Part shown: positions 1-64,000 of the stretch, piece after piece
How positions within the stretch are numbered: position 1 is the stretch's first letter
Layout of the letters: each line of letters starts with the position of its first letter
Virus record (IMG/VR): IMGVR_UViG_3300032213_002237
Location: 20,200 to 84,199 of that record
Source of the DNA: a virus
Length of the DNA: 64,000 bases
Strand: one strand, 5' to 3'
Program-made: the position numbers and the translations under genes
Notes under the pieces: generated by a model
The model's input: only the letters and a program-made list of their open reading frames with translations
What the model was told of the DNA's origin: nothing
Databases searched by the model: none

Positions 1-48
1 AAATGTTTGGGATAACCGTTGCCATACCGTTAGTTTATTTTCACTCAT
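1..48 (-). CDS. 5' end of a gene running off the left edge
   Basis: Only the first 16 codons are visible (MSENKLTVWQRLSQTF). The start ATG lies at 48 and is preceded by TATTTATATTTTAGT, the late-promoter-like element seen before most genes here. A short N-terminus with VWQRLSQTF next to the terminase gene would fit a portal-type structural protein. That is only a guess from position and a few residues. Confidence 0.5.
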   Translation of the reverse strand, partial: MSENKLTVWQRLSQTF

Positions 49-107
49 ACTAAAATATAAATAGTTTTAAATTAAATTAAAGTTTTTTGAAGTTTAAATA
101 AATATTA

Positions 108-2249
108 TTATGGTTTTACAGTAATTGTCCAACTATATGGAGGATTTGCAAGTAATAAATAATTTGGGTTAGTTAATCCTCCTGTCGGTGATTCCGGTTG
201 TTGAGGTTGAGTCGTACCTGATAGAAATAATGTTTTATTATATAATGTGTTTGCAGTTGCAACCGATGCAACATCTTGTAAAATATAATCAACAGCTGCG
301 GTTTTAAGTGCGGTATTTCTAAAATCTAACGATAACATATTAGTCATTGCTGAAAAAGTTGATGTCCATCCTGTTAATGATTGTGATGACGCAATACTAA
401 ATGTTCTTAAACTTGCAGGGAAATTACCACTTATTAATTCAGTGCTGTTTTTAAATGAATTACCGCCTATCGTTAACGTAACTAACGATGTATGTGCTGA
501 AAGATTTGTAGTACCTGTTAACGTATTAAAACTTATGTCGATATTAGTAGCTCCTAATGTATAATTGAAATCAAAATTAGTCATTAAGTTACTTGTTAAA
601 CTTATTGTTCTAATAGATGTTGGGAATAGTGTAGTCCAACCAGACAAATAAACACTATTTAAACTGAAAGTTTGTAATGATGTTGCACCTGTTAAATCTA
701 CAGTCCATTGTGGAACAGATTGGAAAGGTCCAGTATCACTCATATTAAACGTAACACAGCTGGTTGGGAAGTTACTTGTGTATCCGGTTATATCATTTAA
801 ATCCAATCTTAAAGTTTGTATACTATTTGGGAATATTGGAGGTAATGTTGTTAGGTTATTATTATCAAGCCTTAATGTCACTAATGAAGTACAAGCTGAC
901 ACAGTATTTGTAAATGAACTTAAATTAAGATTACTACCTAAATTCAGGCTAGTTAAATTTGTATTAGCATTTAAATCAATATCAAAATTATAAAGTCTAT
1001 TACCACTAAATTGTGCGTTAGTTGCCGATACAGGTAAAGTATACGTCCAACCCGTTAATGAATTATTATTATACACCTGAATGTCTTGTAGTCCAGTACA
1101 TGCAGATAAACTATTAGTAATATTAATTGATGGTAGGGCATCATTATTTGAAACAAGGAAATCTCTAAATACTGGTCCAGTTGGGACTGTAATATTTAAA
1201 GATGTTAGAGATGAATTATCTTCTAACTGAATAGTTCTAAATGAACTACTTCCTGAAAAATTGTAGGTAAACCCTGACATGTCAGTATTTTTAATAAACA
1301 ACTGTATTAAATTAGGTAAACTTGCCAAGTTACTTGTTGGAGTAAATTCAAAGTTTTGAGAACCAGGCGCAAATGTATTGTAAATGTTAAAAAATTGTAT
1401 TGAATTTGGTAGACTCGAACTAAAGTCAGTGAGGGTAGTACCGGATAATGTCATTGTGGTTACCGCAGAAAATGAGATAAAAGTAAATGAATTCTCAACG
1501 ATATTCGAAATATTATTTAATTGTATTCTTTGAATATTATTAGTCGATACTGAAGATGAAACTTGGAAATTGTTAAACGTTGCGGTGTATAAACTACTAT
1601 CATAATTATTGGTATAAGTATATGCACTATAAGTTGGAGAATACGGTGGATTAGTAATACTAACAAAATTTGTTGACCCGTTACCCCAATCAATATTAAA
1701 ACTACTATTAGGTGCAGTATTAAATGATACAATCATTGGATTTGTATCAACAATATTTTGTACTTGTAAAAATGGTGGTGTTGAAGGTGTTGGAGTATTT
1801 GTTTGAGTTGGTGTTGGAGTATTTGTTTGAGTTTGAGTTGGAGTATTTGTTTGAGTTGGAGTATTTGTTTGAGTTTGAGTTTGAGTTGGAGTTTGAGTTG
1901 GAGTATTTGTTTGAGTTTGAGTTGGAGTTATTGATGGTGTAGGAGTATTAGTTTGAGTTTGAGTTTGAGTTGGCGTTATTGATGGTGTAGGAGTATTAGT
2001 TTGAGTTTGAGTTTGAGTTGGCGTTATTGATGGTGTAGGTGTTGGCGTTGGGGTCGATGAAGGTGTCTGACTTGGTGAGAGTGTGGATGATGGTGTGAGT
2101 GATGGTATAGGATAAACATCAGATTCATTTTTTTTAATAAGTATTTTATCACCATTTTGTTTTTTAACCATTAAAATACCTTGTCCAGGAACAATTAATT
2201 TACTTCCTGCATAATATTTTCCTGATTTTTTTCTACCTGAATATCCCAT
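108..2249 (-). CDS. Thr/Pro-rich, leucine-rich-repeat adhesin or tail-fibre protein
   Basis: 713 aa. Residues 1-45 are a basic head. Residues about 50-160 are a low-complexity linker of TPTPS, TPTQTQTQ and NTPTP units. Residues about 165-200 include a PKD-like strand (FNIDWGNGST). The remainder is a run of irregular repeats with a L..L.L..N.L pattern (for example LVTLRLDNNNLTTLP and TSLVTLTIGGNSF), as in BspA-type leucine-rich repeats. No signal peptide or catalytic motif is seen. A stiff Thr/Pro stalk carrying an LRR ligand-binding domain suggests a receptor-binding or decoration protein of the virion. It ends the minus-strand block that contains the terminase, 4 nt from that gene. The linker DNA is a near-perfect tandem repeat (about 1790-2100) and could change length by slippage. 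Confidence 0.7.
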   Translation of the reverse strand: MGYSGRKKSGKYYAGSKLIVPGQGILMVKKQNGDKILIKKNESDVYPIPSLTPSSTLSPSQTPSSTPTPTPTPSITPTQTQTQTNTPTPSITPTQTQTQTNTPTPSITPTQTQTNTPTQTPTQTQTQTNTPTQTNTPTQTQTNTPTPTQTNTPTPSTPPFLQVQNIVDTNPMIVSFNTAPNSSFNIDWGNGSTNFVSITNPPYSPTYSAYTYTNNYDSSLYTATFNNFQVSSSVSTNNIQRIQLNNISNIVENSFTFISFSAVTTMTLSGTTLTDFSSSLPNSIQFFNIYNTFAPGSQNFEFTPTSNLASLPNLIQLFIKNTDMSGFTYNFSGSSSFRTIQLEDNSSLTSLNITVPTGPVFRDFLVSNNDALPSINITNSLSACTGLQDIQVYNNNSLTGWTYTLPVSATNAQFSGNRLYNFDIDLNANTNLTSLNLGSNLNLSSFTNTVSACTSLVTLRLDNNNLTTLPPIFPNSIQTLRLDLNDITGYTSNFPTSCVTFNMSDTGPFQSVPQWTVDLTGATSLQTFSLNSVYLSGWTTLFPTSIRTISLTSNLMTNFDFNYTLGATNIDISFNTLTGTTNLSAHTSLVTLTIGGNSFKNSTELISGNFPASLRTFSIASSQSLTGWTSTFSAMTNMLSLDFRNTALKTAAVDYILQDVASVATANTLYNKTLFLSGTTQPQQPESPTGGLTNPNYLLLANPPYSWTITVKP
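1790..2100. repeat. Degenerate tandem repeat encoding the Thr/Pro/Gln linker
   Basis: On the plus strand the DNA is built from gagtttgagttggagta-type units. One longer unit, which starts with attgatggtgtaggagta, occurs twice almost perfectly at about 1930-2035. All changes are multiples of three, so the frame stays open. Confidence 0.8.
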
Positions 2250-2253
2250 AGTT

Positions 2254-3999
2254 TTATCTTCTTCCTCCGAATAACCATAAATAGTTTTCGTAGTCGCTTT
2301 TTGTTGCCTCTCGTTTAATGTTTTCTTGTTGTTGGGGAATTACCGGGTCCATGAATTGTCTTCTATTAAATTCATTTGTATTAACAGTCCACGAGTCAAT
2401 CATCGCTTTTGTTTGATTTGTAACCTTATTAAGTGATGTAAACGATGTTTCACCAACATAAAGAGCCATGGCAACTGACATTATCAAGTCATCATGTTGT
2501 CCCTTTTGATGGTCAGGTCTTCCATTTACATAAATAAATGTATTCATCTCATTTAATAAACGAGTTGAGTTTATTTTGAATCCATGTCTTAAATATTCTT
2601 CAAATGTTGCAATAATTTGAACTCTTTTAGCGTTAAAGTTAATTCCTGGTATTTTTTCAGTCGCCTTTGGGTCAAATTTCCATTTGTTTGATACATCAAT
2701 ACCGTCAACATACATGTTTCTATAACCCAACTCTCTCAATCTTAAAGATGTTGTTACACCCATACCACCAGTAATATCTATTACAATAAATGCGTTATAC
2801 ATATTACCCCATTTAAAACATATTTCCGCCAAAGTATCAGGAGGAAGTTTTCCAACGTACTCTGCAACTTGTTCTCTTGTATCAAAATCAACAATTTGAA
2901 ATGTTGAGAAATCCTCACTATCTCCACGAGATACGTCGACACCCATAATATATTTTTTACCCATTTCAGGTTCTTTCCAAATCCAAAGTCCTCCACCCAT
3001 CATCTTTGTTGATGGTTCTTTAACCATATTCACCCTTAAATCTTCCAATAAATCGGAATTAAATACGTTATCACCCGAACCAAGAAACGCACATTCCAAT
3101 TCCTGATTGACCTTACGTTTATCGTATTTAAGTTTTTTAACCATTGACTCATACCAAGAAGAACTTGGTTTGTACCCCTGAGTAATCAATTGTCTTATTT
3201 CATCAAAGTTCTTTTCTTTGTTGTTATAGTCAATAATTTCAACATTTGGGTATTCATTACGATTTAAATAATAATGGATAACATCTTTAACATTAATTAA
3301 AGATAAATCTTTTGCATATCTTGGGTCTTTCCACCAAACCATTTCGGAAACTTTAAATTCATTCATTCCCTTTAACGCTTGGTCATAAATTTCATAATAG
3401 ATTGCGTCATATCCGTTTGGTGTTGATACAACTATTACCTTACCACCTGTGGATAAGGATGCCATACAAGCGGCCCAAAAATCATCGTCAGCATCAATAT
3501 ACGCAGCTTCGTCAAATATTAATATTGTTGGTGTATAACCACGAAGAGCATCCTTAGATGTTGCAACTGCTTTAACTTCACATCCATTTGTTAATTTAAA
3601 ATGTCTTTGTGAGTTTTTTTCAGCAGAAAAACCAACACCAACCCAACTAGGCCATTGTTCTGTAAATCCTCTAATTTTATTAGCAACCTCAACTGCAGTA
3701 TCTAACTTGTTAGCAATAACTAATATCTTTTCAGGACTATTCTTTTTAGCAAAAACAAGTTTTTTTGATGACCAAGCGGCAGTTACTGTAGATACACCAG
3801 CCTGTCTATACTTTAGTGCAATATTTTCATTATAGTTTTCATAATCCTCAACCAAACTAATTTGGTCAGGAAATAATTCTAACGGGACATACTTTTGAAC
3901 AGTGTTGTCATATGTCTGTAAATAAGTTTTAAGGGCGTATGGTGTTGATTTCATACACTTAGCATACTCCATTAAAACGGCTTCTTTAGATAAACTCAT
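2254..3999 (-). CDS. terL: Terminase large subunit (DNA-packaging ATPase/nuclease)
   Basis: 581 aa, the usual size for T4 gp17-like motors that pump DNA into the prohead and cut the concatemer. The ATPase half shows a Walker A-like KYRQAGVST (about 63-71), Walker B ILIFDEA (about 159-165) with the catalytic Glu, and coupling motif VSTPNG (about 191-196). The RNase H-like nuclease half shows GVDVSRGD (about 353-360), the strand IVIDITGG (about 412-419) and a late HDDLIMS carrying acidic metal ligands. The ATG at 3999 is preceded by TATTTATA, so it has its own late promoter after the terminator of the upstream gene. The identification is firm; the small subunit is not recognisable in the window. 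Confidence 0.95.
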   Translation of the reverse strand: MSLSKEAVLMEYAKCMKSTPYALKTYLQTYDNTVQKYVPLELFPDQISLVEDYENYNENIALKYRQAGVSTVTAAWSSKKLVFAKKNSPEKILVIANKLDTAVEVANKIRGFTEQWPSWVGVGFSAEKNSQRHFKLTNGCEVKAVATSKDALRGYTPTILIFDEAAYIDADDDFWAACMASLSTGGKVIVVSTPNGYDAIYYEIYDQALKGMNEFKVSEMVWWKDPRYAKDLSLINVKDVIHYYLNRNEYPNVEIIDYNNKEKNFDEIRQLITQGYKPSSSWYESMVKKLKYDKRKVNQELECAFLGSGDNVFNSDLLEDLRVNMVKEPSTKMMGGGLWIWKEPEMGKKYIMGVDVSRGDSEDFSTFQIVDFDTREQVAEYVGKLPPDTLAEICFKWGNMYNAFIVIDITGGMGVTTSLRLRELGYRNMYVDGIDVSNKWKFDPKATEKIPGINFNAKRVQIIATFEEYLRHGFKINSTRLLNEMNTFIYVNGRPDHQKGQHDDLIMSVAMALYVGETSFTSLNKVTNQTKAMIDSWTVNTNEFNRRQFMDPVIPQQQENIKREATKSDYENYLWLFGGRR

Positions 4000-4002
4000 A
4001 TA

Positions 4003-4011
4003 CTATAAATA
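4003..4011 (-). promoter_or_regulatory. Late-promoter-like element before the terminase gene
   Basis: On the minus strand this reads TATTTATAG, 3 nt before the start codon. The same core recurs before most genes of the window (see findings). It is the reverse complement of the T4 late -10 sequence TATAAATA. Confidence 0.55.
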
Positions 4012-4030
4012 TAAAATTTATCATAAAATA

Positions 4031-4058
4031 GAAAACCCTTCATTTCTGAAGGGTTTTA
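4031..4058 (-). terminator. Intrinsic terminator after the 4065-5357 gene
   Basis: AAAACCCTT-loop-AAGGGTTTT hairpin with flanking A/T runs, lying between the stop of the upstream minus-strand gene and the terminase promoter. Confidence 0.8.
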
Positions 4059-4064
4059 AAGTTT

Positions 4065-5357
4065 TTAGTTGATACCTAATCCTTTTAAGAAATCGTCAAA
4101 ATCCTCATCATCGTCGTCATCATCCTCATATTTCTTCATAGTATCCTCATATTCTTCTTCTTTAAGTTCCGCAATGATTTCATCAACCATATCTTTTACC
4201 ATTTTCTTTCCTTTTGGTGAACCTGATAAAATTTCACGAGCCATTGCAAAGAATTCGTTTGGGGTAAGTTCAGCAAACTTAACAAGGAAATATTGTTGTA
4301 AGTTTCTCTTATCATCATCAAATAATTCATCAGGATAAGCTTCACGGAATTTTTGCCAAATAACTGGACCTAATCTCATATCCCAAATTTCACCAACAAC
4401 AGTATCTTGTGAATTGATTACCGCTTCTTGTCTTGTTTTATCTTTTGGTAATCCGTATGTTCCAGCAATTTCCATAACACCTTTAGCAAGTTCATGAATA
4501 AGGATTGGTAAGTTAACACCACGAGCTTTTACTGTCGGTGGGTCAGTCTTAGCGTCTAATTCAGACATACCATATGTCGATTCTCCACCACCTGCCATAC
4601 CTTGAACCATTGAGTCAGGCATTAACCAATAAAGTGAATCCGCAAATGACATAAAGACACCATACATATTCAGTAATCTTGGGTTAATAGCATTTAACTC
4701 TCTGTTTAATAATTCAAACATATAAGAAGATTGTTTAGCCGCTCCTTGAATAAGTGAATTAATAAATCTTCTTTTAGCCTTTTCTAAATCAAATTTTTCA
4801 AATGAATCCATGAAATCTTCAAGTTGTTCTTGTTCTTCTTCAGAGCCAAACATATTTTCAATTTCTTCTTCACTTGGTTCTTCACCTTTAGGTGATAACT
4901 TACTTGAATCAATGTCATTTGGTTTAACCAACTGCACATCATACTGTAACGCTCCTTCAGGAATACCAAATTCTTTTTGAACAAGTTCAATCGCAAGTTC
5001 TTCCAAGTATTCTTTGTTTTCAGATTCAATCTGAGCAATCTCTTGCATTGCGTTCATTACCATCATCTGAAGTCTCATCATTGAATTCTGTGATGTTACA
5101 TCTTCAAGACCTGTATATCTTTTTAATCTACCAATAACATCTTTAAATCTTTGTGATGCTATAAGTTGTTCAAAGTTAGATGGTTTATCCGGTCCTTCAG
5201 GTGTAATTTCAGGAAACGCCTTACTACCTGAATGAGGTGTTTCACCTTTCTCAAATTTAGATTGAATGTCAGGTGCCATTCTTTCAGGCCCTTCATATCC
5301 GATAGGTGCCTCATTAATTCGGTTAACCAATCTTCTTACTAATTGTTCTTTTTTCAT
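4065..5357 (-). CDS. Acidic structural-type protein of unknown function
   Basis: About 430 aa. I start it at the ATG at 5357 (MKKEQLVRRLVNRINEAPIG) rather than at a GTG three codons upstream, because the ATG leaves no overlap with the preceding gene. The N-terminus is a basic amphipathic helix ending INE-A, a fit to the hydrophobic-x-Glu cleavage pattern of T4-type prohead proteases. The middle is predicted helical, with a conserved-looking ILIHELAKGVMEIAG segment that lacks the second His of a zincin. The C-terminus is a run of Asp/Glu. Its position beside the terminase and its size suggest a capsid or core protein, but no family is recognised. Confidence 0.75.
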   Translation of the reverse strand: MKKEQLVRRLVNRINEAPIGYEGPERMAPDIQSKFEKGETPHSGSKAFPEITPEGPDKPSNFEQLIASQRFKDVIGRLKRYTGLEDVTSQNSMMRLQMMVMNAMQEIAQIESENKEYLEELAIELVQKEFGIPEGALQYDVQLVKPNDIDSSKLSPKGEEPSEEEIENMFGSEEEQEQLEDFMDSFEKFDLEKAKRRFINSLIQGAAKQSSYMFELLNRELNAINPRLLNMYGVFMSFADSLYWLMPDSMVQGMAGGGESTYGMSELDAKTDPPTVKARGVNLPILIHELAKGVMEIAGTYGLPKDKTRQEAVINSQDTVVGEIWDMRLGPVIWQKFREAYPDELFDDDKRNLQQYFLVKFAELTPNEFFAMAREILSGSPKGKKMVKDMVDEIIAELKEEEYEDTMKKYEDDDDDDEDFDDFLKGLGIN

Positions 5358-5358
5358 C

Positions 5359-6222
5359 TTACTCACCTTTTAATTTAATATTCATTTTACCAAAACTTAA
5401 ATAAGATGGTAATTCACCTTTTGGTCTTGGTTCAGCATCTGGTGCTGGTTTGAAAGGGTTTTTTCTAGTTGGGGTTGTTGTTTTTTCCTTTTCCTTAGTT
5501 TTTTCCTTTTCTTTAGTTCCTGAACCTTTTGGTCTTGGTTCAGTATCAGGTGCCGGTTTGAAAGGACTTTTTCTAGTAGGAGTTGTTGTTTTTTCCTTTT
5601 CTTTAGTTTTTTCTTTTGTTTTTGATTCTAAAATACTGGTGATTAAATCTTTTTTTGTCATAGTAGGTCTTAAATTTGATTCAACAATATCTCTCATTTT
5701 TTGTTCCAAAATTACTTCATATGGGTTTTTACCTTCTTTTAATGACTTTTTGACATCAAGAACACATCTTTCAAATTTTTTCTTTTCACCTTTAGTATAG
5801 TCATCTCTTTTCTTACCATCCAAATCTAATGATGATGTACAGATAGCCCAAGGATTTTTTTCAACTTTCTTTTTTGTTTTTTTCTTACCTTCAGTCATTT
5901 CAGTTTCAGTTACTGGAGTTACAGTTGTTTTACCACCTGAAGTATCAATTTCAATTCCATTAACCATAGTTTTACTATTTGGTTTAACTTCATATGTTGT
6001 AACCGTTTTACTTTTTGCGGTTGTATTTTGTGGTGTTGATTGTTCTTTAGTTTCAGATTTTTTAACTGAAGTCATTCTACCAATAGGTTTATTTATTCCC
6101 ATGAAACCAATAGCATTTACCATCTCGTGTAATTTTTTAATTTGACTCTCAGACATTTTAGATAAAATATTTTTACTAAATCCAGTCTTAAGAATTTCTT
6201 GAATTTGTTTTTTTGTTACCAT
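5359..6222 (-). CDS. Lys/Thr-rich protein with a duplicated C-terminal segment
   Basis: About 287 aa. The ATG at 6222 (MVTKKQIQEILKTGFSKN) is preferred over a TTG nine codons upstream. Very basic and Thr-rich. Residues about 195-270 contain two near-identical units (KTKEKEKTTTPTRK followed by PFKPAPD.EPRPKG). A cysteine pair flanks NPWAICTSSLDLDGKKRDDYT, a motif seen as an isolated domain in many phage proteins. It overlaps the end of the upstream gene by 35 nt and sits 1 nt before the next, so the block is probably one operon. Function unknown; scaffold- or core-like composition. Confidence 0.65.
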   Translation of the reverse strand: MVTKKQIQEILKTGFSKNILSKMSESQIKKLHEMVNAIGFMGINKPIGRMTSVKKSETKEQSTPQNTTAKSKTVTTYEVKPNSKTMVNGIEIDTSGGKTTVTPVTETEMTEGKKKTKKKVEKNPWAICTSSLDLDGKKRDDYTKGEKKKFERCVLDVKKSLKEGKNPYEVILEQKMRDIVESNLRPTMTKKDLITSILESKTKEKTKEKEKTTTPTRKSPFKPAPDTEPRPKGSGTKEKEKTKEKEKTTTPTRKNPFKPAPDAEPRPKGELPSYLSFGKMNIKLKGE

Positions 6223-6607
6223 TTTCTTCGAACTCTTTATAATACTCAAGGATTATATCCTTTTCGTATAGTTTATCTTTAACTTCCTTTTCTGTCATTC
6301 CAAAGTGAAAAACTAGTCTTTCATCCTTATCACTATCTTTTTCCCACGCCAATGCTATCACTTTGTCAATCGCATCTTTCATACAAAAAAAATCGGAGTT
6401 TTGAACGAGCTCCATATCTATTCCGTCTCTATTCAACACTCCTACTTTTTTAATTTCTTCAGTATCTGGTGGTGTTGGGTTTCCATTTGCAGGATTTGTG
6501 TCCCAATCATCACCAAATACATCAGTGGTTTCTGAGAAAATAAACTCGTAAGTTTTGTTTCCTCTGTAATTTGCCCCTAATCCGTTAACAAAAACTAAAT
6601 AACTCAT
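6188..6607 (-). CDS. Hypothetical protein, virion-block
   Basis: 139 aa starting MSYLVFVNGLGANYRGNKTY. Acidic in the second half, with no membrane segment or known motif. Its ATG overlaps the stop of the upstream acidic protein (ATGA-like junction), and its 3' end overlaps the next gene, which points to translational coupling within the structural block. The hydrophobic start followed by EFIFSETTDVFGDDWDTNP resembles small phage structural proteins, but no family can be named. Confidence 0.65.
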   Translation of the reverse strand: MSYLVFVNGLGANYRGNKTYEFIFSETTDVFGDDWDTNPANGNPTPPDTEEIKKVGVLNRDGIDMELVQNSDFFCMKDAIDKVIALAWEKDSDKDERLVFHFGMTEKEVKDKLYEKDIILEYYKEFEENGNKKTNSRNS

Positions 6608-7860
6608 AGGATATTACCTTGTGGAGATACCTTAAGTTGTTTGTCTTTATTTTCAAATACTAAATTACCTTTATTAGTCTTACCAACAAAAGTTATAAAT
6701 GGGAAATTATTAACAATCTTTTTTGATATTTCAGCTTGTGCTTCAGTTAAAGATAATCTTTCAATTTCTTTTGAGTATCTTACCTTTTTTGATTCTGAAA
6801 TAACTTTTTGTTCTTTTTTCTTTTCTTTAACAAATTTCTTTTCATTTTCATTAACTACAACATAACTTTTAAGAACTTTTTCAATTGTTGATTCACTAAA
6901 AATACTGTCTAATGCTGAATTAACATAGTCTTCCTCTTTAAATTCCATTTCGTCCATCCAACCTTCTGCCATTTCACCCTCAGGTTCTGCAATTGGTTCT
7001 TCTTCAGTATCAATATCAACATCAATTTCGTCTTCTTCTGAACCCATATCTTCCATTCCATAATCAGACTCTTCTTCACCTTCAAATCTTGTTAAGATTT
7101 CTTCTTTATCTTCCTCATCTAATGAATTTAAGTCTAAAGAAGATAATATTGAATTAATAACGTATTTTACATCTTTACTTGATAACTCGTCTTCACCTGA
7201 ATAATCTCTAATCTTTTGGGCTAACTTACCAGTTAACTTTTGGATAGATTTAAATGTTACAGGTTCGCCTTCACCACCTTCTAATGGTTCTCCACCCATA
7301 TCTTCGGTATCTTCCATATCAGGTAAATCCATTTCTGGTTCATCACCTTCAGGAGACATCGGTAACTCCTCATCTGATGGAGGTGTTGGCATCGCATCTT
7401 CAGGAGCCGGTGCCGGAGCTGGCTCAGGTGATGGTGGTGGTAAATCTGAAGGTGCTTCAGTTGGAGCTTCCATTTTTGGTTGTGGAGTCTTCAACATATA
7501 TTTCTTATCTTCAGTAAATAAAGATATACCTTCACTAATACCATTAACTCTGTTAATTTCACCAGCCATTAAGTTTAATTTTCTCATTGCTGCAGAATAT
7601 GAAGAAAAGTGTTTTCTATTCTTCATAGGGTCAATATATTCTGAAGTAGATTCGTTAATTTGTTTTTTAATAATATATCCTAATCTTTCTTTAACAATCT
7701 CATAGGTATTACCATCTGCCAATGTGATTCTGTAATCAATTGAAGATGTTTCATTTATAGAATTTGGGATTGCTTCTTTATATCTTGCAATCTCCATAAT
7801 TCTTTGTAATTTCTCAATTCCTTGTAGTTTTTCACTACCGATTGGTTTTATCTTACTCAT
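6604..7860 (-). CDS. Large acidic, proline-rich protein (scaffold-like)
   Basis: 418 aa. Residues 1-120 form a mixed alpha/beta head (ITLADGNTYEIVKERLGYIIKK). Residues about 130-200 are a Pro/Glu/Asp-rich linker (PAPAPAPEDAMPTPPSDEE). The rest is strongly acidic with short helices and ends in a compact C-terminus (FPFITFVGKTNKGNLVFENK). The composition is like that of T4-type scaffold or core proteins, and it lies four genes upstream of the terminase. There is no recognisable protease triad. It begins an overlapping run of genes read leftwards. Confidence 0.7.
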   Translation of the reverse strand: MSKIKPIGSEKLQGIEKLQRIMEIARYKEAIPNSINETSSIDYRITLADGNTYEIVKERLGYIIKKQINESTSEYIDPMKNRKHFSSYSAAMRKLNLMAGEINRVNGISEGISLFTEDKKYMLKTPQPKMEAPTEAPSDLPPPSPEPAPAPAPEDAMPTPPSDEELPMSPEGDEPEMDLPDMEDTEDMGGEPLEGGEGEPVTFKSIQKLTGKLAQKIRDYSGEDELSSKDVKYVINSILSSLDLNSLDEEDKEEILTRFEGEEESDYGMEDMGSEEDEIDVDIDTEEEPIAEPEGEMAEGWMDEMEFKEEDYVNSALDSIFSESTIEKVLKSYVVVNENEKKFVKEKKKEQKVISESKKVRYSKEIERLSLTEAQAEISKKIVNNFPFITFVGKTNKGNLVFENKDKQLKVSPQGNIL

Positions 7861-7865
7861 TTTTT

Positions 7866-8051
7866 TTAATTATTTAATCCATTAAATCCACCAAGGGTTA
7901 TTGCAGTTAATTGAACAATAGTGTCTGCAGAATTTGACATACTACCATATATTGGGTGTGGTTGTATTGATGAAGTACATGCTTCACAATTAGTTACACC
8001 TGTATAATTAATTAACTTATAAGTATAAGTTCCCGACGAAAATACTGCCAT
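7866..8051 (-). CDS. Small hypothetical protein
   Basis: 61 aa, MAVFSSGTYTYKLINYTGVT, with a CEAC pair and hydroxyl-rich beta-type sequence. A TATTTATA element lies 14-20 nt before its ATG, supporting a real late gene. Could be a small virion decoration protein. No family recognised. Confidence 0.6.
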   Translation of the reverse strand: MAVFSSGTYTYKLINYTGVTNCEACTSSIQPHPIYGSMSNSADTIVQLTAITLGGFNGLNN

Positions 8052-8081
8052 GTTATTTTTTCTTTATAAATATACAGAAAA

Positions 8082-8843
8082 TTAAGATTTTTTTAGATTA
8101 AGTAAAAAATCTATCTTTTGTTCCATTAGAGAAAGTTCTTTGTCTAATAATTTGTTTTCTAAATTGAATAATTTTTCTAAATAATCACTTCTTCTTAAGT
8201 ATTTAAAAACCAAATTTTCATAGGAGTATTCACCTTCCTTTTTAAGACCTGAACTACGATATTTTTTAAGTTTTTCTTTAAACTTTTTAATATATTCTCT
8301 TGCTTCATCAATATCCTTCTCAGTTGCGTTATCAACAACAGTATCAATTTGTGACTTCCAATGATTAATTTTTGATTTAAGAATTTTAGTATCAATATTT
8401 GAATCCTCTTTTTCAGGTTTTACATCCCAATCATCGTATAGAACTGAATAAACCCCTGAACTAAAATGTGCCTCAGTTGCGTTTTGAACATATAGCTCAA
8501 CTTCGTATCCAAATATTTTAATATCGTGATTGGTATTAAAAATAGTTTTTTTAACTTTAAATAATTCTTCGTAAAGTGATAATTCAGTTTCTGAAAATTG
8601 AATGAAATCACAAACGACGTGTAAATCAATGTCAGAATACTCAGACCAATTGTAGTTTGCTAAAGAACCTGTGAAAATAACATCTTCAATTAATAAAGGA
8701 ACACCAATAAAATCAATAAATTCATTGGCTGTTTGAAGTAGTTTTTCTCTTACTTCTTTTCTCAATTTTTGGTCCTCATCCCAAATTTTTGAGTTGAGTT
8801 CATCTTTAGAAAAAAAACTTTGGATTATATTATTATCTTTCAC
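8082..8843 (-). CDS. Nucleotidyltransferase-fold protein
   Basis: 253 aa with a GTG start. Residues about 45-85 contain the polymerase-beta-type nucleotidyltransferase signature: TGSLANYNWSEYSDIDLHVV has the Gly-Ser helix and the Asp-x-Asp pair that binds two metals; a third carboxylate may be in DIKIFGYEVELYV. The C-terminal half is helical and charged. Members of this superfamily transfer NMP to proteins, antibiotics or tRNA; the substrate here cannot be told. TATTTATT lies just upstream. A defence-related (MNT-like) or nucleic-acid role is possible, but there is no HEPN partner beside it. Confidence 0.75.
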   Translation of the reverse strand: MKDNNIIQSFFSKDELNSKIWDEDQKLRKEVREKLLQTANEFIDFIGVPLLIEDVIFTGSLANYNWSEYSDIDLHVVCDFIQFSETELSLYEELFKVKKTIFNTNHDIKIFGYEVELYVQNATEAHFSSGVYSVLYDDWDVKPEKEDSNIDTKILKSKINHWKSQIDTVVDNATEKDIDEAREYIKKFKEKLKKYRSSGLKKEGEYSYENLVFKYLRRSDYLEKLFNLENKLLDKELSLMEQKIDFLLNLKKS

Positions 8844-8863
8844 AAATAATAAATATCAACTAA

Positions 8864-9106
8864 TTACAATCTTTTATATTTGTAAGCCTTTGCAATGTTT
8901 TTATTGAAAAAACTTCCTTGTGATTCTGCCATTCTAAATCTTGTATAAACTTCATGAGGTACCTCCTCATATTCATACTGAGCGCCTGTTTTAAAATCAA
9001 CAATTAGTTTTTTACTCTCTGTGTTGAAATCTGTTTTAGTAATGTTTGATGATTCAATTTCACAAATAATATTTGTTCCACTGATTGTTTCTTTTGTGAT
9101 TGCCAT
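8864..9106 (-). CDS. KTSC-domain protein
   Basis: 80 aa. The whole protein fits the KTSC domain: a strand (IVDFKTGAQYEYEEVPHEVY) followed by A.S.G.FFN..I...Y. The family is small and often found in phages or fused to lysyl-tRNA synthetase; the molecular role is unknown. TTATTTATC stands upstream of the ATG and the gene runs divergently from the Clp gene. Confidence 0.8.
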   Translation of the reverse strand: MAITKETISGTNIICEIESSNITKTDFNTESKKLIVDFKTGAQYEYEEVPHEVYTRFRMAESQGSFFNKNIAKAYKYKRL

Positions 9107-9194
9107 AACTTTTTTTTTAATGATAAATAATTTTGAATTACATTTGTAGTTGAATTTAAGAACAAATTCATTTAATTTTAATAAAAACTATTTT

Positions 9195-11258
9195 ATGACA
9201 GATTCAGTTGAAGAAGGTGGGAAACTACCAAAAAAAACAGAGGTTAATTCAAGTACACCTGTTTTAGACAATTTTAGTCGTGACCTTATTAAACTTGCCG
9301 AAGAAGGTAAGTTAGACCCCGTTGTCGGTAGGGAAGACGAAATATTACGTATTGCTCAAATTCTTTCAAGAAGAAAGAAAAACAACCCAATTATCATCGG
9401 TGAACCTGGTTGTGGTAAGACGGCAATTGTTGAGGGATTGGCGATGAAGATTTTTGAAGGTGATTGTCCAAGAAACTTGGTTGACAAACGTATTCTTTCA
9501 TTAGAAATGAATTCAGTTGTTGCAGGAACAAAGTATCGTGGTCAATTTGAAGAGCGATTAAAGGTTATCTTGGAAGAAATTCAAGCAAACCCAAATGTTA
9601 TTCTATTCATTGATGAAATCCATACCATTGTCGGAGCGGGTAACGCCTCAGGTTCCATGGACGCATCCAACATCTTAAAACCAGCATTATCGAGAGGTGA
9701 AATACAGTGTATTGGAGCTACTACATTGGATGAGTATAAAAAACAAATTGAAAAAGACGGAGCGTTGGATAGACGTTTCCAAAAAGTAATTGTTAGTTCA
9801 TCAACAAAAGAAGAAACATTACAAATCCTTAAAAATGTTAAAGACAGATATGAAAATTATCACAAGGTAAACTATACCGATAGTATTCTACAAATCTGTG
9901 TTGATTTAGCTGAACGATATATTACGGACAGAGAGTTTCCTGACAAGGCATTTGATATTTTGGATGAAGTCGGAGCAAGAGCTCAGGTAGATGTGAAAAA
10001 TCCTGAAATAATTGACGAATTAAAACGTCAAGCGTTAGAGATTAAACAACAAAAATTACTTGTTGTTAAAAAACAGAATTACGAAGAAGCTGCAAACTTA
10101 AGAGATAAAGAAAAAAAAGTTTTATCACAACTTGATATTGAAAAGAAGAAGTTTGAACAAACTTTATTAGATAATAGAAAAACAATTTCTGAAGAATTGG
10201 TTTACGAGGTGGTGTCAACAATGACAAAAATACCTTTAACAAAACTTAATTTAGATGATAAGATTGCTCTTATTAATTTAGAAGAAGAATTAAATAAATC
10301 GGTTATCGGACAAAAAGAAGCGGTTACAAAGATTGCGAAATCTATTCGTAGAAATAGATTAGGTATCAAAGACCCAAATAAACCAATTGGTTCATTCATA
10401 TTCTTAGGTTCAACAGGTGTTGGTAAGACGTTATTAGCAAAAGAATTGGCAAAACAAATTTTTGGTAGTGATGAAAATCTTATCCGAGTTGATATGTCTG
10501 AATACCAAGATAAACATACCGTATCTCGTTTAATTGGTTCACCTCCAGGTTATGTAGGGTATGACGAAGGTGGACAACTTACAGAACAGGTAAAGACCAA
10601 GCCATACTCTGTGGTATTATTTGACGAGGTTGAGAAAGCCCACAAAGACATATTCTCAGCATTACTTCAACTATTGGATGAAGGTTATATGACGGATAGT
10701 TTTGGAAGAAAAATCAATTTCAAAAACTGTCTAATCATTATGACATCAAATCTTGGGGTGAAAAAGATGCAAGAATTTGGAGCAGGTGTTGGATTTAGTA
10801 AGAATGGTAATGTTTACGCTAATGAAGAACTTAAGAAAACAATGTTAAACAAAGAATTGAAGAACCACTTCGCACCTGAGTTTATCAATCGTTTGGATGA
10901 GGTAATTGTATTCAACACACTTCAAAATGACGATATTCAAAAGATTGTTTTGGTTGAGATTAACAAATTGAAATTTCGTTTGTCAAAATTGGGATACAAC
11001 ATTAACTTCGGTCAGTCAGTAATTGACTTTGTTTCAAAAGTTGGATTTGATGATGTTTACGGAGCACGTCCTTTGAAAAGAGCGATTCAAGAAAAGATTG
11101 AAGACTATATTTCAGATGAAGTATTACGTGAAAAAATTGTAATGGATAAGTCCTACAATATTGAAATCAATGATGAAGAAGTGTCAATATCAGAAGTTGA
11201 AGCCCAACCTGATGAAACACCAAAAGTGAAAAGACCAAGAAAGAAAAAGGGGGAATAA
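9195..11258 (+). CDS. clpC-like: ClpC/ClpA-type AAA+ unfoldase
   Basis: About 687 aa, started at ATG 9195; an upstream TTG in frame at 9150 is less likely. Two AAA+ modules are intact. D1 has GEPGCGKTA and VILFIDEIHTI. D2 has GSTGVGKTLLAKE and VVLFDEVEKAH, followed by FINRLDE sensor sequences. Between them is a short UVR-like segment (YEEAANLRDKEKKV), as in ClpC rather than the long ClpB middle domain. The double N-terminal Clp repeat is missing. In D2 the loop GAGVGFSKNG carries the VGF tripeptide that ClpC/ClpA/ClpX proteins use to dock on ClpP. No ClpP gene is in the window, so it may use the host peptidase. A C-terminal basic tail (KVKRPRKKKGE) is unusual. Neighbours are a peptidase and a tmRNA. 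Confidence 0.92.
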   Translation: MTDSVEEGGKLPKKTEVNSSTPVLDNFSRDLIKLAEEGKLDPVVGREDEILRIAQILSRRKKNNPIIIGEPGCGKTAIVEGLAMKIFEGDCPRNLVDKRILSLEMNSVVAGTKYRGQFEERLKVILEEIQANPNVILFIDEIHTIVGAGNASGSMDASNILKPALSRGEIQCIGATTLDEYKKQIEKDGALDRRFQKVIVSSSTKEETLQILKNVKDRYENYHKVNYTDSILQICVDLAERYITDREFPDKAFDILDEVGARAQVDVKNPEIIDELKRQALEIKQQKLLVVKKQNYEEAANLRDKEKKVLSQLDIEKKKFEQTLLDNRKTISEELVYEVVSTMTKIPLTKLNLDDKIALINLEEELNKSVIGQKEAVTKIAKSIRRNRLGIKDPNKPIGSFIFLGSTGVGKTLLAKELAKQIFGSDENLIRVDMSEYQDKHTVSRLIGSPPGYVGYDEGGQLTEQVKTKPYSVVLFDEVEKAHKDIFSALLQLLDEGYMTDSFGRKINFKNCLIIMTSNLGVKKMQEFGAGVGFSKNGNVYANEELKKTMLNKELKNHFAPEFINRLDEVIVFNTLQNDDIQKIVLVEINKLKFRLSKLGYNINFGQSVIDFVSKVGFDDVYGARPLKRAIQEKIEDYISDEVLREKIVMDKSYNIEINDEEVSISEVEAQPDETPKVKRPRKKKGE

Positions 11259-11275
11259 ACCCCCTTTTTTTTATG
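11247..11275 (+). terminator. Terminator shared by two convergent genes
   Basis: GGGGG-AATAAA-CCCCC hairpin followed by a T run, overlapping the Clp stop codon. An A run on the other side lets it serve the convergent peptidase gene as well. Confidence 0.85.
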
Positions 11276-11276
11276 A

Positions 11277-12095
11277 TTAAAAATTAAAAACTTGTGAACT
11301 GTGTATAAATTGGTATTTCTGTTTACCGAGTTCTTCAATTAATTTTTTACCTGTATTCATGCCGGCAAAAACTTCATGAACAACAACATATTCGTTTGGT
11401 GTGTGATAGTTGTGATATCCGATTGAAAAGTTGATACAAGAGAAGTCAAACTTTTTACGAAGTTGCCAAACATCAGTGTAAGGGTGTTGCATATATTTTG
11501 GTTCAGACAACATACCTTCAGAAAGAACTTTTTTGGCCTTTGACTCAAATTCAGAATCCGTTTCAAAAACTTTGACTCCATAACAATATTCTGTCACCAT
11601 GTAATCGTGAGGTGCGTCAAATTGAATTGCATAACCCACATTACTAAAGAAGTCCCTGTCAGCTTCTTTTGAACCCAAACAACCAACTTCTTCAGATACA
11701 AACAAAGCAACTTTAATTACTTCAAAAACTTCCAATAACTGAAGACAGGCAAACACCCCACACTTATCATCACCACCAATACCTGTTGGGTCACCAAAGT
11801 CGTTATACGCCTTAAGTGATAAACTTAAATTACCTTTTGAGTCTTTAAGTTGTTCTTCATGGATATTGATTGTGTCAATTTTATGTACCGTATCAGTATG
11901 GGCAACAATACAAGGATAAAATTCACCCTCGTTTATTTCACCCTTTGTCACATAGACATTTCCAAAGTCATCAACTTTAAAATTGTGTTTTTTTTCGGTT
12001 AAATATTCAACCAAAAATTCAATCATTAAATCTTCTTTAAATGATTTTGTAGGTATTGACAATACCTTTTTTAAGAAATCAACATTTTCTATCAT
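11277..12095 (-). CDS. M20/PepT-like zinc peptidase
   Basis: 272 aa. The metal-binding pattern of M20/M28 co-catalytic peptidases is visible in order: AHTDTVH (His and the following Asp), GIGGDDKCGV (bridging Asp), SEEVGCLGS (catalytic Glu pair), FDAPHDY (Asp) and SIGYHNYHTPNE near the end. It is shorter than cellular tripeptidase PepT (about 400 aa) and has no clear lid domain. Such enzymes trim short peptides. It converges on the Clp gene and lies 1.2 kb from the tmRNA, so it could recycle products of tagged-protein degradation. TTATCTTTATGAGCTATG upstream suggests a host-type promoter with almost no leader. Confidence 0.85.
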   Translation of the reverse strand: MIENVDFLKKVLSIPTKSFKEDLMIEFLVEYLTEKKHNFKVDDFGNVYVTKGEINEGEFYPCIVAHTDTVHKIDTINIHEEQLKDSKGNLSLSLKAYNDFGDPTGIGGDDKCGVFACLQLLEVFEVIKVALFVSEEVGCLGSKEADRDFFSNVGYAIQFDAPHDYMVTEYCYGVKVFETDSEFESKAKKVLSEGMLSEPKYMQHPYTDVWQLRKKFDFSCINFSIGYHNYHTPNEYVVVHEVFAGMNTGKKLIEELGKQKYQFIHSSQVFNF

Positions 12096-12122
12096 AGCTC
12101 ATAAAGATAAGCTATTTTTCTA

Positions 12123-13202
12123 TTAAAACAATTCAGGATGATATAAAAAATTTAAAAAAGTATCATAATCAATTTTAACGGTTTGGTTAAATTCATTTTT
12201 ACTATGATTACTATATGTAATAAGTATTTTTCCGTCATCAACATCTCGAATTATGAATTTGTTTGGTGTCTTTTCCCCAAATGTTTTTTGTGAAGGAAAT
12301 TCATACCATTTATTAAATTCACCATACTTTAACTTTGATAATTTTTCAAGTACTTCAGAGTTTTTACGATAAGAATCAATATTATCACTATCTTCAATTT
12401 TTTCCATGATTTTATCAAGATTCCAAGTTACACTTCTGTTAAAACTTTCATCATCATAATTTTGACTATCAAAATAAGCATAATAATCTTCATATAAATC
12501 TTCATCAAACTGTATTCCCAATTGGTCAATACTTGTTTTTAACATATCTGAAAGTTTAGCGTCTTTGTCTTCACCAGATTTATCCCAAGTATTTAAAAGA
12601 ATTGATACAGTTGTCATGTAGAGATTAGTACATTTTTTCTCAAAGATATTTAAAGGAAGTAAAGCGTTACATAATTTAGATGTAACATATTGTCTTAATC
12701 CTTTAACGAGTGCTTCATCATATTCACTTGAATAATCGTAAATAATACTATCTATCTCATTTGAAAAATCATTTTTTAACCACTTACAAATTTCAATAAT
12801 TTTATCGTTATGTTCTGTTAAATTTTCTACTGAAAGACTAGGTCGTAATATTTTTACTATTTGTTTGACCCTATCTAAATTCTCATTATTGAAATAATGT
12901 AGTAAATAACCCTCATCCCAATCATAATCCATGGAATAATCATCAACAAAAACATTACCTCCATAATATCCACCTTGAAAAGCAACTCTAATTAAATAAC
13001 CGTTATTAGTTTCATCATTATTTCTAGTAAAAAGGTCAACATAATCCTCAGTATCAAATGTTAAATAAACCAAAGACTTACCAAGATTTTTTTCATTTAT
13101 TCTTGTAATACGTAAAATATCTTCATCGTCTTCGTACCTAACAAAATTTGCGGTAACTAAATCTTCCGTAAAATCTTTTAATGCCTGATAAAGTTGACTC
13201 AT
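12123..13202 (-). CDS. Hypothetical protein, 359 aa
   Basis: An acidic, soluble-looking protein with alternating helices and strands. There is no membrane segment or recognised catalytic motif. The first 60 residues read ALKDFTEDLVTANFVRYEDD, and the C-terminus forms a small beta domain (FIIRDVDDGKILITYSN). GTATTTATT lies about 20 nt before the ATG. Its place between the peptidase and tmRNA genes gives no firm hint of function. Confidence 0.7.
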   Translation of the reverse strand: MSQLYQALKDFTEDLVTANFVRYEDDEDILRITRINEKNLGKSLVYLTFDTEDYVDLFTRNNDETNNGYLIRVAFQGGYYGGNVFVDDYSMDYDWDEGYLLHYFNNENLDRVKQIVKILRPSLSVENLTEHNDKIIEICKWLKNDFSNEIDSIIYDYSSEYDEALVKGLRQYVTSKLCNALLPLNIFEKKCTNLYMTTVSILLNTWDKSGEDKDAKLSDMLKTSIDQLGIQFDEDLYEDYYAYFDSQNYDDESFNRSVTWNLDKIMEKIEDSDNIDSYRKNSEVLEKLSKLKYGEFNKWYEFPSQKTFGEKTPNKFIIRDVDDGKILITYSNHSKNEFNQTVKIDYDTFLNFLYHPELF

Positions 13203-13223
13203 TAAACTTTTTTTTAATAAATA

Positions 13224-13255
13224 CTTGGTAAAAGAAGAATATATTTATATCTTTG
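13224..13255 (+). promoter_or_regulatory. Host-type promoter for the tmRNA
   Basis: The -7 element TATCTTTG (13248-13255) with a TTG-type -33 (13225-13227) about 20 nt upstream. The mature RNA starts about 22 nt after the -7 box, so a short 5' leader would be trimmed. Confidence 0.6.
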
Positions 13256-13277
13256 TGATATAGTTCTTTGAGTATAT

Positions 13278-13672
13278 GGGGATGTTTTTGGATTTGACAG
13301 GTATGAATCTGTCATAAAACGCACGTCGGGGCTAAACTAACCCTGTAAAACTGGTTTAAAACACAAACGGCAACACAATTGCAAAACTTTCTACACTCGG
13401 TTTAATCCGTACTGAAGAAGTAACTGTAGCCTAATCTAAGATTAGTATACAACGGGGTCGGTGAGCATATAACCTTGCAACAGAAGCTTGTACTGTGGTG
13501 TGGTTTCTATCCGAAAAGGAACAAAGTGGAGGATTAGTTCTCAGTAAACCGAACCACTATAAAATAAGGGAATTGTGAAGTTTCGGATTGTTTAGAAAAA
13601 CAATGACCTAAACGTGTAGTGTTTTATGGTCGACATATTTGGACCGGGGTTCGAGCCCCCGCATCTCCACCA
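13278..13672 (+). ncRNA. ssrA: tmRNA (ribosome rescue RNA) with an unusual tag
   Basis: 395 nt. The 5' end GGGGATG pairs with CATCTCC before an encoded ACCA at 13672. GGATTTGACAGG after the acceptor strand and GGGTTCGAGCCCC in the T arm are tmRNA hallmarks. An open frame from the GGC at 13369 to the TAA at 13432 would encode a 21-residue tag starting GNTIAKLSTL and ending EEVTVA. A Gly resume codon is usual in Bacteroidetes, whose cellular tags are much shorter and end in ALAA. The stop codon lies within a short hairpin (CTAATCT/AGATTAG), and the region after it should form the pseudoknots. Placement of the resume codon is my reading of the flanking sequence. Confidence 0.93.
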
Positions 13673-13675
13673 ATT

Positions 13676-13706
13676 AAAAAGGGACTGAAAAGTCCCTTTT
13701 TTTATT
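13676..13706. terminator. Bidirectional terminator between tmRNA and the lysin gene
   Basis: AAAAAGGGACT-GAAA-AGTCCCTTTTTTT hairpin, which ends both the plus-strand tmRNA and the convergent minus-strand gene. Confidence 0.85.
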
Positions 13707-15309
13707 TAATCATTTTTGATTTAATATTTTCAATATCTTCTAAAATATTTTTTTTCTTTTCTTCCGATTCAAATTGAGGTAACAAATCACCAATTTTATC
13801 CAATATGTCATCAACACTATATCCAAAAATTTCAAATCCGTCATTAGTATCTTTAACGTCTTTTTTATTTTCAACTTTTGAAACTAATTCTTTTTGACTT
13901 TCTTTATCGCCGGCTTTAGCTCCAGTAAGACTTCCTAACCCAACAGAATCTAAAAATGAATCTAATTTACTTGGTTTCTTTTCATTTTTTACAACTTCAA
14001 AAGTTGACGGTTCCCCACTTGGGTCAGAAAAATCAGGTGTTAATAAATCATCAATGTGTTTACCATATGGTAAACCTACGTGAACATGAGTTGATTTACT
14101 TTCACCCCATTCTGAAACTTTACCTATAGGTGTTCCGATATCAACAATATCACCCTTTTTAACTGTAACATCTTTTAAGTGAGTGTAAAAAATATTAGGA
14201 TACCCATCAGTTCCCTCAATTGAAACTTGTGTTCCATATATTTTACCTGAACTTTTTCCCGTATTGTAAACCTTTGTAACAGTTCCTTTAGTTATTGAAT
14301 TCCACTGAGTTCCAGCTGGTGCAAACAAATCCCACGCATTGTCAGATTGCCAATTACCTAACGGTCTAGAACCGTGGTATTTTGGACCATTTTCAATATC
14401 TCCTGAAAAATTATCTAAAACTTTTGAATTTTTTTCAAAAATGTATTTCATTTTTTTTAATTCATTAATAACTTCTTCATTTAATTTTTTCTTATCTTTA
14501 TTTCCATAAGATTCAAATTGTGGTAATATATCACCAATTTTATCTATTATATCATCAACTTTATATCCAAAAATTTCAAATCCATCATCAGTATCTTTAA
14601 CATCTGTTTTATCTTGAACTTTTGAAACTAATTCTTTTTGACTTTCTTTATCACCGGCCTTAGCACCTGTAAGACTTCCTAATCCAATAGAATCTAAGAA
14701 TTTTTCTAATTTAGAAGGTTCTTGTGTTGTTTGTGACGACTCAATTTTTTCAAAATCAATATCTTCTAAATTATCTAAGTTTTTTAAAGACGAACAAAAT
14801 TGAGATGTTCCCCCACCTTCATCTGTTTTATTATCAGAATAAGATAAATGGTAATGAACTCCTGTTGAAAATCTACTTGGTCTTCTATATTCATCAATGA
14901 ATGTAAAACCAGGATATTTTTTTCTTAACGCACATAATAAAGTAGATATTTTATCAAGTTCATCATTATCACCTTTTTCAATCCCTTTGAATACAACATC
15001 AATTGCGTTACCTTTGTTGTGTCGGCTATTTGGGTATTGTTTATGGAATAAATCTCTACCTGAACCAAACTTTATTTTTAAATCAGGTAATTTTTGTTTA
15101 AACGCGCTCGCAACATCTTTTAAAGTATCACCAAATTCAGGAGTTAAATCACCAACTTCCGCCATTGTTCTTTTAGTTTCATATCCTAAACTCTCCAAGT
15201 GATTTTTAACACTTGTTGCAACTGGACGAGCACTTGATTCTTCTTCAAATATATTTTCTAACTTACGTAGTTCTTTTAACGATTGTTCGTGTAATTGTTT
15301 TTTATTCAT
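13702..15309 (-). CDS. Two-headed peptidoglycan peptidase (M15 + M23) with a duplicated linker
   Basis: 535 aa. After a leader-like start (MNKKQLHEQSLKELRKLEN, then IFEEE-S), residues about 75-160 match M15/VanY-type LD- or DD-peptidases (SRHNKGNAIDVVF and GVHYHLSY give the zinc ligands). Residues about 310-430 match an M23/LytM fold (YTHLKDVTVKKGDIVDIGTPIG, then THVHVGLP). The usual first zinc His of M23 is Asn in SDNAWDLFAP, so activity of that half is uncertain. Each domain is followed by a nearly identical 70-residue segment (LDS.GLGSLTGAKAGDKESQ to DILPQFES). Leader plus two lytic domains suggests a virion-associated lysin. Divergent from the next gene across a palindromic late promoter. 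Confidence 0.85.
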   Translation of the reverse strand: MNKKQLHEQSLKELRKLENIFEEESSARPVATSVKNHLESLGYETKRTMAEVGDLTPEFGDTLKDVASAFKQKLPDLKIKFGSGRDLFHKQYPNSRHNKGNAIDVVFKGIEKGDNDELDKISTLLCALRKKYPGFTFIDEYRRPSRFSTGVHYHLSYSDNKTDEGGGTSQFCSSLKNLDNLEDIDFEKIESSQTTQEPSKLEKFLDSIGLGSLTGAKAGDKESQKELVSKVQDKTDVKDTDDGFEIFGYKVDDIIDKIGDILPQFESYGNKDKKKLNEEVINELKKMKYIFEKNSKVLDNFSGDIENGPKYHGSRPLGNWQSDNAWDLFAPAGTQWNSITKGTVTKVYNTGKSSGKIYGTQVSIEGTDGYPNIFYTHLKDVTVKKGDIVDIGTPIGKVSEWGESKSTHVHVGLPYGKHIDDLLTPDFSDPSGEPSTFEVVKNEKKPSKLDSFLDSVGLGSLTGAKAGDKESQKELVSKVENKKDVKDTNDGFEIFGYSVDDILDKIGDLLPQFESEEKKKNILEDIENIKSKMIK

Positions 15310-15321
15310 TATAAAAATGGT

Positions 15322-15335
15322 ATATTTATAAATAT
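15322..15335. promoter_or_regulatory. Palindromic bidirectional late-promoter-like element
   Basis: ATATTTATAAATAT is a perfect 14-bp palindrome placed between two divergent start codons. Each strand presents TATTTATA to its own gene. Confidence 0.6.
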
Positions 15336-15336
15336 T

Positions 15337-16104
15337 ATGGAAAACAATAAATTAATTAGAATAGCTCAAAAGTTATCTTTATCTATTAAAGATACAAATG
15401 TTACACAAATATCAAGAAAATTAAATGACCGTAAAGGACCGTATCAACAAATGATGTCCGTGTTAGAAGGATGGGATTTTGTTAAATTGGTATTTTTAAT
15501 CAATGCCATTAATAATGGTGAAAAAGAATTTGAATCAATATTATGGAAAGTTGATAATGAAAGATTTACCTATGCAATTGCCACTGTATTTGATGATGAA
15601 GTTCAGGAAAGCTGTGATTACTGTGGTGGTGATGGTGAGATTAGTTGTAGTGAATGTGATAGTTCAGGTGAAATAGATTGTGATGAATGTGGGGGTGAAG
15701 GTGAAGACGACGAAGGTGAAACATGTTCAAATTGTGATGGTCGTGGTAGACTTGATTGTGATTCCTGTGGGGGTAGTGGTCATGAAGATTGTTATGACTG
15801 TGGTGGTACAGGTGAACAACAAAAAAGCGACGCTTACGAATTAAAATTAGACTTTTATTTTAGTATTAATGAAGAATTAAAATCAGAACTTAGTAAACTT
15901 AACAGATATGACAAAATTGACTCTGACACAATCACAGATTATGAAGATACAAATGAAACTATATTAGTATACGCACTACCGATGGCTATAGAAGTTGAGA
16001 CAAATGAAGAATTAGAATATAATACCGAATATTTTTATGAAATAGATACAGCAGGATGGGTTGGTAATAGAGCTAGTAACCCAAACTTTGATTTAGATTA
16101 TTAA
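15337..16104 (+). CDS. Protein with a DnaJ-type CxxCxGxG zinc-finger domain
   Basis: 255 aa from ATG 15337 (MENNKLIRIAQKLSLSIKDT); an in-frame upstream start would lie inside the promoter palindrome. Residues about 95-165 hold repeated CxxC pairs of the DnaJ central domain (CDYCGGDGE, CDECGGEGE, CSNCDGRGR, CDSCGGSGH, CYDCGGTGE), enough for two or more zinc sites. There is no J domain. The acidic flanks and a following beta-rich domain ending WVGNRASNPNFDL are unassigned. A client-binding or redox role is possible; phage proteins with this domain alone are poorly known. Confidence 0.75.
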   Translation: MENNKLIRIAQKLSLSIKDTNVTQISRKLNDRKGPYQQMMSVLEGWDFVKLVFLINAINNGEKEFESILWKVDNERFTYAIATVFDDEVQESCDYCGGDGEISCSECDSSGEIDCDECGGEGEDDEGETCSNCDGRGRLDCDSCGGSGHEDCYDCGGTGEQQKSDAYELKLDFYFSINEELKSELSKLNRYDKIDSDTITDYEDTNETILVYALPMAIEVETNEELEYNTEYFYEIDTAGWVGNRASNPNFDLDY

Positions 16105-16718
16105 ATTAAAAAGTTTCTAACTGACTGAGTGTCGTTTTTAAATTCATCTCTGAAATTCTTTGTAAACTCCTCATTTTCACAATATATTTCAACATGTTCA
16201 CTGAACACCCAATCCATACAAAGAAGAGCAATTAAATGGTTTTCTCTGTCCATAATTGGTAATGAAACCATTGATTGTGTCCCAAACTTTTTAATTAAGG
16301 CTCTTGTCGCAATATCTGTAATAAGGTCACAATCGTGAATAAACAATCCATTTTCCATTGTTTGTTTAATTAACCAATTATAATGACTTACAAACACATT
16401 TTGTATTTTTTCAGTTATTCTTTCAAGTCCGTCAGAACATCTTTCATATGTCACAGACGCTTTCTGCATCGCTGATGATGTGTAGAAATTACCACCATTG
16501 TGAAATTGGATAACATATATTCTATCAGCATTATATTTTCTTCTTATTTCTCTTAAAGTAGAGTGAACAATTTCATCAGTTTCTATCTGTTGAGAAAGTT
16601 TGTTTCTTGAGTTTTGTTTTGCCCTTTTTTCTTTCATCATATTAAAAACCCCTGCGGTAATTAATGCGATAATGATAGATGTTACTGATGTAATAATTGT
16701 GGGTAGTAATTCCTTCAC
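16101..16718 (-). CDS. Membrane-anchored GAF-like domain protein
   Basis: 205 aa with a GTG start. Residues about 5-25 are one membrane helix (IITSVTSIIIALITAGVF), followed by a basic linker. Residues about 45-190 look like a GAF/PAS-type sensor fold (DRIYVIQFHNGGNFYTSSAM, then MVSLPIMDRENHLIALLCMDW). No output domain is attached. A cytoplasmic domain anchored at the inner membrane could sense or act in superinfection control. TATTTATTAATC lies upstream. The gene converges on the zinc-finger gene with a 4-nt overlap. Confidence 0.65.
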   Translation of the reverse strand: MKELLPTIITSVTSIIIALITAGVFNMMKEKRAKQNSRNKLSQQIETDEIVHSTLREIRRKYNADRIYVIQFHNGGNFYTSSAMQKASVTYERCSDGLERITEKIQNVFVSHYNWLIKQTMENGLFIHDCDLITDIATRALIKKFGTQSMVSLPIMDRENHLIALLCMDWVFSEHVEIYCENEEFTKNFRDEFKNDTQSVRNFLI

Positions 16719-16775
16719 CTGTTCTTTGTTTAAAAATTTTATATCACTGATTAATAAATATTAATAAAAATAAAA

Positions 16776-16803
16776 AAGGGTTAAAAATAACCCTTTTTTT
16801 TAA
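16776..16803. terminator. Intrinsic terminator
   Basis: AAAAAGGGTTA-AAAA-TAACCCTTTTTT hairpin between the tRNA and the GAF-like gene. On the minus strand it lies just after the tRNA. Confidence 0.8.
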
Positions 16804-16805
16804 TA

Positions 16806-16882
16806 TGGTACCCCCGAAGGGATTCGAACCCCTGACCCACAGATTAGAAATCTGTTGCTCTATCCTACTGAGCTACGAAGGC
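16806..16882 (-). tRNA. tRNA-Arg (anticodon UCU)
   Basis: On the minus strand a full cloverleaf can be drawn: acceptor GCCTTCG/CGGGGGT (three G-U pairs), D arm AGCTC..GAGC, anticodon stem CAGAT/ATCTG with loop TTCTAAT, and T arm with GGTTCGAATCC. CCA is encoded. UCU reads AGA/AGG, codons favoured in AT-rich phage genes. Confidence 0.92.
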
Positions 16883-16919
16883 ATTTATATTTCACAAATA
16901 TACACAAAAAACTTAACTA

Positions 16920-17096
16920 TCAAAGTTCTTTAACAATATATCTATGACCTGAATCAGAATTCTTTTCAAATAATTCTTTTGTCTTCTCAGCCTCATCATA
17001 GGTATCAAACTCCAAGATTTCATCATGGATGTTTAGAAGGATAACTGGCATCCCAACCCCTTTTTTGTTTTTTATAAATTTAACGATTACAAACAT
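16920..17096 (-). CDS. Small hypothetical protein, 58 aa
   Basis: MFVIVKFIKNKKGVGMPVI, then acidic, ending YIVKEL. The pattern of a short beta strand followed by a helix (DEAEKTKELFEKNS) resembles small phage regulatory proteins. Its stop is 38 nt before the 5' end of the tRNA, so the tRNA may be co-transcribed. It follows directly after the 83-aa gene. Confidence 0.6.
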   Translation of the reverse strand: MFVIVKFIKNKKGVGMPVILLNIHDEILEFDTYDEAEKTKELFEKNSDSGHRYIVKEL

Positions 17097-17098
17097 AA

Positions 17099-17350
17099 TT
17101 AATATCCAAAATGTGTTCCACTATAATTATCCCATTCGTCATCAAACGAAAATTTCACTTTATCATATTTTTTAATGATTGGTGTTGATTGTTCTTCTAT
17201 AAAATTTGGATTTGAAACAAATTCTTTCCATGTATAAAAATCATGTAAACTTTCTAATACCTCCAAAGGAACTAATATAAGTTTATCATGAGTCAATCCC
17301 TTAACATCATTTCTGTATTTTTCTGATATTTGTATTTTGTTTTCCGACAT
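17099..17350 (-). CDS. Hypothetical protein, 83 aa
   Basis: MSENKIQISEKYRNDVKGLT; soluble, acidic at the C-terminus (FDDEWDNYSGTHFGY). It is read with the 58-aa gene and the tRNA (2-nt spacing). The promoter region is shared with, and divergent from, that of the HNH gene. No family recognised. Confidence 0.6.
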   Translation of the reverse strand: MSENKIQISEKYRNDVKGLTHDKLILVPLEVLESLHDFYTWKEFVSNPNFIEEQSTPIIKKYDKVKFSFDDEWDNYSGTHFGY

Positions 17351-17388
17351 AACAATTTAAGTATAATAATACTTATTGGTAAATTCAA

Positions 17389-17420
17389 TTTGTCCTAATA
17401 AATTTTTATTAATATATTTG
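17389..17420 (+). promoter_or_regulatory. Host-type promoter giving a near-leaderless HNH mRNA
   Basis: TTTG (17389-17392), 20-nt spacer, TATATTTG (17413-17420). The ATG is only 5 nt after the -7 box, where transcription should start. Confidence 0.65.
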
Positions 17421-17425
17421 TGATT

Positions 17426-17914
17426 ATGAATGGAATATTGGTTCTTAATTCAGATTATAGTCCCTTAAATGTAACATCGTTTAATCGTGGGTTTAATTTA
17501 GTCTATAAAGGAAAGGCAGAGGTTGTTAAATCATCTGACGAGCCAGTCGTATGTGGTATTGTAAAACTCGTTAGACCCGTTATTATTAGACTTTTAAACT
17601 ACGTTTCAATCACTCGTAGACGTATTCGTGTTAATCGTCATAGAATCATGAGACGTGACCATAATGCTTGTGTTTATTGTGGTTGTAAAAAAGACCTTAC
17701 AATAGACCATATCATCCCTAAATCAAAAGGTGGGGGTAATACATGGGATAACCTAGTTACGTGTTGTATAACGTGTAATTCGAAGAAAGGAGACAAGTTA
17801 TTGAGTGAGATTAATATGAAATTAATGAAAAAACCCACAGAACCTACTATATTTTCGGATTCTGTGGGTCAATCTTTACAAAAAGTTTGGACTGAATATC
17901 AAAAGTCTTTTTAA
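17426..17914 (+). CDS. HNH endonuclease
   Basis: 162 aa from ATG 17426. The N-terminus (MNGILVLNSDYSPLNVTSF) is typical of phage and bacterial HNH proteins of this class. The nuclease core has CVYCG (zinc pair), LTIDHIIPKSKGG (metal-binding Asp-His), NTWDNLVTCC (Asn) and CNSKKGDK (second zinc pair and final motif). Both CxxC-type pairs are intact. Stand-alone HNH enzymes act in packaging, homing or host DNA breakdown; no intron or intein is seen beside it. Confidence 0.9.
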   Translation: MNGILVLNSDYSPLNVTSFNRGFNLVYKGKAEVVKSSDEPVVCGIVKLVRPVIIRLLNYVSITRRRIRVNRHRIMRRDHNACVYCGCKKDLTIDHIIPKSKGGGNTWDNLVTCCITCNSKKGDKLLSEINMKLMKKPTEPTIFSDSVGQSLQKVWTEYQKSF

Positions 17915-19698
17915 AGACCTTGAACTATTGAACTTTTTAATTTCTGTTCCAAAGACTTGATATCGTCTTTAACACCTTCAATATAATTGTGAAGATGTTG
18001 TCTAACACCTTGTTTGATTTGTTTATCATCAAATTTAACTGATTGCGATACAATACCTTTTAATCCTGTTTCTTCACCATTGTTTGATTGTGATGATGAC
18101 TGAATTGCATTTGTTATTGCCTCAGGAACATCATATTCATTTTTAAACATATCTTTAGCAGGTATTTTATCCAATTCTGATTTAATATTATTACCAAGTT
18201 GAGATGATGGTGAAACTTCCAATTTTCCTAAAATATATTCAATTGCTCTGTTTTTAAATTCAGTTTCTTTTCCTTGGAAAATAACATCAAATGATTTTTC
18301 AAATTCTGAATTTGTTGCTTCGTTGATATTGTTATTTCTAAACTTAGTTAACGTATCAAAGAATTTTCTGTAATTTTGTTTGTTGAACTGTTCTGAAAGA
18401 CTACCCAAATTTTTTTCATATTTCTTTGATTTAATCTTATTTGTTATAGTTTCACTTAAACTTTTATTTTCTTTCATTAGTTTTAATTTTCCTGTAATTT
18501 TATTTTCAAGACTTTCACCAAATTTCATCCTTCCAAATTTTGCTCTACAAGTCTCAATCGCAGCATTAATATCATTGTTAGTATTGTTATATCCTTTAGA
18601 TAGTTCTGCCATTTTTTTACAACTCTGTCTGCTAACGTTTACATTATTAATATAATCAGCGGTTGATTTAAGTTTATTAAAATCTTGTAGAATTGAACCA
18701 TTATTTATCGATAACACATTTCCTGATGAACTATTATTTGTTGATGTTGAATTTGTACTTTGAATAGTATTAAATCTATCTACTTGTTTCTTCTTTTCTC
18801 TGTCGATATTCCATTTTTCAAACCAAGTTGATGTATTAATTTCACCACCTGTTGATGTTGATGTCCACGATGTTTGTTTTTCCGCAATATTTTTAATTAC
18901 AGGATTTTGCCAAGCGTACATTGGTTGACCATCTTCATCATAAAAAACTTCTTGTATCCATTTACTTGGGCGTTTTGGTTCCACACCACATTTACCTGAT
19001 GGAATACCAAGCATAATATCGGCAGTTTGTTCTTGGTAGAATTTAATAAAGTTACCAACCAGTTGATTTCTAACCGAATCATTATCACTTAAACGTTTAA
19101 ATGGATTATCAGATGTAAACCATCCTTTACATCCTTTCATCTTAGTTGGAGTTGTTACTTCAGTTGTTTTATCAGTTGTTTTATCAGTTGTTTTATCAGT
19201 TGTTGGTATATATGTTCCATCAGTGACTGCAAATGTTTTACTATCAACTTTTCCACCACCTGAAACCCATTTCACATATTCAGCACCCTTATCAAAATAA
19301 GCATTTTTAAGAGCGTCTGAGGTTTTGTATGTTGATGGTGCTTTGTCAACTTTTAAACTTTTAGTCATTTTTACCTCATCACCATAATCAGGAAATTTTG
19401 ATAATAACCAAGCTCTAAACGCATCACTCTCTGAAGTTTTTGTAAATGGTAATTTTACTTCACTATAAGGTTTTTTGTCTTTTTTCTTATCGTCAGCTTT
19501 AGGTTCGGTTGGTTTTGGTGTAGGTGGTGCGGCAGTTTCCTTTTTCTTCTTGAAGTAATATTTCCCATCGTCAGAAATTGCAGTTTGATAGTTTGTAGTG
19601 TCAGCTTTGTATTGATTATATTTTTCTTGGTTGCATTTTGTATAACCCGCACTAACTAACTGTTCACCTGTCTTTTCTAAAATGAGAATTTTTTTCAT
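17911..19698 (-). CDS. Large hypothetical protein, 595 aa
   Basis: It starts MKKILILEKTGEQLVSAGYT, with a Lys/Pro linker at about 50-80. Residues about 85-130 contain ESDAFRAWLLSKFPDYGDE, which resembles EGDSFRKWFNDTYPKLAQ in the gene at 21138-23399, so both share a small domain. A Thr-rich TTDKTTDKTT stretch follows. The C-terminal 250 residues are helical and probably coiled-coil (VKDDIKSLEQKLKSS). Cysteines (MKGCKGW, GKCGVE) are scattered. First of three large genes read together; virion or injected protein is plausible. Confidence 0.7.
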   Translation of the reverse strand: MKKILILEKTGEQLVSAGYTKCNQEKYNQYKADTTNYQTAISDDGKYYFKKKKETAAPPTPKPTEPKADDKKKDKKPYSEVKLPFTKTSESDAFRAWLLSKFPDYGDEVKMTKSLKVDKAPSTYKTSDALKNAYFDKGAEYVKWVSGGGKVDSKTFAVTDGTYIPTTDKTTDKTTDKTTEVTTPTKMKGCKGWFTSDNPFKRLSDNDSVRNQLVGNFIKFYQEQTADIMLGIPSGKCGVEPKRPSKWIQEVFYDEDGQPMYAWQNPVIKNIAEKQTSWTSTSTGGEINTSTWFEKWNIDREKKKQVDRFNTIQSTNSTSTNNSSSGNVLSINNGSILQDFNKLKSTADYINNVNVSRQSCKKMAELSKGYNNTNNDINAAIETCRAKFGRMKFGESLENKITGKLKLMKENKSLSETITNKIKSKKYEKNLGSLSEQFNKQNYRKFFDTLTKFRNNNINEATNSEFEKSFDVIFQGKETEFKNRAIEYILGKLEVSPSSQLGNNIKSELDKIPAKDMFKNEYDVPEAITNAIQSSSQSNNGEETGLKGIVSQSVKFDDKQIKQGVRQHLHNYIEGVKDDIKSLEQKLKSSIVQGL

Positions 19699-19703
19699 AA
19701 AAA

Positions 19704-21107
19704 TTAATCTTCTTTAAATGTTTTAGTTGTTGTGTCATAAGTATAATCTTTTCCGTTTGCTTTCCAATAACCACTCACGTCAGTATCATTTGTCGCGTCG
19801 TCAATACTTAAACTATTAGCTGTTAGGAATTTTTTGAAATCTTCAAGTGTTTGAGTATATTCTTTTTTACCACCTTCTGCAGGTTTGGTACCACCAATTT
19901 CTTCAACTGTCTTATTTGCAAGTTTTGGGTCAATACACGTAATTTTAACATTCTCACCTAAATTATTTTTCTTTTCAAGGTAAAATTCACCTTCTTTTTC
20001 AATTACAGTTTCTAATTGACCATCATAAACTACTTTAGGATAGTACTTATCTACGTATTCATCTGAACCTAAAGCCTTCACATGGCTATCAGTTATCTTT
20101 TTATCACAAGAACTAATTAACCTTTTCAAAATATCCTGAGCTTCTTCAATATCTACCTGATATAACTCAAATCCAACAAATGTTCCACCTATTAACCCAA
20201 GAGAGACTATAGCTAGAGCAATTTTTACAGGTTTTGTAAGTGGGGGCATCTTAGGTAAGTATTCTTTAAATGCATCATATTGAGCCTTGAATTCCGCTCT
20301 TCTAATACCCTTTAACTTATTTGCGGCTTCCTGTATTTGAGTTTGAGAATCTGCTAATTTTTTCTGTAATTGTTCAAGTGTGACATTTGGATTGTCTGAA
20401 ATAAATTGTTTTGCTCTCGACTCTAAAACATCTGGTTTTACCTTAATTGTTTTAGAAATTGTTTGAATTTCTTTTTTTATTCCTTCACTCAAATTTCCAG
20501 TTTCATCCAACATACCTTTTAATGCATTTGTTAGATTCTTAACATTTGATTCAATTTGGGATTTTGCCCTATAATAATTATTATAAAGTCTATAACCTAG
20601 TTCATCTTGGATTCCCGTACTTTCACCGGATTTAAGTATTGTATCAAGACTTTCACCGTATGTATTATCAGCCGATTTTAAATCGTTTGCCTTTACTGAT
20701 GAAGAAAACAAATCATCTGAAGATAACTCATCCGCCATTTTTTTCAAGCTTGGGTTTGTATTTACTACTGCCGCCGCCATTTTTCCCCTTATCTCTCTAT
20801 TACTAGATTTAACAAGTTTTTCAGCAATATCGTTAACCAAATCATCTGATAATTTACCAGCTCTAATATCTGTAATTATATCATCAAAAGTTTTACCTCC
20901 AGATTGAGCAATTTCATCAAAACTATTTCTAAGTGATTCCGCAACATCGTCAACCCCATCTTTAACCAAATCTTCAAAATCATCGACACTTTTACCAAAA
21001 AGAGTTAAAAATTCATCAATAACACCACCACCAACGGATTCTTTTAAAAGAGGTAATCCTAAAATTTCTCTAAAACGATTAATTTCGTATAAAATTTCTT
21101 TTTCCAT
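19704..21107 (-). CDS. Large helical protein with one membrane segment
   Basis: 467 aa. A leader-like start (MEKEILYEINRFREILGLPL, then LLKES) is followed by long helices. One strong membrane helix lies at about 295-318 (VKIALAIVSLGLIGGTFVGF). The C-terminal part is acidic and ends in a small beta segment (SGYWKANGKDYTYDTTT). TATTTATT stands before the ATG. The size, coiled coil and single membrane span would suit a protein delivered with the DNA or a tape-measure-like part. No family recognised. Confidence 0.7.
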   Translation of the reverse strand: MEKEILYEINRFREILGLPLLKESVGGGVIDEFLTLFGKSVDDFEDLVKDGVDDVAESLRNSFDEIAQSGGKTFDDIITDIRAGKLSDDLVNDIAEKLVKSSNREIRGKMAAAVVNTNPSLKKMADELSSDDLFSSSVKANDLKSADNTYGESLDTILKSGESTGIQDELGYRLYNNYYRAKSQIESNVKNLTNALKGMLDETGNLSEGIKKEIQTISKTIKVKPDVLESRAKQFISDNPNVTLEQLQKKLADSQTQIQEAANKLKGIRRAEFKAQYDAFKEYLPKMPPLTKPVKIALAIVSLGLIGGTFVGFELYQVDIEEAQDILKRLISSCDKKITDSHVKALGSDEYVDKYYPKVVYDGQLETVIEKEGEFYLEKKNNLGENVKITCIDPKLANKTVEEIGGTKPAEGGKKEYTQTLEDFKKFLTANSLSIDDATNDTDVSGYWKANGKDYTYDTTTKTFKED

Positions 21108-21137
21108 AACAATTGTTTTTTTATAATAAATATAGGG

Positions 21138-23399
21138 TTATTCATTAACAGGTTCATCTAACACAATTAATTCTATTTCATCATTAGATTCTTCCACTTT
21201 TTTTGCAGATTCTTCCATTATTTTATGTAAATCTTTAATAAACTCATCTGCGGATTTTTTTCTATCTTCCTCGTTTTTAATTGTTTCAGTATAATATTGT
21301 TTTTGTATTGCTTGTTGAATTTTAGGATTTGAAACTAACTCATCCAAATCTTTATTACTTAAATTATTTAATGAATTAACAAATTCGGTTCTGTCATCAC
21401 CATTTAAAAATGATAGAGCCATCGCCCAAAGTTCTTGTTCTTCCTGAGTTAATGTTTTCTTACCTCTATTTTTTAATATTTCATTCATTTTATTTACTTG
21501 TTTAACTAAATAAACACCAGCAGGTGCTCCATAAACTAAAATATTAATTAGAGGGTTAGATATCTTTCGACCTATTGGTGCTTTAGCAGTTTTCTTAATA
21601 CCATCCACCACATCTTTACTTGCCTTTTGAACTACATCTTTATATTCTTCAGTGCCAAGTTCTTTAATAACTCTTTGTTCCTGAGGTTTCATATTTTTTA
21701 ACAAGTCATCAACTTGTGTTTTGGTTGCATTAGGTGGTAATGATTTTAATTGTGATTCAACAGATTCAATGACTTCATCACCAAATTTTGCAGATTTCAA
21801 TGCTGATTTAACAGGTGCCGACGCCATTAATAATGGTAAGAAAACGTATGCTAAATCCATTTTAATGGCATCTTTATCTTGGGCTTCAACACTTTTCTTT
21901 AAAGAATATAAATTAAGTGCCGTGTCAGCGGCTAACTCGGCAAGTAATGCGGAAGTTGGGCCTAAACTCAATCCACCTGATAATAATGCCACGGCAATCA
22001 TACCACCCAACTGTATATATAATCCGTATTCATTCCAAAACGAACTTTCACAAGGTATTTTTGGTGAATCCCATTTTGCCATAAAAGATTGTCCTTTAGA
22101 ATTTTTATAATATTTTCCAACAATATTACCATATTTATTTCTTTTTGTACCATTAATTATTTCTTGAAGGAATCCCGAGACCGCTTCTACATCACAATTA
22201 TTAAGTGCATAATCAATTGCTTCTTGAGTAAAAAGTTGTTTAATTAATGGGTCACCAGATGCTTTATCAAGTGCTTCTCCTTTAATTTTTTCTTCATATA
22301 AATCAATTAGTTCTTCTAAAACTTCATCTTTGGTTTTCCCCTGTATATAAACTTTTATTTTTGTTTTAGGTTCTGTCCAATAGTTAAACTCATACCCCCC
22401 ATAACCACCCGTTGTTTTATTATATTGACTTAATGGTAATTCGGCTGGGAATTTTGAAAAATCAAAAACTTCTTTTAAATATTTTTCTTTTTCTTCTTGA
22501 ACTTTTTTCTCATACTCTATACGTTGTATTTCTTTGTTTACACGCTGAGGAACGTAAGTTGCTGTATTATCTTGTTTTGCGGTTATATCAACTTTTGGTA
22601 TTTTAAACTCAGATTCACCTTTTGGAGTGTTGCCATCAGGAAATAATCGTTTATAATCTTTATAAGCCTCATAAACTTTTTTACCTTTAAACGCGCCTTC
22701 TTTAAAAGTTGCATTTGCCACTTTATTAATATAAGAATTACAAAATGCCCCACTTCTATCTAATTGATTTTTTTGTGCTAATTTTGGGTAAGTATCGTTA
22801 AACCATTTTCTGAACGAGTCACCTTCAGTTTTATTTTTAAAAACACATCCTGAATCAATTGCTTTTTGTTCTGCTTTCTTTTGTTGAGTAACTGTTCTTT
22901 GTTTTTGAAATTCATCTAATAGTTGACCTGATGTTTTTCCAAATAAATTTTTCATTTGGATTGATATTTCAGGTATTAATGTTGACTGAGGTCCAGTAGG
23001 TTTATATCCAGCATACACACCTTTATTTTTTTTGTTGTTATAATCTTTTAAAGACTTAACAAAAATATCATTCTCTAACACAATAGATGCAGGTGTGGGA
23101 TTTGGTTGATTAAATCCTTGTAGTCCAAAATCTGGACTTATTGCTCCATACCCTGCGTCTGAAAATCCTTTTTGAATTTTCATTAAATCAGGTAAAGTAG
23201 TTCCATTCAATCCACTTAAATAAGTTACCCATTCAGGCCCTGATGAGGTTTTATTTTTAGACAATTTTAAACCTTGTTCTAAAATAGTCGGCCAAGTATA
23301 TTGTTCAATAATTAACTGAGTATTTTCATTCAATGTCTTTGATGAGTCGTAATTCATCATCAACAATACTCTTTCTAATAATTCTTTTTTAGTTTCCAT
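21138..23399 (-). CDS. Large hypothetical protein, about 753 aa, with hydrophobic centre
   Basis: I start at the ATG at 23399 (METKKELLERVLLMMNYDSS), which abuts the upstream gene; an earlier in-frame start would overlap it. A leader-like helix is followed by Q/N-rich sequence. The FRKWFNDTYP domain (about 195-240) is shared with the 17911-19698 protein. Hydrophobic stretches at about 470-500 (LGGMIAVALLSGGLSLGP) and about 530-545 could be membrane-inserting. The C-terminus is acidic and helical. In large phages, such proteins are often internal or ejected. Confidence 0.7.
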   Translation of the reverse strand: METKKELLERVLLMMNYDSSKTLNENTQLIIEQYTWPTILEQGLKLSKNKTSSGPEWVTYLSGLNGTTLPDLMKIQKGFSDAGYGAISPDFGLQGFNQPNPTPASIVLENDIFVKSLKDYNNKKNKGVYAGYKPTGPQSTLIPEISIQMKNLFGKTSGQLLDEFQKQRTVTQQKKAEQKAIDSGCVFKNKTEGDSFRKWFNDTYPKLAQKNQLDRSGAFCNSYINKVANATFKEGAFKGKKVYEAYKDYKRLFPDGNTPKGESEFKIPKVDITAKQDNTATYVPQRVNKEIQRIEYEKKVQEEKEKYLKEVFDFSKFPAELPLSQYNKTTGGYGGYEFNYWTEPKTKIKVYIQGKTKDEVLEELIDLYEEKIKGEALDKASGDPLIKQLFTQEAIDYALNNCDVEAVSGFLQEIINGTKRNKYGNIVGKYYKNSKGQSFMAKWDSPKIPCESSFWNEYGLYIQLGGMIAVALLSGGLSLGPTSALLAELAADTALNLYSLKKSVEAQDKDAIKMDLAYVFLPLLMASAPVKSALKSAKFGDEVIESVESQLKSLPPNATKTQVDDLLKNMKPQEQRVIKELGTEEYKDVVQKASKDVVDGIKKTAKAPIGRKISNPLINILVYGAPAGVYLVKQVNKMNEILKNRGKKTLTQEEQELWAMALSFLNGDDRTEFVNSLNNLSNKDLDELVSNPKIQQAIQKQYYTETIKNEEDRKKSADEFIKDLHKIMEESAKKVEESNDEIELIVLDEPVNE

Positions 23400-23400
23400 T

Positions 23401-23661
23401 TTACCAAACTTGATTTGCATTACCACGTTTAACGCCTGAGTCCCATTTCTCTCCCTTCTTACCTAACATGTTTGCGGGACCTCTAACCGTTGCATATAAC
23501 TCATCCCAATTTTGGGCTCTCTTATTTGTATTAGTAGTTCCCCCCCCACCACCAGCAGCGGCAGCGTCTTGTTCACCTAACTCATCTTTACTACTTTTTT
23601 TTCCGTTATTGGTAGTCAATTCTTTAAGCAATGAAATTATGTAATCAACGTCTTGTATCAT
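23401..23661 (-). CDS. Small Gly/Ala-rich protein
   Basis: 86 aa. A helical head (MIQDVDYIISLLKELTTNNG) is followed by a flexible AAAAGGGGG linker and a tail with WDELYATVRGPANMLGKKG. TATTTATG precedes the start. It may be the first gene of the block of three large proteins. Function unknown. Confidence 0.6.
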   Translation of the reverse strand: MIQDVDYIISLLKELTTNNGKKSSKDELGEQDAAAAGGGGGTTNTNKRAQNWDELYATVRGPANMLGKKGEKWDSGVKRGNANQVW

Positions 23662-23703
23662 TATTACATAAATATAAGTTAACCAATAAAAAAAGTGGAG
23701 TTA

Positions 23704-24039
23704 TTAGAATAAAAACGAAGGTGGGATTTTCTTTGGATTTGATGTGTAATATTCTTCCATGAAATCTTTCAACTCATCAGTATCAACTTCGTATTCTTTT
23801 TCATCTGACGCTTCTTCATCAATAATTAATTCGTCAATATCTTCTTCATATATGATTGGTAAATCACTTGATTCGTAGTCATAGTTTTCTAAAATGAAAA
23901 AACCAGACTTTTCAACAAAGTCCAGTTCAAATTCATGTTCCCTTATTTCGTCTTCACCATCCTCGTTTAATCTGAAACTAACTTGTATGATTTCAGATTT
24001 TGGATTGTAATAGTAATCGACGATTTCCTTGAGTTTCAT
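23704..24039 (-). CDS. Acidic hypothetical protein
   Basis: 111 aa if started at MKLKEIVDYYYNPKSEIIQV, which removes an overlap with the upstream gene; the longest frame begins at 24078. The first half is beta-like, followed by a long acidic stretch (EEDIDELIIDEEASDEKE) and a short basic end. Immediately downstream of the zinc-ribbon gene and probably translated with it. Confidence 0.6.
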   Translation of the reverse strand: MKLKEIVDYYYNPKSEIIQVSFRLNEDGEDEIREHEFELDFVEKSGFFILENYDYESSDLPIIYEEDIDELIIDEEASDEKEYEVDTDELKDFMEEYYTSNPKKIPPSFLF

Positions 24040-24043
24040 TTCC

Positions 24044-24511
24044 TTAAATGATTTTCTTGAACCACTTAAGTGATTCATTGATTTGTTCTTGAACTAAATA
24101 AGCCTTTGATTTTACTTTAATACCTTCTTCAATTTCTTCCATAGAATATGCTTTAGTTCCACACTGTTCACATTGTTCACCTTCTTTCATTTCACCATTA
24201 CATTGTTCACATGTTTCACCCTCACTCATAGATGAACACTGTTCACACATTTCACCTTCATATAATCCACTACATTGTTCACAAACTTTCTTAAGTTTTT
24301 GATTAATGTTGGTGTTTTTATATTCAGTAACATCACCTCTATTATTAACGGTAATTCCTTTTTCATCTAACGCCAAATTTTCAACATTAAGAATTTGTTC
24401 TTTTGGTGTGTTAAATCCACGACTAACATATCCATCATATGGACTTCTGTGTTTATCTTGTATTGATTCTTTTTCTTCTTTAGTAATATTCAAAAAAAAT
24501 GCGTTTCTCAT
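24044..24511 (-). CDS. Class D leader protein with five CEQC zinc knuckles
   Basis: 155 aa. The leader MRNAFFLNITKEEKESIQDK resembles other class D leaders. Residues about 90-140 contain serial Cys pairs CEQCSG, CEQCSS, CEQCNG, CEQCGT, each followed by E/G-rich turns, like zinc-ribbon sequences. The end (MEEIEEGIKVKSKAYLVQEQ) is helical. A zinc-binding internal protein is the simplest reading. TATTTATC precedes the start. Confidence 0.7.
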   Translation of the reverse strand: MRNAFFLNITKEEKESIQDKHRSPYDGYVSRGFNTPKEQILNVENLALDEKGITVNNRGDVTEYKNTNINQKLKKVCEQCSGLYEGEMCEQCSSMSEGETCEQCNGEMKEGEQCEQCGTKAYSMEEIEEGIKVKSKAYLVQEQINESLKWFKKII

Positions 24512-24575
24512 ATATAATTGTTTTCTAGATAAATATATGGTTGATTGAATAATATTAATTTATTATATTTTACAC

Positions 24576-25085
24576 ATGGAAAAACCTTATCAACTATTAC
24601 AACCAGTTTTTAAAGACCATCGTGGGTCTTTTACCCCAATCAAACTTTCTGACAAGTGGGTTCAATCAAATATTAGTATAAACGACGATATATTTGTCTT
24701 TCGTGGATTACATTATCAAGATGAACCAATGGCTCAAACCAAATTGGTTTCAGTTATTCAAGGAAAAATTATTGATTTTGTTGTTAACTTGGATAAAAAC
24801 AGTGAAGATTTTGGTAAGTTAGAAACATTTGTTTTAACCTCAGGTGAATCGGTATATGTTCCAAAAGGTTATGCTCACGGATTTTTGACACTTCAAAGTG
24901 GAACAGTTGTTAACTACTTAGTAGATAATGATTATTCTAAAGAACACGAAGGATGTATTCAATGGGATACCGTAGAAGAAGTAAAAGATATTATCGCAAA
25001 GTACATGAGAGGTTTCAACTTTAAAGTTAGAATTAGTGATAAAGACACTGAAGGAATTACATTAGAAGAATATAAAAACAAATGA
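24576..25085 (+). CDS. rmlC-like: RmlC-like dTDP-4-dehydrorhamnose 3,5-epimerase
   Basis: 169 aa, close to the family length. Cupin-type epimerase signatures appear in order: DHRGSF, FRGLHYQ (catalytic His region), KLVSVIQGKIIDFVVNL with the Asp, SEDFGK, and VPKGYAHGF with the second conserved His. The family epimerises C3 and C5 of dTDP-4-keto-6-deoxyglucose on the route to L-rhamnose. No other rhamnose gene is in view, so it may complement host enzymes or alter surface glycans. TATATTTT lies about 4 nt before the ATG. Overlaps the next gene by ATGA. Confidence 0.88.
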   Translation: MEKPYQLLQPVFKDHRGSFTPIKLSDKWVQSNISINDDIFVFRGLHYQDEPMAQTKLVSVIQGKIIDFVVNLDKNSEDFGKLETFVLTSGESVYVPKGYAHGFLTLQSGTVVNYLVDNDYSKEHEGCIQWDTVEEVKDIIAKYMRGFNFKVRISDKDTEGITLEEYKNK

Positions 25086-25318
25086 CAAAAGAAGAAGTAG
25101 AAGAATTGGCGGAAGGCGCAATTCTATTAGATGGATTTGACGATTGTATTACAGGTGTTGTTGAAGAGTTTGGTAATGGTATAAGAATACTTTATTCACG
25201 TGATAAAATACTTAAGTCATTACAAAAAGATATGTCTTATGAAGATGCTTTAGAATATTATTACTACAATATTGTTGGTGGATATTTCGGTGAAAGAAAT
25301 CCTTTGTTTTTACTTTAG
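25082..25318 (+). CDS. Hypothetical protein coupled to rmlC-like gene
   Basis: 78 aa, MTKEEVEELAEGAILLDGFD; acidic, one-domain alpha/beta. ATGA overlap with the epimerase gene implies translational coupling. Its sequence (GNGIRILYSRDKILKSLQ, EDALEYYYYNIVGGYFG) matches no family I can name, but the pattern is common in phages. Confidence 0.65.
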   Translation: MTKEEVEELAEGAILLDGFDDCITGVVEEFGNGIRILYSRDKILKSLQKDMSYEDALEYYYYNIVGGYFGERNPLFLL

Positions 25319-25917
25319 AAGTAATTTGCGTAAAACGAAATAATTTTTGGTGCGTATCTTCTTAAAGAAGAATTAATGTTTTCCACTGTCACTTCTTTAT
25401 TTTCATCTTCAAGTATACTGATTACTCCGTTTACCATTTCACCTTGAGCTTTATCAGCCATATCTAATAACTCATCAAAGGCTTCGTTAGTATCACTATA
25501 CTTGTGTTCGTGAGCCAATCTTTCTTTACCCATATAAAGATATGGTGCCGCCGAAAACATATTAACAACACTAGCTTCTCTTAATTTATTTAGATATCTT
25601 TTTATAAACAACATGTTGAAATGTTTTACTAACATCGCATGTTGTGTTAAATCAGTTGATTTATTTTCTTTAATATTTTTTTTCATTTTTCTTTCTCTCA
25701 TTTCATCAAACTCAGATTCATACATCCATTTATCCTCATCCAATAGATAAAGACTTGACCCATTGTCCCATTTAACAACATATTGGACAAATCCAGGTCC
25801 TTTTTGTATTCCTTTAACAGTTCCTCTATCACCAAAAGATAATTGAGGTTCACCTAAAAGTTCAATGATAACAATTCTATCACCAGATTTAAGTTCAGGA
25901 TTTAATTTCTTACTCAT
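25315..25917 (-). CDS. Protein with an N-terminal DUF4314-like domain
   Basis: 200 aa. Residues 10-65 fit a small beta-barrel (GDRIVIIELLGEPQ, GDRGTVKGIQKG, VKWDNGSSLYLLDEDKW), as in DUF4314. The rest is helical with no known motif. It converges with the 78-aa gene and diverges from the membrane protein at 25933 across a palindromic TATTTATA element. Confidence 0.65.
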   Translation of the reverse strand: MSKKLNPELKSGDRIVIIELLGEPQLSFGDRGTVKGIQKGPGFVQYVVKWDNGSSLYLLDEDKWMYESEFDEMRERKMKKNIKENKSTDLTQHAMLVKHFNMLFIKRYLNKLREASVVNMFSAAPYLYMGKERLAHEHKYSDTNEAFDELLDMADKAQGEMVNGVISILEDENKEVTVENINSSLRRYAPKIISFYANYF

Positions 25918-25931
25918 ATATTTATAAATAT
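25918..25931. promoter_or_regulatory. Palindromic bidirectional late-promoter-like element
   Basis: ATATTTATAAATAT, identical to the 14-mer at 15322, directly between the start codons of two divergent genes. Confidence 0.6.
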
Positions 25932-25932
25932 A

Positions 25933-26553
25933 ATGAAATATCTAATTAAAGAATCTCAAAAGAAAATTATCCTTGAAGCAATAAATGATAGGATTAAAGA
26001 AGTTCAAGAAGATGGTGTTGAACTAACAAAAAAAATTATTGAAGACACCAAATCACACGCTTCAATAAACTTAAAAATGATGCTCACATGGGGAGCGGCA
26101 ATCGGAGGGTTTATGGGGCCAATCATGCAATGGTTAAATGGAAAAGTGCCTGAGTTAACAGAAAAAGATTTATCATTAATTGCCGCAGGTATTGCTTCGG
26201 TAATATTTTTCGAAGAAAGAAGTTTTACCAAATCAATAATTAAAAAGATTAAAGAAGACGGACTTGAAGGGCCTTTTAAGTTGGGTGCTATCAAAGCTAA
26301 TCAACTTAAAACTGTTTTAGCTGGTTTTTTAAAGAGTTTAAATTTATCAGCCTTTACCGTAACAAATATGTTAAGTTACGCATTCTTGGTTCCTATTATA
26401 CCAATGATATATGACGCTGTCTCTGAAGGTATATGGGATATAAAAGATACTGAAATGTTGGTTAAATCATTATCGGCATTTGGATTGATAACAATTTCAG
26501 GTAATTTCTTAAAACGACTTATGGATTTAATCGTTGATAGAATTACTAAATAA
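25933..26553 (+). CDS. Class A leader protein with several membrane segments
   Basis: 206 aa. The leader MKYLIKESQKKIILEAINDR is followed by about four hydrophobic segments: MMLTWGAAIGGFMGPIMQW, LSLIAAGIASVIFF, LSAFTVTNMLSYAFLVPIIP and LSAFGLITISGNF. Charged linkers lie between them. An integral membrane protein carrying the common leader; holin or ejection-channel roles are conceivable, but nothing in the sequence proves either. Confidence 0.7.
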   Translation: MKYLIKESQKKIILEAINDRIKEVQEDGVELTKKIIEDTKSHASINLKMMLTWGAAIGGFMGPIMQWLNGKVPELTEKDLSLIAAGIASVIFFEERSFTKSIIKKIKEDGLEGPFKLGAIKANQLKTVLAGFLKSLNLSAFTVTNMLSYAFLVPIIPMIYDAVSEGIWDIKDTEMLVKSLSAFGLITISGNFLKRLMDLIVDRITK

Positions 26554-26812
26554 AATCAATCTTTAATTCCAAATCAGACGTTCCTCTGAATATTCTGTGA
26601 TAAGTCCCTTCAGGAATTAATAATACTTGTCCTTCAGTTAACTCTATAGGTAGTTGATTATCCATTTGAAATTTCCATCCATCACCTTGTACCACTTCAA
26701 TCAATCTATCTTCTCTATCACGATGCCATTGTAGTTCACCACTATCAACATTGGATTTAAAAACTCTAATCTTTGAAGTTTCTGTTAGTTTTCTATCTTT
26801 ATACGGTTTCAT
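26546..26812 (-). CDS. Small cupin-fold protein
   Basis: 88 aa from MKPYKDRKLTETSKIRVFKS; a longer in-frame start would overlap the gene before it. Cupin motif 1 is WHRDREDRLIEVVQGDGW, and motif 2 is GQVLLIPEGTYHRIF, giving His and Glu metal ligands. Single-domain cupins bind metals or small ligands; no substrate can be inferred. Confidence 0.75.
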   Translation of the reverse strand: MKPYKDRKLTETSKIRVFKSNVDSGELQWHRDREDRLIEVVQGDGWKFQMDNQLPIELTEGQVLLIPEGTYHRIFRGTSDLELKIDFI

Positions 26813-26813
26813 A

Positions 26814-27413
26814 TTACCAAAATCCTGGGTAAGTTTTACCACCCCACAAATAACCAAAACGGTTTAAACGACATGCCCAATAACCAGCAGTTAATCTATC
26901 TTTCTTTTTAGAACACTGATGTCTTGCAGCAAATGATTTACGAGCTTTAGGGTTAGATACCTTAGCAGTTAATCCACCATGAACATCACCAAATGAAATC
27001 TTCTTAACTCTACCTGTTGATGGGTTTTTAACATAAACAACATATTTCTTACCACCACCACTATTTCTTCTTGGTTTACCAAGTTCAACTTTCTTACCAT
27101 TATGTTCCGCCTCAGAAATAAATTCTTCTTCCATAGGAGTATCCAAGTAAATAACTCTACCACTTGATAATCTAACCTGTGTTCCAAAATCAGATTCAAT
27201 AAGTTCAACATCATCTTCATTTAACTCAACCATTCCCTCGTAATACAACTCACGAGCTTCGTTAATAACATTAAAGAACTCTTCTGAACCAAATCTGAAG
27301 ATATTATCATTCAATGGTACTTCATTTGTTATATGATAATTAAGGTGTTCTGAAATAAGTGGTTTTTCCACCGATTCTGTAAGAACTTTTTTGATAAGTT
27401 TTTTGATATTCAT
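26814..27413 (-). CDS. Class C leader protein with conserved phage C-terminal domain
   Basis: 199 aa. The leader MNIKKLIKKVLTESVEKPL shows VLTE-S. The last 90 residues are basic and end with SFAARHQCSKKKDRLTAGYW, then ACRLNRFGYLWGG. This Cys/Trp-rich segment resembles a domain I have seen at the ends of various phage proteins, but I do not know its role. The acidic middle carries EDDVELIESDFGTQVRLSSG. Read just upstream of the cupin gene. Confidence 0.7.
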   Translation of the reverse strand: MNIKKLIKKVLTESVEKPLISEHLNYHITNEVPLNDNIFRFGSEEFFNVINEARELYYEGMVELNEDDVELIESDFGTQVRLSSGRVIYLDTPMEEEFISEAEHNGKKVELGKPRRNSGGGKKYVVYVKNPSTGRVKKISFGDVHGGLTAKVSNPKARKSFAARHQCSKKKDRLTAGYWACRLNRFGYLWGGKTYPGFW

Positions 27414-27613
27414 TTTTTACTTCGTAATAAGAAATACAACCCAAATAACAATGCTGAAATACAGTAAAAAATTCCTGTGGTAATCCAATAAGAACTTGTG
27501 TAGTCTAAAATTGCTTTGAACATTATGTCGAATCCTAGTGGATTGAAAAACATTGCGAGCATAAGGCAGTAAGTGGCAACATTTTCCTTTAGAATTCGTT
27601 TCATTTTCGTCAT
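27410..27613 (-). CDS. Small two-pass membrane protein
   Basis: 67 aa, with hydrophobic stretches ATYCLMLAMFFNPLGFDIMF and WITTGIFYCISALLFGLYFL separated by a short loop. The stop overlaps the next start (ATGA-type). Could be a holin-like or membrane accessory protein. A second ATG, at 27604, would shorten it by three residues. Confidence 0.6.
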   Translation of the reverse strand: MTKMKRILKENVATYCLMLAMFFNPLGFDIMFKAILDYTSSYWITTGIFYCISALLFGLYFLLRSKK

Positions 27614-27670
27614 TATCCATTAACGTGGGTTTAAAGTTTATGAACAAAGTTCATTTTATTTATAAATATA

Positions 27671-27701
27671 TTTGTGTGGAGGAATATTTTGTATATATTT
27701 G
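27671..27701 (+). promoter_or_regulatory. Host-type promoter for the first secreted paralog
   Basis: TTTG (27671-27674), 19-nt spacer, TATATTTG (27694-27701): a full Bacteroidetes sigma-ABfr type promoter. Confidence 0.8.
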
Positions 27702-27727
27702 TAGAAATAATTAAATAATCAAGTCCT

Positions 27728-28180
27728 ATGAAAAACTTATTTCTTTCTCTTGTTTTAGTAATGGTTGGATTAGTTGCCAACTCACAAGTATTTGTTGTAA
27801 AAACTGATACTATCCAAAAATTTCAACACCCAAAAGAAGTTAATTTTATTCCATCATTGGAAAATGGTTTAATTACATATACCACTCTTGGTCAGGGGGA
27901 AGTTGTTTACACTATTGATGTCGACAATAAATCTTTAACTATGAAAAATGGTGAGGGTGTGGTGTTTAATTTTGTAATCACTGAGGTATTCAAAAATCCA
28001 TCAAACGATATTTTAGTTTCTTTTGAATGTGTCGATACTAAAGGTTTTAAAGGTGTTGTAGTCGTTTACAAAAATGATAATAAATCAGTTAATATGTTAG
28101 TTGAGTATGACATTAATAATGAAACCACTGAAGGTTACATGTGTTTTGATGTTAAATGTAAAAAGAAAAACCCTCGTTAG
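27728..28180 (+). CDS. Secreted protein, paralog of 29107-29541
   Basis: 150 aa. Residues 1-19 are a classical signal peptide (MKNLFLSLVLVMVGLVANSQ; cut after NSQ or ANS). The mature part is beta-rich (LITYTTLGQGEVVYTIDVDN) and ends in a basic tail. Promoter, 5' leader and signal peptide are nearly identical to those of the gene at 29107, while the mature parts differ strongly. Expected to be exported by the host during early infection; periplasmic or surface function unknown. Confidence 0.75.
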   Translation: MKNLFLSLVLVMVGLVANSQVFVVKTDTIQKFQHPKEVNFIPSLENGLITYTTLGQGEVVYTIDVDNKSLTMKNGEGVVFNFVITEVFKNPSNDILVSFECVDTKGFKGVVVVYKNDNKSVNMLVEYDINNETTEGYMCFDVKCKKKNPR

Positions 28181-28192
28181 AGGGTTTTTTAA
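28164..28192. terminator. Terminator between convergent genes
   Basis: AAAAACCCTC-GTTA-GAGGGTTTTTT hairpin overlapping the stop codon of the secreted-protein gene. Confidence 0.8.
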
Positions 28193-29023
28193 TTAGATAG
28201 TTTGAATCCTTATATAATCATTTGTAGAAAATGAACGTTCCATGTCTTGGTCACTACCATCAACAAATACAGGGCATTTTGCCGATACACCTGGAAAACC
28301 ATTTATACGATAAAAACTTGTAGGTCTTAAACCACTACAAAAAGCATCCATAGCTTGATTTGAATTCGGGTTATCAAAGAAATTCTTTGAGGCTTGACTG
28401 TAATTAGAGTCTAAAAAATTACCTCCTGAATAATCCCCCTTAACTTTAGGATGAATGTGCCTATTCACTCTATCGTCAGGACATCCTGGTGTTCCTCTTT
28501 CATTAAGTATTTTATTAAATAAATTCCATGGTAATGGTTTAACAACGTAATTAGAAGAATCGTTACCTGCCTTAAATGTGTAGACCCAACCGGTAGGATT
28601 ATTTTTATCTTTTTTACCTGTCCATTTTGGTTCAGAACAATGTTCCCCTTGCACAACAGTAATACCTTTGTCTGATAATAATTTTTGATATGCCTCTTTT
28701 TTAACTACAATCATTTCTGGATAATTTCCACCCACTTCACTCATTATCTCATATTTACCTACACCATAAACTTTATCACCAGTTTGTTTGGCAATTTCTT
28801 CTATATTACGACTTTGTTTTTGAGGAACCTCAACGACTTTAACACCACCATTAAGTGTTTTTATACCTAAATTAGATAAATCAGGATTTTGAGCCGTAGT
28901 TTGTGTCGTAGTTTGAGTTGTTCCAGTAGGTTGAGTAGTTGGTTGAACAGTATCTTCTTCATATAGAACTTTTTTGATTATTTTAACTAAATCATTTTCA
29001 GTTAGTCTAACTATTTTTGCCAT
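28193..29023 (-). CDS. Class B leader protein, 276 aa
   Basis: The leader MAKIVRLTENDLVKIIKKVL is followed by a Thr/Gln-rich linker (TTQPTGTTQTTTQTTAQ) and a folded domain with GEHCSEPKWTGK, GTPGCPDDRVNRHIHPK and a C-terminal CPVFVDGSDQDMERSF. Four Cys suggest disulfides or zinc. No family recognised. TATTTATA is present before the ATG, back to back with the second secreted-protein promoter. Confidence 0.7.
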   Translation of the reverse strand: MAKIVRLTENDLVKIIKKVLYEEDTVQPTTQPTGTTQTTTQTTAQNPDLSNLGIKTLNGGVKVVEVPQKQSRNIEEIAKQTGDKVYGVGKYEIMSEVGGNYPEMIVVKKEAYQKLLSDKGITVVQGEHCSEPKWTGKKDKNNPTGWVYTFKAGNDSSNYVVKPLPWNLFNKILNERGTPGCPDDRVNRHIHPKVKGDYSGGNFLDSNYSQASKNFFDNPNSNQAMDAFCSGLRPTSFYRINGFPGVSAKCPVFVDGSDQDMERSFSTNDYIRIQTI

Positions 29024-29049
29024 AATAAAATATTTTATTTATAAATATG

Positions 29050-29080
29050 TTTGTGTAGACGAATATTTTGTTTATATTTG
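29050..29080 (+). promoter_or_regulatory. Host-type promoter for the second secreted paralog
   Basis: TTTG (29050-29053), 19-nt spacer, TATATTTG (29073-29080). The sequence from here into the coding region is nearly the same as at 27671. Confidence 0.8.
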
Positions 29081-29106
29081 TAGAAATAATTAAATAATCA
29101 AGTCCT

Positions 29107-29541
29107 ATGAAAAACTTATTTCTTTCTCTTGTTTTAGTGATGGTTGGTTTAGTTGCTAATTCACAGGTTGTAACTGTAACAATTACAAAGTTTCAAAATT
29201 TTAATCATAGTTCATCAATTCCAACATTTGATGCGATGGATTCGGATTTGATTGAATATCCTAATTACGGAATTGGAAAAAATGTTTACACATTTGACTT
29301 CAATAAAAGAACTGTTAACTTGGTAAACTGTAATGGTGAATTCGTATTACCAATCATTGAAGTTTTCAATACAAAAAATGTTTTTGATTGTATTGTTGAT
29401 GATAACGGAACTAAAACATACTACACACTTGGTAAAATTGAAGATGAGGATACTCTTGAATTTATTACTGAATACCAAGATGGTAATAGAGTTTTTGGTT
29501 CCTTTTCAAAAGGTAGTGATGTGACATTCACAACTAAATAA
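29107..29541 (+). CDS. Secreted protein, paralog of 27728-28180
   Basis: 144 aa with the identical signal peptide MKNLFLSLVLVMVGLVANSQ. The mature part shares a layout (KFQNFNHSSSIP, IEYPNYGIGKNVYTFDFN, then a FEC/FDC-like strand) but few residues with the first copy. Duplication followed by fast divergence of the mature protein, with conserved control and export signals, is evident. Function unknown. Confidence 0.75.
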   Translation: MKNLFLSLVLVMVGLVANSQVVTVTITKFQNFNHSSSIPTFDAMDSDLIEYPNYGIGKNVYTFDFNKRTVNLVNCNGEFVLPIIEVFNTKNVFDCIVDDNGTKTYYTLGKIEDEDTLEFITEYQDGNRVFGSFSKGSDVTFTTK

Positions 29542-29572
29542 AAAAAGGGAAGATTAAATCTTCCCTTTTTAA
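29540..29572. terminator. Terminator between convergent genes
   Basis: AAAAAAGGGAAGATT-AA-ATCTTCCCTTTTT hairpin just after the second secreted-protein gene. Confidence 0.85.
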
Positions 29573-29590
29573 ATTTAAATTATCTTTATA

Positions 29591-30244
29591 TTAAACATTC
29601 ATTTTAGGAAGTCCAGCACTTGTTAACTGATTATTAACAATAAACTCAAACATCGCTTGGTCAAATGTTTCACCGGAATCCTGACCTCTTGTACCTAATA
29701 ATTTTTTAGCAGCTTCTACGTCATATAAATCACCGGCTCCCAATTTGGTCAAATAATCTTTCATTTTTTGTGTCCAAAGTGATTTAAAGGATTTTCCTTT
29801 TTCAGCCTTAGATGTGTATGTTGAGAATGGGTATGATTTAAATTCCTCAGGTGTTGAATAATATCTAGCTAACACACTTATATAATCTTTAAAGTTAGAT
29901 ACCATATCACAACATGGATTTCCAGGTTCTGGAGAACCACAATAAGAAATCCAACCAACTTCTCTATCAGTTCCACGAGTTTTATTAAGAACATCATTAA
30001 AAACTGGGTCAAAAAACTCACATAGACCACCATTACTTGGTACATTCAAAAAATTATTAATATTTTTATCAGTTAACCCATTTAGTTTATAAGTAACACC
30101 GTTAATTAGTGTACCGGCAGCAGGTTGTCCTTGTTTTACAGGTTGAGTAACTTGTTCACTCAAATAATTCTTTTTGGTTGCACTTTCATGCATTTCCAAT
30201 ATTCTTTGTTTTTCTTCTGAAGAAATTTCAAATAGTTTTCTCAT
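29591..30244 (-). CDS. Class D leader protein, 217 aa
   Basis: ATG 30244 (MRKLFEISSEEKQRILEMHE) is chosen because the longer frame would run through the TATTTATT promoter element. Leader, short Gln/Pro linker (VTQPVKQGQPAAG), then a helical domain with GGLCEFFDPVF and YCGSPEPGNPCCDMV, whose Cys cluster suggests disulfides or zinc. C-terminus QLTSAGLPKMNV. Unassigned; likely a packaged protein by its leader. Confidence 0.7.
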   Translation of the reverse strand: MRKLFEISSEEKQRILEMHESATKKNYLSEQVTQPVKQGQPAAGTLINGVTYKLNGLTDKNINNFLNVPSNGGLCEFFDPVFNDVLNKTRGTDREVGWISYCGSPEPGNPCCDMVSNFKDYISVLARYYSTPEEFKSYPFSTYTSKAEKGKSFKSLWTQKMKDYLTKLGAGDLYDVEAAKKLLGTRGQDSGETFDQAMFEFIVNNQLTSAGLPKMNV

Positions 30245-30315
30245 AATATAATTTTTATTAATAAATACATGTCGTTTTGAAAAAATTATATACTTATAGC
30301 TAAATAAATGAAATA

Positions 30316-30456
30316 ATGGCATCTAAAACAACTAAATCGTCTAACTCAACGAAGGTTTCATTCGGAGTTAAGAAATCAGGTAAATCAACAAAGAAATTTA
30401 CATCCAATAAAACAAGTAAGAATTACAAAAAACCTTACAAAGGTCAAGGGAGATAA
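30316..30456 (+). CDS. Very small, highly basic protein
   Basis: 46 aa, MASKTTKSSNSTKVSFGVKK, and on to KPYKGQGR. About one third Lys/Arg with Ser/Thr and no acidic residues, as expected for an unstructured nucleic-acid-binding peptide. Ends 2 nt before the next gene, so co-transcription is likely. Confidence 0.6.
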   Translation: MASKTTKSSNSTKVSFGVKKSGKSTKKFTSNKTSKNYKKPYKGQGR

Positions 30457-30458
30457 AC

Positions 30459-30776
30459 ATGAAAGAATACATTAAAAAACAAATAGGAAACATTAAACAG
30501 TTTTCATTTGCCGAGATGACTTCCAATAGTTCAGGAAAAACATCAGGAAGTGGTACTGCAGGTCTTTATATCGTGTTTATCGGAGGTTTGACATTCCTTA
30601 TGGGTTGTATTGATAAAATGTTTTTAAACAAGGATATTGACGTTATAACACAATCAATAATTCTTGTTGGAATCGGAGCAACTCTTTTAGGTTACAGAAA
30701 ATCAAAAGATAAGACAGAAGAACCTAAGGTAGAAGAAGTAACAGAAACTACTGAAGAAAGTGAAACTATAAACTAG
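30459..30776 (+). CDS. Two-pass membrane protein with acidic tail
   Basis: 105 aa. A Ser/Gly-rich head is followed by membrane helices GLYIVFIGGLTFLMGCI and SIILVGIGATLLGY, then a charged tail (EEPKVEEVTETTEESE). The size and topology would fit a holin or a small membrane accessory. Translationally close to the 46-aa basic peptide. Confidence 0.65.
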   Translation: MKEYIKKQIGNIKQFSFAEMTSNSSGKTSGSGTAGLYIVFIGGLTFLMGCIDKMFLNKDIDVITQSIILVGIGATLLGYRKSKDKTEEPKVEEVTETTEESETIN

Positions 30777-31369
30777 TTCCACCAACTTTCAATATTTTCA
30801 CTCAAGATTTTGAAAAGTAATTTCCTTGCTCTTTCGTGATTGTATCTTCCAATATTCAAGGCAATTCTTGATTTAACTTCGTATGAAGTTAAATCCTCGT
30901 TGTCTATTTTAAAAATATGATATTTTTTATCAGTAACAATTTTCTTATAAACCAATGGATATTTTTTGAAAAAATCATTTAAGTTTTCTTTTTTCAAAAG
31001 TGTCTCCATATAATAACCACCCAATACATCTTCAATATCATCACCTGTCGGAACAAAGAAAAAATCTTTATCCTCGTAGTCCATATATTCCATAACATAA
31101 AACTCTTCCTGAACTTTTTCCATCAGTTTAACACACAACATAATCCTTTTAGCATCAAGGTCTGAATTAGTGTGAAATCCTTTTTCTTTAATGTACTTAG
31201 CTTGTTTTTCTAACTTGAACTTGAATACCTCAAAAATATAATGGTCATCCCAATCCCTGTCTTTCCAAATAACAGGAAACCATTTAATTAAATTACCGAC
31301 AGAGGTAAAAAAACCTCTTACCTTATAACCAATTTTAGACCAATAAATGTCTTTTATTTTTTCAATCAT
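30773..31369 (-). CDS. Hypothetical protein, 198 aa
   Basis: Soluble, Lys- and aromatic-rich: YWSKIGYKVRGFFTSVGNLI, WFPVIWKDRDWDDHYIFEVF, then helices and LNIGRYNHERARKLLFKIL. This layout is often seen in short phage proteins of unknown role. ATGA overlap with the upstream gene at 31366. Confidence 0.65.
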   Translation of the reverse strand: MIEKIKDIYWSKIGYKVRGFFTSVGNLIKWFPVIWKDRDWDDHYIFEVFKFKLEKQAKYIKEKGFHTNSDLDAKRIMLCVKLMEKVQEEFYVMEYMDYEDKDFFFVPTGDDIEDVLGGYYMETLLKKENLNDFFKKYPLVYKKIVTDKKYHIFKIDNEDLTSYEVKSRIALNIGRYNHERARKLLFKILSENIESWWN

Positions 31370-31572
31370 AATTCAAGAATTGATTTCTTACTAATTAAAC
31401 TTTTCTTTAAGGAAACAATACTACATTCAAAGTCCAAAGAATATTGTGTTAATTCTTCAGAATTTTCATACTTTTTAACATAAAAATCAATCAGATTTTC
31501 CGCAGATTGAATTTGTCCGAAATGTGTTATTGAACCAATAACTTTACGTATCCATTGAAAGTCCCTATCCAT
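31366..31572 (-). CDS. Hypothetical protein from a near-leaderless message
   Basis: 68 aa from ATG 31572 (MDRDFQWIRKVIGSITHFGQ). An ATG 15 nt further upstream lies inside the promoter -7 box (TATATTTG, minus strand 31584-31577), so the internal start is the real one. Helical and coupled to the 198-aa gene by ATGA. Confidence 0.6.
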   Translation of the reverse strand: MDRDFQWIRKVIGSITHFGQIQSAENLIDFYVKKYENSEELTQYSLDFECSIVSLKKSLISKKSILEL

Positions 31573-31576
31573 AGGA

Positions 31577-31584
31577 CAAATATA
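31577..31584 (-). promoter_or_regulatory. Host-type -7 element 4 nt before an ATG
   Basis: TATATTTG, then TCCT, then ATGG. Nearly the same arrangement (TATATTTG-TCCC-ATGG) stands before the gene at 41739. Confidence 0.6.
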
Positions 31585-31595
31585 CATAATCTTTC

Positions 31596-31979
31596 TTAAT
31601 TATACAACAACTCAGTTAATTGAGGGTTACTTTTTTCATACATACGTATCATAATCCCCGCTTCAGAGTTTGCAAAGTTTTCTTGAGATACGGTGTTAAA
31701 CCCTTGCAATTTGACATTTCTTTGACGAGCAAACTCATGAACCCACTCGTGAGCAATAGTTCTTAAAATGTCAATTAACATTCTTCCACCAGCAAGAACT
31801 TTAATTCTACCAAGTATTTCACTACCTGTAGTCATTTTACCAAAACGTTCACCAAGAAGATGTATATCAACATCTTTCTTAAGTGGAGAGTTTTTTTGGC
31901 AAAATCTCAAGAAGTCCTGAATAACATTTATCTGTTCAGAACCAAGTCCACTAGATTTATCATATAAATTTACTTTCAT
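31596..31979 (-). CDS. HExxH zinc-peptidase-like protein
   Basis: 127 aa. IAHEWVHEFARQ contains the HExxH metal site; an ENFANSEAG downstream could supply the third ligand. The protein is about the minimal size of such a domain. The rest is helical with LGSEQINVIQDFLRFCQKN at the start. A small metallopeptidase or an inactive relative. TATTTATT precedes its ATG. Confidence 0.7.
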   Translation of the reverse strand: MKVNLYDKSSGLGSEQINVIQDFLRFCQKNSPLKKDVDIHLLGERFGKMTTGSEILGRIKVLAGGRMLIDILRTIAHEWVHEFARQRNVKLQGFNTVSQENFANSEAGIMIRMYEKSNPQLTELLYN

Positions 31980-32020
31980 CTTAACAATAAATATCTTATA
32001 TTTCTTTTGTATATATAATT

Positions 32021-32290
32021 ATGAAAAAGAGTTTTTTTGAAAAAGTCTTAAATAAAACAAACAAACAAGACATCGACCAATGGTTTGGTGAAAATTCCGA
32101 AATCAAAGTTACGGAATTTTCTCACTCAATTAGTCAGAAAAAAAACATTTTATCAGTAAAATTATACCCATCAAATTATGAATACGCTATCGAACTTTTT
32201 CCGGAAGGCTTGGAAATTCTTGTCTTACATACTATCAAAAGTCTTTCACTTCCTGAGGATTATATATTAACAACATCTATAGAACACTAA
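32021..32290 (+). CDS. Hypothetical protein, 89 aa
   Basis: MKKSFFEKVLNKTNKQDIDQ; small alpha/beta domain with no recognised motif. First gene of a plus-strand set of three tightly spaced genes (4 nt to the next). Confidence 0.6.
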   Translation: MKKSFFEKVLNKTNKQDIDQWFGENSEIKVTEFSHSISQKKNILSVKLYPSNYEYAIELFPEGLEILVLHTIKSLSLPEDYILTTSIEH

Positions 32291-32293
32291 ATT

Positions 32294-32647
32294 ATGGCAC
32301 ATCCAATAATCCATGCAAAATCATCGGTAAAAAAATTCGGAGGAAAATGGGAAGATTATATCCATTTACACGAATGGTTAGATGAAACAAAAGGTTGGTA
32401 CGGACATTCATTACACAGAATATGGAGACATCACTCTGAAGGTATATTTGAAATGGAACAACGTTTTGGTGCCGAATTTAAAAACAGTGATGGAAAAACT
32501 GTATACACCCGTTATGTTGGTGAACAACATGTAATGGAAGATTGTAATGGATATATCCCATCGGCAAAAGAATGGGTGTTAGCATTAGAAAATAAACAAA
32601 GACCTTTATGGATGATTAAAACCATGAAGTTAGAAATTGATGATTGA
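32294..32647 (+). CDS. DUF6915-like protein
   Basis: 117 aa. MAHPIIHAKSSVKKFGGKWE, then IHLHEWLDETKGW, HRIWRHHSEGIF, YVGEQHVMEDCNGYIPSAKEW. These His-rich conserved blocks fit a small family (DUF6915) spread in bacteria and phages; the His/Glu set suggests metal binding. Role unknown. Confidence 0.75.
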   Translation: MAHPIIHAKSSVKKFGGKWEDYIHLHEWLDETKGWYGHSLHRIWRHHSEGIFEMEQRFGAEFKNSDGKTVYTRYVGEQHVMEDCNGYIPSAKEWVLALENKQRPLWMIKTMKLEIDD

Positions 32648-32658
32648 TATTTATTATT

Positions 32659-33357
32659 ATGAAAGAATTATTAAATAACCCTGAAACTATAAAAAATTTT
32701 AAACTTTTACATTATATCCTATTAAGTAATGGTCTTACTCGTGTCAGTAATGACTTTTATGTTGATTACGACGGGAATGTTGATTATCACTTCTCACCTT
32801 GGACTAATAAAGGTGGAGCTTATGATATTATACCTAATAAATTATTTGATTTTTTAGATAATTTTTTTGACACTATTAAAGATGAAGTTTTAGATTCATT
32901 AGAAGGTGATGGTGATTCTAGAGCAACGGTGTCATGTGAGTATTCAACAACAGACAAAACTTTAATAATTGAAGAAAATATTCAAACTATGGGTTATGAA
33001 TCATATTACCAAGAGTTTGAAATTGACGAAAAGGAATTACTTGAAGATATGGTTCAGTGGAAAGAAGATGGTAAACTTAAAATTAGTGTTAATTTTAGCG
33101 GTGATGGTGATTCAGGTTATATTGATGACGTTGGTCTAATCAATGATACTGATGACAAACATTATGAATTTACAGCGGTTTGGGAAAATAAGTTATACAA
33201 CATTTTGGAACAAAATCATGGTGGATGGGAAATAAATGAAGGCTCTGAGGGAACATTTATAATTAACAATGAAAACCAAACTATAGAACTAGATTTTCGT
33301 ATGAATGTTGAAGAATCTTCAACAGGTTACGAATTTAAACACCAATTTGAGTTTTAA
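32659..33357 (+). CDS. Acidic hypothetical protein, 232 aa
   Basis: ATG 32659 (MKELLNNPETIKNFKLLHYI) is preferred, since TATTTATT ends just before it and overlaps the longer frame. Strongly acidic, beta-rich (VSVNFSGDGDSGYIDDVG; TIELDFRMNVEESS). No membrane segment or catalytic motif. Converges with the leader protein at 33354. Confidence 0.65.
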   Translation: MKELLNNPETIKNFKLLHYILLSNGLTRVSNDFYVDYDGNVDYHFSPWTNKGGAYDIIPNKLFDFLDNFFDTIKDEVLDSLEGDGDSRATVSCEYSTTDKTLIIEENIQTMGYESYYQEFEIDEKELLEDMVQWKEDGKLKISVNFSGDGDSGYIDDVGLINDTDDKHYEFTAVWENKLYNILEQNHGGWEINEGSEGTFIINNENQTIELDFRMNVEESSTGYEFKHQFEF

Positions 33358-33671
33358 TAAACCTGAATAGTTCTTTGTGGTCTGTCATCACCAAAGTCAG
33401 GACAGAAATAAACATTATTACCATCGTGGTAAACTGTTCCACCAACTCCATTAGGAATTTTGTGTTTTTCATGGAATTTTTCACCCAAATCTATTTGGTG
33501 ATTACCATCTTTGATAATAAAACATAAGTTTTCAAAATCACACTTATATTGTTGGTCCTTGTTTTTATGTTTCATAAACTCGTCAAAAGACATTACGTAT
33601 CTTGCATCTTCGTTAAGGTATCTTTTAACGATAAATTCTAATTGGTTTTCTGTGATAATAAACTTTTTCAT
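33354..33671 (-). CDS. Class A-type leader protein, 105 aa
   Basis: MKKFIITENQLEFIVKRYLN leader, then a small beta domain with YKCDFENLCFIIKDGNHQI and VGGTVYHDGNNVYFCPDFGD. Overlap of 4 nt with the convergent gene. TATTTATA stands before the ATG. Function unknown. Confidence 0.65.
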   Translation of the reverse strand: MKKFIITENQLEFIVKRYLNEDARYVMSFDEFMKHKNKDQQYKCDFENLCFIIKDGNHQIDLGEKFHEKHKIPNGVGGTVYHDGNNVYFCPDFGDDRPQRTIQVY

Positions 33672-33689
33672 ATTCTATAAATATAAGGG

Positions 33690-35480
33690 TTAAGAATAAA
33701 TTCCTTGACTATAAATTTTCCATTCTTTTTTTCGTCTGTCTTCGTATGGAAAATCAATAAAATGTTGTTCAACATTTCGTAAATTATTTGGATTATTTTT
33801 TAACGCTGCTGATAAATTTGGAGCTTCTTTTGTACAACCATCAAATCCCATTTGATAACATAATGAACACATCGCGTCTAATTGTTGTTGACTTAAGTTT
33901 GGGTATAAATTAAGTATTTTTTTTGCGTTTTTGTTTAATGTGTTTTTCATTAATTCTTTTGCCTTTGTTTCGGTAATATCAGGGTCATTAGGTTTAACAG
34001 GTATTCCACCAGGATAATACGTTGTACCATAACCTATTGTTGCCTTTGCTCCGGGAGTTGGGGATTTTCCTCTTAAACAACAATCAGGTTCTTTTCTCAC
34101 ACATTTACCACCTTTAGCGTCGTCATAAACACACTTAACAAAAAACTCAATATTCGCTACAAAATTTACAAGTTTATCTGAAACTGTTCCGACCCCAACT
34201 GTATTTGAATTTGATGACTTTTCTTTTGCAATTTTTGCAATTTTTTTAGCACCAGCTTTAACTGCATCAACAGCACCTCCTGAATTTGGTGTCATTTGGT
34301 CTTTTGATGGTGCCATAGAAGACCATGTATTCATTAAATTTGATTCTTCTTTTTTATCATCAGAACCAAAATATTTGTTATAGAAATCCATAGTCGATGT
34401 TTGCTCATTAATATTTGGTCTTAAAACCGTCATAGCCTCAGGGAAGTCTTTGTTTAAAACATCCTCATCCTTATTTGTGTAAGGAATGTTTTGTAAAACG
34501 TATCTAATTGAGTTTAGACCTGAAATCTTTTTATCGTTAGAATCCAAAACAACCCACGGATGATTCACTGTAGATGTCTTATCAAAAAGTTTTTGTTTAT
34601 ATTCTGTAAACTTTTCCCACACATCTTGCATCTTCTCATCATTCTCAGAATACTTCCAATATTTCAATGGTGACTTCTGTCTGAAATCAAATCTCTTAGC
34701 TTGAGTTTCTTTATCTATTGAGAACCAAAGTTTAAATAAGTAATCCCCATCAACAACCAATGATTCTTCAAAATCCTGAACATTATCCATAAAGTCTTCG
34801 TACTCTTCTGACGAACCATAACCCATTACAGGTTCAACTAATCCTCTATTGTACCAACTTCTATCAAAGAAGTTTATCTTACCTTTTTCAATTTGATTAC
34901 TGTATCTATCCCACCAGTTCTTTCTTTCATCAGGTGTTGGGATACCAAGAGCAATAACTTTATAATATCTTGGATTTAAATTTTCAGTGAATTTCTTAAT
35001 TGTAGAACCTTTACCTGCCGAGTCTCTTCCTTCAAAAACAATTATAACAGTTTTACCTGTTTGTTTTAACCATTCCTGTAACTTTAAAAGTTCAACCTGT
35101 AGAAAAAATATTTCTTTTTTATAAATGTCTTTATCTAAAATTGATGGTTCTTCTTCAGGATTAACAACTTCTTTTTTATTTTTTCTTTTTTCTAATGATT
35201 TAGTTAGTTGTTTGAAAAATTCAAAAACATTAATATCTTTGTTACCTTTTAACTTTAAAGTTTTTAAAACACCTCTTGTTATTAATCCAAAATCAACCAA
35301 ACCGTCTTTTGAGTAATCATCAATTTTATTAATAAATTTTTGAATTTGAGCACTATACACTTTATTATCTTTTAAAACTGAAACAAGATATTTTATTTCA
35401 GGGCTATATTTTGGCTTATCGGCCTCTTGTAAACCCATCATGTTTTTCATCTTACTAACTTCAGTCAATAAATTCCTCAT
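33690..35480 (-). CDS. Fusion of polyphosphate kinase 2 (PPK2) and a T4-type lysozyme domain
   Basis: 596 aa. The leader MRNLLTEVSKMKNMMGLQEA fits the packaged-protein pattern (LQE-A). Residues about 115-345 are a PPK2 domain: Walker A FEGRDSAGKGSTIKKF (about 149-164), Walker B/lid FFDRSWYNRGLVEPVMGY (about 204-221) and WKYSENDEKMQDVWEKFTEY. PPK2 enzymes move phosphate between polyphosphate and nucleotides. Residues about 345-440 are a linker. Residues about 440-596 resemble GH24 lysozymes (IEFFVKCVYDD with the likely catalytic Glu, KATIGYGTTYYPGG, LSQQQLDAMCSLCYQMGF). Both halves look intact. TATTTATC lies at the ATG, so a late, virion-packaged enzyme is likely. Confidence 0.85.
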   Translation of the reverse strand: MRNLLTEVSKMKNMMGLQEADKPKYSPEIKYLVSVLKDNKVYSAQIQKFINKIDDYSKDGLVDFGLITRGVLKTLKLKGNKDINVFEFFKQLTKSLEKRKNKKEVVNPEEEPSILDKDIYKKEIFFLQVELLKLQEWLKQTGKTVIIVFEGRDSAGKGSTIKKFTENLNPRYYKVIALGIPTPDERKNWWDRYSNQIEKGKINFFDRSWYNRGLVEPVMGYGSSEEYEDFMDNVQDFEESLVVDGDYLFKLWFSIDKETQAKRFDFRQKSPLKYWKYSENDEKMQDVWEKFTEYKQKLFDKTSTVNHPWVVLDSNDKKISGLNSIRYVLQNIPYTNKDEDVLNKDFPEAMTVLRPNINEQTSTMDFYNKYFGSDDKKEESNLMNTWSSMAPSKDQMTPNSGGAVDAVKAGAKKIAKIAKEKSSNSNTVGVGTVSDKLVNFVANIEFFVKCVYDDAKGGKCVRKEPDCCLRGKSPTPGAKATIGYGTTYYPGGIPVKPNDPDITETKAKELMKNTLNKNAKKILNLYPNLSQQQLDAMCSLCYQMGFDGCTKEAPNLSAALKNNPNNLRNVEQHFIDFPYEDRRKKEWKIYSQGIYS

Positions 35481-35553
35481 ACTGATAAATACTTTTTAAT
35501 AAATATTTTGTTAATCTTGATTATTTTTAATAAAACGCATATATTTAATTTTA

Positions 35554-35622
35554 ATGACTACAAAAAAAGTTAAAAGAAAATTACGAAATTTAAATAACAA
35601 TAATATTTTTAAGAAATCCTGA
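35554..35622 (+). CDS. Possible 22-aa basic peptide
   Basis: MTTKKVKRKLRNLNNNNIFK, ending KS. Preceded by TATTTAATTTTA and followed at once by a terminator. So short that coding is uncertain, but the promoter-terminator framing and composition argue for it. Confidence 0.35.
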   Translation: MTTKKVKRKLRNLNNNNIFKKS

Positions 35623-35642
35623 CATTTGTCAGGATTTTTTTT
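35614..35642 (+). terminator. Strong intrinsic terminator
   Basis: AAATCCTGACA-TT-TGTCAGGATTT followed by a T run. Confidence 0.85.
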
Positions 35643-35677
35643 GCCCTTTTAATAAATAAAACAAAAAAAACAAAAAA

Positions 35678-36502
35678 ATGAAAAACACAGAAACTTACAA
35701 CGAGTTAGTTCAAAAAATGAGAACATTCTTCCAAAACAAAGGTTTTAAAGAAGTTCCAACCCAATCAAGATTGTCAATCTTGGCAGCGTGTGAAAATCCA
35801 CACTCAATAACAACATTTAATTATCAAGGAGAAGTTTGGCCACTACCACAGACGGGTCAAATGTGGTTAGAATACGAACTTCTTAAGAATCCTGAATGGA
35901 ATGGTGTTTATTGTATTTCAACGTCTTATAGACAAGAAAAAGACCCAATTCCAGGTCGTCATGAAATGATTTTTCCAATGTTTGAGTTCGAATCAAAAGG
36001 TGGGATGAAAGAAATGTTAAAACTTGAATCTGAACTTTTAGATTATTTAGGGTTTGATTCACCTGTAGAAGTTAACTACGATGATGTATGTGAAGAGTAC
36101 GGTGGGGTTTCAATTTTAGAAAACGAACACGAAACAAGAATGTGGGAAGAAAAAGGACCAGTAGTATCATTACAGAATTTCCCATACAGAACAAATCCAT
36201 TTTGGAACATGAGAGAAAGTGAAAACAAAATATTCAACAAAGTTGATGTAATTCTTTACGGACAAGAAACAATTGGTTCGGCTGAAAGAAGTTCTAACGT
36301 GGAAGAAATGAGAAATAATTTCTACACAATAGAAAATGGAAAATATTCTGAAAAACTATTTGAGCTATTCGGTAAAGAAAGAGTTGAGAAAGAATTAGAA
36401 GAATTTTTATCACACAATTTCTTCCCACGATTTGGTGGTGGTATCGGAATGACTCGTTTATCAAGAGCTTACGAATTACTACAACAAGAAGTTACAGTAT
36501 AA
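35678..36502 (+). CDS. Stand-alone class II aminoacyl-tRNA-synthetase-like core
   Basis: 274 aa. Motif 2 appears as SYRQEKDPIPGRHEMIFPMF (ATP-binding Arg and Glu) and motif 3 as FPRFGGGIGMTRLSR. Other parts (VWPLPQTGQMWLEYELL, VILYGQETIGSAERS) resemble the Asp/Asn/Lys synthetase group. There is no anticodon-binding domain. Relatives of this shape act as asparagine synthetase A-like or other ATP-dependent aminoacyl ligases, so tRNA charging should not be assumed. Flanked by terminators and thus a single-gene unit. Confidence 0.8.
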   Translation: MKNTETYNELVQKMRTFFQNKGFKEVPTQSRLSILAACENPHSITTFNYQGEVWPLPQTGQMWLEYELLKNPEWNGVYCISTSYRQEKDPIPGRHEMIFPMFEFESKGGMKEMLKLESELLDYLGFDSPVEVNYDDVCEEYGGVSILENEHETRMWEEKGPVVSLQNFPYRTNPFWNMRESENKIFNKVDVILYGQETIGSAERSSNVEEMRNNFYTIENGKYSEKLFELFGKERVEKELEEFLSHNFFPRFGGGIGMTRLSRAYELLQQEVTV

Positions 36503-36505
36503 ACT

Positions 36506-36536
36506 ACAAATCCCCTCATTTGAGGGGATTTTTTTA
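36506..36536 (+). terminator. Terminator after the synthetase-like gene
   Basis: AAATCCCCTC-ATTT-GAGGGGATTTTTTT hairpin. Confidence 0.9.
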
Positions 36537-36698
36537 TTCTTTAATCTCTTTCATCAACTTACCCCACAAGACTGTCTGTAATAGGATAAGACCAGTACTT
36601 AAAACAAATACAGGTAATGATGGTGAGGTTACCATTAATACAACTGATAATACAAGAGCGAACATTGCTGAAGTCAATTTTAGTTTTAAGTTTTTCAT
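36534..36698 (-). CDS. Small two-pass membrane protein, 54 aa
   Basis: MKNLKLKLTSAMFALVLSVV, hydrophobic segments AMFALVLSVVLMVTS and LPVFVLSTGLILLQTVLW, basic tail KLMKEIKE. A host-type -7 element (TATATTTG, minus strand 36731-36724) stands 25 nt before the ATG, which supports this minus-strand reading over an antisense frame. Confidence 0.55.
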   Translation of the reverse strand: MKNLKLKLTSAMFALVLSVVLMVTSPSLPVFVLSTGLILLQTVLWGKLMKEIKE

Positions 36699-36736
36699 AG
36701 TGGTGTTAGTGTTAATTGTTCTACAAATATAAACAA

Positions 36737-36766
36737 AAAAACTCCCGATTGGGAGTTTTTCATTAT
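36737..36766. terminator. Intrinsic terminator
   Basis: AAAAACTCCC-GATT-GGGAGTTTTT; on the minus strand it follows the gene at 36779-37195. Confidence 0.8.
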
Positions 36767-36778
36767 TTTTTTTAAAAA

Positions 36779-37195
36779 TTAACGTCTTCTAATGTGTCTT
36801 CTGATACTCTCAGCCATTGGATTCATTGGTTCTTCATCTTCCATATCCATATTATCCACTTCAACTTCAGAATCCATTTCTTCACCTGAATCCATTTTAT
36901 TACTTTCGTAATCTTGGATAATAGACTTAAGTTCCATTGCTTCTTTTTGTTTCCCTTTAGTATTTCTTAATTCACTATAAAGTTCTTTAAGATAATCCCA
37001 TCCAGCAATACCTAAAAGTCCAATAGTTGTTCCAACCATTGTTACGATAGCACTACCAGTCTCCATAGCTTCGGGATTAAAGAAGTTTTCAACTTCCTCA
37101 CTAACTCTGTTTCTTTTATTTCTCTTTGTTTCTTTAACTACTGTTTTAATTAAGTTAGTTAATTCTGATTCTGATAATCTTACAACTTTTTTCAT
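36779..37195 (-). CDS. Class B leader protein with a membrane segment
   Basis: 138 aa. Leader MKKVVRLSESELTNLIKTVV, hydrophobic stretch SAIVTMVGTTIGLLGIAGW (about 45-65), acidic tail rich in Met/Asp/Glu and a final RRHIRRR. Membrane-linked, possibly packaged. No family recognised. Confidence 0.65.
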   Translation of the reverse strand: MKKVVRLSESELTNLIKTVVKETKRNKRNRVSEEVENFFNPEAMETGSAIVTMVGTTIGLLGIAGWDYLKELYSELRNTKGKQKEAMELKSIIQDYESNKMDSGEEMDSEVEVDNMDMEDEEPMNPMAESIRRHIRRR

Positions 37196-37306
37196 TTTTT
37201 TATATTTTTTTTTATTTTAAGTATTAATCACATTAATATGTTATAAATATTCAGAAATTTTGATTTATCACTTTGAAAATACATTTTTTTCATTTATTAT
37301 TGAAAT

Positions 37307-37732
37307 ATGACAAAAATTAAAAACGGTGATAATGTATCTGTTCATTATACAGGTAAATTAGAAGATGGTTCAGTATTCGACACATCTTTAGCTGAGGGTA
37401 GAGAACCTCTTACAGTAACATTAGGTCAAGGACAATTAATTCCTGGTTTTGAAAACGGATTAATTGATATGACCGCTGGTGAAATGAAAACAATTGAAAT
37501 TGAACCAGAAAATGCTTACGGAGAAATTCAACCTCAAATGATGAGTGAAATACCACTATCTCAAGTCCCTGAAGGTGTTAAAGCCGGGGATATGTTACAA
37601 GGACAAAACCAATTTGGTCCTGTAAACGTTGTAGTTACAGAAGTTAAAGAAAGCACTGTTGTGTTGGACATGAACCACCCACTAGCAGGTAAGAAACTTA
37701 TCTTTGATTTAGAAGTTGTATCTGTAAACTAA
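37307..37732 (+). CDS. SlyD-type FKBP peptidyl-prolyl isomerase
   Basis: 141 aa. FKBP core VSVHYTGKLEDGSVFDTS, LGQGQLIPGFENGL, then PENAYGE. Residues about 75-125 form the insert-in-flap chaperone domain typical of SlyD, and MNHPLAGKKLIFD closes the FKBP fold. The His-rich metal tail of E. coli SlyD is absent. Cytoplasmic folding helper; with Clp and DnaJ-like proteins it forms a protein-quality set. Terminator follows. Confidence 0.9.
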   Translation: MTKIKNGDNVSVHYTGKLEDGSVFDTSLAEGREPLTVTLGQGQLIPGFENGLIDMTAGEMKTIEIEPENAYGEIQPQMMSEIPLSQVPEGVKAGDMLQGQNQFGPVNVVVTEVKESTVVLDMNHPLAGKKLIFDLEVVSVN

Positions 37733-37756
37733 TACAATTTCATTTATTTTAAAAAT

Positions 37757-37783
37757 TTCCCACTTTTTGTGGGATTTTTTTTT
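37757..37783 (+). terminator. Terminator after the FKBP gene
   Basis: AATTTCCCAC-TTTTT-GTGGGATTTTTTTT hairpin. Confidence 0.85.
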
Positions 37784-37791
37784 AAAATAAA

Positions 37792-37822
37792 TTTGTATAA
37801 TCAAAAAACATGTGTATATTTG
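37792..37822 (+). promoter_or_regulatory. Host-type promoter
   Basis: TTTG (37792-37795), 19-nt spacer, TATATTTG (37815-37822), feeding the 61-aa membrane-protein gene. Confidence 0.75.
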
Positions 37823-37864
37823 TAGAAGATAATCAAACAATAACCCTTTAATACTTACAAGAAA

Positions 37865-38050
37865 ATGAAAAATGTAAAAAATGTCCTTTTGGTTTTAGTG
37901 GTTTTAGCAGCACTATCTTTCGTATCCGCAAGATACTTCGCAAATAACATGGATACCTCTTGTTTTTTATTTCAAAGAATCAGTAATTACATTTTATACT
38001 TTGGAATTTTACCAATCATGACTTTTATCCTTATCAAAGATAAAAAGTAA
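37865..38050 (+). CDS. Small two-pass membrane protein, 61 aa
   Basis: Hydrophobic segments NVLLVLVVLAALSFVSARYF and ISNYILYFGILPIMTFILI with a basic C-terminus. Has its own host-type promoter and is followed by a terminator, so it is an isolated early-type gene. Confidence 0.6.
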   Translation: MKNVKNVLLVLVVLAALSFVSARYFANNMDTSCFLFQRISNYILYFGILPIMTFILIKDKK

Positions 38051-38065
38051 TACCACATTACATAA

Positions 38066-38099
38066 TAAAAAAAAGGTAACTATAGTTACCTTTTTTTTT
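38066..38099. terminator. Intrinsic terminator
   Basis: AAAAAAAAGGTAACTA-TAGTTACCTTTTTTTT, almost a perfect palindrome, between convergent genes. Confidence 0.85.
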
Positions 38100-38148
38100 A
38101 AAATTTCATATATTAATTAATAAAAATTAACCTTACATTTAAATTTTA

Positions 38149-38637
38149 TTAGTTTTGAATTTCATCAGTTTTATACCTTTCATCGTCGTTATATTTCATT
38201 AAAATACTTGAAAAATATTTTAAATAATCTACGTTACCATCAAAATTTGCATAACTAGGTATTCCACCGTCAAATCTATAGTCATCAGGTTTTCTAAAAT
38301 CTGTCTGAATATAATCAATAATTAATGGATATTTATTTCCATCCGCATAACCATTTTGAATTGCCCAAAGAGCTGCGTTATACGCATCTTGAGAAGTAAT
38401 TTTACTAATAGCCGTTTTTACTTTTTCTTCATTAGTAAGAGGACCTTCTATAGCATCTCTTAACTCATATGCGGTACCTTTACCAAAATCTAAAAATGCC
38501 GTATTTACAGGTACTGCTTTACCCTTAATTGTTGCAAATGCTTGGTATTCTTCAAATAATTTACCTTTCAAAGATGGATTTGAGTGCATTCCCAAAATTC
38601 TTTGTTTTTCTGATTCGGTTATAACTAATCTTTTCAT
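38149..38637 (-). CDS. Class D leader protein, 162 aa
   Basis: Leader MKRLVITESEKQRILGMHSN combines the ITE-S of class A with the EKQRILxMH of class D, linking the two groups. The rest is a soluble domain (AYELRDAIEGPLTNEEKVKT; YNAALWAIQNGYADGNKYPL). Unknown role. Confidence 0.7.
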   Translation of the reverse strand: MKRLVITESEKQRILGMHSNPSLKGKLFEEYQAFATIKGKAVPVNTAFLDFGKGTAYELRDAIEGPLTNEEKVKTAISKITSQDAYNAALWAIQNGYADGNKYPLIIDYIQTDFRKPDDYRFDGGIPSYANFDGNVDYLKYFSSILMKYNDDERYKTDEIQN

Positions 38638-38705
38638 AATTTTAATTTTAATTTTATTACTATAAATATATCAAACAATGAAAAAAAATAACTATTTTTG
38701 TTTTT

Positions 38706-39239
38706 ATGAATATCTTCTTTTTAGATTGGGACACAAAAAAATGTGCAGAATACCATTGTGATAAACACGTGGTTAAGATGATTCTTGAAACTGCTCAGCT
38801 ATTATGTGGTGCCCACCATGTGACCCACCAAGCACCCACCAAGTACCGCCCAAGTACCGCCCAAGTACCGTACAAGTTATCACACAAAAATCACCCCTGT
38901 TCAATATGGGTTAGAGAGTCATCATCAAACTATCTTTATCTTTGTGACTTAGGACTTGAGTTATGTAAAGAATACACTTATAGATACGGAAAACGTCATA
39001 AATCACAGGATGTAATTGAATGGTGTTTAACAAATAAATTAAACATTCATGACAAAGGTTTTACTGAACCGCCAAAAGCAATGCCTGATGAATACAAAGT
39101 AACAGACGTTATAGAATCATACAGAAACTATTATAACGGAGCTAAGAAAGATTTTGCTAAATGGAAAAATAGAGATATCCCTGAATGGTTTAACCATTCA
39201 TCAACTGTTGCATCTGAGCAACAAGTTGACCTTGTTTAG
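38706..39239 (+). CDS. Conserved phage-type protein, 177 aa
   Basis: MNIFFLDWDTKKCAEYHCDK, HVVKMILETAQLLCGAHHV, HKNHPCSIWVRESSSNYLYL, MPDEYK..DVIESYRNYY. I recognise this layout from many phage genomes, but no function is known to me. Conserved His/Cys suggest metal binding or an enzyme. An internal stretch (38839-38876) contains tandem copies of AAGTACCGCCC, an in-frame expansion. TATTTTTG lies 5 nt before the ATG, so the message may be leaderless. Confidence 0.75.
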   Translation: MNIFFLDWDTKKCAEYHCDKHVVKMILETAQLLCGAHHVTHQAPTKYRPSTAQVPYKLSHKNHPCSIWVRESSSNYLYLCDLGLELCKEYTYRYGKRHKSQDVIEWCLTNKLNIHDKGFTEPPKAMPDEYKVTDVIESYRNYYNGAKKDFAKWKNRDIPEWFNHSSTVASEQQVDLV

Positions 39240-39378
39240 ACTGTAATACACGAATTCTACCCATCTGTTCATCATTCATCTCAAAATGTTCTGCTTTAAT
39301 CTCGTTAATTTGATTATCTAAACGGGTATGTTGTAATAATAGATTACTATACAATTGTGATTTTTGTTCTTGTGTCAT
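39190..39378 (-). CDS. Small coiled-coil protein, 62 aa
   Basis: MTQEQKSQLYSNLLLQHTRL, all-helical, Gln-rich, ending QLVAQMQQLMNG. Its 3' end overlaps the convergent gene by 50 nt. The composition is that of a real coiled-coil protein rather than an antisense artefact. Confidence 0.5.
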   Translation of the reverse strand: MTQEQKSQLYSNLLLQHTRLDNQINEIKAEHFEMNDEQMGRIRVLQSKQGQLVAQMQQLMNG

Positions 39379-39403
39379 AAAATAAAAATAAAAATAAATT
39401 TAA

Positions 39404-39436
39404 AAAAATAAACCCCTTTTTACAAGGGGTTTTAAA
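39404..39436 (-). terminator. Intrinsic terminator
   Basis: AAACCCCTT-TTTAC-AAGGGGTTT, located after the 32-aa minus-strand frame. Confidence 0.75.
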
Positions 39437-39441
39437 GTTTA

Positions 39442-39540
39442 TTAACTTCCACAATAATCATCACATTCGTCTAACAATTCTCCATCATCATAAATTTCTT
39501 GGTTGTAATAGTCTTCGTCAGGGAAATTGTTTAGCATCAT
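39442..39540 (-). CDS. Very small acidic protein, 32 aa
   Basis: MMLNNFPDEDYYNQEIYDDG, then ELLDECDDYCGS. Terminator directly downstream. About 40% Asp/Glu, as in small DNA-mimic or inhibitor peptides; no family can be named. Confidence 0.45.
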   Translation of the reverse strand: MMLNNFPDEDYYNQEIYDDGELLDECDDYCGS

Positions 39541-39594
39541 ATTGTTTTTATTTTAGATTACAAATATAGTGAAAAAATTTAATTATTAGGTTTT

Positions 39595-39942
39595 TTACCA
39601 ATCAATTCCAGGACCAAATTTCCTTTCATCAATAATATCGTTTATATATAATTCAATATTGGGCAACAAATCTTCTATTCTATATTGAATTTCCGCCCTG
39701 ATATTATCAAAATCATCTCTTAACTGAGTTCTGTAAATATTAATGAGAACTTTTATCTTACCTGACATTACAACATCAACAACCTCAATCTTATCAACAG
39801 ATTCAACCTCATGTAATTCATCCATCTCACCCATTCCCCATTCCTCAGATTCTTCTCTTAAACTATCTAATTTAGAATTAATCAATCCCTGAATTAAATT
39901 TTTTGTCTTTTCTAATTGTTTTTGGTCTATGATGTACTTCAT
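39595..39942 (-). CDS. Class A-type leader protein, 115 aa
   Basis: MKYIIDQKQLEKTKNLIQGL, LREESEEWGMGEMDELHEVE, then a beta-helix domain (IEVVDVVMSGKIKVLINIYR). The ITE-S step is replaced (IIDQ), so the leader is divergent. Function unknown. Confidence 0.65.
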   Translation of the reverse strand: MKYIIDQKQLEKTKNLIQGLINSKLDSLREESEEWGMGEMDELHEVESVDKIEVVDVVMSGKIKVLINIYRTQLRDDFDNIRAEIQYRIEDLLPNIELYINDIIDERKFGPGIDW

Positions 39943-39956
39943 ATATTATATATACC

Positions 39957-40661
39957 TTACGCAACGATAATGTTCACATCAACATATTGCCAGTCTCTGT
40001 TTATCATTGTTCTATATTGACCCAAATTTTCTATAATACAATCCCATACAGGGTTTTCAAACAATTCGTCATTATCATACTTTATATCATAAACCAAGTG
40101 AACCATTTCATCATAGTTTTTCATAAAATGATGAACCTTTCTAACAAGGTCATCAACAAATATTTTTTCAATTTCAAAAGTGATGTCTATTCTAAAAGAT
40201 TCACTACTTTCCCAATACATTTCAAAGTCATTATTAACAATATATTTTCCATATATTGTATATATTATGCTGTTATTATCTCTGTATTTTATCTCAACGG
40301 TATCGGTATTTAAACATTTTCTTAATTTTTTTTCATTTTCTTCAGGAATATAAAACTCTCCTTTATTGAAATCATTTAATACTATAAGTGATGGACGTTG
40401 ATATGATTTAATTGATACATTGGCAAAATTTCCAACAGTATCTAATTCATCATCAAGTAAAGAGCTGAGTGCATTGTATGAAAACGGAATGTTATTTGGA
40501 TTTTTTATCTTTAAGATTGGAACCTTAACTAGTTCATTATCCAAATAAATACCAGTATATTTGTCATCATGATAAATTATTAATCCGTGAATCTCTTTTG
40601 ACTTAAAATAGACGGACATTACTTTAGAAAACGCCTTGTATTTGGAAGGTAAAACACTCAT
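39957..40661 (-). CDS. Hypothetical protein, 234 aa
   Basis: Starts MSVLPSKYKAFSKVMSVYFK. Mixed alpha/beta and soluble, with many Asn/Asp and a C-terminal segment LGQYRTMINRDWQYVDVNIIV. Only 3 nt from the upstream gene, so they form a pair. It resembles no family known to me. Confidence 0.65.
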   Translation of the reverse strand: MSVLPSKYKAFSKVMSVYFKSKEIHGLIIYHDDKYTGIYLDNELVKVPILKIKNPNNIPFSYNALSSLLDDELDTVGNFANVSIKSYQRPSLIVLNDFNKGEFYIPEENEKKLRKCLNTDTVEIKYRDNNSIIYTIYGKYIVNNDFEMYWESSESFRIDITFEIEKIFVDDLVRKVHHFMKNYDEMVHLVYDIKYDNDELFENPVWDCIIENLGQYRTMINRDWQYVDVNIIVA

Positions 40662-40664
40662 GTA

Positions 40665-41174
40665 TTATATTTCGTATTCGTCAGGGATTATTTCTTCAAC
40701 GTCTTCTTCTGTTGTATTAATCACTCGTTTCATATCTCTCCAATCAATACCATTGATTGATAGAATATGTACCATTGTCATACCTGAATTAAGTTTTTTA
40801 TCGTTAAGTAATGCCCATTCATCCGCAGTATCATCCTCATACATTTTTAAATAATTATATAAGATTGCAATATCAACTTCATCAGTAACTTCAGGTATTA
40901 TCACATCAACATAAACGTCATACATTTCTCCAAAGTAGTCATCTGCCACTTCAACAGCTTTTATTTGAACAGGAAGTCGGTATCTTTTGGACAAATCGTC
41001 AAGATAGAACTCAATATTACCTCCTAACTTTGAATCAACCAATGCTTTTAGATATGGATATTTGGAAACTTTTTGAATGAATTGTTCTAACCCACCAAAA
41101 AACTTGGCAATATCCAAAACTGAGCCTCCTTTATCAATTAAACCAATTACTTTTTGTGAAAAATTATCAGACAT
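40665..41174 (-). CDS. Hypothetical protein, 169 aa
   Basis: Started at ATG 41174 (MSDNFSQKVIGLIDKGGSVL), because TATTTATC lies just before it and inside the longer frame. Helical head (LEQFIQKVSKYPYLKALVD), beta middle (YDVYVDVIIPEVTDEVDIAI), acidic end. Paired with the 234-aa gene. Confidence 0.65.
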   Translation of the reverse strand: MSDNFSQKVIGLIDKGGSVLDIAKFFGGLEQFIQKVSKYPYLKALVDSKLGGNIEFYLDDLSKRYRLPVQIKAVEVADDYFGEMYDVYVDVIIPEVTDEVDIAILYNYLKMYEDDTADEWALLNDKKLNSGMTMVHILSINGIDWRDMKRVINTTEEDVEEIIPDEYEI

Positions 41175-41196
41175 ATAAGATAAATACATCATAAAA

Positions 41197-41229
41197 CAAA
41201 AAACCCCACTCAGATGAATGGGGGTTTAA
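41197..41229 (-). terminator. Intrinsic terminator
   Basis: AAAACCCCACTC-AGAT-GAATGGGGGTTTT hairpin following the gene at 41233-41739. Confidence 0.8.
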
Positions 41230-41232
41230 AAA

Positions 41233-41739
41233 TTACTCCTCTTCCTCGTCAAGATATCTACCAAGATTAACAGGTTGCACAAATGTCCCCTCAAGTTCGG
41301 ACATTTCTTTTTTATACTCCTCAACAGTCTCAACTGAATAGATGGGAGCAAATAATGGACGACGACTAAATGGAACGTTATCTCGGTTTTCCCATTCCTC
41401 CAATTCTTTTTCTATATTAGGAATTTGTCGTTTCAAATATGAATATTTGTACCACTTCTCGTAGTCCTCACGTGTAGGAAAGAATTTAACGTCACCGTAG
41501 TTATAAATATTCAAATCAGGGTTGTTTGTATAAACATTAAGAATACCATCATAACCATCATACTGATTACATAACTCTTGAAGAGTATATGGGTTTGTTA
41601 TACCTTTTTCTTCCCAACTTCTTCCATAGGAATTAATTTTACAGATATAAAAATATCCGTCTTCAAAAGAATAAATTTGACTGTTAATCTTGTCTTTCAA
41701 TTCAACAAGTTGTTTGATTGTATAATTAGATAAATCCAT
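41233..41739 (-). CDS. Hypothetical protein, 168 aa, near-leaderless
   Basis: MDLSNYTIKQLVELKDKINS. Soluble, aromatic-rich (YFYICKINSYGRSWEEKGIT) and acidic at the end. TATATTTG (minus strand 41751-41744) ends 4 nt before the ATG. Probably an early gene by promoter type. No family recognised. Confidence 0.65.
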   Translation of the reverse strand: MDLSNYTIKQLVELKDKINSQIYSFEDGYFYICKINSYGRSWEEKGITNPYTLQELCNQYDGYDGILNVYTNNPDLNIYNYGDVKFFPTREDYEKWYKYSYLKRQIPNIEKELEEWENRDNVPFSRRPLFAPIYSVETVEEYKKEMSELEGTFVQPVNLGRYLDEEEE

Positions 41740-41760
41740 GGGACAAATATAAAATAAAAT

Positions 41761-42144
41761 TTACAATATTTCCAAATTAATTCCAAGTAATTCACATATG
41801 TTCATAATATGTTTTACCTTAACCTCAGTTGAACTATATCCGCTAACATATAATTCTTCATTAATCTTATACATTTGTTTCATAGGTTTATTCACCTTAG
41901 AAATAAAAAAAGATGGGATACACTTTTCGAACATTTCATAAGGGTGAATCTTAGAAATATCAGAAATAAATGATACGTAATTCTTGGTTGTAATAGTTCT
42001 GTCATAATTCTTACCCAATACTTTAAATTTAAAAATGGTTTTAGAATTCTTTTTCTTTTTTGGAAACTTTTCGTCATATAGTTTATTAACTATATCAAAA
42101 AGTTCATCAGGACATGTTTCAATAAGTTGTTGTAATTTTTCCAT
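41761..42144 (-). CDS. Hypothetical protein, 127 aa
   Basis: MEKLQQLIETCPDELFDIVN, with a basic segment FPKKKKNSKTIFKFKVLGKN. It looks like a small nucleic-acid-binding or regulatory protein, but no motif is decisive. Followed on its strand by the promoter and gene at 41739. Confidence 0.6.
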   Translation of the reverse strand: MEKLQQLIETCPDELFDIVNKLYDEKFPKKKKNSKTIFKFKVLGKNYDRTITTKNYVSFISDISKIHPYEMFEKCIPSFFISKVNKPMKQMYKINEELYVSGYSSTEVKVKHIMNICELLGINLEIL

Positions 42145-42204
42145 AGTATTATATTTTTTATAATAATACTAATAATGATTTTACTAGTCAAATAATCTAG
42201 TAAA

Positions 42205-42238
42205 ACAAAAACCCCATCAAAAATGAATGGGGTTTTAA
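42205..42238 (-). terminator. Intrinsic terminator
   Basis: AAAACCCCAT-CAAAAATGA-ATGGGGTTTT hairpin after the gene at 42255-42644. Confidence 0.8.
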
Positions 42239-42254
42239 ATTAATTATAATTTCT

Positions 42255-42644
42255 TCATTTAAGTTGTTTCATCGATAATGCCAAATAATATGAAGTACCT
42301 GGTGTTTTGAAACTACCTATACCATGAGGGAATGTAAAAGCGTCATTTTTGTAAGTATATATTGCACGGGGTTTTAATTGTGGGTATTCATAGTTGTCAG
42401 TTGAAATTAAATCATAACTGTTACCACCAACTGACTTTACCGACATGGCAACTCTAACAGGTTTACCGTCTTTGTTTTTAATTACGTTTTTATCTTTACC
42501 AAAAACTGTGAAAAAATAGTCTTTACCATCCTCAAAATTTATATCTTCTGGTTTCTTTTTTGAAGTATCTGTTGTTTCTTCATTAATAACTCTTTTAACT
42601 ATTCTAACCAAATCTGACTCGGTTAATCTCACTATTTTTTTCAT
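42255..42644 (-). CDS. Class B leader protein, 129 aa
   Basis: Leader [20 protein letters not shown] with an NEE end, then a compact beta domain (DYFFTVFGKDKNVIKNKDGK, RVAMSVKSVGGNSYDLIST). No Cys or catalytic pattern. TATTTATA lies upstream. Likely packaged; role unknown. Confidence 0.7.
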   Translation of the reverse strand: MKKIVRLTESDLVRIVKRVINEETTDTSKKKPEDINFEDGKDYFFTVFGKDKNVIKNKDGKPVRVAMSVKSVGGNSYDLISTDNYEYPQLKPRAIYTYKNDAFTFPHGIGSFKTPGTSYYLALSMKQLK

Positions 42645-42678
42645 AATATATAATGTTTAATATAAATATATGTGGGTT

Positions 42679-42990
42679 TTAAAACTCCATGTTAATTCTC
42701 TTAATTTCTATTCCAAACTTATCGGAATAATATTTTTCAATACCTTCACCAACCGAATTTCCAAATAAGATACGCATCTTTTCAAAAAAAGAATAATCAA
42801 TCCATAATGTCCCGTGATTATTTCTGTGAGCAATTCTTACAGGGTAACCATCACTATCAACGTCTTTCCTACTAAAAAAATGAATATACCCATCATCTTT
42901 GTCAATGTTCATTTCAACATCACCATAGGTAGCCTCCATGTACTTCTTAATAACCTCATTTAACTTACTCTCGGTAATAATATATTTCAT
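42679..42990 (-). CDS. Class A leader protein, 103 aa
   Basis: Leader MKYIITESKLNEVIKKYMEA, then a beta domain (VEMNIDKDDGYIHFFSRKDV) and helix SFFEKMRILFGNSVGEGIEK, matching the fold plan of the paralogs at 53-60 kb (leader, beta sheet, helix). No promoter element of its own; read through from the LysM gene. Confidence 0.7.
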   Translation of the reverse strand: MKYIITESKLNEVIKKYMEATYGDVEMNIDKDDGYIHFFSRKDVDSDGYPVRIAHRNNHGTLWIDYSFFEKMRILFGNSVGEGIEKYYSDKFGIEIKRINMEF

Positions 42991-43001
42991 ATTATATATT
43001 T

Positions 43002-43619
43002 TTATTCAACTGGTGGCTCCGGTGTACTTGTCACATCGTTTAAATATTTAACATAGGGACGCCCAATGGGAGTGAAAACATTAACAGTGTCTTTAGTGAA
43101 TGGACGACCTTCAGTAGCCGAATAAAATTTAAAATCTGAAAATGGTAAAAAAGGGTAATTTAATAACTTATCACCAAATTTATTCTTTAATTCATCCACA
43201 GTAAGATTTGTTGCAATAGCTGTCAAAACTTCATTATCATTATTTATATGTTTACCAAATGTTTTAAATGATGACATTTTATTAAATAATTTTTCTAAAA
43301 CACCCTCAACATAAATAGTATACCTATCTTGAGCCATAACGTAATCAGTTGGTACTGGTTTTGGTGTTGATGAAACCGTAGTTTGAGTTTTTCCAGGTAT
43401 TTTTAATTTTTGACCAACACGAATTAAATTTACATTTTTAATATTATTTAAAGTTGCAATTTCTTTCCAATTAACACCCAAGGTTTTACCAATCTTACTT
43501 AAAGTATCACCCTTCTTAACTACATACTCCTGATTTGTTACCGCATTAGAATCTTCTGTAATAACTTTTTTAACTATTCTAACCAAATCAGATTCAGTTA
43601 ATCTTATAATCTTTTTCAT
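43002..43619 (-). CDS. Class B leader protein with a LysM domain
   Basis: 205 aa. Leader [20 protein letters not shown], then LysM at about 30-75 ([40 protein letters not shown]), which binds N-acetylglucosamine polymers. The C-terminal 110 residues are unassigned. A packaged peptidoglycan-binding protein would help DNA entry or lysis. TATTTATT upstream. Confidence 0.8.
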
Positions 43620-43641
43620 ATTACAATAAATATATGCAAAA

Positions 43642-43670
43642 TAAAAAACCCCTCACATCGGAGGGGTTGT
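43642..43670 (-). terminator. Likely terminator
   Basis: AAACCCCTC-ACATC-GGAGGGGTT hairpin (the loop may be shorter), on the minus strand after the gene at 43690-44073. Confidence 0.65.
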
Positions 43671-43689
43671 GCTATAATATTAATATTTT

Positions 43690-44073
43690 TTAAAATATCA
43701 TTGTACCTAATTCGGTACCATTTTGACTTATCGAAATACCTGGTTGTCCAGGAGCTCCGTTAATCCCAATGTCAAGGGTATCCCCGTATGACCATTGGTA
43801 ATCTCCCGCTGAGCTCCCTCTTCCACCAAAATTTTGTCTTTCAAAACTATCATAGAATTGACTCCCAGCATCTGTTAATTCAACATCATCTATTTTGTTA
43901 ACTATACTATTATCATTCAAAGATAATGTGCCCGTTTTTTTTGTAATAAAATAATTTTTGTCAAAAATTTGTGGTTCAGTTTCCTCTTGTTCACTAATTA
44001 ATGGTTTTACATTACCAATAGTAGATTCCATCAAGTTATAAAATCTGTTCTTATATGCCTCAATATTTCTCAT
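43690..44073 (-). CDS. Class D-type leader protein, 127 aa
   Basis: ATG 44073 (MRNIEAYKNRFYNLMESTIG) avoids overlap with the upstream gene; LME-S fits the leader pattern. C-terminal half is Gly-rich (FGGRGSSAGDYQWSYGDTLD, INGAPGQPGISISQNG), as in exposed structural proteins. Confidence 0.6.
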   Translation of the reverse strand: MRNIEAYKNRFYNLMESTIGNVKPLISEQEETEPQIFDKNYFITKKTGTLSLNDNSIVNKIDDVELTDAGSQFYDSFERQNFGGRGSSAGDYQWSYGDTLDIGINGAPGQPGISISQNGTELGTMIF

Positions 44074-44083
44074 AATAATTTTC

Positions 44084-44317
44084 TTATCCCTCACTATTAA
44101 TGTCTTCTCCAATACAATACCAACTATTATCTATCTTTACCATCGGGCCAGCATGGTGATGATACATCGGAATTTGTATTGGTTTTTCATATGTTGCCCC
44201 CTTTTGTTTTAAGATTTCAGTTATTTCTTCAGGGGTTCGGAAAATAAGTACCCCTTCGTTGATAACTTTTTTAATAATATTAGTTAATTCTCTTTCTGAT
44301 AATCTAATTTTTTTCAT
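44084..44317 (-). CDS. Class B leader protein, 77 aa
   Basis: Leader MKKIRLSERELTNIIKKVIN, then EGVLIFRTPEEITEILKQKG and a His patch (IPMYHHHAGPMVKIDNSWYC). The HHH with a Cys may bind metal. Directly upstream of the 127-aa gene. Confidence 0.6.
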   Translation of the reverse strand: MKKIRLSERELTNIIKKVINEGVLIFRTPEEITEILKQKGATYEKPIQIPMYHHHAGPMVKIDNSWYCIGEDINSEG

Positions 44318-44364
44318 AATGTTTAATTTTTATTTTTTTATGTTTACTATAAATATTTCATAAA

Positions 44365-44402
44365 ATAAAAAAATCCTTAAGATTAAGGAGTTTTAATTTT
44401 TT
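44365..44402 (-). terminator. Intrinsic terminator
   Basis: AAATCCTTAA-GATT-AAGGAGTTTT with long T/A runs on both sides, after the gene at 44417. Confidence 0.65.
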
Positions 44403-44416
44403 TTTAGAAATACCTT

Positions 44417-45061
44417 TTACATATCATTCCAACGTTTGGGATTAAACCATCCAAGATGTCTACCGGTATCCTCAAAGCTTTGGCGATTATTATCATCATC
44501 AGATGGCATTCTCCATTTAGTTTTATATGACGGCATATCATCATCTTCCTCTTCTTCCTCATCACCATAATTAATTTGCTCATCACTAAGAAGGGCATCG
44601 TCCAAATCTTCAAGAACTGTATACTTATCAACCTCCTCATCATTAGTATTCAAAAAGATATCACGCCCAAGATATTTCACCAATGCGGCATCTGCTTCAA
44701 CAGTTTCATTGTATAACTCAATGATACTCTGTGGTGAAGCTGTTTGACCTATGTAATCTCTAACACCCTTAAATCCGGCAGATATGAAAATATCTTTTTC
44801 TTCATCTCTATTTTCATTAACCTTACGTTTTGATTTAGGTTTATCTTCCATGTCTCTTACCGTAGATAAAATATCCTCAAGTTTGGATAATGCCTCTTTC
44901 TTATCTTTTAATAGTGACGGAGCTTTTATATCGTTAATTGAATTTCTCAACGAATGTAATGATGTATATAAATCTTTTTCTTTTGGGGAACTTTCTTCTT
45001 TAACAACTCTTTTAACTATTTTAATCAAATCTGATTCAGTTAATGTTACAACTTTTTTCAT
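44417..45061 (-). CDS. Class B leader protein, 214 aa
   Basis: Leader MKKVVTLTESDLIKIVKRVV with KEE end, helical middle (LHSLRNSINDIKAPSLLKDK), acidic DEEEEEDDDMPSYK run and a conserved-looking end GRHLGWFNPKRWNDM. The late element TATTTATA (45075-45082, minus strand) and a C-rich intergenic repeat precede it. Confidence 0.7.
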   Translation of the reverse strand: MKKVVTLTESDLIKIVKRVVKEESSPKEKDLYTSLHSLRNSINDIKAPSLLKDKKEALSKLEDILSTVRDMEDKPKSKRKVNENRDEEKDIFISAGFKGVRDYIGQTASPQSIIELYNETVEADAALVKYLGRDIFLNTNDEEVDKYTVLEDLDDALLSDEQINYGDEEEEEDDDMPSYKTKWRMPSDDDNNRQSFEDTGRHLGWFNPKRWNDM

Positions 45062-45088
45062 ATTAATATTTTATTATAAATATACCAC

Positions 45089-45136
45089 AAAAATAAAAAA
45101 GGGGGTAGGGGGAATTGGAACAAAGGGAAAAAAAAT
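45089..45136. repeat. C-rich intergenic repeat, copy 1
   Basis: Plus-strand AAAATAAAAAAGGGGGTAGG, then GGGAATTGGAACAAAGGG and an A run. Copies with few changes lie at 46147 and 47690, always between the stop of one minus-strand gene and the late promoter of another. Confidence 0.75.
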
Positions 45137-45137
45137 T

Positions 45138-45449
45138 TTATACAAAAATAACATCCCACACCGCAGTAGAATCTCCGTTTTTGTCTTTAGGAAATAATAA
45201 TGTAAACATGGTTCCAATCTTCTCTTCAATATCTGAACCCTCGTCATAAGCGTGATAACTACGACCACCTGTATTTAGTATAATTTGATATACAGGATAT
45301 GTCTCATTTCTAAATTTCCAATTTTTTGTTTTTATCTCAACATCACCATTAAACCATTCGTATTCTGATAATAAGTTCTCAACATAATGCTTTAAGAAAT
45401 TAACTTTCCTCATTTGTAAATTTTGAGACTCGGTGATAATATATTTCAT
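45138..45449 (-). CDS. Class A leader protein, 103 aa
   Basis: Leader MKYIITESQNLQMRKVNFLK, then YEWFNGDVEIKTKNWKFRNE, beta strands and a helix DIEEKIGTMFTLLFPKDKNG. TATTTATTGTTAT precedes the ATG. Member of the leader-beta-helix group. Confidence 0.65.
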   Translation of the reverse strand: MKYIITESQNLQMRKVNFLKHYVENLLSEYEWFNGDVEIKTKNWKFRNETYPVYQIILNTGGRSYHAYDEGSDIEEKIGTMFTLLFPKDKNGDSTAVWDVIFV

Positions 45450-45464
45450 ATAACAATAAATACT

Positions 45465-46121
45465 TTAGAAATCACTACCAGCTCCACCACCTCCGAAACT
45501 ACCTCCACCAAATCCCCCAAAACCATTATTGTTGGTGTAATCATCATCATCAAAATCATAATAAACTCCATAACGGGGAATTGGTTCGTCTTCTTTCTTC
45601 TTATGTGGTGAAACACGAGATAAATTAATTTGAGCTTTTTCCAACTCCATATGTAATTTTTTGTCGGTTTCAAATATATTTTTACATAACCTGACAAACT
45701 TCTGAAACAGAGGGTTATTTTCATCCATAAAACCCATATTGCCATAACCCTTTGTATGTTTTGGAATCTGAACAATAACATCAGAAGATGGAATACGACC
45801 AACATCCATATTTTTTCTAACATTAAACACAACAACACTTGCAGTTGTATTGATACCATCAATGACTATCTCACCCTTAGAATAAATTACAAGGTTTACA
45901 TCCTTTTGATGTGTTCTACGAGCATCTGTACTAAAATCACCAGAATCAATAGAATCAACAACAAACTCAAACAACTTCAGTTTTCTATCATCCGTTAACT
46001 TTAAAGGTTTAAAGAATAACATCTTCTGCCTCAATTTATCTGAGAACGACTGTTCTTCTTCTATAACTCTTTTAACTATTATAACCAAATCTGATTCAGT
46101 TAATGTTATAACTTTTTTCAT
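45465..46121 (-). CDS. Class B leader protein, 218 aa, Gly-rich end
   Basis: Leader MKKVITLTESDLVIIVKRVI with EEE end, a soluble domain (LVIYSKGEIVIDGINTTASV), and a Gly/Phe-rich tail (NGFGGFGGGSFGGGGAGSDF) like that of exposed flexible phage or ice-binding-type tails. TATTTATT before the ATG. Confidence 0.7.
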   Translation of the reverse strand: MKKVITLTESDLVIIVKRVIEEEQSFSDKLRQKMLFFKPLKLTDDRKLKLFEFVVDSIDSGDFSTDARRTHQKDVNLVIYSKGEIVIDGINTTASVVVFNVRKNMDVGRIPSSDVIVQIPKHTKGYGNMGFMDENNPLFQKFVRLCKNIFETDKKLHMELEKAQINLSRVSPHKKKEDEPIPRYGVYYDFDDDDYTNNNGFGGFGGGSFGGGGAGSDF

Positions 46122-46146
46122 ATTAATATTTTATAATAAATACATC

Positions 46147-46194
46147 AAAATAAAAAAGGGGGTAGGGGGAATTGAACGACGGAAAAAAAAATTA
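46147..46194. repeat. C-rich intergenic repeat, copy 2
   Basis: AAAATAAAAAAGGGGGTAGG, then GGGAATTGAACGACGG and an A run; differs from copy 1 at a few positions. Confidence 0.75.
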
Positions 46195-46587
46195 TTTTTT
46201 ATTTTTGAATTTTTTCTTGTATGTAATTTTATCTTCGCTCCCATAAGGTTTTACATCAAAATCAATACAATCAATATCTTCACCGATAATATCAGAAAAA
46301 TATTTAATAAGTATTTTTGAGAATACCTTCTTTTTATAAATCGGAACAAAGTTTGTTATCATTGATATAGTTGCGTCATATATTATAAGTTCATGTTTAC
46401 ATCTCTTAGTTTTAGACGTGATTTCGTTTGAATTAATCCAAGCAACGTCCTCACCATCAACAGTAATATCATAAGACACATAACTATCTTTACTTTCCGA
46501 TTTGGTAAATTTAGCATCCTTAAAAAATGCTTCAATTAACTTATAGACAAGTTTAGAATATTGTTCCTTTGTGATTTGGTATTTCAT
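46192..46587 (-). CDS. Class A-type leader protein, 131 aa
   Basis: MKYQITKEQYSKLVYKLIEA, then a domain with DVAWINSNEITSKTKRCKHE and a basic tail (YKKKFKNKK). The ITE-S is replaced by ITK-E. TATTTATT precedes it. Confidence 0.65.
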   Translation of the reverse strand: MKYQITKEQYSKLVYKLIEAFFKDAKFTKSESKDSYVSYDITVDGEDVAWINSNEITSKTKRCKHELIIYDATISMITNFVPIYKKKVFSKILIKYFSDIIGEDIDCIDFDVKPYGSEDKITYKKKFKNKK

Positions 46588-46605
46588 ATAAAAATAAATA
46601 CCCGA

Positions 46606-46914
46606 TTACCAAATATAATCAAACTCACACCCATATGTTTTTTTAATGTAACGACCTATCGCATCAGTAAATTCTTTTGCATCAACACTAAAGAACTCCC
46701 ACATATTACTAAAATATGTTCCGTCAGTATAATAAGTGAAACTATCAGATTCTGGATGACCGACCAACATCTCACCATCCTGATTAAATACGCCGTACCA
46801 CGTTTCACCATATCCACCAATATATTTTTCACTCCACTTGGCGTCTTTAAACACCTTATCAAAATAAGGTTTTATAACTTTATCCAATTGTTCAGGTGTG
46901 ATTTGGTATTTCAT
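46606..46914 (-). CDS. Class A-type leader protein, 102 aa
   Basis: ATG 46914 (MKYQITPEQLDKVIKPYFDK); the longer frame runs through the TATTTATT promoter element. Beta domain (TWYGVFNQDGEMLVGHPESD) and C-terminal helix AKEFTDAIGRYIKKTYG, the same plan as the 53-60 kb paralogs. Confidence 0.65.
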   Translation of the reverse strand: MKYQITPEQLDKVIKPYFDKVFKDAKWSEKYIGGYGETWYGVFNQDGEMLVGHPESDSFTYYTDGTYFSNMWEFFSVDAKEFTDAIGRYIKKTYGCEFDYIW

Positions 46915-46937
46915 ATTACAATAAATACAAAGATAAT

Positions 46938-46968
46938 AAAAAACCCCACTCATTAAGAATGGGGTTGT
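46938..46968 (-). terminator. Likely terminator
   Basis: AAACCCCACTC-ATTAA-GAATGGGGTT, on the minus strand after the gene at 46985. Confidence 0.65.
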
Positions 46969-46984
46969 ATTACTTAATATCGGT

Positions 46985-47665
46985 TTAGTAATTTTGTTGT
47001 TTAAACAATTCTTTTACTAAACGAGAAGATGTTAAAGCAATACCTCTTGGGTCATTTGGTTCCGTATTATATATAGGTGTACCTCCGAACAATACTTTTA
47101 TTTTACCAGACTCTGAAGATAAAGTAACTAATCCTCCAACATTTCTGTTTTCACTACTAAATAATTTAAAATTTATTTTATTACTTTCAGTAGAATTCTC
47201 AGGTTTTGTTTTATACTCACCTGAAAAATCATTTAGATAATCCGTTAAGTTTTTATAAAAATTTTTAAGTTCATTAATGTCCTTTTGACTAACCGTAGGT
47301 TGTGATTGAGTCTGTGGTTTATTATCAGGTTGATTTTGAGGTTTAACGTTTTGATTAGGTCGTACAACAACTAATTCTACATCCGACGGACCTATTTTTT
47401 GGGATTTATCATTTTTAGTTTGATAAATAAATTTAGAATTATCATTTTTAATAAATCCCGTAATTAATCTCTTTTCCATCATTCCATTAGATAGTACTTT
47501 AACATACTCTAATTGATTCCACATATTATCAACAGGAGTTATCTTTTGTATTTGGTAAGTATTTGAACCAATCTTAAATTTCTTTCTATCCTGAGACTGT
47601 TCACTAATAACTTGTTTTACTATTCTAATCAAATCAGATTCAGTTAATCTTAAAAGTTTTTTCAT
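46985..47665 (-). CDS. Class B leader protein, 226 aa
   Basis: Leader MKKLLRLTESDLIRIVKQVI with SEQ end, a small beta domain (YVKVLSNGMMEKRLITGFIK), a Pro/Gln linker (QNQPDNKPQTQSQPTVSQ) and a second domain with FKLFSSENRNVGGLVTLSSE. TATTTATA (minus strand 47686-47679) precedes it. Confidence 0.7.
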   Translation of the reverse strand: MKKLLRLTESDLIRIVKQVISEQSQDRKKFKIGSNTYQIQKITPVDNMWNQLEYVKVLSNGMMEKRLITGFIKNDNSKFIYQTKNDKSQKIGPSDVELVVVRPNQNVKPQNQPDNKPQTQSQPTVSQKDINELKNFYKNLTDYLNDFSGEYKTKPENSTESNKINFKLFSSENRNVGGLVTLSSESGKIKVLFGGTPIYNTEPNDPRGIALTSSRLVKELFKQQNY

Positions 47666-47689
47666 AATAATGTTTTACTATAAATACAT

Positions 47690-47736
47690 CAAAATAAAAA
47701 AGGGGGTAGGGGGGATTGGAACAACGGAAAAAAATT
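47690..47736. repeat. C-rich intergenic repeat, copy 3
   Basis: AAAATAAAAAAGGGGGTAGG, then GGGGATTGGAACAACGG and an A run. Confidence 0.75.
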
Positions 47737-47740
47737 ATTT

Positions 47741-48202
47741 TTATAATTCACCAACAAGTTTATCCAATCCCTCAATGATAATCCCACACTCAGAATAAAA
47801 CTCGTAGTTACACTTACCCGTATTCTTAGCTCTAAGAGTAACCAAAGAATGTTCCTTATCAGTCAAAGAAATGGTGGATGCATATTTCTTACATAATAAA
47901 ACAAAATTATCAACACCAATAGACGGATTCTTACTTAACTCATCCATGATATATCCCATGGCAATCTTTCTCGGAACATAGTGGTCGTGAACAATCTTAC
48001 CACCACCCTTAACTCCATTAGATGATAAACCCGTATGCCAAAACTTAGTGTTAGTTAAATCAAACAAAGGGTTGCGGTTCCTAGATAAAAACATATCATA
48101 CAATACATTATTACCCTTAACTTCCAAATACCTCGGAACAAGACAAAGAAAATCCTTCAATGTCTCTTCAACCTTAACCAATTGTTTATTTGTAAGTTTC
48201 AT
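47741..48202 (-). CDS. Hypothetical protein, 153 aa
   Basis: ATG 48202 (MKLTNKQLVKVEETLKDFLC); an upstream frame extension overlaps TATATTCG, a near-consensus -7 element. Contains HTGLSSNGVKGGGKIVHDHY and a Cys-rich end (NTGKCNYEFYSECGIIIEG). The sequence around VHDHYVPRKIAM recalls endonuclease-like metal sites but is not diagnostic. Confidence 0.6.
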   Translation of the reverse strand: MKLTNKQLVKVEETLKDFLCLVPRYLEVKGNNVLYDMFLSRNRNPLFDLTNTKFWHTGLSSNGVKGGGKIVHDHYVPRKIAMGYIMDELSKNPSIGVDNFVLLCKKYASTISLTDKEHSLVTLRAKNTGKCNYEFYSECGIIIEGLDKLVGEL

Positions 48203-48223
48203 AATACGAATATAAGGCAAAAA

Positions 48224-48724
48224 TTATTTTTTACCAAAGATATTCATAAACTCTTTCTCGTAATCACGTCTCTCAACCTTAACGGTGTTTACCTGAAAGG
48301 TGACAAACTTAATATCAGTATATATCATAGGAAATGACATGTTGATTTTATCACCCAACTTCTCAGGAGATAATATATCACTTGAATCCCAATTGTATTT
48401 AACATCAACAAATACCAAGTACTTTGGGGTAGATTCAAAGTCACTAAGACTATATGTAAATTTAGTTTCAAACTTATTAATAACAATTGAATGAATACCA
48501 GGTAAACTCTTCTTAAGAACCTTGAATAATAATTCAGGAAAAACAAATTCACCATCCTTATTATACGTTCTGTTGTTCATTGGAGAACCACGATAATCAC
48601 CATCAAGATACGGATTAACAGTTATTCCTCCATTAGTTACACGATAATTACCATAATCCCTTGTTAACAAAACATTATCTCCTAAAATATTCATCATACT
48701 AATATTTTCTTCTTCAGGTTCCAT
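48224..48724 (-). CDS. Hypothetical protein, 166 aa
   Basis: MEPEEENISMMNILGDNVLL, then a beta-rich domain (YGNYRVTNGGITVNPYLDGD; PKYLVFVDVKYNWDSSD) and a basic end. TATCTTTG lies about 16 nt before the ATG, a host-type promoter box. Unknown role. Confidence 0.6.
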   Translation of the reverse strand: MEPEEENISMMNILGDNVLLTRDYGNYRVTNGGITVNPYLDGDYRGSPMNNRTYNKDGEFVFPELLFKVLKKSLPGIHSIVINKFETKFTYSLSDFESTPKYLVFVDVKYNWDSSDILSPEKLGDKINMSFPMIYTDIKFVTFQVNTVKVERRDYEKEFMNIFGKK

Positions 48725-48773
48725 ATATATTTTTTTTACAAAGATAAAACAATAATACTAATTTACCAAAAAA

Positions 48774-49022
48774 TTATTTAACATCAGAGAACGAATCCAC
48801 ATTAATAAACTCAGACTCCAAATGACCAATAATATCCCTAAGAGTCTGACCCTGTAACTCAGGGGTTTCCCTACTACGAATAGATAAAGCAAGACCTCCA
48901 CACAATACAGACATAATATCATCCATATTCATACCCTTCATGGCCATTATGTTATAAAAAAACTTATTGTCCTTTAATGTTACATCCACAGTAACTGATA
49001 ATTTTTCTTCTTCCATTTCCAT
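48774..49022 (-). CDS. Hypothetical protein, 82 aa
   Basis: MEMEEEKLSVTVDVTLKDNK, a beta hairpin followed by helices (MNMDDIMSVLCGGLALSIRS). Acidic start; small single domain. No family recognised. Confidence 0.6.
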   Translation of the reverse strand: MEMEEEKLSVTVDVTLKDNKFFYNIMAMKGMNMDDIMSVLCGGLALSIRSRETPELQGQTLRDIIGHLESEFINVDSFSDVK

Positions 49023-49049
49023 ATATCAATAATAAGAAAAAAAAATGAA

Positions 49050-49078
49050 ATAAAAAACCCCTCCGTTGAAGAAGGGGT
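49050..49078 (-). terminator. Likely terminator
   Basis: AAACCCCTCC-GTTGAA-GAAGGGGT hairpin with a long A/T run, between the 82-aa gene and the convergent-spaced gene at 49117. Confidence 0.6.
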
Positions 49079-49116
49079 CGGTCCAACAATACTATCATTG
49101 GAGAGGTAATATTACC

Positions 49117-49509
49117 CTAAATTACATTCATAAAACAAACCCCAAACACATTACCAAGACTCTTGGTATCCAAACCCATCATTGGAATAAGATTTTTAAT
49201 TTCATTGGCTATTATACTATTATGAAACCCATCAGCAATCTTATTGTGTTTCTTTCTATACTCATCATTATATGTGAAACCCTTCGGCATATCAATATCC
49301 GAATAAACCTCAATCACATAATTATAAGGTTCCCCATGAGAACCCGCATTACAACCAACATATGGTTTACTCATACCTCTTCTTACCTTAACACTAAAAT
49401 TAAAATCATAATCAATAGTGGTAGCGTTTTTAAGATACTTACCAATAACAGAATTAACAACCTTAGTTAATAACCCATTAAACTTTTCCGAACCAATAAC
49501 ATTACTCAT
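49117..49509 (-). CDS. Hypothetical protein, 130 aa
   Basis: ATG 49509 (MSNVIGSEKFNGLLTKVVNS); an ATG two codons upstream is part of a TATTTATG element. Helical start, then a beta domain (DYDFNFSVKVRRGMSKPYVG, YNYVIEVYSDIDMPKGFTYN), then helix. Resembles the leader-less core of neighbouring small proteins. Confidence 0.6.
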   Translation of the reverse strand: MSNVIGSEKFNGLLTKVVNSVIGKYLKNATTIDYDFNFSVKVRRGMSKPYVGCNAGSHGEPYNYVIEVYSDIDMPKGFTYNDEYRKKHNKIADGFHNSIIANEIKNLIPMMGLDTKSLGNVFGVCFMNVI

Positions 49510-49612
49510 ATTCATAAATACAAAATTTTTCCAAAAATTTATTTTTTACATATAGGGAACATTTTAAAACAAAGGGTCGCTTTTCTAAAAAATTTTTCCA
49601 GGATTTTTTCGA

Positions 49613-49731
49613 GGGGATTATCCCCCCTATATGACCAAAAAACCCCCTATAAAAGGGGGGATACGGGAGGGGGGACCCCATAGGTAGGGGTATAGGAGGG
49701 GGTAGTAGGGGGTGTTGATAACTTTTAATAA
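49613..49731. other. G/C-run region with hairpins (non-coding)
   Basis: Between 49510 and 49744 no gene is evident. The DNA has GGGGATTATCCCC (49613-49625), a CCCCC-TATAAAA-GGGGG hairpin (about 49643-49660) and repeated G runs up to 49722 (GGGGGG, GGG, GGGGGG, GGGG, GGGGG, GGGGG), enough for G-quadruplexes. This contrasts sharply with the AT-rich surroundings. Confidence 0.7.
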
Positions 49732-49744
49732 GTATCCCCCCCCT

Positions 49745-49843
49745 TTACATTAGGTCACATCCTTTTACCACTGCTACTATGGTAACCATTAGTATTGTGT
49801 ATAGGATGATACCCTGATTGGGTGTAATGGTAAATCGTTTCAT
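49745..49843 (-). CDS. Very small membrane peptide, 32 aa
   Basis: MKRFTITPNQGIILYTILMV, then TIVAVVKGCDLM: one membrane helix behind a short polar head. It follows the lipoprotein gene by 1-2 nt on the same strand, which supports coding. Confidence 0.45.
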   Translation of the reverse strand: MKRFTITPNQGIILYTILMVTIVAVVKGCDLM

Positions 49844-49844
49844 A

Positions 49845-50033
49845 TTATCGTCTGTGTTTCTTAGGGGTACACTGATGTTGTAGTTGGCTCTTCCCCTTGT
49901 TCACACGTTTAGTTTGTTTGTACATCTTCTGTTGTGTGTTAGAATGTTTCTTGTAGTTGTACCCATGTTGTGGGGTAGAACAAGATGTTAGTATAACGAC
50001 TAACATGATTAGGGGTAGTATGTATTTCTTCAT
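49845..50033 (-). CDS. Small lipoprotein
   Basis: 62 aa from ATG 50033 (MKKYILPLIMLVVILTSCST). The LTSC lipobox at 16-19 marks signal-peptidase II cleavage and lipid attachment. The mature part is basic and Gln/Lys/His-rich (KQTKRVNKGKSQLQHQ). Early-expressed small lipoproteins often block superinfection; this one also resembles Rz1-like spanins in size, but it lacks proline. Own host-type promoter. Confidence 0.65.
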   Translation of the reverse strand: MKKYILPLIMLVVILTSCSTPQHGYNYKKHSNTQQKMYKQTKRVNKGKSQLQHQCTPKKHRR

Positions 50034-50046
50034 AATGTATAGACTA

Positions 50047-50078
50047 CAAATATAGTTCAAAGGTTTCTTATATACAAA
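50047..50078 (-). promoter_or_regulatory. Host-type promoter for the lipoprotein gene
   Basis: On the minus strand TTTG (50078-50075), 20-nt spacer, TATATTTG (50054-50047). Confidence 0.75.
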
Positions 50079-50381
50079 TTATTTCTTAGATAAATCAAGT
50101 AGTATGATTGGTAGTCTATCTTTATCTACATATGATAATACATCATCGTAGTCAGATAGTTTAATCCAATCACCTTGGTCACCCCACCATGCAGCTACTT
50201 CAAAGGTATCAACACCATCACCACGTAACATATTCATCCCACCGACAATAGATTGAAGACCACCACCCACAATGGATACTGTGATATTGTTGGGGAGTGT
50301 AAGTAAACCTTGTACCGCACCCTTTACCACACCATGGGGTTTGAAGTCAAAATCTTTTAGTGTATATATCTTCTGTCTCAT
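50079..50381 (-). CDS. Hypothetical protein, 100 aa
   Basis: MRQKIYTLKDFDFKPHGVVK, then a Gly-rich stretch (ITVSIVGGGLQSIVGGMNML) and an acidic domain ending IILLDLSKK. The pattern FEVAAWWGDQGDWIKLSDYD is typical of small phage proteins of unknown role. TATCTTTG lies 6 nt before its ATG. Confidence 0.65.
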   Translation of the reverse strand: MRQKIYTLKDFDFKPHGVVKGAVQGLLTLPNNITVSIVGGGLQSIVGGMNMLRGDGVDTFEVAAWWGDQGDWIKLSDYDDVLSYVDKDRLPIILLDLSKK

Positions 50382-50436
50382 TACTACAAAGATAGGGATT
50401 TATTATGTGATAATATATTTGTTTATTTAAAAAATC

Positions 50437-50626
50437 CGCCGTAACTTAGCTTGGTGCTTTATATATTTTTTTTTATAAGAAGAGCGTCAACACAAAGATA
50501 CGGCGAAGAAAGTTAATATCCTAATTTTTTATTAATTATTTTCGTTGTAACTTAGCCCCGTAAATGTACCTTATAACGATAAGGGGATAAAGGGCTGGCA
50601 CGGTTAATGCTTGGAGTGTGTACTCC
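50437..50626. other. Structured non-coding region
   Basis: No gene fits 50382-50709. Features: CGCCGT (50437-50442) complementary to ACGGCG (50501-50506); GTAACTTAGC repeated at 50441 and 50546; AGCCC/GGGCT (50554 and 50592) enclosing the perfect hairpin CCTTAT-AACG-ATAAGG (50569-50584); hairpin GGAGT-GTGT-ACTCC (50613-50626); then an A run. It may be a small RNA or a leader; which strand is used is unclear. Confidence 0.5.
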
Positions 50627-50656
50627 ACCCTGCCTTTAAAAAAAAAGTAAGTTTTA

Positions 50657-50687
50657 TTTGTGGGGGAAGAAAATTGTTGTATATTTG
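50657..50687 (+). promoter_or_regulatory. Host-type promoter
   Basis: TTTG (50657-50660), 19-nt spacer, TATATTTG (50680-50687), 22 nt before the ATG at 50710. Confidence 0.8.
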
Positions 50688-50709
50688 TAGAACAATAAAC
50701 GACCACCAT

Positions 50710-51132
50710 ATGAAAATCACCCAAGACAAGTTATCGACCAAGTTAGTTAAGAAGTACTTACAAAAGACCAACTCTCTAACCTTTCAAGATACTTGGAATG
50801 GCTTCGGTGATGTGACCATTCGTATTGTATCAGTTGGTGAGACAGACAGATGGAATTACACAGAAAAACAATGGTCTCGTGTGTTGAACATTGAAGTGAC
50901 AGCAAAGAAGAGAGGGTTCACATTCAGTGAAGATAGAATCCCATCCAATCATTATTGGTCACAATCAAGAATGTCGTTCTTCAAAAGAAGAAAGGCTCAC
51001 ACTGAGTGGAATTTCAATAAGTTGATTAACAACACAATCATCCCCACGTTCTTCAAAGTAGCTTGTATCCCAGGTCCAAGACACAACAACAACGAATACA
51101 TGGGTAACGTAACATTCAAATACATCGACTAA
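50710..51132 (+). CDS. Hypothetical early-type protein, 140 aa
   Basis: MKITQDKLSTKLVKKYLQKT, then WNGFGDVTIRIVSVGETDRW and an aromatic/basic domain (IPSNHYWSQSRMSFFKRRKA). The starting frame could extend left, but promoter position fixes ATG 50710. No family recognised. Ends 1 nt before the HExxH gene, so they are one unit. Confidence 0.65.
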   Translation: MKITQDKLSTKLVKKYLQKTNSLTFQDTWNGFGDVTIRIVSVGETDRWNYTEKQWSRVLNIEVTAKKRGFTFSEDRIPSNHYWSQSRMSFFKRRKAHTEWNFNKLINNTIIPTFFKVACIPGPRHNNNEYMGNVTFKYID

Positions 51133-51133
51133 T

Positions 51134-51520
51134 ATGAAACTCAAAGATAGATTAGATACATACACAACCCCTGAACTCAGAAGAATGGGGATGAAACTTA
51201 TAGCCATCACACGTCAGACACTCGGTCACGGAAACAAACCATTCCCCAAACTGAAAATCAGAAACGGGTTAACAGGTTCCTATGGTCAATACGATTTTGA
51301 AGCATTGGTGATTAACCCCTCAGCATGTGAGACAATGGAAATGTTTGTTAAAACAATCATCCATGAATACACCCACCACATACAAAGAGGTATCAAACGT
51401 AACTACGCATCATCCATGAAGAAAAACGGATATTGGGAATGTCCCTTTGAAGTGGAAGCTCGGGGGAATGAAACAAAGTACAAGAGTATTGTATGGAAAC
51501 AATTTAAACAAACCCCTTAA
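51134..51520 (+). CDS. SprT-like HExxH metalloprotease
   Basis: 128 aa. TIIHEYTHHIQRG contains HExxH with a further His, and FEVEARGNETKYKSIVWKQF supplies a downstream Glu, as in small SprT/MuTnp-type zincins. No cofactor domain. Such phage proteins may cleave host factors early; a target is not evident. Expressed with the 140-aa gene from a host-type promoter. Confidence 0.75.
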   Translation: MKLKDRLDTYTTPELRRMGMKLIAITRQTLGHGNKPFPKLKIRNGLTGSYGQYDFEALVINPSACETMEMFVKTIIHEYTHHIQRGIKRNYASSMKKNGYWECPFEVEARGNETKYKSIVWKQFKQTP

Positions 51521-51800
51521 CATGGTTGTCCAAAATACGTATGGGATTTTCCTGACCCTTGAATAACTCCATGAACTCAGGGGTAAGTGAATACAATGTT
51601 AATATCTTCATGTCCCCTTGGTATGTAGATGATGCTTTCCTATACTCCATCTTACCCACCTTTTCCCCATTATAATACAGGGTCACAGCAACAACATCCC
51701 GTAAAGGGTCAGTTACAACCCTTAAATTTTTCAGTATGTCAGTTATTGAAATGGGGTTAGACATATCGTCAGGGGGAATTGTTGATAAATTATTATTCAT
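51504..51800 (-). CDS. Hypothetical protein, 98 aa
   Basis: MNNNLSTIPPDDMSNPISIT, then a beta domain (VVAVTLYYNGEKVGKMEYRK) and a helix. Its last 17 nt overlap the convergent HExxH gene. Upstream sits a nested hairpin (CGTCA/TGACG around GGGGATAATCCCC) that would form in its 5' leader. Confidence 0.6.
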   Translation of the reverse strand: MNNNLSTIPPDDMSNPISITDILKNLRVVTDPLRDVVAVTLYYNGEKVGKMEYRKASSTYQGDMKILTLYSLTPEFMELFKGQENPIRILDNHVKGFV

Positions 51801-51832
51801 TTTTTCTTGATTTTGTCAAAATGTCAGGGGAG

Positions 51833-51860
51833 CGTCAGATGGGGGATAATCCCCTTGACG
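51833..51860 (-). promoter_or_regulatory. Nested hairpin in the leader of the 98-aa gene
   Basis: CGTCA-GATG-GGGGA-TAA-TCCCC-T-TGACG: two stacked stems, 33 nt upstream of the ATG. The inner 13-mer is the reverse complement of the one at 49613. Confidence 0.45.
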
Positions 51861-52589
51861 GGTTTTAGACATATTAACAACTATAAATATAGTGTATATT
51901 ATGTATATTGTCCATAGGTAAATGTTCCCACTTTTTACCACTGACGTATATGTGAGAGGGGTTTTTGGTTGTATGAAAAGTGAAAAAAGTGGTCCTCCTG
52001 ATAGTGTGAGAAGGGTTTTTTTAACTATATACATTTTCCAGATAAAAATAGGATGTAACAATAAAGTGGCGTGGACAGACTTTAGTTGTTTAGAATCCTT
52101 CAACGGAAGTGTATTTTATAGTGTCTTCAACGGGGTTTTTAAGATTTCCCCTTACCATATAGACACATGATATGGACAATTATAGTGGTGGTAAATTGTG
52201 GGACATAATGTGTTATATAAGGGATAACCCTGTAGGGTTATGTTCCATATAAGGAACATTGTCCCCTTCACATTCCACCATATATTTTATACCCTAACAG
52301 GTATACTCATATCATATTATATACCCTTTAGGGTATTTCATTATCCCGATGGGGTACAATACCATTAACAGTATTATGTTATGTCCCTTCATAGTGTGTG
52401 TCTTTCATTAGGGGGATTATTATAGATTAGTGTTGTACGTTAATTATAGATTCATACAATAGGGGAAATTAGGAAGTAAACAAATGAATGAACCCATTAG
52501 TGTAATGACCCGAAGGGGAATGGAACGACACGATAGTGGAATGGGGTAATGAGTTTGTTTAGTTCCTAATTTCTTACTATATTTACTCT
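51861..52589. other. Long intergenic region with clustered hairpins
   Basis: About 730 nt with no convincing gene. A 9-bp pair, GGGACATAA (52200-52208) and TTATGTCCC (52379-52387), encloses ATAACCC-TGTA-GGGTTAT (52224-52241), ATGTTCC-ATATAA-GGAACAT (52240-52259), ATACC-CTAACA-GGTAT (52289-52304), ATACCC-TTTA-GGGTAT (52321-52336) and AATAC-8nt-GTATT (52358-52375). The left part (51880-52170) shows only weak repeats such as CTTCAACGG. Could be a replication origin, operator cluster or structured RNA. Confidence 0.6.
52554..52585 (+). promoter_or_regulatory. Host-type promoter for array gene 1
   Basis: TTTG (52554-52557), 20-nt spacer, TATATTTA (52578-52585); the ATG comes 4 nt later, so the message should be leaderless. 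Confidence 0.55.
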
Positions 52590-53252
52590 ATGGTTATTAC
52601 AGATAGATTAAAACAAATTATTTTTAAACACCTATATAAAGAGTTAGGTGATTGTGAGATTATTCCTTATAATGGGTCAATATGGTTTATTAATAGGGAT
52701 AATAAATACTGGTACTTTGAACTTGATAAATCAGGTACTTTATGGTGGAGATATGATTTTTTTAATTCGTTTTTTCAGATATTCTCCATGAGCTCAGATG
52801 ATTTTTGTCCTGTCCTATCTTCTTGGGTGGAAGAGGTATTAAATAGTAAGGTATCTACAACCGTGACAGGTAGCGGTGTTGAAAGCATGATGGTGGAAGA
52901 TGTATTAAATCATAAGGTATCCACAACGTGTGATGTTAAAGTTCGTGTTCCTTGGAAGGTGGAAGAGGTCTTAAATCATAAGGTATCCACAACAACACCG
53001 AGCCTCTCTATCCATTCCAGCGGGGTGGAAGATGTATTGAATAGTAAGGTATCCACAACTAACACTCACAATGCTCATATCCGAACACGGGTGGAAGATG
53101 TATTAAGTCATAATGTTAAGGTGTCTACAACTACCATTCTCAAATACCCCGAGCATTCATTGGTGGAAAAGGTCTTAAATCATAAGGTATCCACAACGCA
53201 GAATTTGAATTATGTCGGCCAAGGACTGGTGGAAGAGGTATTAAATCAATAA
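52590..53252 (+). CDS. Array gene 1: small domain plus CRISPR-like coding repeats
   Basis: 220 aa. Residues 1-78 are a folded domain (MVITDRLKQIIFKHLYKELG, SIWFINRDNKYWYFELDKSG, LWWRYDFFNSFFQIFSM) related in plan to the class A paralogs. It ends in the helix SSWVEEVLNSKVSTT. From there the 12-residue unit VEEVLNHKVSTT recurs every 22 residues, separated by 10-residue segments that share nothing with each other. Six full repeats and a truncated seventh are in frame up to the stop. Related genes at 60047 and 60669 have the same plan. Function unknown; the repeats are also very constant at the DNA level. Confidence 0.75.
   Translation: MVITDRLKQIIFKHLYKELGDCEIIPYNGSIWFINRDNKYWYFELDKSGTLWWRYDFFNSFFQIFSMSSDDFCPVLSSWVEEVLNSKVSTTVTGSGVESMMVEDVLNHKVSTTCDVKVRVPWKVEEVLNHKVSTTTPSLSIHSSGVEDVLNSKVSTTNTHNAHIRTRVEDVLSHNVKVSTTTILKYPEHSLVEKVLNHKVSTTQNLNYVGQGLVEEVLNQ
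52826..53251. repeat. CRISPR-like array 1 (7 repeats, 6 variable segments)
   Basis: A 36-nt repeat (plus strand starts GGTGGAAGAGGTAT and ends AAGGTATCCACAAC) begins at 52826, 52892, 52958, 53024, 53090, 53162 and 53228; the last is truncated at the stop. Spacing is exactly 66 nt except for a 6-nt insertion in the fifth repeat. The six intervening 30-nt segments are unrelated to each other. Confidence 0.9.
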
Positions 53253-53284
53253 TAGTTATTATCTTTGTTATATTTATATTCTAT

Positions 53285-53620
53285 ATGAAATATCTTATAA
53301 CAGAATCTAAATTAGAAAAAGTAATCTTTAGGTATCTTGACAACCAAGATTTTATTCAGGTTGAGGATAAAGACACTATATACTTTGTTAATTCAGGAGG
53401 TGATAAGTATTGTCAAATCAGATACGATATGAGTGATAATTTTTCTTTTATGAATTATGAATTAGTTGACGATATTTCATCATTCTTTTCTTTGAGTGAT
53501 TCTGATTCTGAGAAGATTATTGTTCGATGGATTGGTGATACATTACAAGTAAAATACAGTTACGAAAAATCAATGTCCATTACAAACAGTGGAAGTTTGA
53601 CATTGAGGTTACCCTTCTAA
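53285..53620 (+). CDS. Class A paralog, 111 aa
   Basis: Leader MKYLITESKLEKVIFRYLDN, then IQVEDKDTIYFVNSGGDKYC, QIRYDMSDNFSFMNYELVDD, ISSFFSLSDSDSEKIIVRWI, GDTLQVKY. Plan: leader helix, four-strand sheet, SSFFS helix, WV/WI..TL helix. TATTTATATTCT precedes the ATG. Type member for the island. Confidence 0.75.
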   Translation: MKYLITESKLEKVIFRYLDNQDFIQVEDKDTIYFVNSGGDKYCQIRYDMSDNFSFMNYELVDDISSFFSLSDSDSEKIIVRWIGDTLQVKYSYEKSMSITNSGSLTLRLPF

Positions 53621-53636
53621 CTAATATTTATATATA

Positions 53637-53933
53637 ATGAAATACCTCATAACAGAATCACAATTAGATAAAGTAATCTTTAGATATTTGGATATTAAGA
53701 ACTTTATTCGGATTAAAAGAGGAAACGCAATATACTTCGCCAATTCTGAAGGTGGTGAATATATCGACTCATCAATTGAATACTTTAAAGGTGGTGAGTG
53801 TGTAATAATTTTTGAGTTAATTGATGAGATTAAAGATTTCTTCTCTATAGAATTTGATAGTTCTAAATATGTTATTGCTAGATGGGTTGAGAATACTTTG
53901 GATAGAAGAGTTAAAGAAGTTATAGTTAGATAG
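53637..53933 (+). CDS. Class A paralog, 98 aa
   Basis: MKYLITESQLDKVIFRYLDI leader; YFANSEGGEYIDSSIEYFKG, KDFFSIEFDSSKYVIARWVE, NTLDRRVKEV. Shorter C-terminus than its neighbour. TATTTATATATA directly before the ATG. Confidence 0.75.
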   Translation: MKYLITESQLDKVIFRYLDIKNFIRIKRGNAIYFANSEGGEYIDSSIEYFKGGECVIIFELIDEIKDFFSIEFDSSKYVIARWVENTLDRRVKEVIVR

Positions 53934-54639
53934 TTATTATTTTCCACACCCCGTTATAATCTTCTACAAGACATGTAGAGTTCTCACAAAAGTCTCCTGA
54001 GTTCATATAGTCATTCTCTATCTTCGGGTGATGAATATGTCCACACACCGCAACATCATATCCCTTTTGTTTTGTTAGACCTTTCGCGTTATCTTCAAAA
54101 TCAGATACAAAGTTAATTGCCCCTTTAACTGATTGTTTTATTGTATTTGCCAGTGAATGATATGGTAAGTTAAACCACTTTCTTATTTTGTTATATAGAG
54201 TATTAAACTTAATCACAATATCATATGACCATCCACCGATTACTGCTAACCATCTTGCTTCCATTATAACGAAATCCAATACATCCCCGTGAAAACAAAA
54301 ATACTTTCTATCATCTATTCCTGTATGTATATACTTTCTTACAATCCTGATGTTGTTTAATTTAAATGGAATAAAATCTTTTAGGAAGTCATCGTGGTTT
54401 CCTCTTATATAAACCACCTTTGTATTCTTCTCTGACATCTTCATGAACCTTCTGAATATCTTGGTACAATCCTTTGTCCATTTACCGTTACCTTTAAGAG
54501 CCCAACCATCTATTATATCACCGTTCAATATTAGTTTTTCCGTTGTGTTATTATCCAAGAAACTTATTATCTTATCTGTCTGTGATTGTCTTGCTCCTAA
54601 GTGTAAGTCACTCATGATTATCGTTTTCCAATTATTCAT
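53926..54639 (-). CDS. LpxH-like metallophosphoesterase
   Basis: 237 aa; ATG 54639 overlaps the stop of the glycosyltransferase gene (ATGA). Calcineurin-type motifs in order: SDLHLG, GDIIDGWALKGNGKW, RGNHDD, CFHGDVLD, GHIHHPK. Together with LNGDIIDGW and GNHDDFLKDF this is closest to UDP-2,3-diacylglucosamine diphosphatase and its relatives, which act on lipid A precursors at the membrane. Substrate not proven. With the GT2 gene it may remodel lipid or surface sugars. Confidence 0.85.
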   Translation of the reverse strand: MNNWKTIIMSDLHLGARQSQTDKIISFLDNNTTEKLILNGDIIDGWALKGNGKWTKDCTKIFRRFMKMSEKNTKVVYIRGNHDDFLKDFIPFKLNNIRIVRKYIHTGIDDRKYFCFHGDVLDFVIMEARWLAVIGGWSYDIVIKFNTLYNKIRKWFNLPYHSLANTIKQSVKGAINFVSDFEDNAKGLTKQKGYDVAVCGHIHHPKIENDYMNSGDFCENSTCLVEDYNGVWKIITI

Positions 54640-55343
54640 TCCCAATATCCTTTATCGTTTTCAAAATGAGTTTTATTGTTCCTGTTGAAGAATGAACTAA
54701 CCATAAGTTTTAACATATACCACACACCTTTCTGTTTGAACCTTCTTGGACTTGTGAATACCGTTGTATTCATGATATAAAACTTGCTTGGTTTAACTTG
54801 TTTGGAGAATAGATAATCCTCGGCAACTCTTGCGTTTTCATCAAACCCACCGATTGTATCATATACTTCTTTCTTAACCATCATGAACCCACCAAGACAA
54901 AATGGTGTGATTGGTTTGAATACCTTTTGTATTGTATCAAATAATCTGAATATACTATTATACTCACCTGTCGTTGACCTTACCTTACATGTAATCAAAT
55001 CTGTGTTATGTAATAAGAACTCCCATATACAATTGTTTAATATGTCAAAATCCAATAAGAATATGTCAGCATCCAAAAATAGAACATAAGGTGTTTCCAC
55101 ATTCTCAGCTCCCTTATTTCTTGCAACAGACGGAAGTCCTCCTGAAATAATCTGTAGATTAAAATAATCTGTTCTCCTATTTTCCAAAGAATAGGATGTA
55201 TAATCATCATCCGATGAATCACAAACAATAACTCTAACATCTTGTATTCCCTTTTGAAAGTTTAATAAGGACAACGTTTGTTCTATTATCTTACCCTCGT
55301 TCTTACAAGGGATTACTATGGTTAAAAACTTTGATAAATCCAT
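54636..55343 (-). CDS. Family 2 glycosyltransferase
   Basis: 235 aa. GT-A fold signals: TIVIPCKNEGKIIEQTLSLL (nucleotide-sugar site), VIVCDSSDDDYT, GLPSVARNKGAENVETPYVL, FLDADIFLL (DxD metal site), then GGFMMVKKEVYDTIGGFDEN and AEDYLFSKQ (catalytic ED). No membrane segment at the end. The acceptor is unknown; pairing with the LpxH-like gene suggests host surface glycan or lipid modification. Inserted amid class A paralogs on the opposite strand. Confidence 0.88.
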   Translation of the reverse strand: MDLSKFLTIVIPCKNEGKIIEQTLSLLNFQKGIQDVRVIVCDSSDDDYTSYSLENRRTDYFNLQIISGGLPSVARNKGAENVETPYVLFLDADIFLLDFDILNNCIWEFLLHNTDLITCKVRSTTGEYNSIFRLFDTIQKVFKPITPFCLGGFMMVKKEVYDTIGGFDENARVAEDYLFSKQVKPSKFYIMNTTVFTSPRRFKQKGVWYMLKLMVSSFFNRNNKTHFENDKGYWE

Positions 55344-55431
55344 AATAATAAGTATTAAAAATCACCCCCAAACCATATTATCATATTCTTATTAAATTAT
55401 TAACCCAATATGTATTGTTCAGTTTTATGTG

Positions 55432-55451
55432 TATCTTTGTATTTATATATA
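55432..55451 (+). promoter_or_regulatory. Overlapping early-type and late-type elements
   Basis: TATCTTTG (55432-55439) runs into TATTTATATATA before the ATG at 55452, so one gene may have both promoter types. Confidence 0.45.
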
Positions 55452-55805
55452 ATGAAATACCTTATCACCGAATCAAAATTAGAGAAAGTAATCTTTAAAT
55501 ATCTTGATATTCAGGACTTTGTCATGTATGACAACAAGAAGAGATTCAACAATTATATATATTTCTTAAACAGTGAGTCAGATAGGCAATCACAGATTAG
55601 TGTTTATGTTAACAACGCCTTTGGTGAAGTTAGGAATTGGGTGTTTGTAAATCGTCGTTTGACTGAGGAATTAACTAACTTCTTCCCCATTGATAAATCG
55701 GATTGTTTGGATATAATCAAAGCATGGGTTAATGATACTTTGGGTATTAGTGATAGTACGATTTGGGATGGTCCATATGATTACAGATTAATGGTTACAG
55801 ATTAA
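55452..55805 (+). CDS. Class A paralog, 117 aa
   Basis: ATG 55452 (MKYLITESKLEKVIFKYLDI); the longer frame runs through promoter elements. YIYFLNSESDRQSQISVYVN, LTNFFPIDKSDCLDIIKAWV, NDTLGISD. Tail YDYRLMVTD. Same domain plan as its neighbours. Confidence 0.75.
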   Translation: MKYLITESKLEKVIFKYLDIQDFVMYDNKKRFNNYIYFLNSESDRQSQISVYVNNAFGEVRNWVFVNRRLTEELTNFFPIDKSDCLDIIKAWVNDTLGISDSTIWDGPYDYRLMVTD

Positions 55806-55818
55806 TAGTTAACGAAGA

Positions 55819-56127
55819 ATGAAATACTTAATTACAGAATCACAGTTAGATAGAATGATTAACAAATATCTTGACAATCAGGACTTTATTCAGATTGAAA
55901 GGAATGATGCAATATACTTTCTTAATTCAGAACTTGATGGATTTGCTGAGATAAAATATGATATGGAAGATGGTCGGTGTTTTATACATTATAAATTAAT
56001 TTACGAAATTTCTTCCTTCTTTTCTATTGATGAATTTGATTCTAAAGAAGTTATTAGTAGATGGGTTAAGAATACCCTACAAATGAAGGTCACTGACACC
56101 TCAGGGGCAATATTACCACTACCATAG
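55819..56127 (+). CDS. Class A paralog, 102 aa
   Basis: MKYLITESQLDRMINKYLDN; YFLNSELDGFAEIKYDMEDG, SSFFSIDEFDSKEVISRWVK, NTLQMKVTDT. The last helix plus VTDT aligns with the WVEEVLNHKVSTT unit of the array genes. Confidence 0.75.
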   Translation: MKYLITESQLDRMINKYLDNQDFIQIERNDAIYFLNSELDGFAEIKYDMEDGRCFIHYKLIYEISSFFSIDEFDSKEVISRWVKNTLQMKVTDTSGAILPLP

Positions 56128-56164
56128 TGAGTTCAGAATACCTTACAACTAATACTTATATATA

Positions 56165-56443
56165 ATGAAATACCTTATAACAGAATCACAGTTAGAAGCA
56201 TTTTTACTTAGGAGGTTTACAATGGATGAATTGGAATCACTTAGGGATGATTATAACTACATTATGGATGAAGAAGATTTTGAAGATTCCGCCGACAGAG
56301 ATGACTACGCTTATGAATTAATTGAAAAGTTCATTGATAGACATAGAGGTGAAGAGTTTTTTCAATATGATGATGATACTGAATTCTACGCAAAACGTTC
56401 CGATTATATTAGAGCATTACTCAAATTCTTAAACTCTAATTAA
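56165..56443 (+). CDS. Class A leader protein with a different body, 92 aa
   Basis: MKYLITESQLEAFLLRRFTM, then an all-helical acidic body (LESLRDDYNYIMDEEDFEDS; FIDRHRGEEFFQYDDDTEFY). The leader is conserved but the domain is not that of its neighbours, showing that leader and body are separable modules. Confidence 0.75.
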   Translation: MKYLITESQLEAFLLRRFTMDELESLRDDYNYIMDEEDFEDSADRDDYAYELIEKFIDRHRGEEFFQYDDDTEFYAKRSDYIRALLKFLNSN

Positions 56444-56446
56444 TCT

Positions 56447-56776
56447 TTAGAAACCTTTTCTTTCATTATACATCCGTGTAATTCTTTTTCTATAATGATT
56501 TTCTAACCCTTGGTGTATATCATCATACCAAAATTCATCTTCAGGTAATGTACTAACAAATCTCCAATGAACACTATCCATCATAACGGTTATTGTTGTG
56601 TAGACTAACTCATCTAAAAAATGTGAACTTAAAACCTTTCTGTTCTTTGTAATACGATAAGCATCTTCAAAAGATTCAAGAAACTCATTTTCCATTTCAT
56701 CATTAGAAAGTCTTCTTTTAATTCTCGCCGATAGTTCTTCCCTCAGTATTCTTTTTATAGATTCTTTTAAGTTCAT
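56447..56776 (-). CDS. Class C leader protein, 109 aa
   Basis: ATG 56776 (MNLKESIKRILREELSARIK). LRE-E/S ends the leader; the body is helical (MENEFLESFEDAYRITKNRK) with a DEFWYDDIHQGLENHYRKRI end. Adjacent to, and just downstream of, the next class C gene. Confidence 0.7.
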   Translation of the reverse strand: MNLKESIKRILREELSARIKRRLSNDEMENEFLESFEDAYRITKNRKVLSSHFLDELVYTTITVMMDSVHWRFVSTLPEDEFWYDDIHQGLENHYRKRITRMYNERKGF

Positions 56777-56777
56777 A

Positions 56778-57149
56778 TTAGTAAGCATATTCAGCATTAT
56801 CAAACGTATTAACTTCGTAGATATCTTCTAACTCATCGTAATTTTCTTGGAACCATTTAACCAAACTATCATTTATCTCATCCCAAGTTTCTTTTGAAAA
56901 CACTGAAGACAAAAGATTCCATATATCCTCATCAATCATAACTTCCATTGCGTCTCTTCTTTTGTTATAAAATATGGTAGCACGTAAATTATCATTATTG
57001 TCAGTGATGTCAAATCTACCAGCGTCATGATTATACCCCTCTTTAAATCGACCAACAGGTTTAATTAATGACGTAATATATCCGTCAATTATCTTATCCT
57101 TTTTGAATTCTTCTTTGAGTATCCTTTTAATTGTCCCTTCTAAGTTCAT
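56778..57149 (-). CDS. Class C leader protein, 123 aa
   Basis: MNLEGTIKRILKEEFKKDKI leader; beta domain (GRFDITDNNDNLRATIFYNK) and helix ETWDEINDSLVKWFQENYDE. Divergent from the class A gene at 57183; TATTTATA elements for both lie in 57150-57182. Confidence 0.7.
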   Translation of the reverse strand: MNLEGTIKRILKEEFKKDKIIDGYITSLIKPVGRFKEGYNHDAGRFDITDNNDNLRATIFYNKRRDAMEVMIDEDIWNLLSSVFSKETWDEINDSLVKWFQENYDELEDIYEVNTFDNAEYAY

Positions 57150-57182
57150 ATTATTATAAATATGATTATATTTATATTTTAT

Positions 57183-57503
57183 ATGAAATACCTCATCACC
57201 GAATCACAATTAGATAAAGTCAAATCGGTAATAAATAATTTAATGATGTCTGAGTTAAATAAATTATTAGATTATGATAGAACATCAGATAGTGATTTTA
57301 TTAATATATATAGTCCTGAAAGAGGCCCTGATTTTTTTATTTTAATGGAGTTTGACCACAGCGATGGTAGATTATATATTGATGAATCTTTTTTAGATAA
57401 GTTTTCATCCATGTATCCACTTGATAAAGAACAATCAGGTAAATTCATCTCTGATTGGTTTAGTAAAGCATTTGATGTTGATGTTATGTTTTTTGATTAT
57501 TAA
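57183..57503 (+). CDS. Class A paralog, 106 aa
   Basis: MKYLITESQLDKVKSVINNL; body ILMEFDHSDGRLYIDESFLD, SSMYPLDKEQSGKFISDWFS, KAFDVDV. More divergent but with the same order of elements. TATTTATATTTT upstream. Confidence 0.7.
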   Translation: MKYLITESQLDKVKSVINNLMMSELNKLLDYDRTSDSDFINIYSPERGPDFFILMEFDHSDGRLYIDESFLDKFSSMYPLDKEQSGKFISDWFSKAFDVDVMFFDY

Positions 57504-57506
57504 TAT

Positions 57507-57839
57507 ATGAAATACCTTATCACCGAATCACAATTAGACAGAGTAATCTTTAGATATTTGGATAGTCAGAACTTTATTCAGATTGAAACAAGTAGTAATA
57601 TATTCTTTGTTAATTCAGAAGATGATGAACATGCCCAAATTAAATATAATAAAAAAAATGGTTGGTGTCACATAAATTTAAATTTAATTGAGGACATCTC
57701 TGCGTTATTTTCTTTAAATGATACAACATCTAAAGATATTATTGGTAAGTGGGTTGAACATACCCTACAAATGGAAGTTACTTACGCACAATGGGTTGTC
57801 TTCAGCAAGTCCGCAAATTTGAGGGTTTACTTTAACTAA
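57507..57839 (+). CDS. Class A paralog, 110 aa
   Basis: MKYLITESQLDRVIFRYLDS; FIQIETSSNIFFVNSEDDEH, ISALFSLNDTTSKDIIGKWV, EHTLQMEVTY; tail NLRVYF. Only 3 nt after the previous gene, so co-translated. Confidence 0.75.
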   Translation: MKYLITESQLDRVIFRYLDSQNFIQIETSSNIFFVNSEDDEHAQIKYNKKNGWCHINLNLIEDISALFSLNDTTSKDIIGKWVEHTLQMEVTYAQWVVFSKSANLRVYFN

Positions 57840-57851
57840 TATTTACATATA

Positions 57852-58262
57852 ATGAAATACTTAATCACTGAGAATCAATATAGCAAAACTCTTAAACCCT
57901 TATTAGAGAAATTTGGTATGCGTACTCTGTGTAAAATGACTGATAAGGAACCTGAAGATATTATTGATGAGATTGGTCTTAAAGGAACAAGAGAAGATAT
58001 TATCTTTCTAACAAAAACTATACTTGAAAATGATATCTCAACCGTCTTGATGTATTGTAGTTATAATATCATCCCCACTCGTGACTCTATAAATTTGGTC
58101 GTCTACATACCTAAGCCAGCTCCTGCAAATGTGGGAAGGTATATCTATGAGGAAGGTACAAGAAGTATGTATAGAGATGTTATTTCTAAGGCTTTATATC
58201 AGTTCGGTGGCGGTCTAATTAGAGGTCACAATATTGAGGTTTATAATACAGGAAATTGTTAA
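57852..58262 (+). CDS. Class A leader protein with a different body, 136 aa
   Basis: MKYLITENQYSKTLKPLLEK, then helical and beta parts (DIIDEIGLKGTREDIIFLTK; INLVVYIPKPAPANVGRYIY). It does not share the WV..TL end. Part of the same tight plus-strand run. Confidence 0.7.
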   Translation: MKYLITENQYSKTLKPLLEKFGMRTLCKMTDKEPEDIIDEIGLKGTREDIIFLTKTILENDISTVLMYCSYNIIPTRDSINLVVYIPKPAPANVGRYIYEEGTRSMYRDVISKALYQFGGGLIRGHNIEVYNTGNC

Positions 58263-58278
58263 CTAATATTTATATATA

Positions 58279-58635
58279 ATGAAATATCTTATCACCGAAT
58301 CTAAATTAAAAACATTCATTAAAGACAAGTTTAATATTGACCTGACAGGTCGTGTGGAGTTTGACCCAGATTTAACTGATGTAATGATAATTTTTGATGA
58401 GTGTATTAGTTATAATAGTATGCAAAGAAGATTTAATATGGACAATTATGGTCCGATGTATCTTATAAAATTAGATAATAGTTATGATTTACTTTATCAG
58501 ATGAATTATGCCACAGGTCAATCTTGGATTATTAATAACGGATGTGATACTTGGGATGAATCCGACTTTATGAACTTTTTTGGTATCTCAGGTCTTGGAA
58601 TATCAATTGAACAATTTCTTGATTTATACGTATAA
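58279..58635 (+). CDS. Class A leader protein with a different body, 118 aa
   Basis: MKYLITESKLKTFIKDKFNI, body DLTDVMIIFDECISYNSMQR, DTWDESDFMNFFGISGLGIS. TATTTATATATA precedes it. Its 3' end overlaps the convergent class C gene by 12 nt. Confidence 0.7.
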   Translation: MKYLITESKLKTFIKDKFNIDLTGRVEFDPDLTDVMIIFDECISYNSMQRRFNMDNYGPMYLIKLDNSYDLLYQMNYATGQSWIINNGCDTWDESDFMNFFGISGLGISIEQFLDLYV

Positions 58636-58947
58636 GACATCAACACATTGCTTATTATAAAACTTTTCTAAGTCATCCCTCATGTAGTTTTCTACATACG
58701 TAACACCATCTTTATATGTTAACCAATCAGACAACGGTCCATCGGTATCAGAACCATCTGTAATCATGTCCATAATTTCATGTTGTATACCACGCATGAA
58801 CGCTTCAAAGTTTTCAAAATCACAGGGATAATTAGTTACATTGTTATCCCATACAAACGATTTAAATCTATTCAATCTTCTTTTGAACTTTGGCGAAAAC
58901 TCTGTTTCTTCCCTTAATACTTTTTTTATATTCTCTTGTAGGTTCAT
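58624..58947 (-). CDS. Class C leader protein, 107 aa
   Basis: MNLQENIKKVLREETEFSPK leader, then a helical body (RLNRFKSFVWDNNVTNYPCD; MRGIQHEIMDMITDGSDTDG). Divergent from 58980 with facing TATTTATA elements. Confidence 0.7.
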   Translation of the reverse strand: MNLQENIKKVLREETEFSPKFKRRLNRFKSFVWDNNVTNYPCDFENFEAFMRGIQHEIMDMITDGSDTDGPLSDWLTYKDGVTYVENYMRDDLEKFYNKQCVDVLYV

Positions 58948-58979
58948 AATATTATAAATATAATTATATTTATTATTAC

Positions 58980-59675
58980 ATGAAGTATATTATTACCGAA
59001 ACACAATTAGTTAAAGCGGCGTTTAGGGTTCTTGATGCCCAACGTTTTAAACAAGTTGAAATTGATAATAAAATTTATTTTATACATTCGGACGATAATG
59101 AATTTTCTGATATTACATATGATAAAAAATATAGAATATGTTATATTCATATGGGTTTAGTCAATGCAATTACTTCTTTTTTTTCTTTAAAAGATTATCA
59201 TGAGTCTAAAAAAATTATTCTTAAATGGGTCGAACGCACTCTTCAAATGAATGTTGATGATGCATGGACACTACAAAAAGGTGGAGTCACCTCATTACGT
59301 TTACCTGAACAACCTATCACCGAGTCACAACATAAATTAATATCCGAACTTGAAAGAACTTGGAGAGATTTTGAATATACGGAACAATACAATAGACTAA
59401 AACCTAAAATGATTCGTTATTTTGAAAATTTGGTTGATTCACATTCTGAAAATGATGTAAGACTTAACTTATTTGATAGTGACCTAAACGCCGTAATGGT
59501 TTATAATAAACCAAGTGGTGATTTATACTATAATAGGAACTTTGACGATATATATGGTACAGCCTTTCCTCATCCTATTTGGTTAGTTCACGGCAAATTC
59601 ATTATGTCAGATGTATTTAATGAGTTCTTTCCTGACTACGAAGTTAAATCAGTTAGAAGTATAACATTATCATGA
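58980..59675 (+). CDS. Fusion of two class A-type units
   Basis: 231 aa. Residues 1-105 are a complete paralog (MKYIITETQLVKAAFRVLDA; FSLKDYHESKKIILKWVERT). Residues about 112-130 then read LPEQPITESQHKLISELERT, which keeps the ITESQ core of a leader, followed by a second body (RLNLFDSDLNAVMVYNKPSG; DVFNEFFPDYEVKSVR). The simplest origin is loss of the stop between two adjacent genes. Overlaps the next start by ATGA. Confidence 0.75.
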   Translation: MKYIITETQLVKAAFRVLDAQRFKQVEIDNKIYFIHSDDNEFSDITYDKKYRICYIHMGLVNAITSFFSLKDYHESKKIILKWVERTLQMNVDDAWTLQKGGVTSLRLPEQPITESQHKLISELERTWRDFEYTEQYNRLKPKMIRYFENLVDSHSENDVRLNLFDSDLNAVMVYNKPSGDLYYNRNFDDIYGTAFPHPIWLVHGKFIMSDVFNEFFPDYEVKSVRSITLS

Positions 59676-60010
59676 AATATTTAATCACAGAATCACAATT
59701 AGATAAAGCAATACTCAAGTTTCTTGATAGCCAGAATTTTGATATCCTTAAAAAAGGTGCCAGTACATACTTTGTAAATTCAGACGATTGGTTTGCTCAG
59801 ATTAAATATGGTGGTAGACATCGTAATGATGAGTTGTGTTTTATCTATTTTGAATTAATTCAAAAAGTATCTTCATTCTTTTCTATAGAGTCGTATAAAG
59901 CTGAATCAGTTATCGGACAATGGGTCAAGAAAAAACTGAACTTGGGGGGTAATATGACCAATCATAAATTATACAGTCAATGGTCGTTAAAAATACCAAC
60001 TGATTATTAA
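59672..60010 (+). CDS. Class A paralog, 112 aa
   Basis: MKYLITESQLDKAILKFLDS; YFVNSDDWFAQIKYGGRHRN, SSFFSIESYKAESVIGQWVK, KKLNLGGNM. Coupled to the fusion gene by ATGA. Last class A member before the array genes. Confidence 0.75.
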   Translation: MKYLITESQLDKAILKFLDSQNFDILKKGASTYFVNSDDWFAQIKYGGRHRNDELCFIYFELIQKVSSFFSIESYKAESVIGQWVKKKLNLGGNMTNHKLYSQWSLKIPTDY

Positions 60011-60041
60011 TTTGTATTTTCAAAGTTTTTTTGTATCTTTG
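60011..60041 (+). promoter_or_regulatory. Host-type promoter for array genes 2 and 3
   Basis: TTTG (60011-60014), 19-nt spacer, TATCTTTG (60034-60041); the ATG at 60047 lies 5 nt later. Confidence 0.7.
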
Positions 60042-60046
60042 TGCTT

Positions 60047-60682
60047 ATGGTTACAGATAAGCTAAAACAACTCATATTCAAACACCTATACAAAGAGTTA
60101 GGTAATGTGGAGATAATCCCGTATAAAGACTCTGTATGGTTCATTGATAGGGAAAATTGTTATTGGTATTTTCAGTTGTCTAAAGAGGGATGTTTATTTT
60201 GGAGATACTCATTCTTCCCATCGTTTTTCAGTATTTTCTCTTTGGAACAGAGTGAGTTTGAACCAATAATATCTTCTTGGGTGGAAGAGGTATTAAATCA
60301 TAAGGTATCCACAACTCGTATACCTTCCGTACGCCGAGACAATAAGGTGGAAGAGGTATTAAATCATAAGGTATCCACAACAGGTAATACATTGGCCCAC
60401 CGCTTACTTCAGGTGGAAGAGGTCTTAAATCATAAGGTATCCGAAACTCTTTTCTTTGCGTCTTTTTCAAATGTGCTGGTGGAAGAAATATTAAATCATA
60501 AGGTATCCGAAACTTTTGAAGTAGACGCCGCCCAAAAAAGAAAGGTAAAAAAAGTATTAGATAGTAGGGTATCTACAACTAAAAATAATTCCTTGTTTTC
60601 CGAAAGGTCAGTGGAAGAAGTATTAAATAGTGTTTGGGTGAAAAATGCATTAAACAACAAAAAAGAAAATGAAAGTAACTGA
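60047..60682 (+). CDS. Array gene 2: small domain plus CRISPR-like coding repeats
   Basis: 211 aa from ATG 60047 (MVTDKLKQLIFKHLYKELGN); an upstream GTG is part of the promoter box. Domain SVWFIDRENCYWYFQLSKEG, LFWRYSFFPSFFSIFSLEQS, then SSWVEEVLNHKVSTT and five or six 22-residue units. The fifth unit has drifted (VKKVLDSRVSTT), and the tail repeats a shortened form (VWVKNALNNK). The stop lies inside the next gene (14-nt overlap), so both are translated together. Confidence 0.75.
   Translation: MVTDKLKQLIFKHLYKELGNVEIIPYKDSVWFIDRENCYWYFQLSKEGCLFWRYSFFPSFFSIFSLEQSEFEPIISSWVEEVLNHKVSTTRIPSVRRDNKVEEVLNHKVSTTGNTLAHRLLQVEEVLNHKVSETLFFASFSNVLVEEILNHKVSETFEVDAAQKRKVKKVLDSRVSTTKNNSLFSERSVEEVLNSVWVKNALNNKKENESN
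60280..60645. repeat. CRISPR-like array 2 (6 repeats, 5 variable segments)
   Basis: 36-nt repeats begin at 60280, 60346, 60412, 60478, 60544 and 60610, exactly 66 nt apart. The fifth and sixth are degenerate. Variable segments are 30 nt and unrelated to each other. Confidence 0.9.
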
Positions 60683-61403
60683 TAGATTAAAACAGGTTGT
60701 ATTCAAACAACTATATAAAGAATTAGGTAATGTGGAGATAATCCCATATAAAGATTCTATATGGTTAATTGACCGAGAAAAGGAGCATTGGTATTTTGAA
60801 TTTGAAAAGAGTGGTCGTTTGTGGTGGAGATATTATTTCTTTAATAGTTTTTTTACCATTTTCTCATTGGAACCCAAAGATTTTGAACCAATACTCGCTT
60901 CTTGGGTGGAAGAGGTATTAAATCATAAGGTGCCCACAACTGAATTGTGTGCGGAGAAAAAGTATGATGAGGTGGAAGAGGTATTAAATCATAAGGTATC
61001 TACAACTGTTTACATGGGCATGAAGGCAAGTGTGAAGATGGAAGAGGTATTAAATCATAAGGTATCCACAACGCAAAACGATATCGGTAACGAAGGTTTC
61101 TTGGTGGAAGATGTATTAAATCATAAGGTATCTACAATATCATTCAATACACCGCCGTTTCCGAATATGGTGGAGAAGGTATTAAATCATAAGGTGTCTA
61201 AAACCTATTGTAGACCCACTATTGTTCTCAGTGAGGTGAAAGAAGTCCTAAATCATAAGGTAACTACAACCGATTTCTGGAATAGTGAAAAGGACACTCT
61301 GGTGGAAAAGGTATTAAATCATAAGGTAACTACAACACACACATCGCGTACATGTAATTCACCAGTGGTGGAAGAGATATTAAATGAAAACCCCACTGAG
61401 TAG
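60669..61403 (+). CDS. Array gene 3: small domain plus CRISPR-like coding repeats
   Basis: 244 aa, MKVTDRLKQVVFKQLYKELG, SIWLIDREKEHWYFEFEKSG, LWWRYYFFNSFFTIFSLEPK, then ASWVEEVLNHKVPTT and seven further units. Variants include VEKVLNHKVSKT and VKEVLNHKVTTT. The last unit stops at VEEILNENPTE, where the coding sequence runs into a terminator. Shares promoter and translation with array gene 2. The head domain is about as similar to array genes 1 and 2 as they are to each other. Confidence 0.75.
   Translation: MKVTDRLKQVVFKQLYKELGNVEIIPYKDSIWLIDREKEHWYFEFEKSGRLWWRYYFFNSFFTIFSLEPKDFEPILASWVEEVLNHKVPTTELCAEKKYDEVEEVLNHKVSTTVYMGMKASVKMEEVLNHKVSTTQNDIGNEGFLVEDVLNHKVSTISFNTPPFPNMVEKVLNHKVSKTYCRPTIVLSEVKEVLNHKVTTTDFWNSEKDTLVEKVLNHKVTTTHTSRTCNSPVVEEILNENPTE
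60905..61390. repeat. CRISPR-like array 3 (8 repeats, 7 variable segments)
   Basis: Repeats begin at 60905, 60971, 61037, 61103, 61169, 61235, 61301 and 61367 (last truncated), an exact 66-nt period throughout. The seven 30-nt segments are unrelated to each other. Confidence 0.92.
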
Positions 61404-61420
61404 CGAATTCAATGGGGTTA
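61384..61420 (+). terminator. Terminator after the array operon
   Basis: AACCCCACTGAG-loop-TTCAATGGGGTT hairpin overlapping the stop codon of array gene 3, followed by the small hairpin GTAG-CCTAAA-CTAC. Confidence 0.6.
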
Positions 61421-61456
61421 ATGTAGCCTAAACTACAACGGTCCTAAGTCCGTATC

Positions 61457-62077
61457 TTAAGTATTTTTATCTCTAAGTCTCTCATCTGTGTCTTGTTGGA
61501 CTTCAGGTATGAAATCATTCATGATTATATCATACACTCCTGGTAAATAAAACGTATTATACCAATCAAATAAATTATCAACACTATTAAAAAAATAGTT
61601 ACCTCTATGTGTACTATGTGTAAGTTCCACAAAATAATCACCATCACCACTTGTATCGTATATTCCTACATTAGGTTTCTTTGAGTCATCTTCTAATCCA
61701 TACCAATCAACTTCAACAGGTGTATAATCAGCAGTTGCGAAAAAAGGTGTTGCCATTACCCATATTTTTTCTAATACATTAGGTGGATAGTGTCCCGATT
61801 TAAACTGCCTTGCCCAATAAAACACATCATCACTACTTATTTCAATTTCAAATCCTTTATATTTTGCAGGTAAATTACCATTTACAATATTTTCAGCTAA
61901 TAGTTCTTTAGCAACAAATTCATCAATTTTTAAATCAGACATTTTGTATAAATAGGTCAGACTCACACCCATCATTTTTGCCGTATTATAAACACCATGT
62001 TTATTAACAGTATCCATAATGAATTTACTCTTCTTATCTTCCCTTAATACTCTTCTTATTTGTTCTTGTAGGTTCAT
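61457..62077 (-). CDS. Class C leader protein, 206 aa
   Basis: MNLQEQIRRVLREDKKSKFI leader; a helical segment with KHGVYNTAKMMGVSLTYLYK, resembling a small helix-turn-helix; then a beta domain (YKGFEIEISSDDVFYWARQF; VGIYDTSGDGDYFVELTHST). Last of the minus-strand class C run. Function unknown. Confidence 0.7.
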   Translation of the reverse strand: MNLQEQIRRVLREDKKSKFIMDTVNKHGVYNTAKMMGVSLTYLYKMSDLKIDEFVAKELLAENIVNGNLPAKYKGFEIEISSDDVFYWARQFKSGHYPPNVLEKIWVMATPFFATADYTPVEVDWYGLEDDSKKPNVGIYDTSGDGDYFVELTHSTHRGNYFFNSVDNLFDWYNTFYLPGVYDIIMNDFIPEVQQDTDERLRDKNT

Positions 62078-62078
62078 A

Positions 62079-62492
62079 TTAATTACTTTCCCCTGTTCCT
62101 TTATGTATTAATCTTAAACAATCAGGTGATATGTTATCAAATGTAACTATATGGTGTTTGTAGTCACCACCCTCAAAATGTCTATCTTTATACCAAATAA
62201 CACCCGCACATTCTGTATCAATAATCCATATATCATCGTCATAGGTTGAATCAAACATTTGTTTCTTATCTAATGAATCTGTCGCAAATATAGATGGTTT
62301 ACATTCTACATCACCTCCCACATGTTGCTGGTAACAATCACCCACATACGTTTGTAAACCTGTAAGTTCTATGTTCTCTCTCCATATAGGATTTGATTTG
62401 TGAACAACAAATTTATCAGGTGTATATCCATCTCCTGATGGAGAATATAGTTCTTCCCTTAATACTCTTCTTATGTGTTCCTGTAGGTTCAT
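62079..62492 (-). CDS. Class C leader protein, 137 aa
   Basis: MNLQEHIRRVLREELYSPSG leader; body with LTGLQTYVGDCYQQHVGGDV, IWIIDTECAGVIWYKDRHFE, HHIVTFDNISPDCLRLI. Several Cys/His. The layout recalls small ADP-ribosyl-type or PARP-like folds but lacks a decisive motif. 1 nt from its neighbours on both sides. Confidence 0.7.
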   Translation of the reverse strand: MNLQEHIRRVLREELYSPSGDGYTPDKFVVHKSNPIWRENIELTGLQTYVGDCYQQHVGGDVECKPSIFATDSLDKKQMFDSTYDDDIWIIDTECAGVIWYKDRHFEGGDYKHHIVTFDNISPDCLRLIHKGTGESN

Positions 62493-62493
62493 A

Positions 62494-63129
62494 TTATCTA
62501 TTATCTAATCTATTAACCTCATTATTACGAAGTTTATTCAAATACATCCATTCTAAAGACCCAGGCTCTCTTTCTTCTAACGCTAATAAATCTTTTTTAC
62601 GCCATAGTGTATTGTTCATAATAACCTTAATCATCTCGTCTTGAGTAACTCCTTCAGGTACTTCATTAATTGGTGGAACACACGTATATGACCTATCATT
62701 AAATGATAATTCTTCAACAGATATATCATTTCTACCTATCATATCTGAGATTTTACTTAAAAAAGTATCTTCAAACCATTCTTCAATTATATAATAAAGA
62801 TAATTTCTTCTAACAGGAAAAGCCCCTAATAGTCCACCAACAAAATCTTCTTGTACTGATAATGTTGAAGATTCAAATTGTCTTTCAGACGTTGGGGTGT
62901 TATCGTCAGTTTCTTCAAAGAACAATGCAAGATTCATTATTTGTTTCCCATTTTTACAAAACTCAAAATCATGTCTTGTTTTATAACTTTCAACGTGGTA
63001 TATTTCAGCACCTGAAGCCATACTATTTAATCTATCCAAAATAAATTTCTCGGATTTTTCACTTGGTTTCAAATACTTCTTGTTAACCTCTTCTCTTAAT
63101 ACTTTTTTTATGTGTTCGTGTAAGTTCAT
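62494..63129 (-). CDS. Class C leader protein, 211 aa
   Basis: MNLHEHIKKVLREEVNKKYL leader; body with MASGAEIYHVESYKTRHDFE, LSKISDMIGRNDISVEELSF, and a helical end (EEREPGSLEWMYLNKLRNNE). No family recognised. Co-transcribed with the class C genes on either side. Confidence 0.7.
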   Translation of the reverse strand: MNLHEHIKKVLREEVNKKYLKPSEKSEKFILDRLNSMASGAEIYHVESYKTRHDFEFCKNGKQIMNLALFFEETDDNTPTSERQFESSTLSVQEDFVGGLLGAFPVRRNYLYYIIEEWFEDTFLSKISDMIGRNDISVEELSFNDRSYTCVPPINEVPEGVTQDEMIKVIMNNTLWRKKDLLALEEREPGSLEWMYLNKLRNNEVNRLDNR

Positions 63130-63138
63130 AATATATAA

Positions 63139-63447
63139 TTAGTCGTCATATAAATAAATATAAAATTTGAATGGGAAAAACCTTGTAATGATTGAACCAA
63201 TTTCTTTAATAAAGTTTTGTTTTACTTGATTGAAACCTTTTGGATTATCTATCGCATATTGTCTATCATAAAATACATTAACAATAAACCCTTCAATCCT
63301 TTCGTCATAATCAAACTCAACACGTTTAACAGCCTTAAATTTTAGTTTGCTGAATAATGTATTAGCAGTTTTTATAAAATGCTCCACCTTATCAAACTTT
63401 TCAGTCTCCTCTTTTAATACTCTTCTTATGTTTTCTTGTAAGTTCAT
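63139..63447 (-). CDS. Class C leader protein, 102 aa
   Basis: ATG 63447 (MNLQENIRRVLKEETEKFDK). Body helix IKTANTLFSKLKFKAVKRVE and strands YDERIEGFIVNVFYDRQYAI, ending FKFYIYLYDD. The same compact alpha/beta plan as the next gene. Confidence 0.7.
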   Translation of the reverse strand: MNLQENIRRVLKEETEKFDKVEHFIKTANTLFSKLKFKAVKRVEFDYDERIEGFIVNVFYDRQYAIDNPKGFNQVKQNFIKEIGSIITRFFPFKFYIYLYDD

Positions 63448-63458
63448 ATAATTAATAT

Positions 63459-63806
63459 TCAATCACTTGTCATCTTCATGTAATTTTCAATAGTTGATGT
63501 TGAAATACTAATACCATAAAGGAAATGTTCTTTGAAGAACGATTTAATTAAATTTTTAACCTCTCTACTAGCATCAAACAACATTTCAGATTCTTCTTCA
63601 CTATAAGGCCTTTTCATCAATAAAGTTATCATACAACCATCTCCGTAATTTGTTCCGTAGACATCAACAACAACACTATGGAAGTTTTCAGGTAATTCTT
63701 TTTCAGCTAACGTCCTATTGATAACATTAGTGATAACCTTTTCAAGTTTGGTTCTTTCACCCGTCTCCTCCCTTAATACTTTTTTTATGTGTTCTTGTAG
63801 GTTCAT
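63459..63806 (-). CDS. Class C leader protein, 115 aa
   Basis: MNLQEHIKKVLREETGERTK leader, then LEKVITNVINRTLAEKELPE, VDVYGTNYGDGCMITLLMKR and a helix (FDASREVKNLIKSFFKEHFL). Paralogous to the 63139 gene in layout. Confidence 0.7.
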   Translation of the reverse strand: MNLQEHIKKVLREETGERTKLEKVITNVINRTLAEKELPENFHSVVVDVYGTNYGDGCMITLLMKRPYSEEESEMLFDASREVKNLIKSFFKEHFLYGISISTSTIENYMKMTSD

Positions 63807-63810
63807 ATAA

Positions 63811-64000
63811 TTAATATTTGACTATCTCTTCCCCATCAGGATTTAACACTTTAATAAAAACTTGTTCAATAAGTGCCGTGTTTAAATTAATATTTAAAAA
63901 ATTAAGAAGGTATTTCAGATGATAATCATAAAGATAATGTGGGTCAAACCCTTTTTCATAAATGTTATATTCATTAATCGTTGGGTCATTTAACTTAACA
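63811..64000 (-). CDS. 3' end of a gene running off the right edge
   Basis: 62 residues are visible, ending NPDGEEIVKY. The sequence (INEYNIYEKGFDPHYLYDYH, LNTALIEQVFIKVL) is soluble with no motif. It is read toward the class C run. Confidence 0.6.
   Translation of the reverse strand, partial: VKLNDPTINEYNIYEKGFDPHYLYDYHLKYLLNFLNINLNTALIEQVFIKVLNPDGEEIVKY

Follow-up and report, generated by a model that had tools for sequence, protein, structure and literature searches.

Phage tmRNAs have been described before (PMC4131195, PMC7162821), and so have long phage tags. The deposited genome of the Bxz1-type mycobacteriophage ET08 (GQ303260), a type whose tmRNA gene was already on record by 2014 (PMC4131195), carries a one-piece tmRNA whose tag, ATDTDATVTDAEIEAFFAEEAAALV, counts 25 residues and does not end in AA. 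ET08 and its tag are unrelated to those described here, its host belongs to another phylum, and it has no ClpC-like gene. The precedent for a switch of protease that goes with a long tag is bacterial: in Mesoplasma florum (Mollicutes), the tmRNA encodes a long, divergent tag that is read by Lon and not by ClpXP (PMC9382460). That tag ends in NYAFA, its reader is Lon instead of ClpC, and M. florum lacks ClpXP, whereas the host of the phage studied here would be expected to have it. Clp proteins have been noted in phages resembling ours, i.e., a Clp protease in freshwater phages encoding the ribosomal protein bS21 (PMC9723584) and a core ClpA-like ATPase with a putative peptidase in moraphages (PMC12619734); a term search of these two papers returned no mention of tmRNA or tag. 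As far as the literature that we found shows, the novelty of the present locus is a conserved family of 21–22-residue tags that is strictly linked with a ClpC lacking its N-terminal domain.

The phage and its tmRNA gene

We analysed a stretch of 64,000 nt (the window), which covers positions 20,200 to 84,199 of the IMG/VR record IMGVR_UViG_3300032213_002237. The GC content of the phage is 31%, and related records reach 295 kb. The gene for bS21 (PF01165) is present in 11/11 records tested and lies in the terminase region, about 5 kb from TerL in one of them (G000). The complete genomes of freshwater bS21 phages, whose predicted hosts are Bacteroidetes, measure 293–331 kb and have GC contents of 31.0–33.7% (PMC9723584). 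By gene content, size and GC, used here in place of a tree, the phage fits the bS21-encoding jumbo phages of Bacteroidota, which supports the Bacteroidota-type host assumed in the initial annotation.

A single tmRNA was detected by ARAGORN (Table 1), and the Rfam model RF00023 matches exactly the same bases over its full length (1–374), with 133.2 bits (E=7e-52) for a gathering threshold of 47 bits. The phage tmRNA reported here from the letters alone is thus confirmed as real. Its acceptor stem, read from the sequence as GGGGAUG/CAUCUCC, has the G3-U70 pair that specifies alanine and is followed by an encoded CCA, so charging with Ala is expected. Pseudoknot 1 (PK1) precedes the resume codon, as in other tmRNAs. 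Among 16 distinct sequences of related phages, 99% of the cells of PK1 are paired and 35 are changed on both sides; this level of pairing was reached in 0/500 shuffles, and slid versions of the stems pair in only 21–51% of cells. The gene is flanked by a promoter of the Bacteroidota type and an intrinsic terminator. The window holds 12 copies of a stricter promoter pattern, TTTG-N17-20-TANNTTTG, where 3.8 are expected (0/100 shuffles). A nucleotide search of deposited phages gave only tRNA-like matches of 31–35 bp.

Table 1. Features of the tmRNA locus, with positions in the window.
Feature	Position	Strand	Evidence or details
AAA+ unfoldase of the ClpC type, maximum length 702 aa (ATG near residue 16)	9150..11258	+	Walker A/B in both rings; best solved relative 6em9
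Putative M20/M42-like metallopeptidase (phrog_4191), between ClpC and tmRNA	11277..12095	-	weak matches to PepT/dipeptidase families
359-aa protein, no assigned function, adjoins tmRNA	12123..13202	-	conserved in most relatives
Bacteroidota-type promoter TTG-N20-TATCTTTG, upstream of tmRNA	13225..13255	+	
tmRNA (ssrA) gene, CCA encoded	13278..13672	+	ARAGORN, RF00023, sequence
Pseudoknot 1 (PK1)	13327..13358	+	stem 1 13327-31/13341-45; stem 2 13333-39/13352-58
Tag reading frame, GNTIAKLSTLGLIRTEEVTVA	13369..13434	+	resume codon GGC 13369, stop TAA 13432-13434
Intrinsic terminator, downstream of tmRNA	13676..13703	+	-14.9 kcal/mol, z -4.45, then U run

The 3' part of the gene varies among relatives. 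Group I introns (RF00028, 71–102 bits) split the T-loop in several of them (L114, L115, L117/L010 and L118), as is already known from bacterial tmRNA (PMC11915505); the copy in the window is free of such an intron. In four others (L135, L137, L411 and L119), the T-arm at the 3' end reads GGGGAGUCGGAGCCCC or similar; the UUCGA loop usually found there is missing, which may mean an altered T-loop. One sub-lineage (L135, L137, L138, L139, L141 and L142) encodes the giant GOLLD RNA (RF02032) on the strand opposite to the tmRNA and about 150–180 bp downstream from it; in L140, the two are about 3 kb apart.

The resume codon and the tag frame

The covariance-model alignment places the resume codon at GGC-AAC, 10 nt after PK1, a distance close to the approximately 11 nt of Escherichia coli (PMC2481249). 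The frame is open, ends in a stop codon and has an A at position -4 of the resume codon, as found in tmRNAs. It encodes 21 residues, to which the charged Ala is added, and ends in EEVTVA. The tag length and the frame proposed from the sequence are thereby borne out, and the model did not lead to a standard tag. ARAGORN itself called a shorter tag of 17 residues, AKLSTLGLIRTEEVTVA, starting at GCA 13381. We rejected this start because the codon is absent from the relatives, where AAC, TCT or GAC stands in its place, whereas GGC with the A at -4 is kept. In all 16 distinct sequences, the codon after GGC or GGA encodes Asn or Asp and an A stands at -4, with a pyrimidine at -5 in nearly all; the equivalent of the -4 base in E. 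coli, A86, is the key determinant (PMC2481249). In two relatives without the GCA, ARAGORN calls the form of 21–22 residues. Both starts are in the same frame, which makes the C-terminus EEVTVA certain.

Conservation of the tag

Viral contigs were searched by pattern and by terminase, and whole records with Rfam, which yielded the 16 distinct tag coding sequences, all from related jumbo phages. Every one of them encodes 21–22 residues that start with GN or GD and end in VA (e.g., GNVINKLSTIGLIRTEEVSVA, GNVINKLSAVGLVRTEETVEVA, GNVLDKMATIGLIRENASVVA, GNVLNKMEAVGLIRTSEVAVA and GDVFANMETLGLLKGSEVAVA), and the final Ala is invariant (16/16). The conserved parts (GN..., K[LM], GL) span the whole length of the tag and not its end alone.

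The tag sits within a structured RNA, and its conservation could in principle be a by-product of the structure. The codon pattern led us to reject this explanation, which we find hardly credible: the pooled pN/pS is 0.51 in the tag frame but 1.08 and 1.75 in the other two frames, a pattern reached in 0/200 permutations of the columns, and differences are most frequent at third codon positions and least at second ones (means of 0.36, 0.15 and 0.49 at positions 1, 2 and 3). The 16 sequences are related, and these figures thus describe a pattern and do not count independent events. The covariation of PK1 and the contrast in pN/pS between frames exclude chance; the tag frame is under purifying selection, and the tag is kept as a peptide.

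The same evidence bears on the idea that the tmRNA serves mainly to compete or to sense, i.e., to titrate host SmpB or to report stalled ribosomes, with a tag of little importance. Such roles have precedents, since a tag-less tRNA-like domain of phage DS6A inhibits the host tmRNA and phage tmRNA has been suggested to sense lysis (PMC4131195, PMC7162821). The full structure is nevertheless kept here and the tag frame is under purifying selection, which makes this explanation very improbable.

We also searched for an origin of the tag in a phage protein; the ORFs that supply 554 distinct C-termini of the phage clade contained no motif match. Among these C-termini, in an exploratory count on a redundant set, terminal Ala is rarer than expected (7 versus 24.5), and Lys-Lys ends are commoner (18 versus 5.7), perhaps as part of a general trend.

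Tags of the hosts and of other phages

The chromosomal tmRNAs of Bacteroidota belong to the same RNA family as that of the phage, and many of their tags likewise start with Gly. We collected 73 of them from Bacteroidota genomes. Their tags have 8–12 residues and nearly all end in AA (e.g., GENNYALAA and DNNYSYRLAA), in broad agreement with the roughly nine residues and ALAA end given for the hosts in the initial annotation. With 21 residues and a VTVA end, against about 9 residues and [LM]AA in the hosts, the phage tag falls outside the host tags in both length and end.

Long or unusual tags are found in other phages as well. Bacillus phage G has a tag of 13 residues, AKLNITNNELQVA, that ends in QVA. 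Together with ET08 and two further records (G356 and G357), it has a long or non-AA tag and no ClpC of the type described below. Viral contigs gave 55 distinct tags, 22 of which have at least 15 residues, although some are cyanobacteria-like or dubious permuted calls. Unrelated viral tmRNAs (L134, L340/L493) encode another family of long tags (ANVELSTWTFEDAMAFVGGDLALAA and GNVELSEMTFEDAIEFVNEYDMAA). The tmRNA of the huge phage LR756508 (484 kb; L482) seems to encode a tag of 36 residues, GVNNADYESAGFTAEDFAQMDGESLYHGSERKPAAV; ARAGORN calls another, short frame there.

The difference between phage and host tags could mean that the tag is not degradative: it would take the place of the host tag and be read poorly by host proteases, and rescued phage proteins would then survive, or the ribosomes would simply be recycled. 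The C-terminus is indeed unlike the AA end of the hosts, and the phage supplies a tmRNA to a host that already possesses one. This explanation is nonetheless improbable, since the invariant terminal Ala and the VA end would be needless, truncated proteins are of little use, and ends of the LVA type get degraded (PMC11003136).

The initial annotation had suggested that the -VA end may mean an escape from the usual ClpX/ClpA signal. As stated, this is not supported by published work on ssrA variants: those ending in LVA are the fastest degraded in E. coli and Salmonella (PMC11003136), and changes of the penultimate or last Ala raise the KM of ClpXP and leave Vmax nearly the same (PMC7652416). 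An end in -VA alone does not block ClpXP, which may well recognise it as a signal. The tag could serve ordinary trans-translation, with its ...VA-COOH end read by host ClpXP or ClpAP, its long part acting as a reach or adaptor segment, and the neighbouring ClpC unrelated to it (devoted, e.g., to chaperoning or host takeover). The rapid decay of LVA variants, the help that a longer stretch ahead of the end gives to ClpXP (PMC8512704), the invariance of the final Ala and the existence of long-tag phages without ClpC all favour this explanation. It accounts less well for the conservation of the entire tag, for the departure from 73/73 sampled Bacteroidota tags and for the persistent linkage with the ClpC described next; we regard it as a serious possibility that falls short of being probable.

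The neighbouring ClpC-like unfoldase

The unfoldase encoded upstream of the tmRNA has two AAA+ rings with Walker A and B kept in both. Its best solved relative is ClpC of Staphylococcus aureus (6em9), and it resembles this protein and that of Bacillus subtilis in having both rings and a [VI]GF motif at the site of the ClpP loop. The docking loop reads GVGF in the window, and GVGF or GIGF in 12/12 aligned phage copies. Its alignment with the S. aureus protein starts only at residue 156 of the latter, and no match to the Clp_N domain was found in the phage protein, which indicates that, in contrast to the two bacterial ClpC, it lacks the N-terminal domain that binds adaptors. Those of its matches in Bacteroidales genomes that we aligned are ClpB-like in appearance.

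In 25/25 records that have this tag and reach that far, ClpC and the tmRNA share a strand, with the ClpC gene 1.9–4.3 kb upstream; these records are related to one another and many are near-identical. The identity of ClpC among syntenic relatives is 65–98%, and the gene order ClpC-peptidase-(359 aa)-tmRNA, with the putative M20/M42-like peptidase in a conserved position, is kept in the relatives that cover the stretch; the 359-aa protein was not found in the type of G020/G026/G029. Some relatives, including G014, G022 and G030, had neither tmRNA nor ClpC and may be fragments. A ClpP with the catalytic Ser, His and Asp in place was found in two related records (G027 and G029). The initial annotation had supposed that the phage has Clp machinery of its own, which agrees with the syntenic ClpC and with these two ClpP; tagging for that machinery is plausible and rests on the linkage. 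The loci of this phage ClpP are 1501-2028 of L144 (a record of 295 kb) and L143; in G029, about 18 kb separate it from the tmRNA. SmpB was not found in any of the 16 phage records searched, including those of 241, 242 and 295 kb, and host SmpB is thus presumed to serve.

We dropped one argument for pairing tag with ClpC, namely that phages with -AA tags lack ClpC, because such a ClpC is also missing from ET08 and phage G, whose tags do not end in AA, and because the ClpC of LR756508 is about 360 kb away from its tmRNA.

Two other genes of the window deserve mention. A protein with the CXXCXGXG zinc repeats of the DnaJ type is encoded near the tmRNA (15295-16104, + strand), also in close relatives. 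Further away, an ORF of 596 aa (33690-35480, - strand) gave two family matches, one to an endolysin family at the C-terminus and one to a kinase-like family in the middle, a part that by eye has the look of a polyphosphate kinase 2 domain.

A possible degron for the phage unfoldase

We propose that the tmRNA is a working one and that its tag is a degron specialised for the linked phage ClpC acting with ClpP, a proposal that we hold to be about as likely to be right as wrong. Host SmpB would load the phage tmRNA and host AlaRS would charge it with Ala. Ribosomes that stall during infection would be rescued by it, with A-GNTIAKLSTLGLIRTEEVTVA added to the product. The phage ClpC-like unfoldase, whose gene lies 2 kb upstream, would recognise this tag as a degron and pass the protein on for degradation by docking on ClpP, either that of the host or, in some relatives, that of the phage. 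Since most relatives have no ClpP, it is the host ClpP that would have to dock in them. The M20/M42-like peptidase encoded next to ClpC may complete the breakdown of the peptides. Several points speak against a degron for ClpC: the synteny may reflect the common descent of one genome backbone and not function, long or non-AA phage tags exist without such a ClpC, and an end in -VA could still serve as a signal for ClpXP. A stronger form of the proposal, in which a degron of 22 residues is read only by the N-domain-less phage ClpC on ClpP, forming an orthogonal viral pathway apart from host ClpXP and kept across a lineage of Bacteroidota jumbo phages, is rather unlikely.

These results touch on the question of why large phages bring their own tmRNA. 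That a tag of this length persists through much divergence, always beside a phage unfoldase, suggests, though it does not prove, that the phage marks faulty proteins for disposal by a system of its own, and it reduces the question to a simple test of which protease reads the tag (with the reporter GFP-AGNTIAKLSTLGLIRTEEVTVA). If the pairing of tag and ClpC is real, it would constitute a degron system made by a virus, as well as a potential tool for orthogonal degradation in Bacteroidota.

Follow-up and report, generated by a model that had tools for sequence, protein, structure and literature searches.

The stretch of viral DNA analysed here (the window: 64,000 nt, positions 20,200 to 84,199 of IMG/VR record IMGVR_UViG_3300032213_002237) contains three paralogous genes, A, B and C, all on the forward strand, each of which joins an N-terminal domain to a terminal array of 36-nt repeats and 30-nt spacers. 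Gene A (52590-53252; 220 aa), delimited by its ORF and homolog alignment, has its N-terminal domain at 52590-52825 (alignments A1 and A4), the end of which occupies the position that a leader takes in a CRISPR locus. Its array (52826-53252) has repeats starting at 52826, 52892, 52958, 53024, 53090 (42 nt) and 53162, with a partial copy at 53228, and spacers at 52862-52891, 52928-52957, 52994-53023, 53060-53089, 53132-53161 and 53198-53227. Gene B (60041-60682), recognized likewise by ORF and alignment, starts either with the GTG at 60041 or with the ATG at 60047, which would yield 211 aa; its domain (60047-60279; alignments A1 and A4) is followed by an array (60280-60682) with repeats at 60280, 60346, 60412, 60478 and 60544, a partial one at 60610, and spacers at 60316-60345, 60382-60411, 60448-60477, 60514-60543 and 60580-60609. 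Gene C (60669-61403; 244 aa; ORF and alignment) has its domain at 60669-60904 and its array at 60905-61403, where eight repeats follow in 66-nt steps from 60905 to a partial last copy at 61367, separated by spacers at 60941-60970, 61007-61036, 61073-61102, 61139-61168, 61205-61234, 61271-61300 and 61337-61366.

This layout bears out an earlier sequence-only reading of the window, which had counted 7, 6 and 8 repeats in the three genes (the last is partial in each) and 18 spacers of exactly 30 nt. The single 6-nt insertion that it noted is also real, and sits within repeat 5 of array A rather than in a spacer. The repeat, GGTGGAAGAGGTATTAAATCATAAGGTATCCACAAC, retains the proposed length of 36 nt, but the boundary of the DNA unit lies 1 nt away from where it had been drawn, and its first base is the third base of a codon. 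The spacers have a GC content of 44%, against 31% for the window.

Array-less, single-copy relatives of the N-terminal domain occur within 53285-60010 (for example at 53285-53620, 53637-53933, 55819-56127, 57507-57839 and 59672-60010), as recovered by alignment A3 and clustering. In these, a C-terminal W-V-x-x-x-L-x-x-K-V motif marks the point where the repeat starts in the array genes, and the repeat is homologous to their C-terminus. AlphaFold predicts the domain of gene C, and by homology that of gene A, with high confidence (pLDDT 93.7) as a helix followed by four strands and two helices, whereas its model of a whole array protein is poor (mean pLDDT 52.6). The earlier notion of constant helical units finds confirmation in the first repeat alone, which is predicted to continue the last helix of the domain; the predicted fold of the later repeats is of low confidence. 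Searches of Pfam, PHROGs and PADLOC with the array proteins gave no significant useful match (best PHROG E=0.0014, of unknown function), and the PDB offered neither a fold match nor a sequence match below E=0.2.

Homologous arrays are found elsewhere in IMG/VR, where we collected about 50 distinct examples with about 190 unique 30-nt spacers. They reach up to about 12 units, and 257 of 273 units keep to a 66-nt period, showing the regular repeats and near-constant spacer length by which CRISPR arrays are recognized. Other paralog subfamilies (L077, L080, L083, L084, L092 and L095) have the same architecture built on different cores, and the repeat cores vary between genes within one phage. In a scan by pattern alone, every array match but one lies in an open gene of this superfamily; the other, at locus L101, lies in a different open gene. 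A further match, at L091, was rejected as a chance occurrence within a tail-fibre-like repeat. The only neighbours recurring beside the arrays are members of the same superfamily and a protein with a HEYTHH motif. The array-bearing phages are large, uncultured and widespread, with several records of 200-326 kb.

Comparison of these arrays firmly indicates that the unit is defined in DNA and not in protein. A G inside a codon begins 134 of 141 junctions, and residues that have no G-ending codon are found at only 3 of the 141, as opposed to 31% elsewhere (p=5e-19). Moreover, lysine is encoded by AAG in 40 of 41 cases in first repeats and in 90 of 320 in the N-terminal domain; for threonine and ACA, the same comparison gives 40 of 43 and 35 of 106. 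These biases demonstrate a DNA-level constraint at specific repeat positions, synonymous sites of the repeats being constrained. The original proposal, of an array that is translated and at the same time conserved at the DNA level, is upheld. In array A, the distance from AAGGT to the end of the repeat is unaltered by the 6-nt insertion. The more specific assignment of the repeats to the Bacteroidetes type II or VI-B kind found no confirmation: they match no CRISPR family in Rfam, a degenerate form of the repeat had no exact match in the prokaryote genomes searched, and no conserved hairpin of the kind seen in many CRISPR repeats was predicted, there being no consensus structure and no covariation above shuffled controls.

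The spacers are no more alike than shuffled sequence, in keeping with the first description: the minimum Hamming distance is 12 of 30, equal to that of shuffles, and no intermediate similarity was found among unique spacers. Related phages could have shown them to be ordinary diverged copies; instead, spacers are either identical or wholly unrelated, in conserved order. This bears on the idea of an ordinary tandem-repeat protein, wherein 66-nt units duplicate by recombination, after which strong positive selection drives the 10-residue linkers apart and the 12-residue helix is conserved. The homology of the repeat to the C-terminus of the array-less relatives fits this idea, as does the loss and exchange of units between related arrays. 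However, the units of such proteins are related over their whole length, whereas here each new unit brings an unrelated 30-mer, the unit boundary falls inside a codon, the period is held at 66 nt, and spacers common to several phages show slow, mostly constrained change; this explanation is already disfavoured and, we believe, very improbable.

The arrays are also polarized. The order graph of the spacers is acyclic; along the array in the 5'-to-3' direction, the difference between successive repeats climbs from 2.0 nt to 8.8 nt; and in pairs of related arrays the last spacer is common in 22 of 32 cases and the first in 4 of 32. Among 20 private spacers, seven are in first position and none in last. 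Spacers turn over next to the N-terminal domain, at the 5' end; the 3' end is common to related arrays and carries decaying repeats. This firmly points to a polarity of the CRISPR leader-trailer type, with polarized acquisition, although some differences between arrays are internal and require deletion or recombination in addition to gain at the leader end. The acquisition pattern, the ordered turnover, the unrelatedness of the spacers and the recurrence with several repeat cores are established by these comparisons.

Unlike CRISPR arrays, which are non-coding, these arrays are coding. The chance that the 18 spacers of the window would stay open is 2e-5, in agreement with the sequence-only estimate near 1 in 100,000, and chance openness becomes untenable because homologous arrays occur in other contigs. 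A scan made without any coding requirement yielded 77 unique spacers with no in-frame stop, against 26-77 stops in the other frames. The pattern-only scan yielded 115 unique spacers with a single within-spacer stop in the array frame, where 66 were expected, and that one belongs to L101, whose gene is read in another frame; within the 112 phage spacers there are none (about 46-66 expected across scans). One stop at a junction, in L073, has only a single decayed unit downstream of it. Spacers shared between phages have an omega of about 0.38 (p=0.007), and 4-fold sites within spacers likewise indicate codon constraint (p=1e-7). Hence the arrays, as the earlier reading supposed, are by the measure of stop counts and omega firmly judged to be translated and selected as protein. 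The translated frame of the spacers is more coding-like than stop-purged random sampling predicts (0.41 versus 0.28, best-frame), which suggests that sampling may not be frame-blind or that selection extends beyond stops.

These observations weigh on the alternative that the loci are phage-borne CRISPR mini-arrays acting as RNA, with guides cut from the mRNA by host nucleases and a frame that stays open only on account of a translated operon, for instance to avoid Rho-dependent polarity. The 36/30 geometry, the turnover at the leader end and the decay of the trailer do match CRISPR, and there are known phage mini-arrays that lack cas genes and rely on the Cas proteins of the host (PMC6858448). 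Yet the lack of a conserved hairpin, the codon constraint within the spacers, the differing repeat cores among genes of one phage and the failure to find a protospacer in the sequences searched together make it unlikely.

The origin of the spacers was also sought. A comparison with phage and plasmid sequences, as the first reading had proposed, gave no source: blastn against INPHARED phages and PLSDB plasmids returned only the arrays themselves or chance-level matches. Neither did the phage's own record, those of 14 relatives or all collected loci contain a protospacer, nor did exact 24-mers of three spacers reveal one in IMG/VR. The higher GC of the spacers suggests a non-phage origin. Another alternative is that the arrays are adaptation decoys, in which mimic repeats divert prespacer insertion by host Cas1-Cas2 from the host array to phage DNA, the peptides being by-products. 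Repeat mimicry in several paralogs and polarized insertion are in its favour; however, the spacers, as far as tested, do not come from these phages and are higher in GC, and the peptide tail must count for something, given that in-frame stops are nearly absent and omega is below 1. We regard it as quite improbable.

As for the enzyme, no cas1 or cas2 was found above cut-off in the phage records searched; a Cas1 candidate in L074 (E=0.005, 13 bits) fell below it and was discounted. A degenerate repeat pattern, with an exact match required, had no match in about 85,000 prokaryote genomes, and no relatives of the N-terminal domain were found in prokaryote genome contigs. The absence of cas1 from the records searched, despite the size of several, and of any host repeat found would suit a novel phage-encoded integrase or recombinase, distinct from Cas1, as the builder of the units. 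This competes with only the enzyme part of our proposal, and the want of a consistent neighbour other than the same superfamily and the HEYTHH-motif protein speaks against it, as does the possible incompleteness of several records; we consider it a minority possibility, albeit one with appreciable weight.

Accounting best for these features, and probably correctly, is the growth of a translated array within a phage gene by a CRISPR-adaptation-like integrase. We posit that the C-terminal coding sequence of the phage domain (Trp-Val-Glu-x-x-Leu-x-x-x-Val-x-Thr-Thr) would also serve as a 36-bp integration site, where the integrase would place a presumably foreign 30-bp fragment beside the N-terminal domain and duplicate the first repeat. 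As the resulting unit is 66 bp, the reading frame would be preserved, so that each acquisition would add one new 10-residue segment between constant 12-residue segments. Spacers with in-frame stops would be lost and stop-free ones persist, while older units would move toward the 3' end, a region of repeat decay and of loss or exchange of units. Weighing against this model are the failure to find cas1 or cas2, a matching prokaryote repeat or a protospacer in the sequences searched, the lack of a conserved hairpin, the internal differences between arrays and the unexpectedly coding-like frame of the spacers. Integration at the leader end of a 36-nt repeat with an internal length ruler is a property of Cas1-Cas2 (PMC6895254), and the AAGGT-to-end distance that survives the insertion in array A is in line with such a ruler; whether the enzyme is a host Cas1-Cas2 we judge to be evenly balanced. 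The peptides themselves may be what functions, serving to bind or to act as decoys and diversified to keep up with a changing target. That the arrays form a heritable peptide memory, in which pieces of foreign DNA captured by CRISPR-type adaptation act as 10-residue peptides and not as guide RNA, is plausible, though we rate it a little below even.

Several known systems offer partial parallels. CRISPR type II-A and other 36/30 arrays share the 36-bp repeat, the unique 30-bp spacers, gain at the leader end that duplicates the first repeat, the decayed trailer repeat and ordered shared trailer spacers (PMC6895254); the phage arrays differ in being coding, in frame and protein-constrained, in lacking cas genes and a conserved hairpin, and in a repeat core that varies between genes of one genome. 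Viral mini-CRISPR arrays and RNA anti-CRISPR repeats are likewise CRISPR-like units without cas genes and with spacer turnover, but comprise 1-2 spacers or single repeats that match host repeats and act as RNA (PMC6858448, PMC11656645), whereas the present arrays are longer and are translated as one protein with a conserved phage domain. Spurious proteins predicted over CRISPR arrays also have an open frame spanning repeats and spacers, but are accidental and often near cas genes (PMC7673337); here, the frame is kept across many independent spacers and extends a conserved domain. L101, a type V-F-like phage locus, shares 36-nt repeats with a GGTG.AAG start and CAAC end, 30-nt spacers, and one array in frame within a Cas12f/TnpB-like gene; that protein is unrelated, and a second array there with a palindromic core resembles an ordinary non-coding CRISPR array. 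Diversity-generating retroelements achieve targeted diversification of the C-terminus of a phage protein through substitutions confined to one variable region that stays fixed. The phage arrays similarly diversify a C-terminus, but by the addition of units, and no reverse transcriptase (PF00078) was found in 20 records. The literature searched held no description of arrays that grow in the manner of CRISPR and are yet read as protein.

To our knowledge, CRISPR adaptation is known solely as a route to RNA guides. Here, array growth of the CRISPR kind is joined to translation and peptide selection in a widespread group of large phages. Should Cas1-Cas2 be the enzyme, adaptation would gain a second output in the form of protein diversity; otherwise, there would be a second ruler-guided machine for acquiring spacers. 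With either enzyme, the arrays are a record of what has recently taken place between an uncultured phage and its host.

The arrays occur in an IMG/VR virus record of 84,199 bases, of which the window comprises bases 20200-84199. The large terminase belongs to the T4 type (Pfam Terminase_6N), and Flavobacterium phages, at 28% identity, are its best named relatives among the matches listed with near-full coverage. Three genes (52590-53252, 60041-60682 and 60669-61403) couple an N-terminal domain of about 79 residues to an array at the end, with a protein unit of 12 constant and 10 variable residues. In the DNA, a 36-nt repeat with the consensus GGTGGAAGAGGTATTAAATCATAAGGTATCCACAAC and a unique 30-nt spacer make up one unit; these lengths agree with the sequence-only reading, while the boundary does not, being displaced one base from its division. 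Neither INPHARED nor the GTDB genomes contain a relative of the N-domain, and its predicted fold (pLDDT 93.7) has no PDB match and retrieves only unnamed proteins from uncultured phages in BFVD. The repeat derives from the domain's C-terminal motif, which is also present in array-less relatives within the same window.

Several other features share this genome. The intergenic region upstream of the first array gene (52120-52560) contains many short palindromes, such as ATACCCTTTAGGGTAT, and a HEYTHH-motif protein with no Pfam match (51134-51520) lies near arrays in 11 loci. Dozens of small window proteins, encoded for example at 53285, 56165, 57852, 58624, 61457 and 45465, start with MKYLITESQL, MNLQENIRRVLREE or MKKIVRLTESDL; these N-termini are similar to the capsid-targeting propeptides of T4, which end in (L/I)xE, and the proteins may be components of the head that are packaged or ejected. 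The window also encodes a tmRNA (13278-13672; predicted tag AKLSTLGLIRTEEVTVA) and a fusion of polyphosphate kinase 2 and phage lysozyme domains in one gene (33690-35480).

Scanning IMG/VR with three queries (protein, repeat and N-domain alignment) recovered dozens of loci; parsing these distinguished 50 arrays, which between them contain 165 unique 30-nt spacers. This extraction was confined to open frames and is therefore unusable alone for stop counts, for which we used two scans free of that bias: one with the consensus repeat and one with an end-motif pattern comprising just the two repeat ends across two periods (20 fixed bases, coding not required). The latter brought the union to 193 unique spacers and uncovered further superfamily members whose 36/30 arrays have different repeat cores, namely the IMG/VR loci L080 and L095 (VEEHYKMGVTTT), L077 (VDESYNLKGVTT), L083 and L084 (VED(V/A)LKRGVSTT), and L085 and L092 (VEEVLN.EVETT).

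The consensus-repeat scan yielded 77 spacers with no in-frame stop, as against 26-77 stops in the other five frames, and the end-motif scan yielded 115 with one within-spacer stop against 66 expected. That one belongs to L101, a Type V-F-like phage locus whose gene reads another frame. The only array with a stop seen in this superfamily is that of another locus (L073:492-620), where a junction TAG closes the seventh spacer and a single decayed unit lies beyond. Spacers present in more than one phage differ by 15 synonymous and 20 non-synonymous changes (neutral ratio 3.5 to 1; omega ~0.38, p=0.007). These results bear out the earlier claim of translation, and selection in the spacers, both against stops and on residues, indicates that the peptide tail matters. 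L101 (IMGVR_UViG_3300017987_000527; features at 2561-4162, 4548-5010 and 5730-5830) presents a separate case: an in-frame 36/30 array (GGTGGAAGCGACCCCAAAAAGGGTGGTGCACACAAC, unit GGSDPKKGGAHN) sits inside its Cas12f/TnpB-like gene (PADLOC Cas12f E=4e-13). Downstream come two more arrays, whose repeats are palindromic (GGTGTAAGCGGCCTCATTTTGAGGGGTAGATGCAAC and a relative), and the record yielded no cas1.

That the array is also conserved as DNA, as had been proposed from the sequence, is confirmed at the codon level. The first base of the repeat occupies the third position of a codon that is otherwise unconstrained in its residue, and it is G in 134 of 141 unique junctions; residues lacking a G-ending codon make up 3/141 there versus 31% at other spacer positions (p=5e-19). 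Likewise, Lys is encoded by AAG in 40/41 cases in first repeats versus 90/320 in the N-domain, and Thr by ACA in 40/43 versus 35/106. Within the repeat, codons 1-3, 6, 8 and 11 are constrained and codons 4, 5, 9 and 12 only weakly so, which marks out the ten opening bases, an AAGG in the interior and the ACAAC at the end. An analogy can be drawn with the features that direct Cas1-Cas2 integration: the junction of leader and repeat, an internal ruler and the distal end (PMC6895254).

Although they sit in translated genes, the arrays grow with the behaviour of CRISPR adaptation. Adjacent repeats at the 5' end, beside the N-domain, differ by 2.0 nt, a figure that rises to as much as 8.8 nt further along. 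Across 32 pairs of related arrays, the last spacer is common in 22 and the first in 4. Comparing arrays of related phages for segment gain, loss or swap, as the sequence-only reading had suggested, showed them to be ordered, with private spacers first in 7/20 cases and last in 0/20; the order of shared spacers never changes, and the order graph is thus acyclic. Given the phylogenetic relatedness of the arrays, none of these counts is independent. Internal differences between related arrays are also present and require deletion or exchange of units. Because the phage records searched, several being fragments, contain no Cas1 or Cas2 above the cut-off and no reverse transcriptase, we see a host Cas1-Cas2 acting on a mimic repeat in the phage gene as the simplest candidate enzyme; there is precedent for host proteins extending virus-borne arrays (PMC6858448).

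As for the origin of the spacers, the searches identified no source. Within the window's own record and 14 related ones, its spacers matched arrays alone; INPHARED and PLSDB produced no match other than 22-nt ones at chance level, and exact searches of IMG/VR with three spacer cores retrieved either the arrays themselves or no match. The GC content of the spacers is 44% in the window and 40% over the whole set, versus 31% for the phage, and their synonymous sites are biased much as in coding sequence (T 0.38, G 0.13, p=1e-7). The translated frame looks best in 41% of spacers. The expectation is 28% if coding DNA were sampled frame-blind with stops purged and ~70% if all were in frame, with a Bacteroidota plasmid and the phage's own sequence serving as models in place of the true source; the spacers are therefore likely a mixture, with some in-frame enrichment or some residue selection. 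A guide-RNA product is not supported, as the repeat has no conserved hairpin. We favor the array protein being a binder or mimic, whose 10-residue segments would bind or imitate a target that changes over time.
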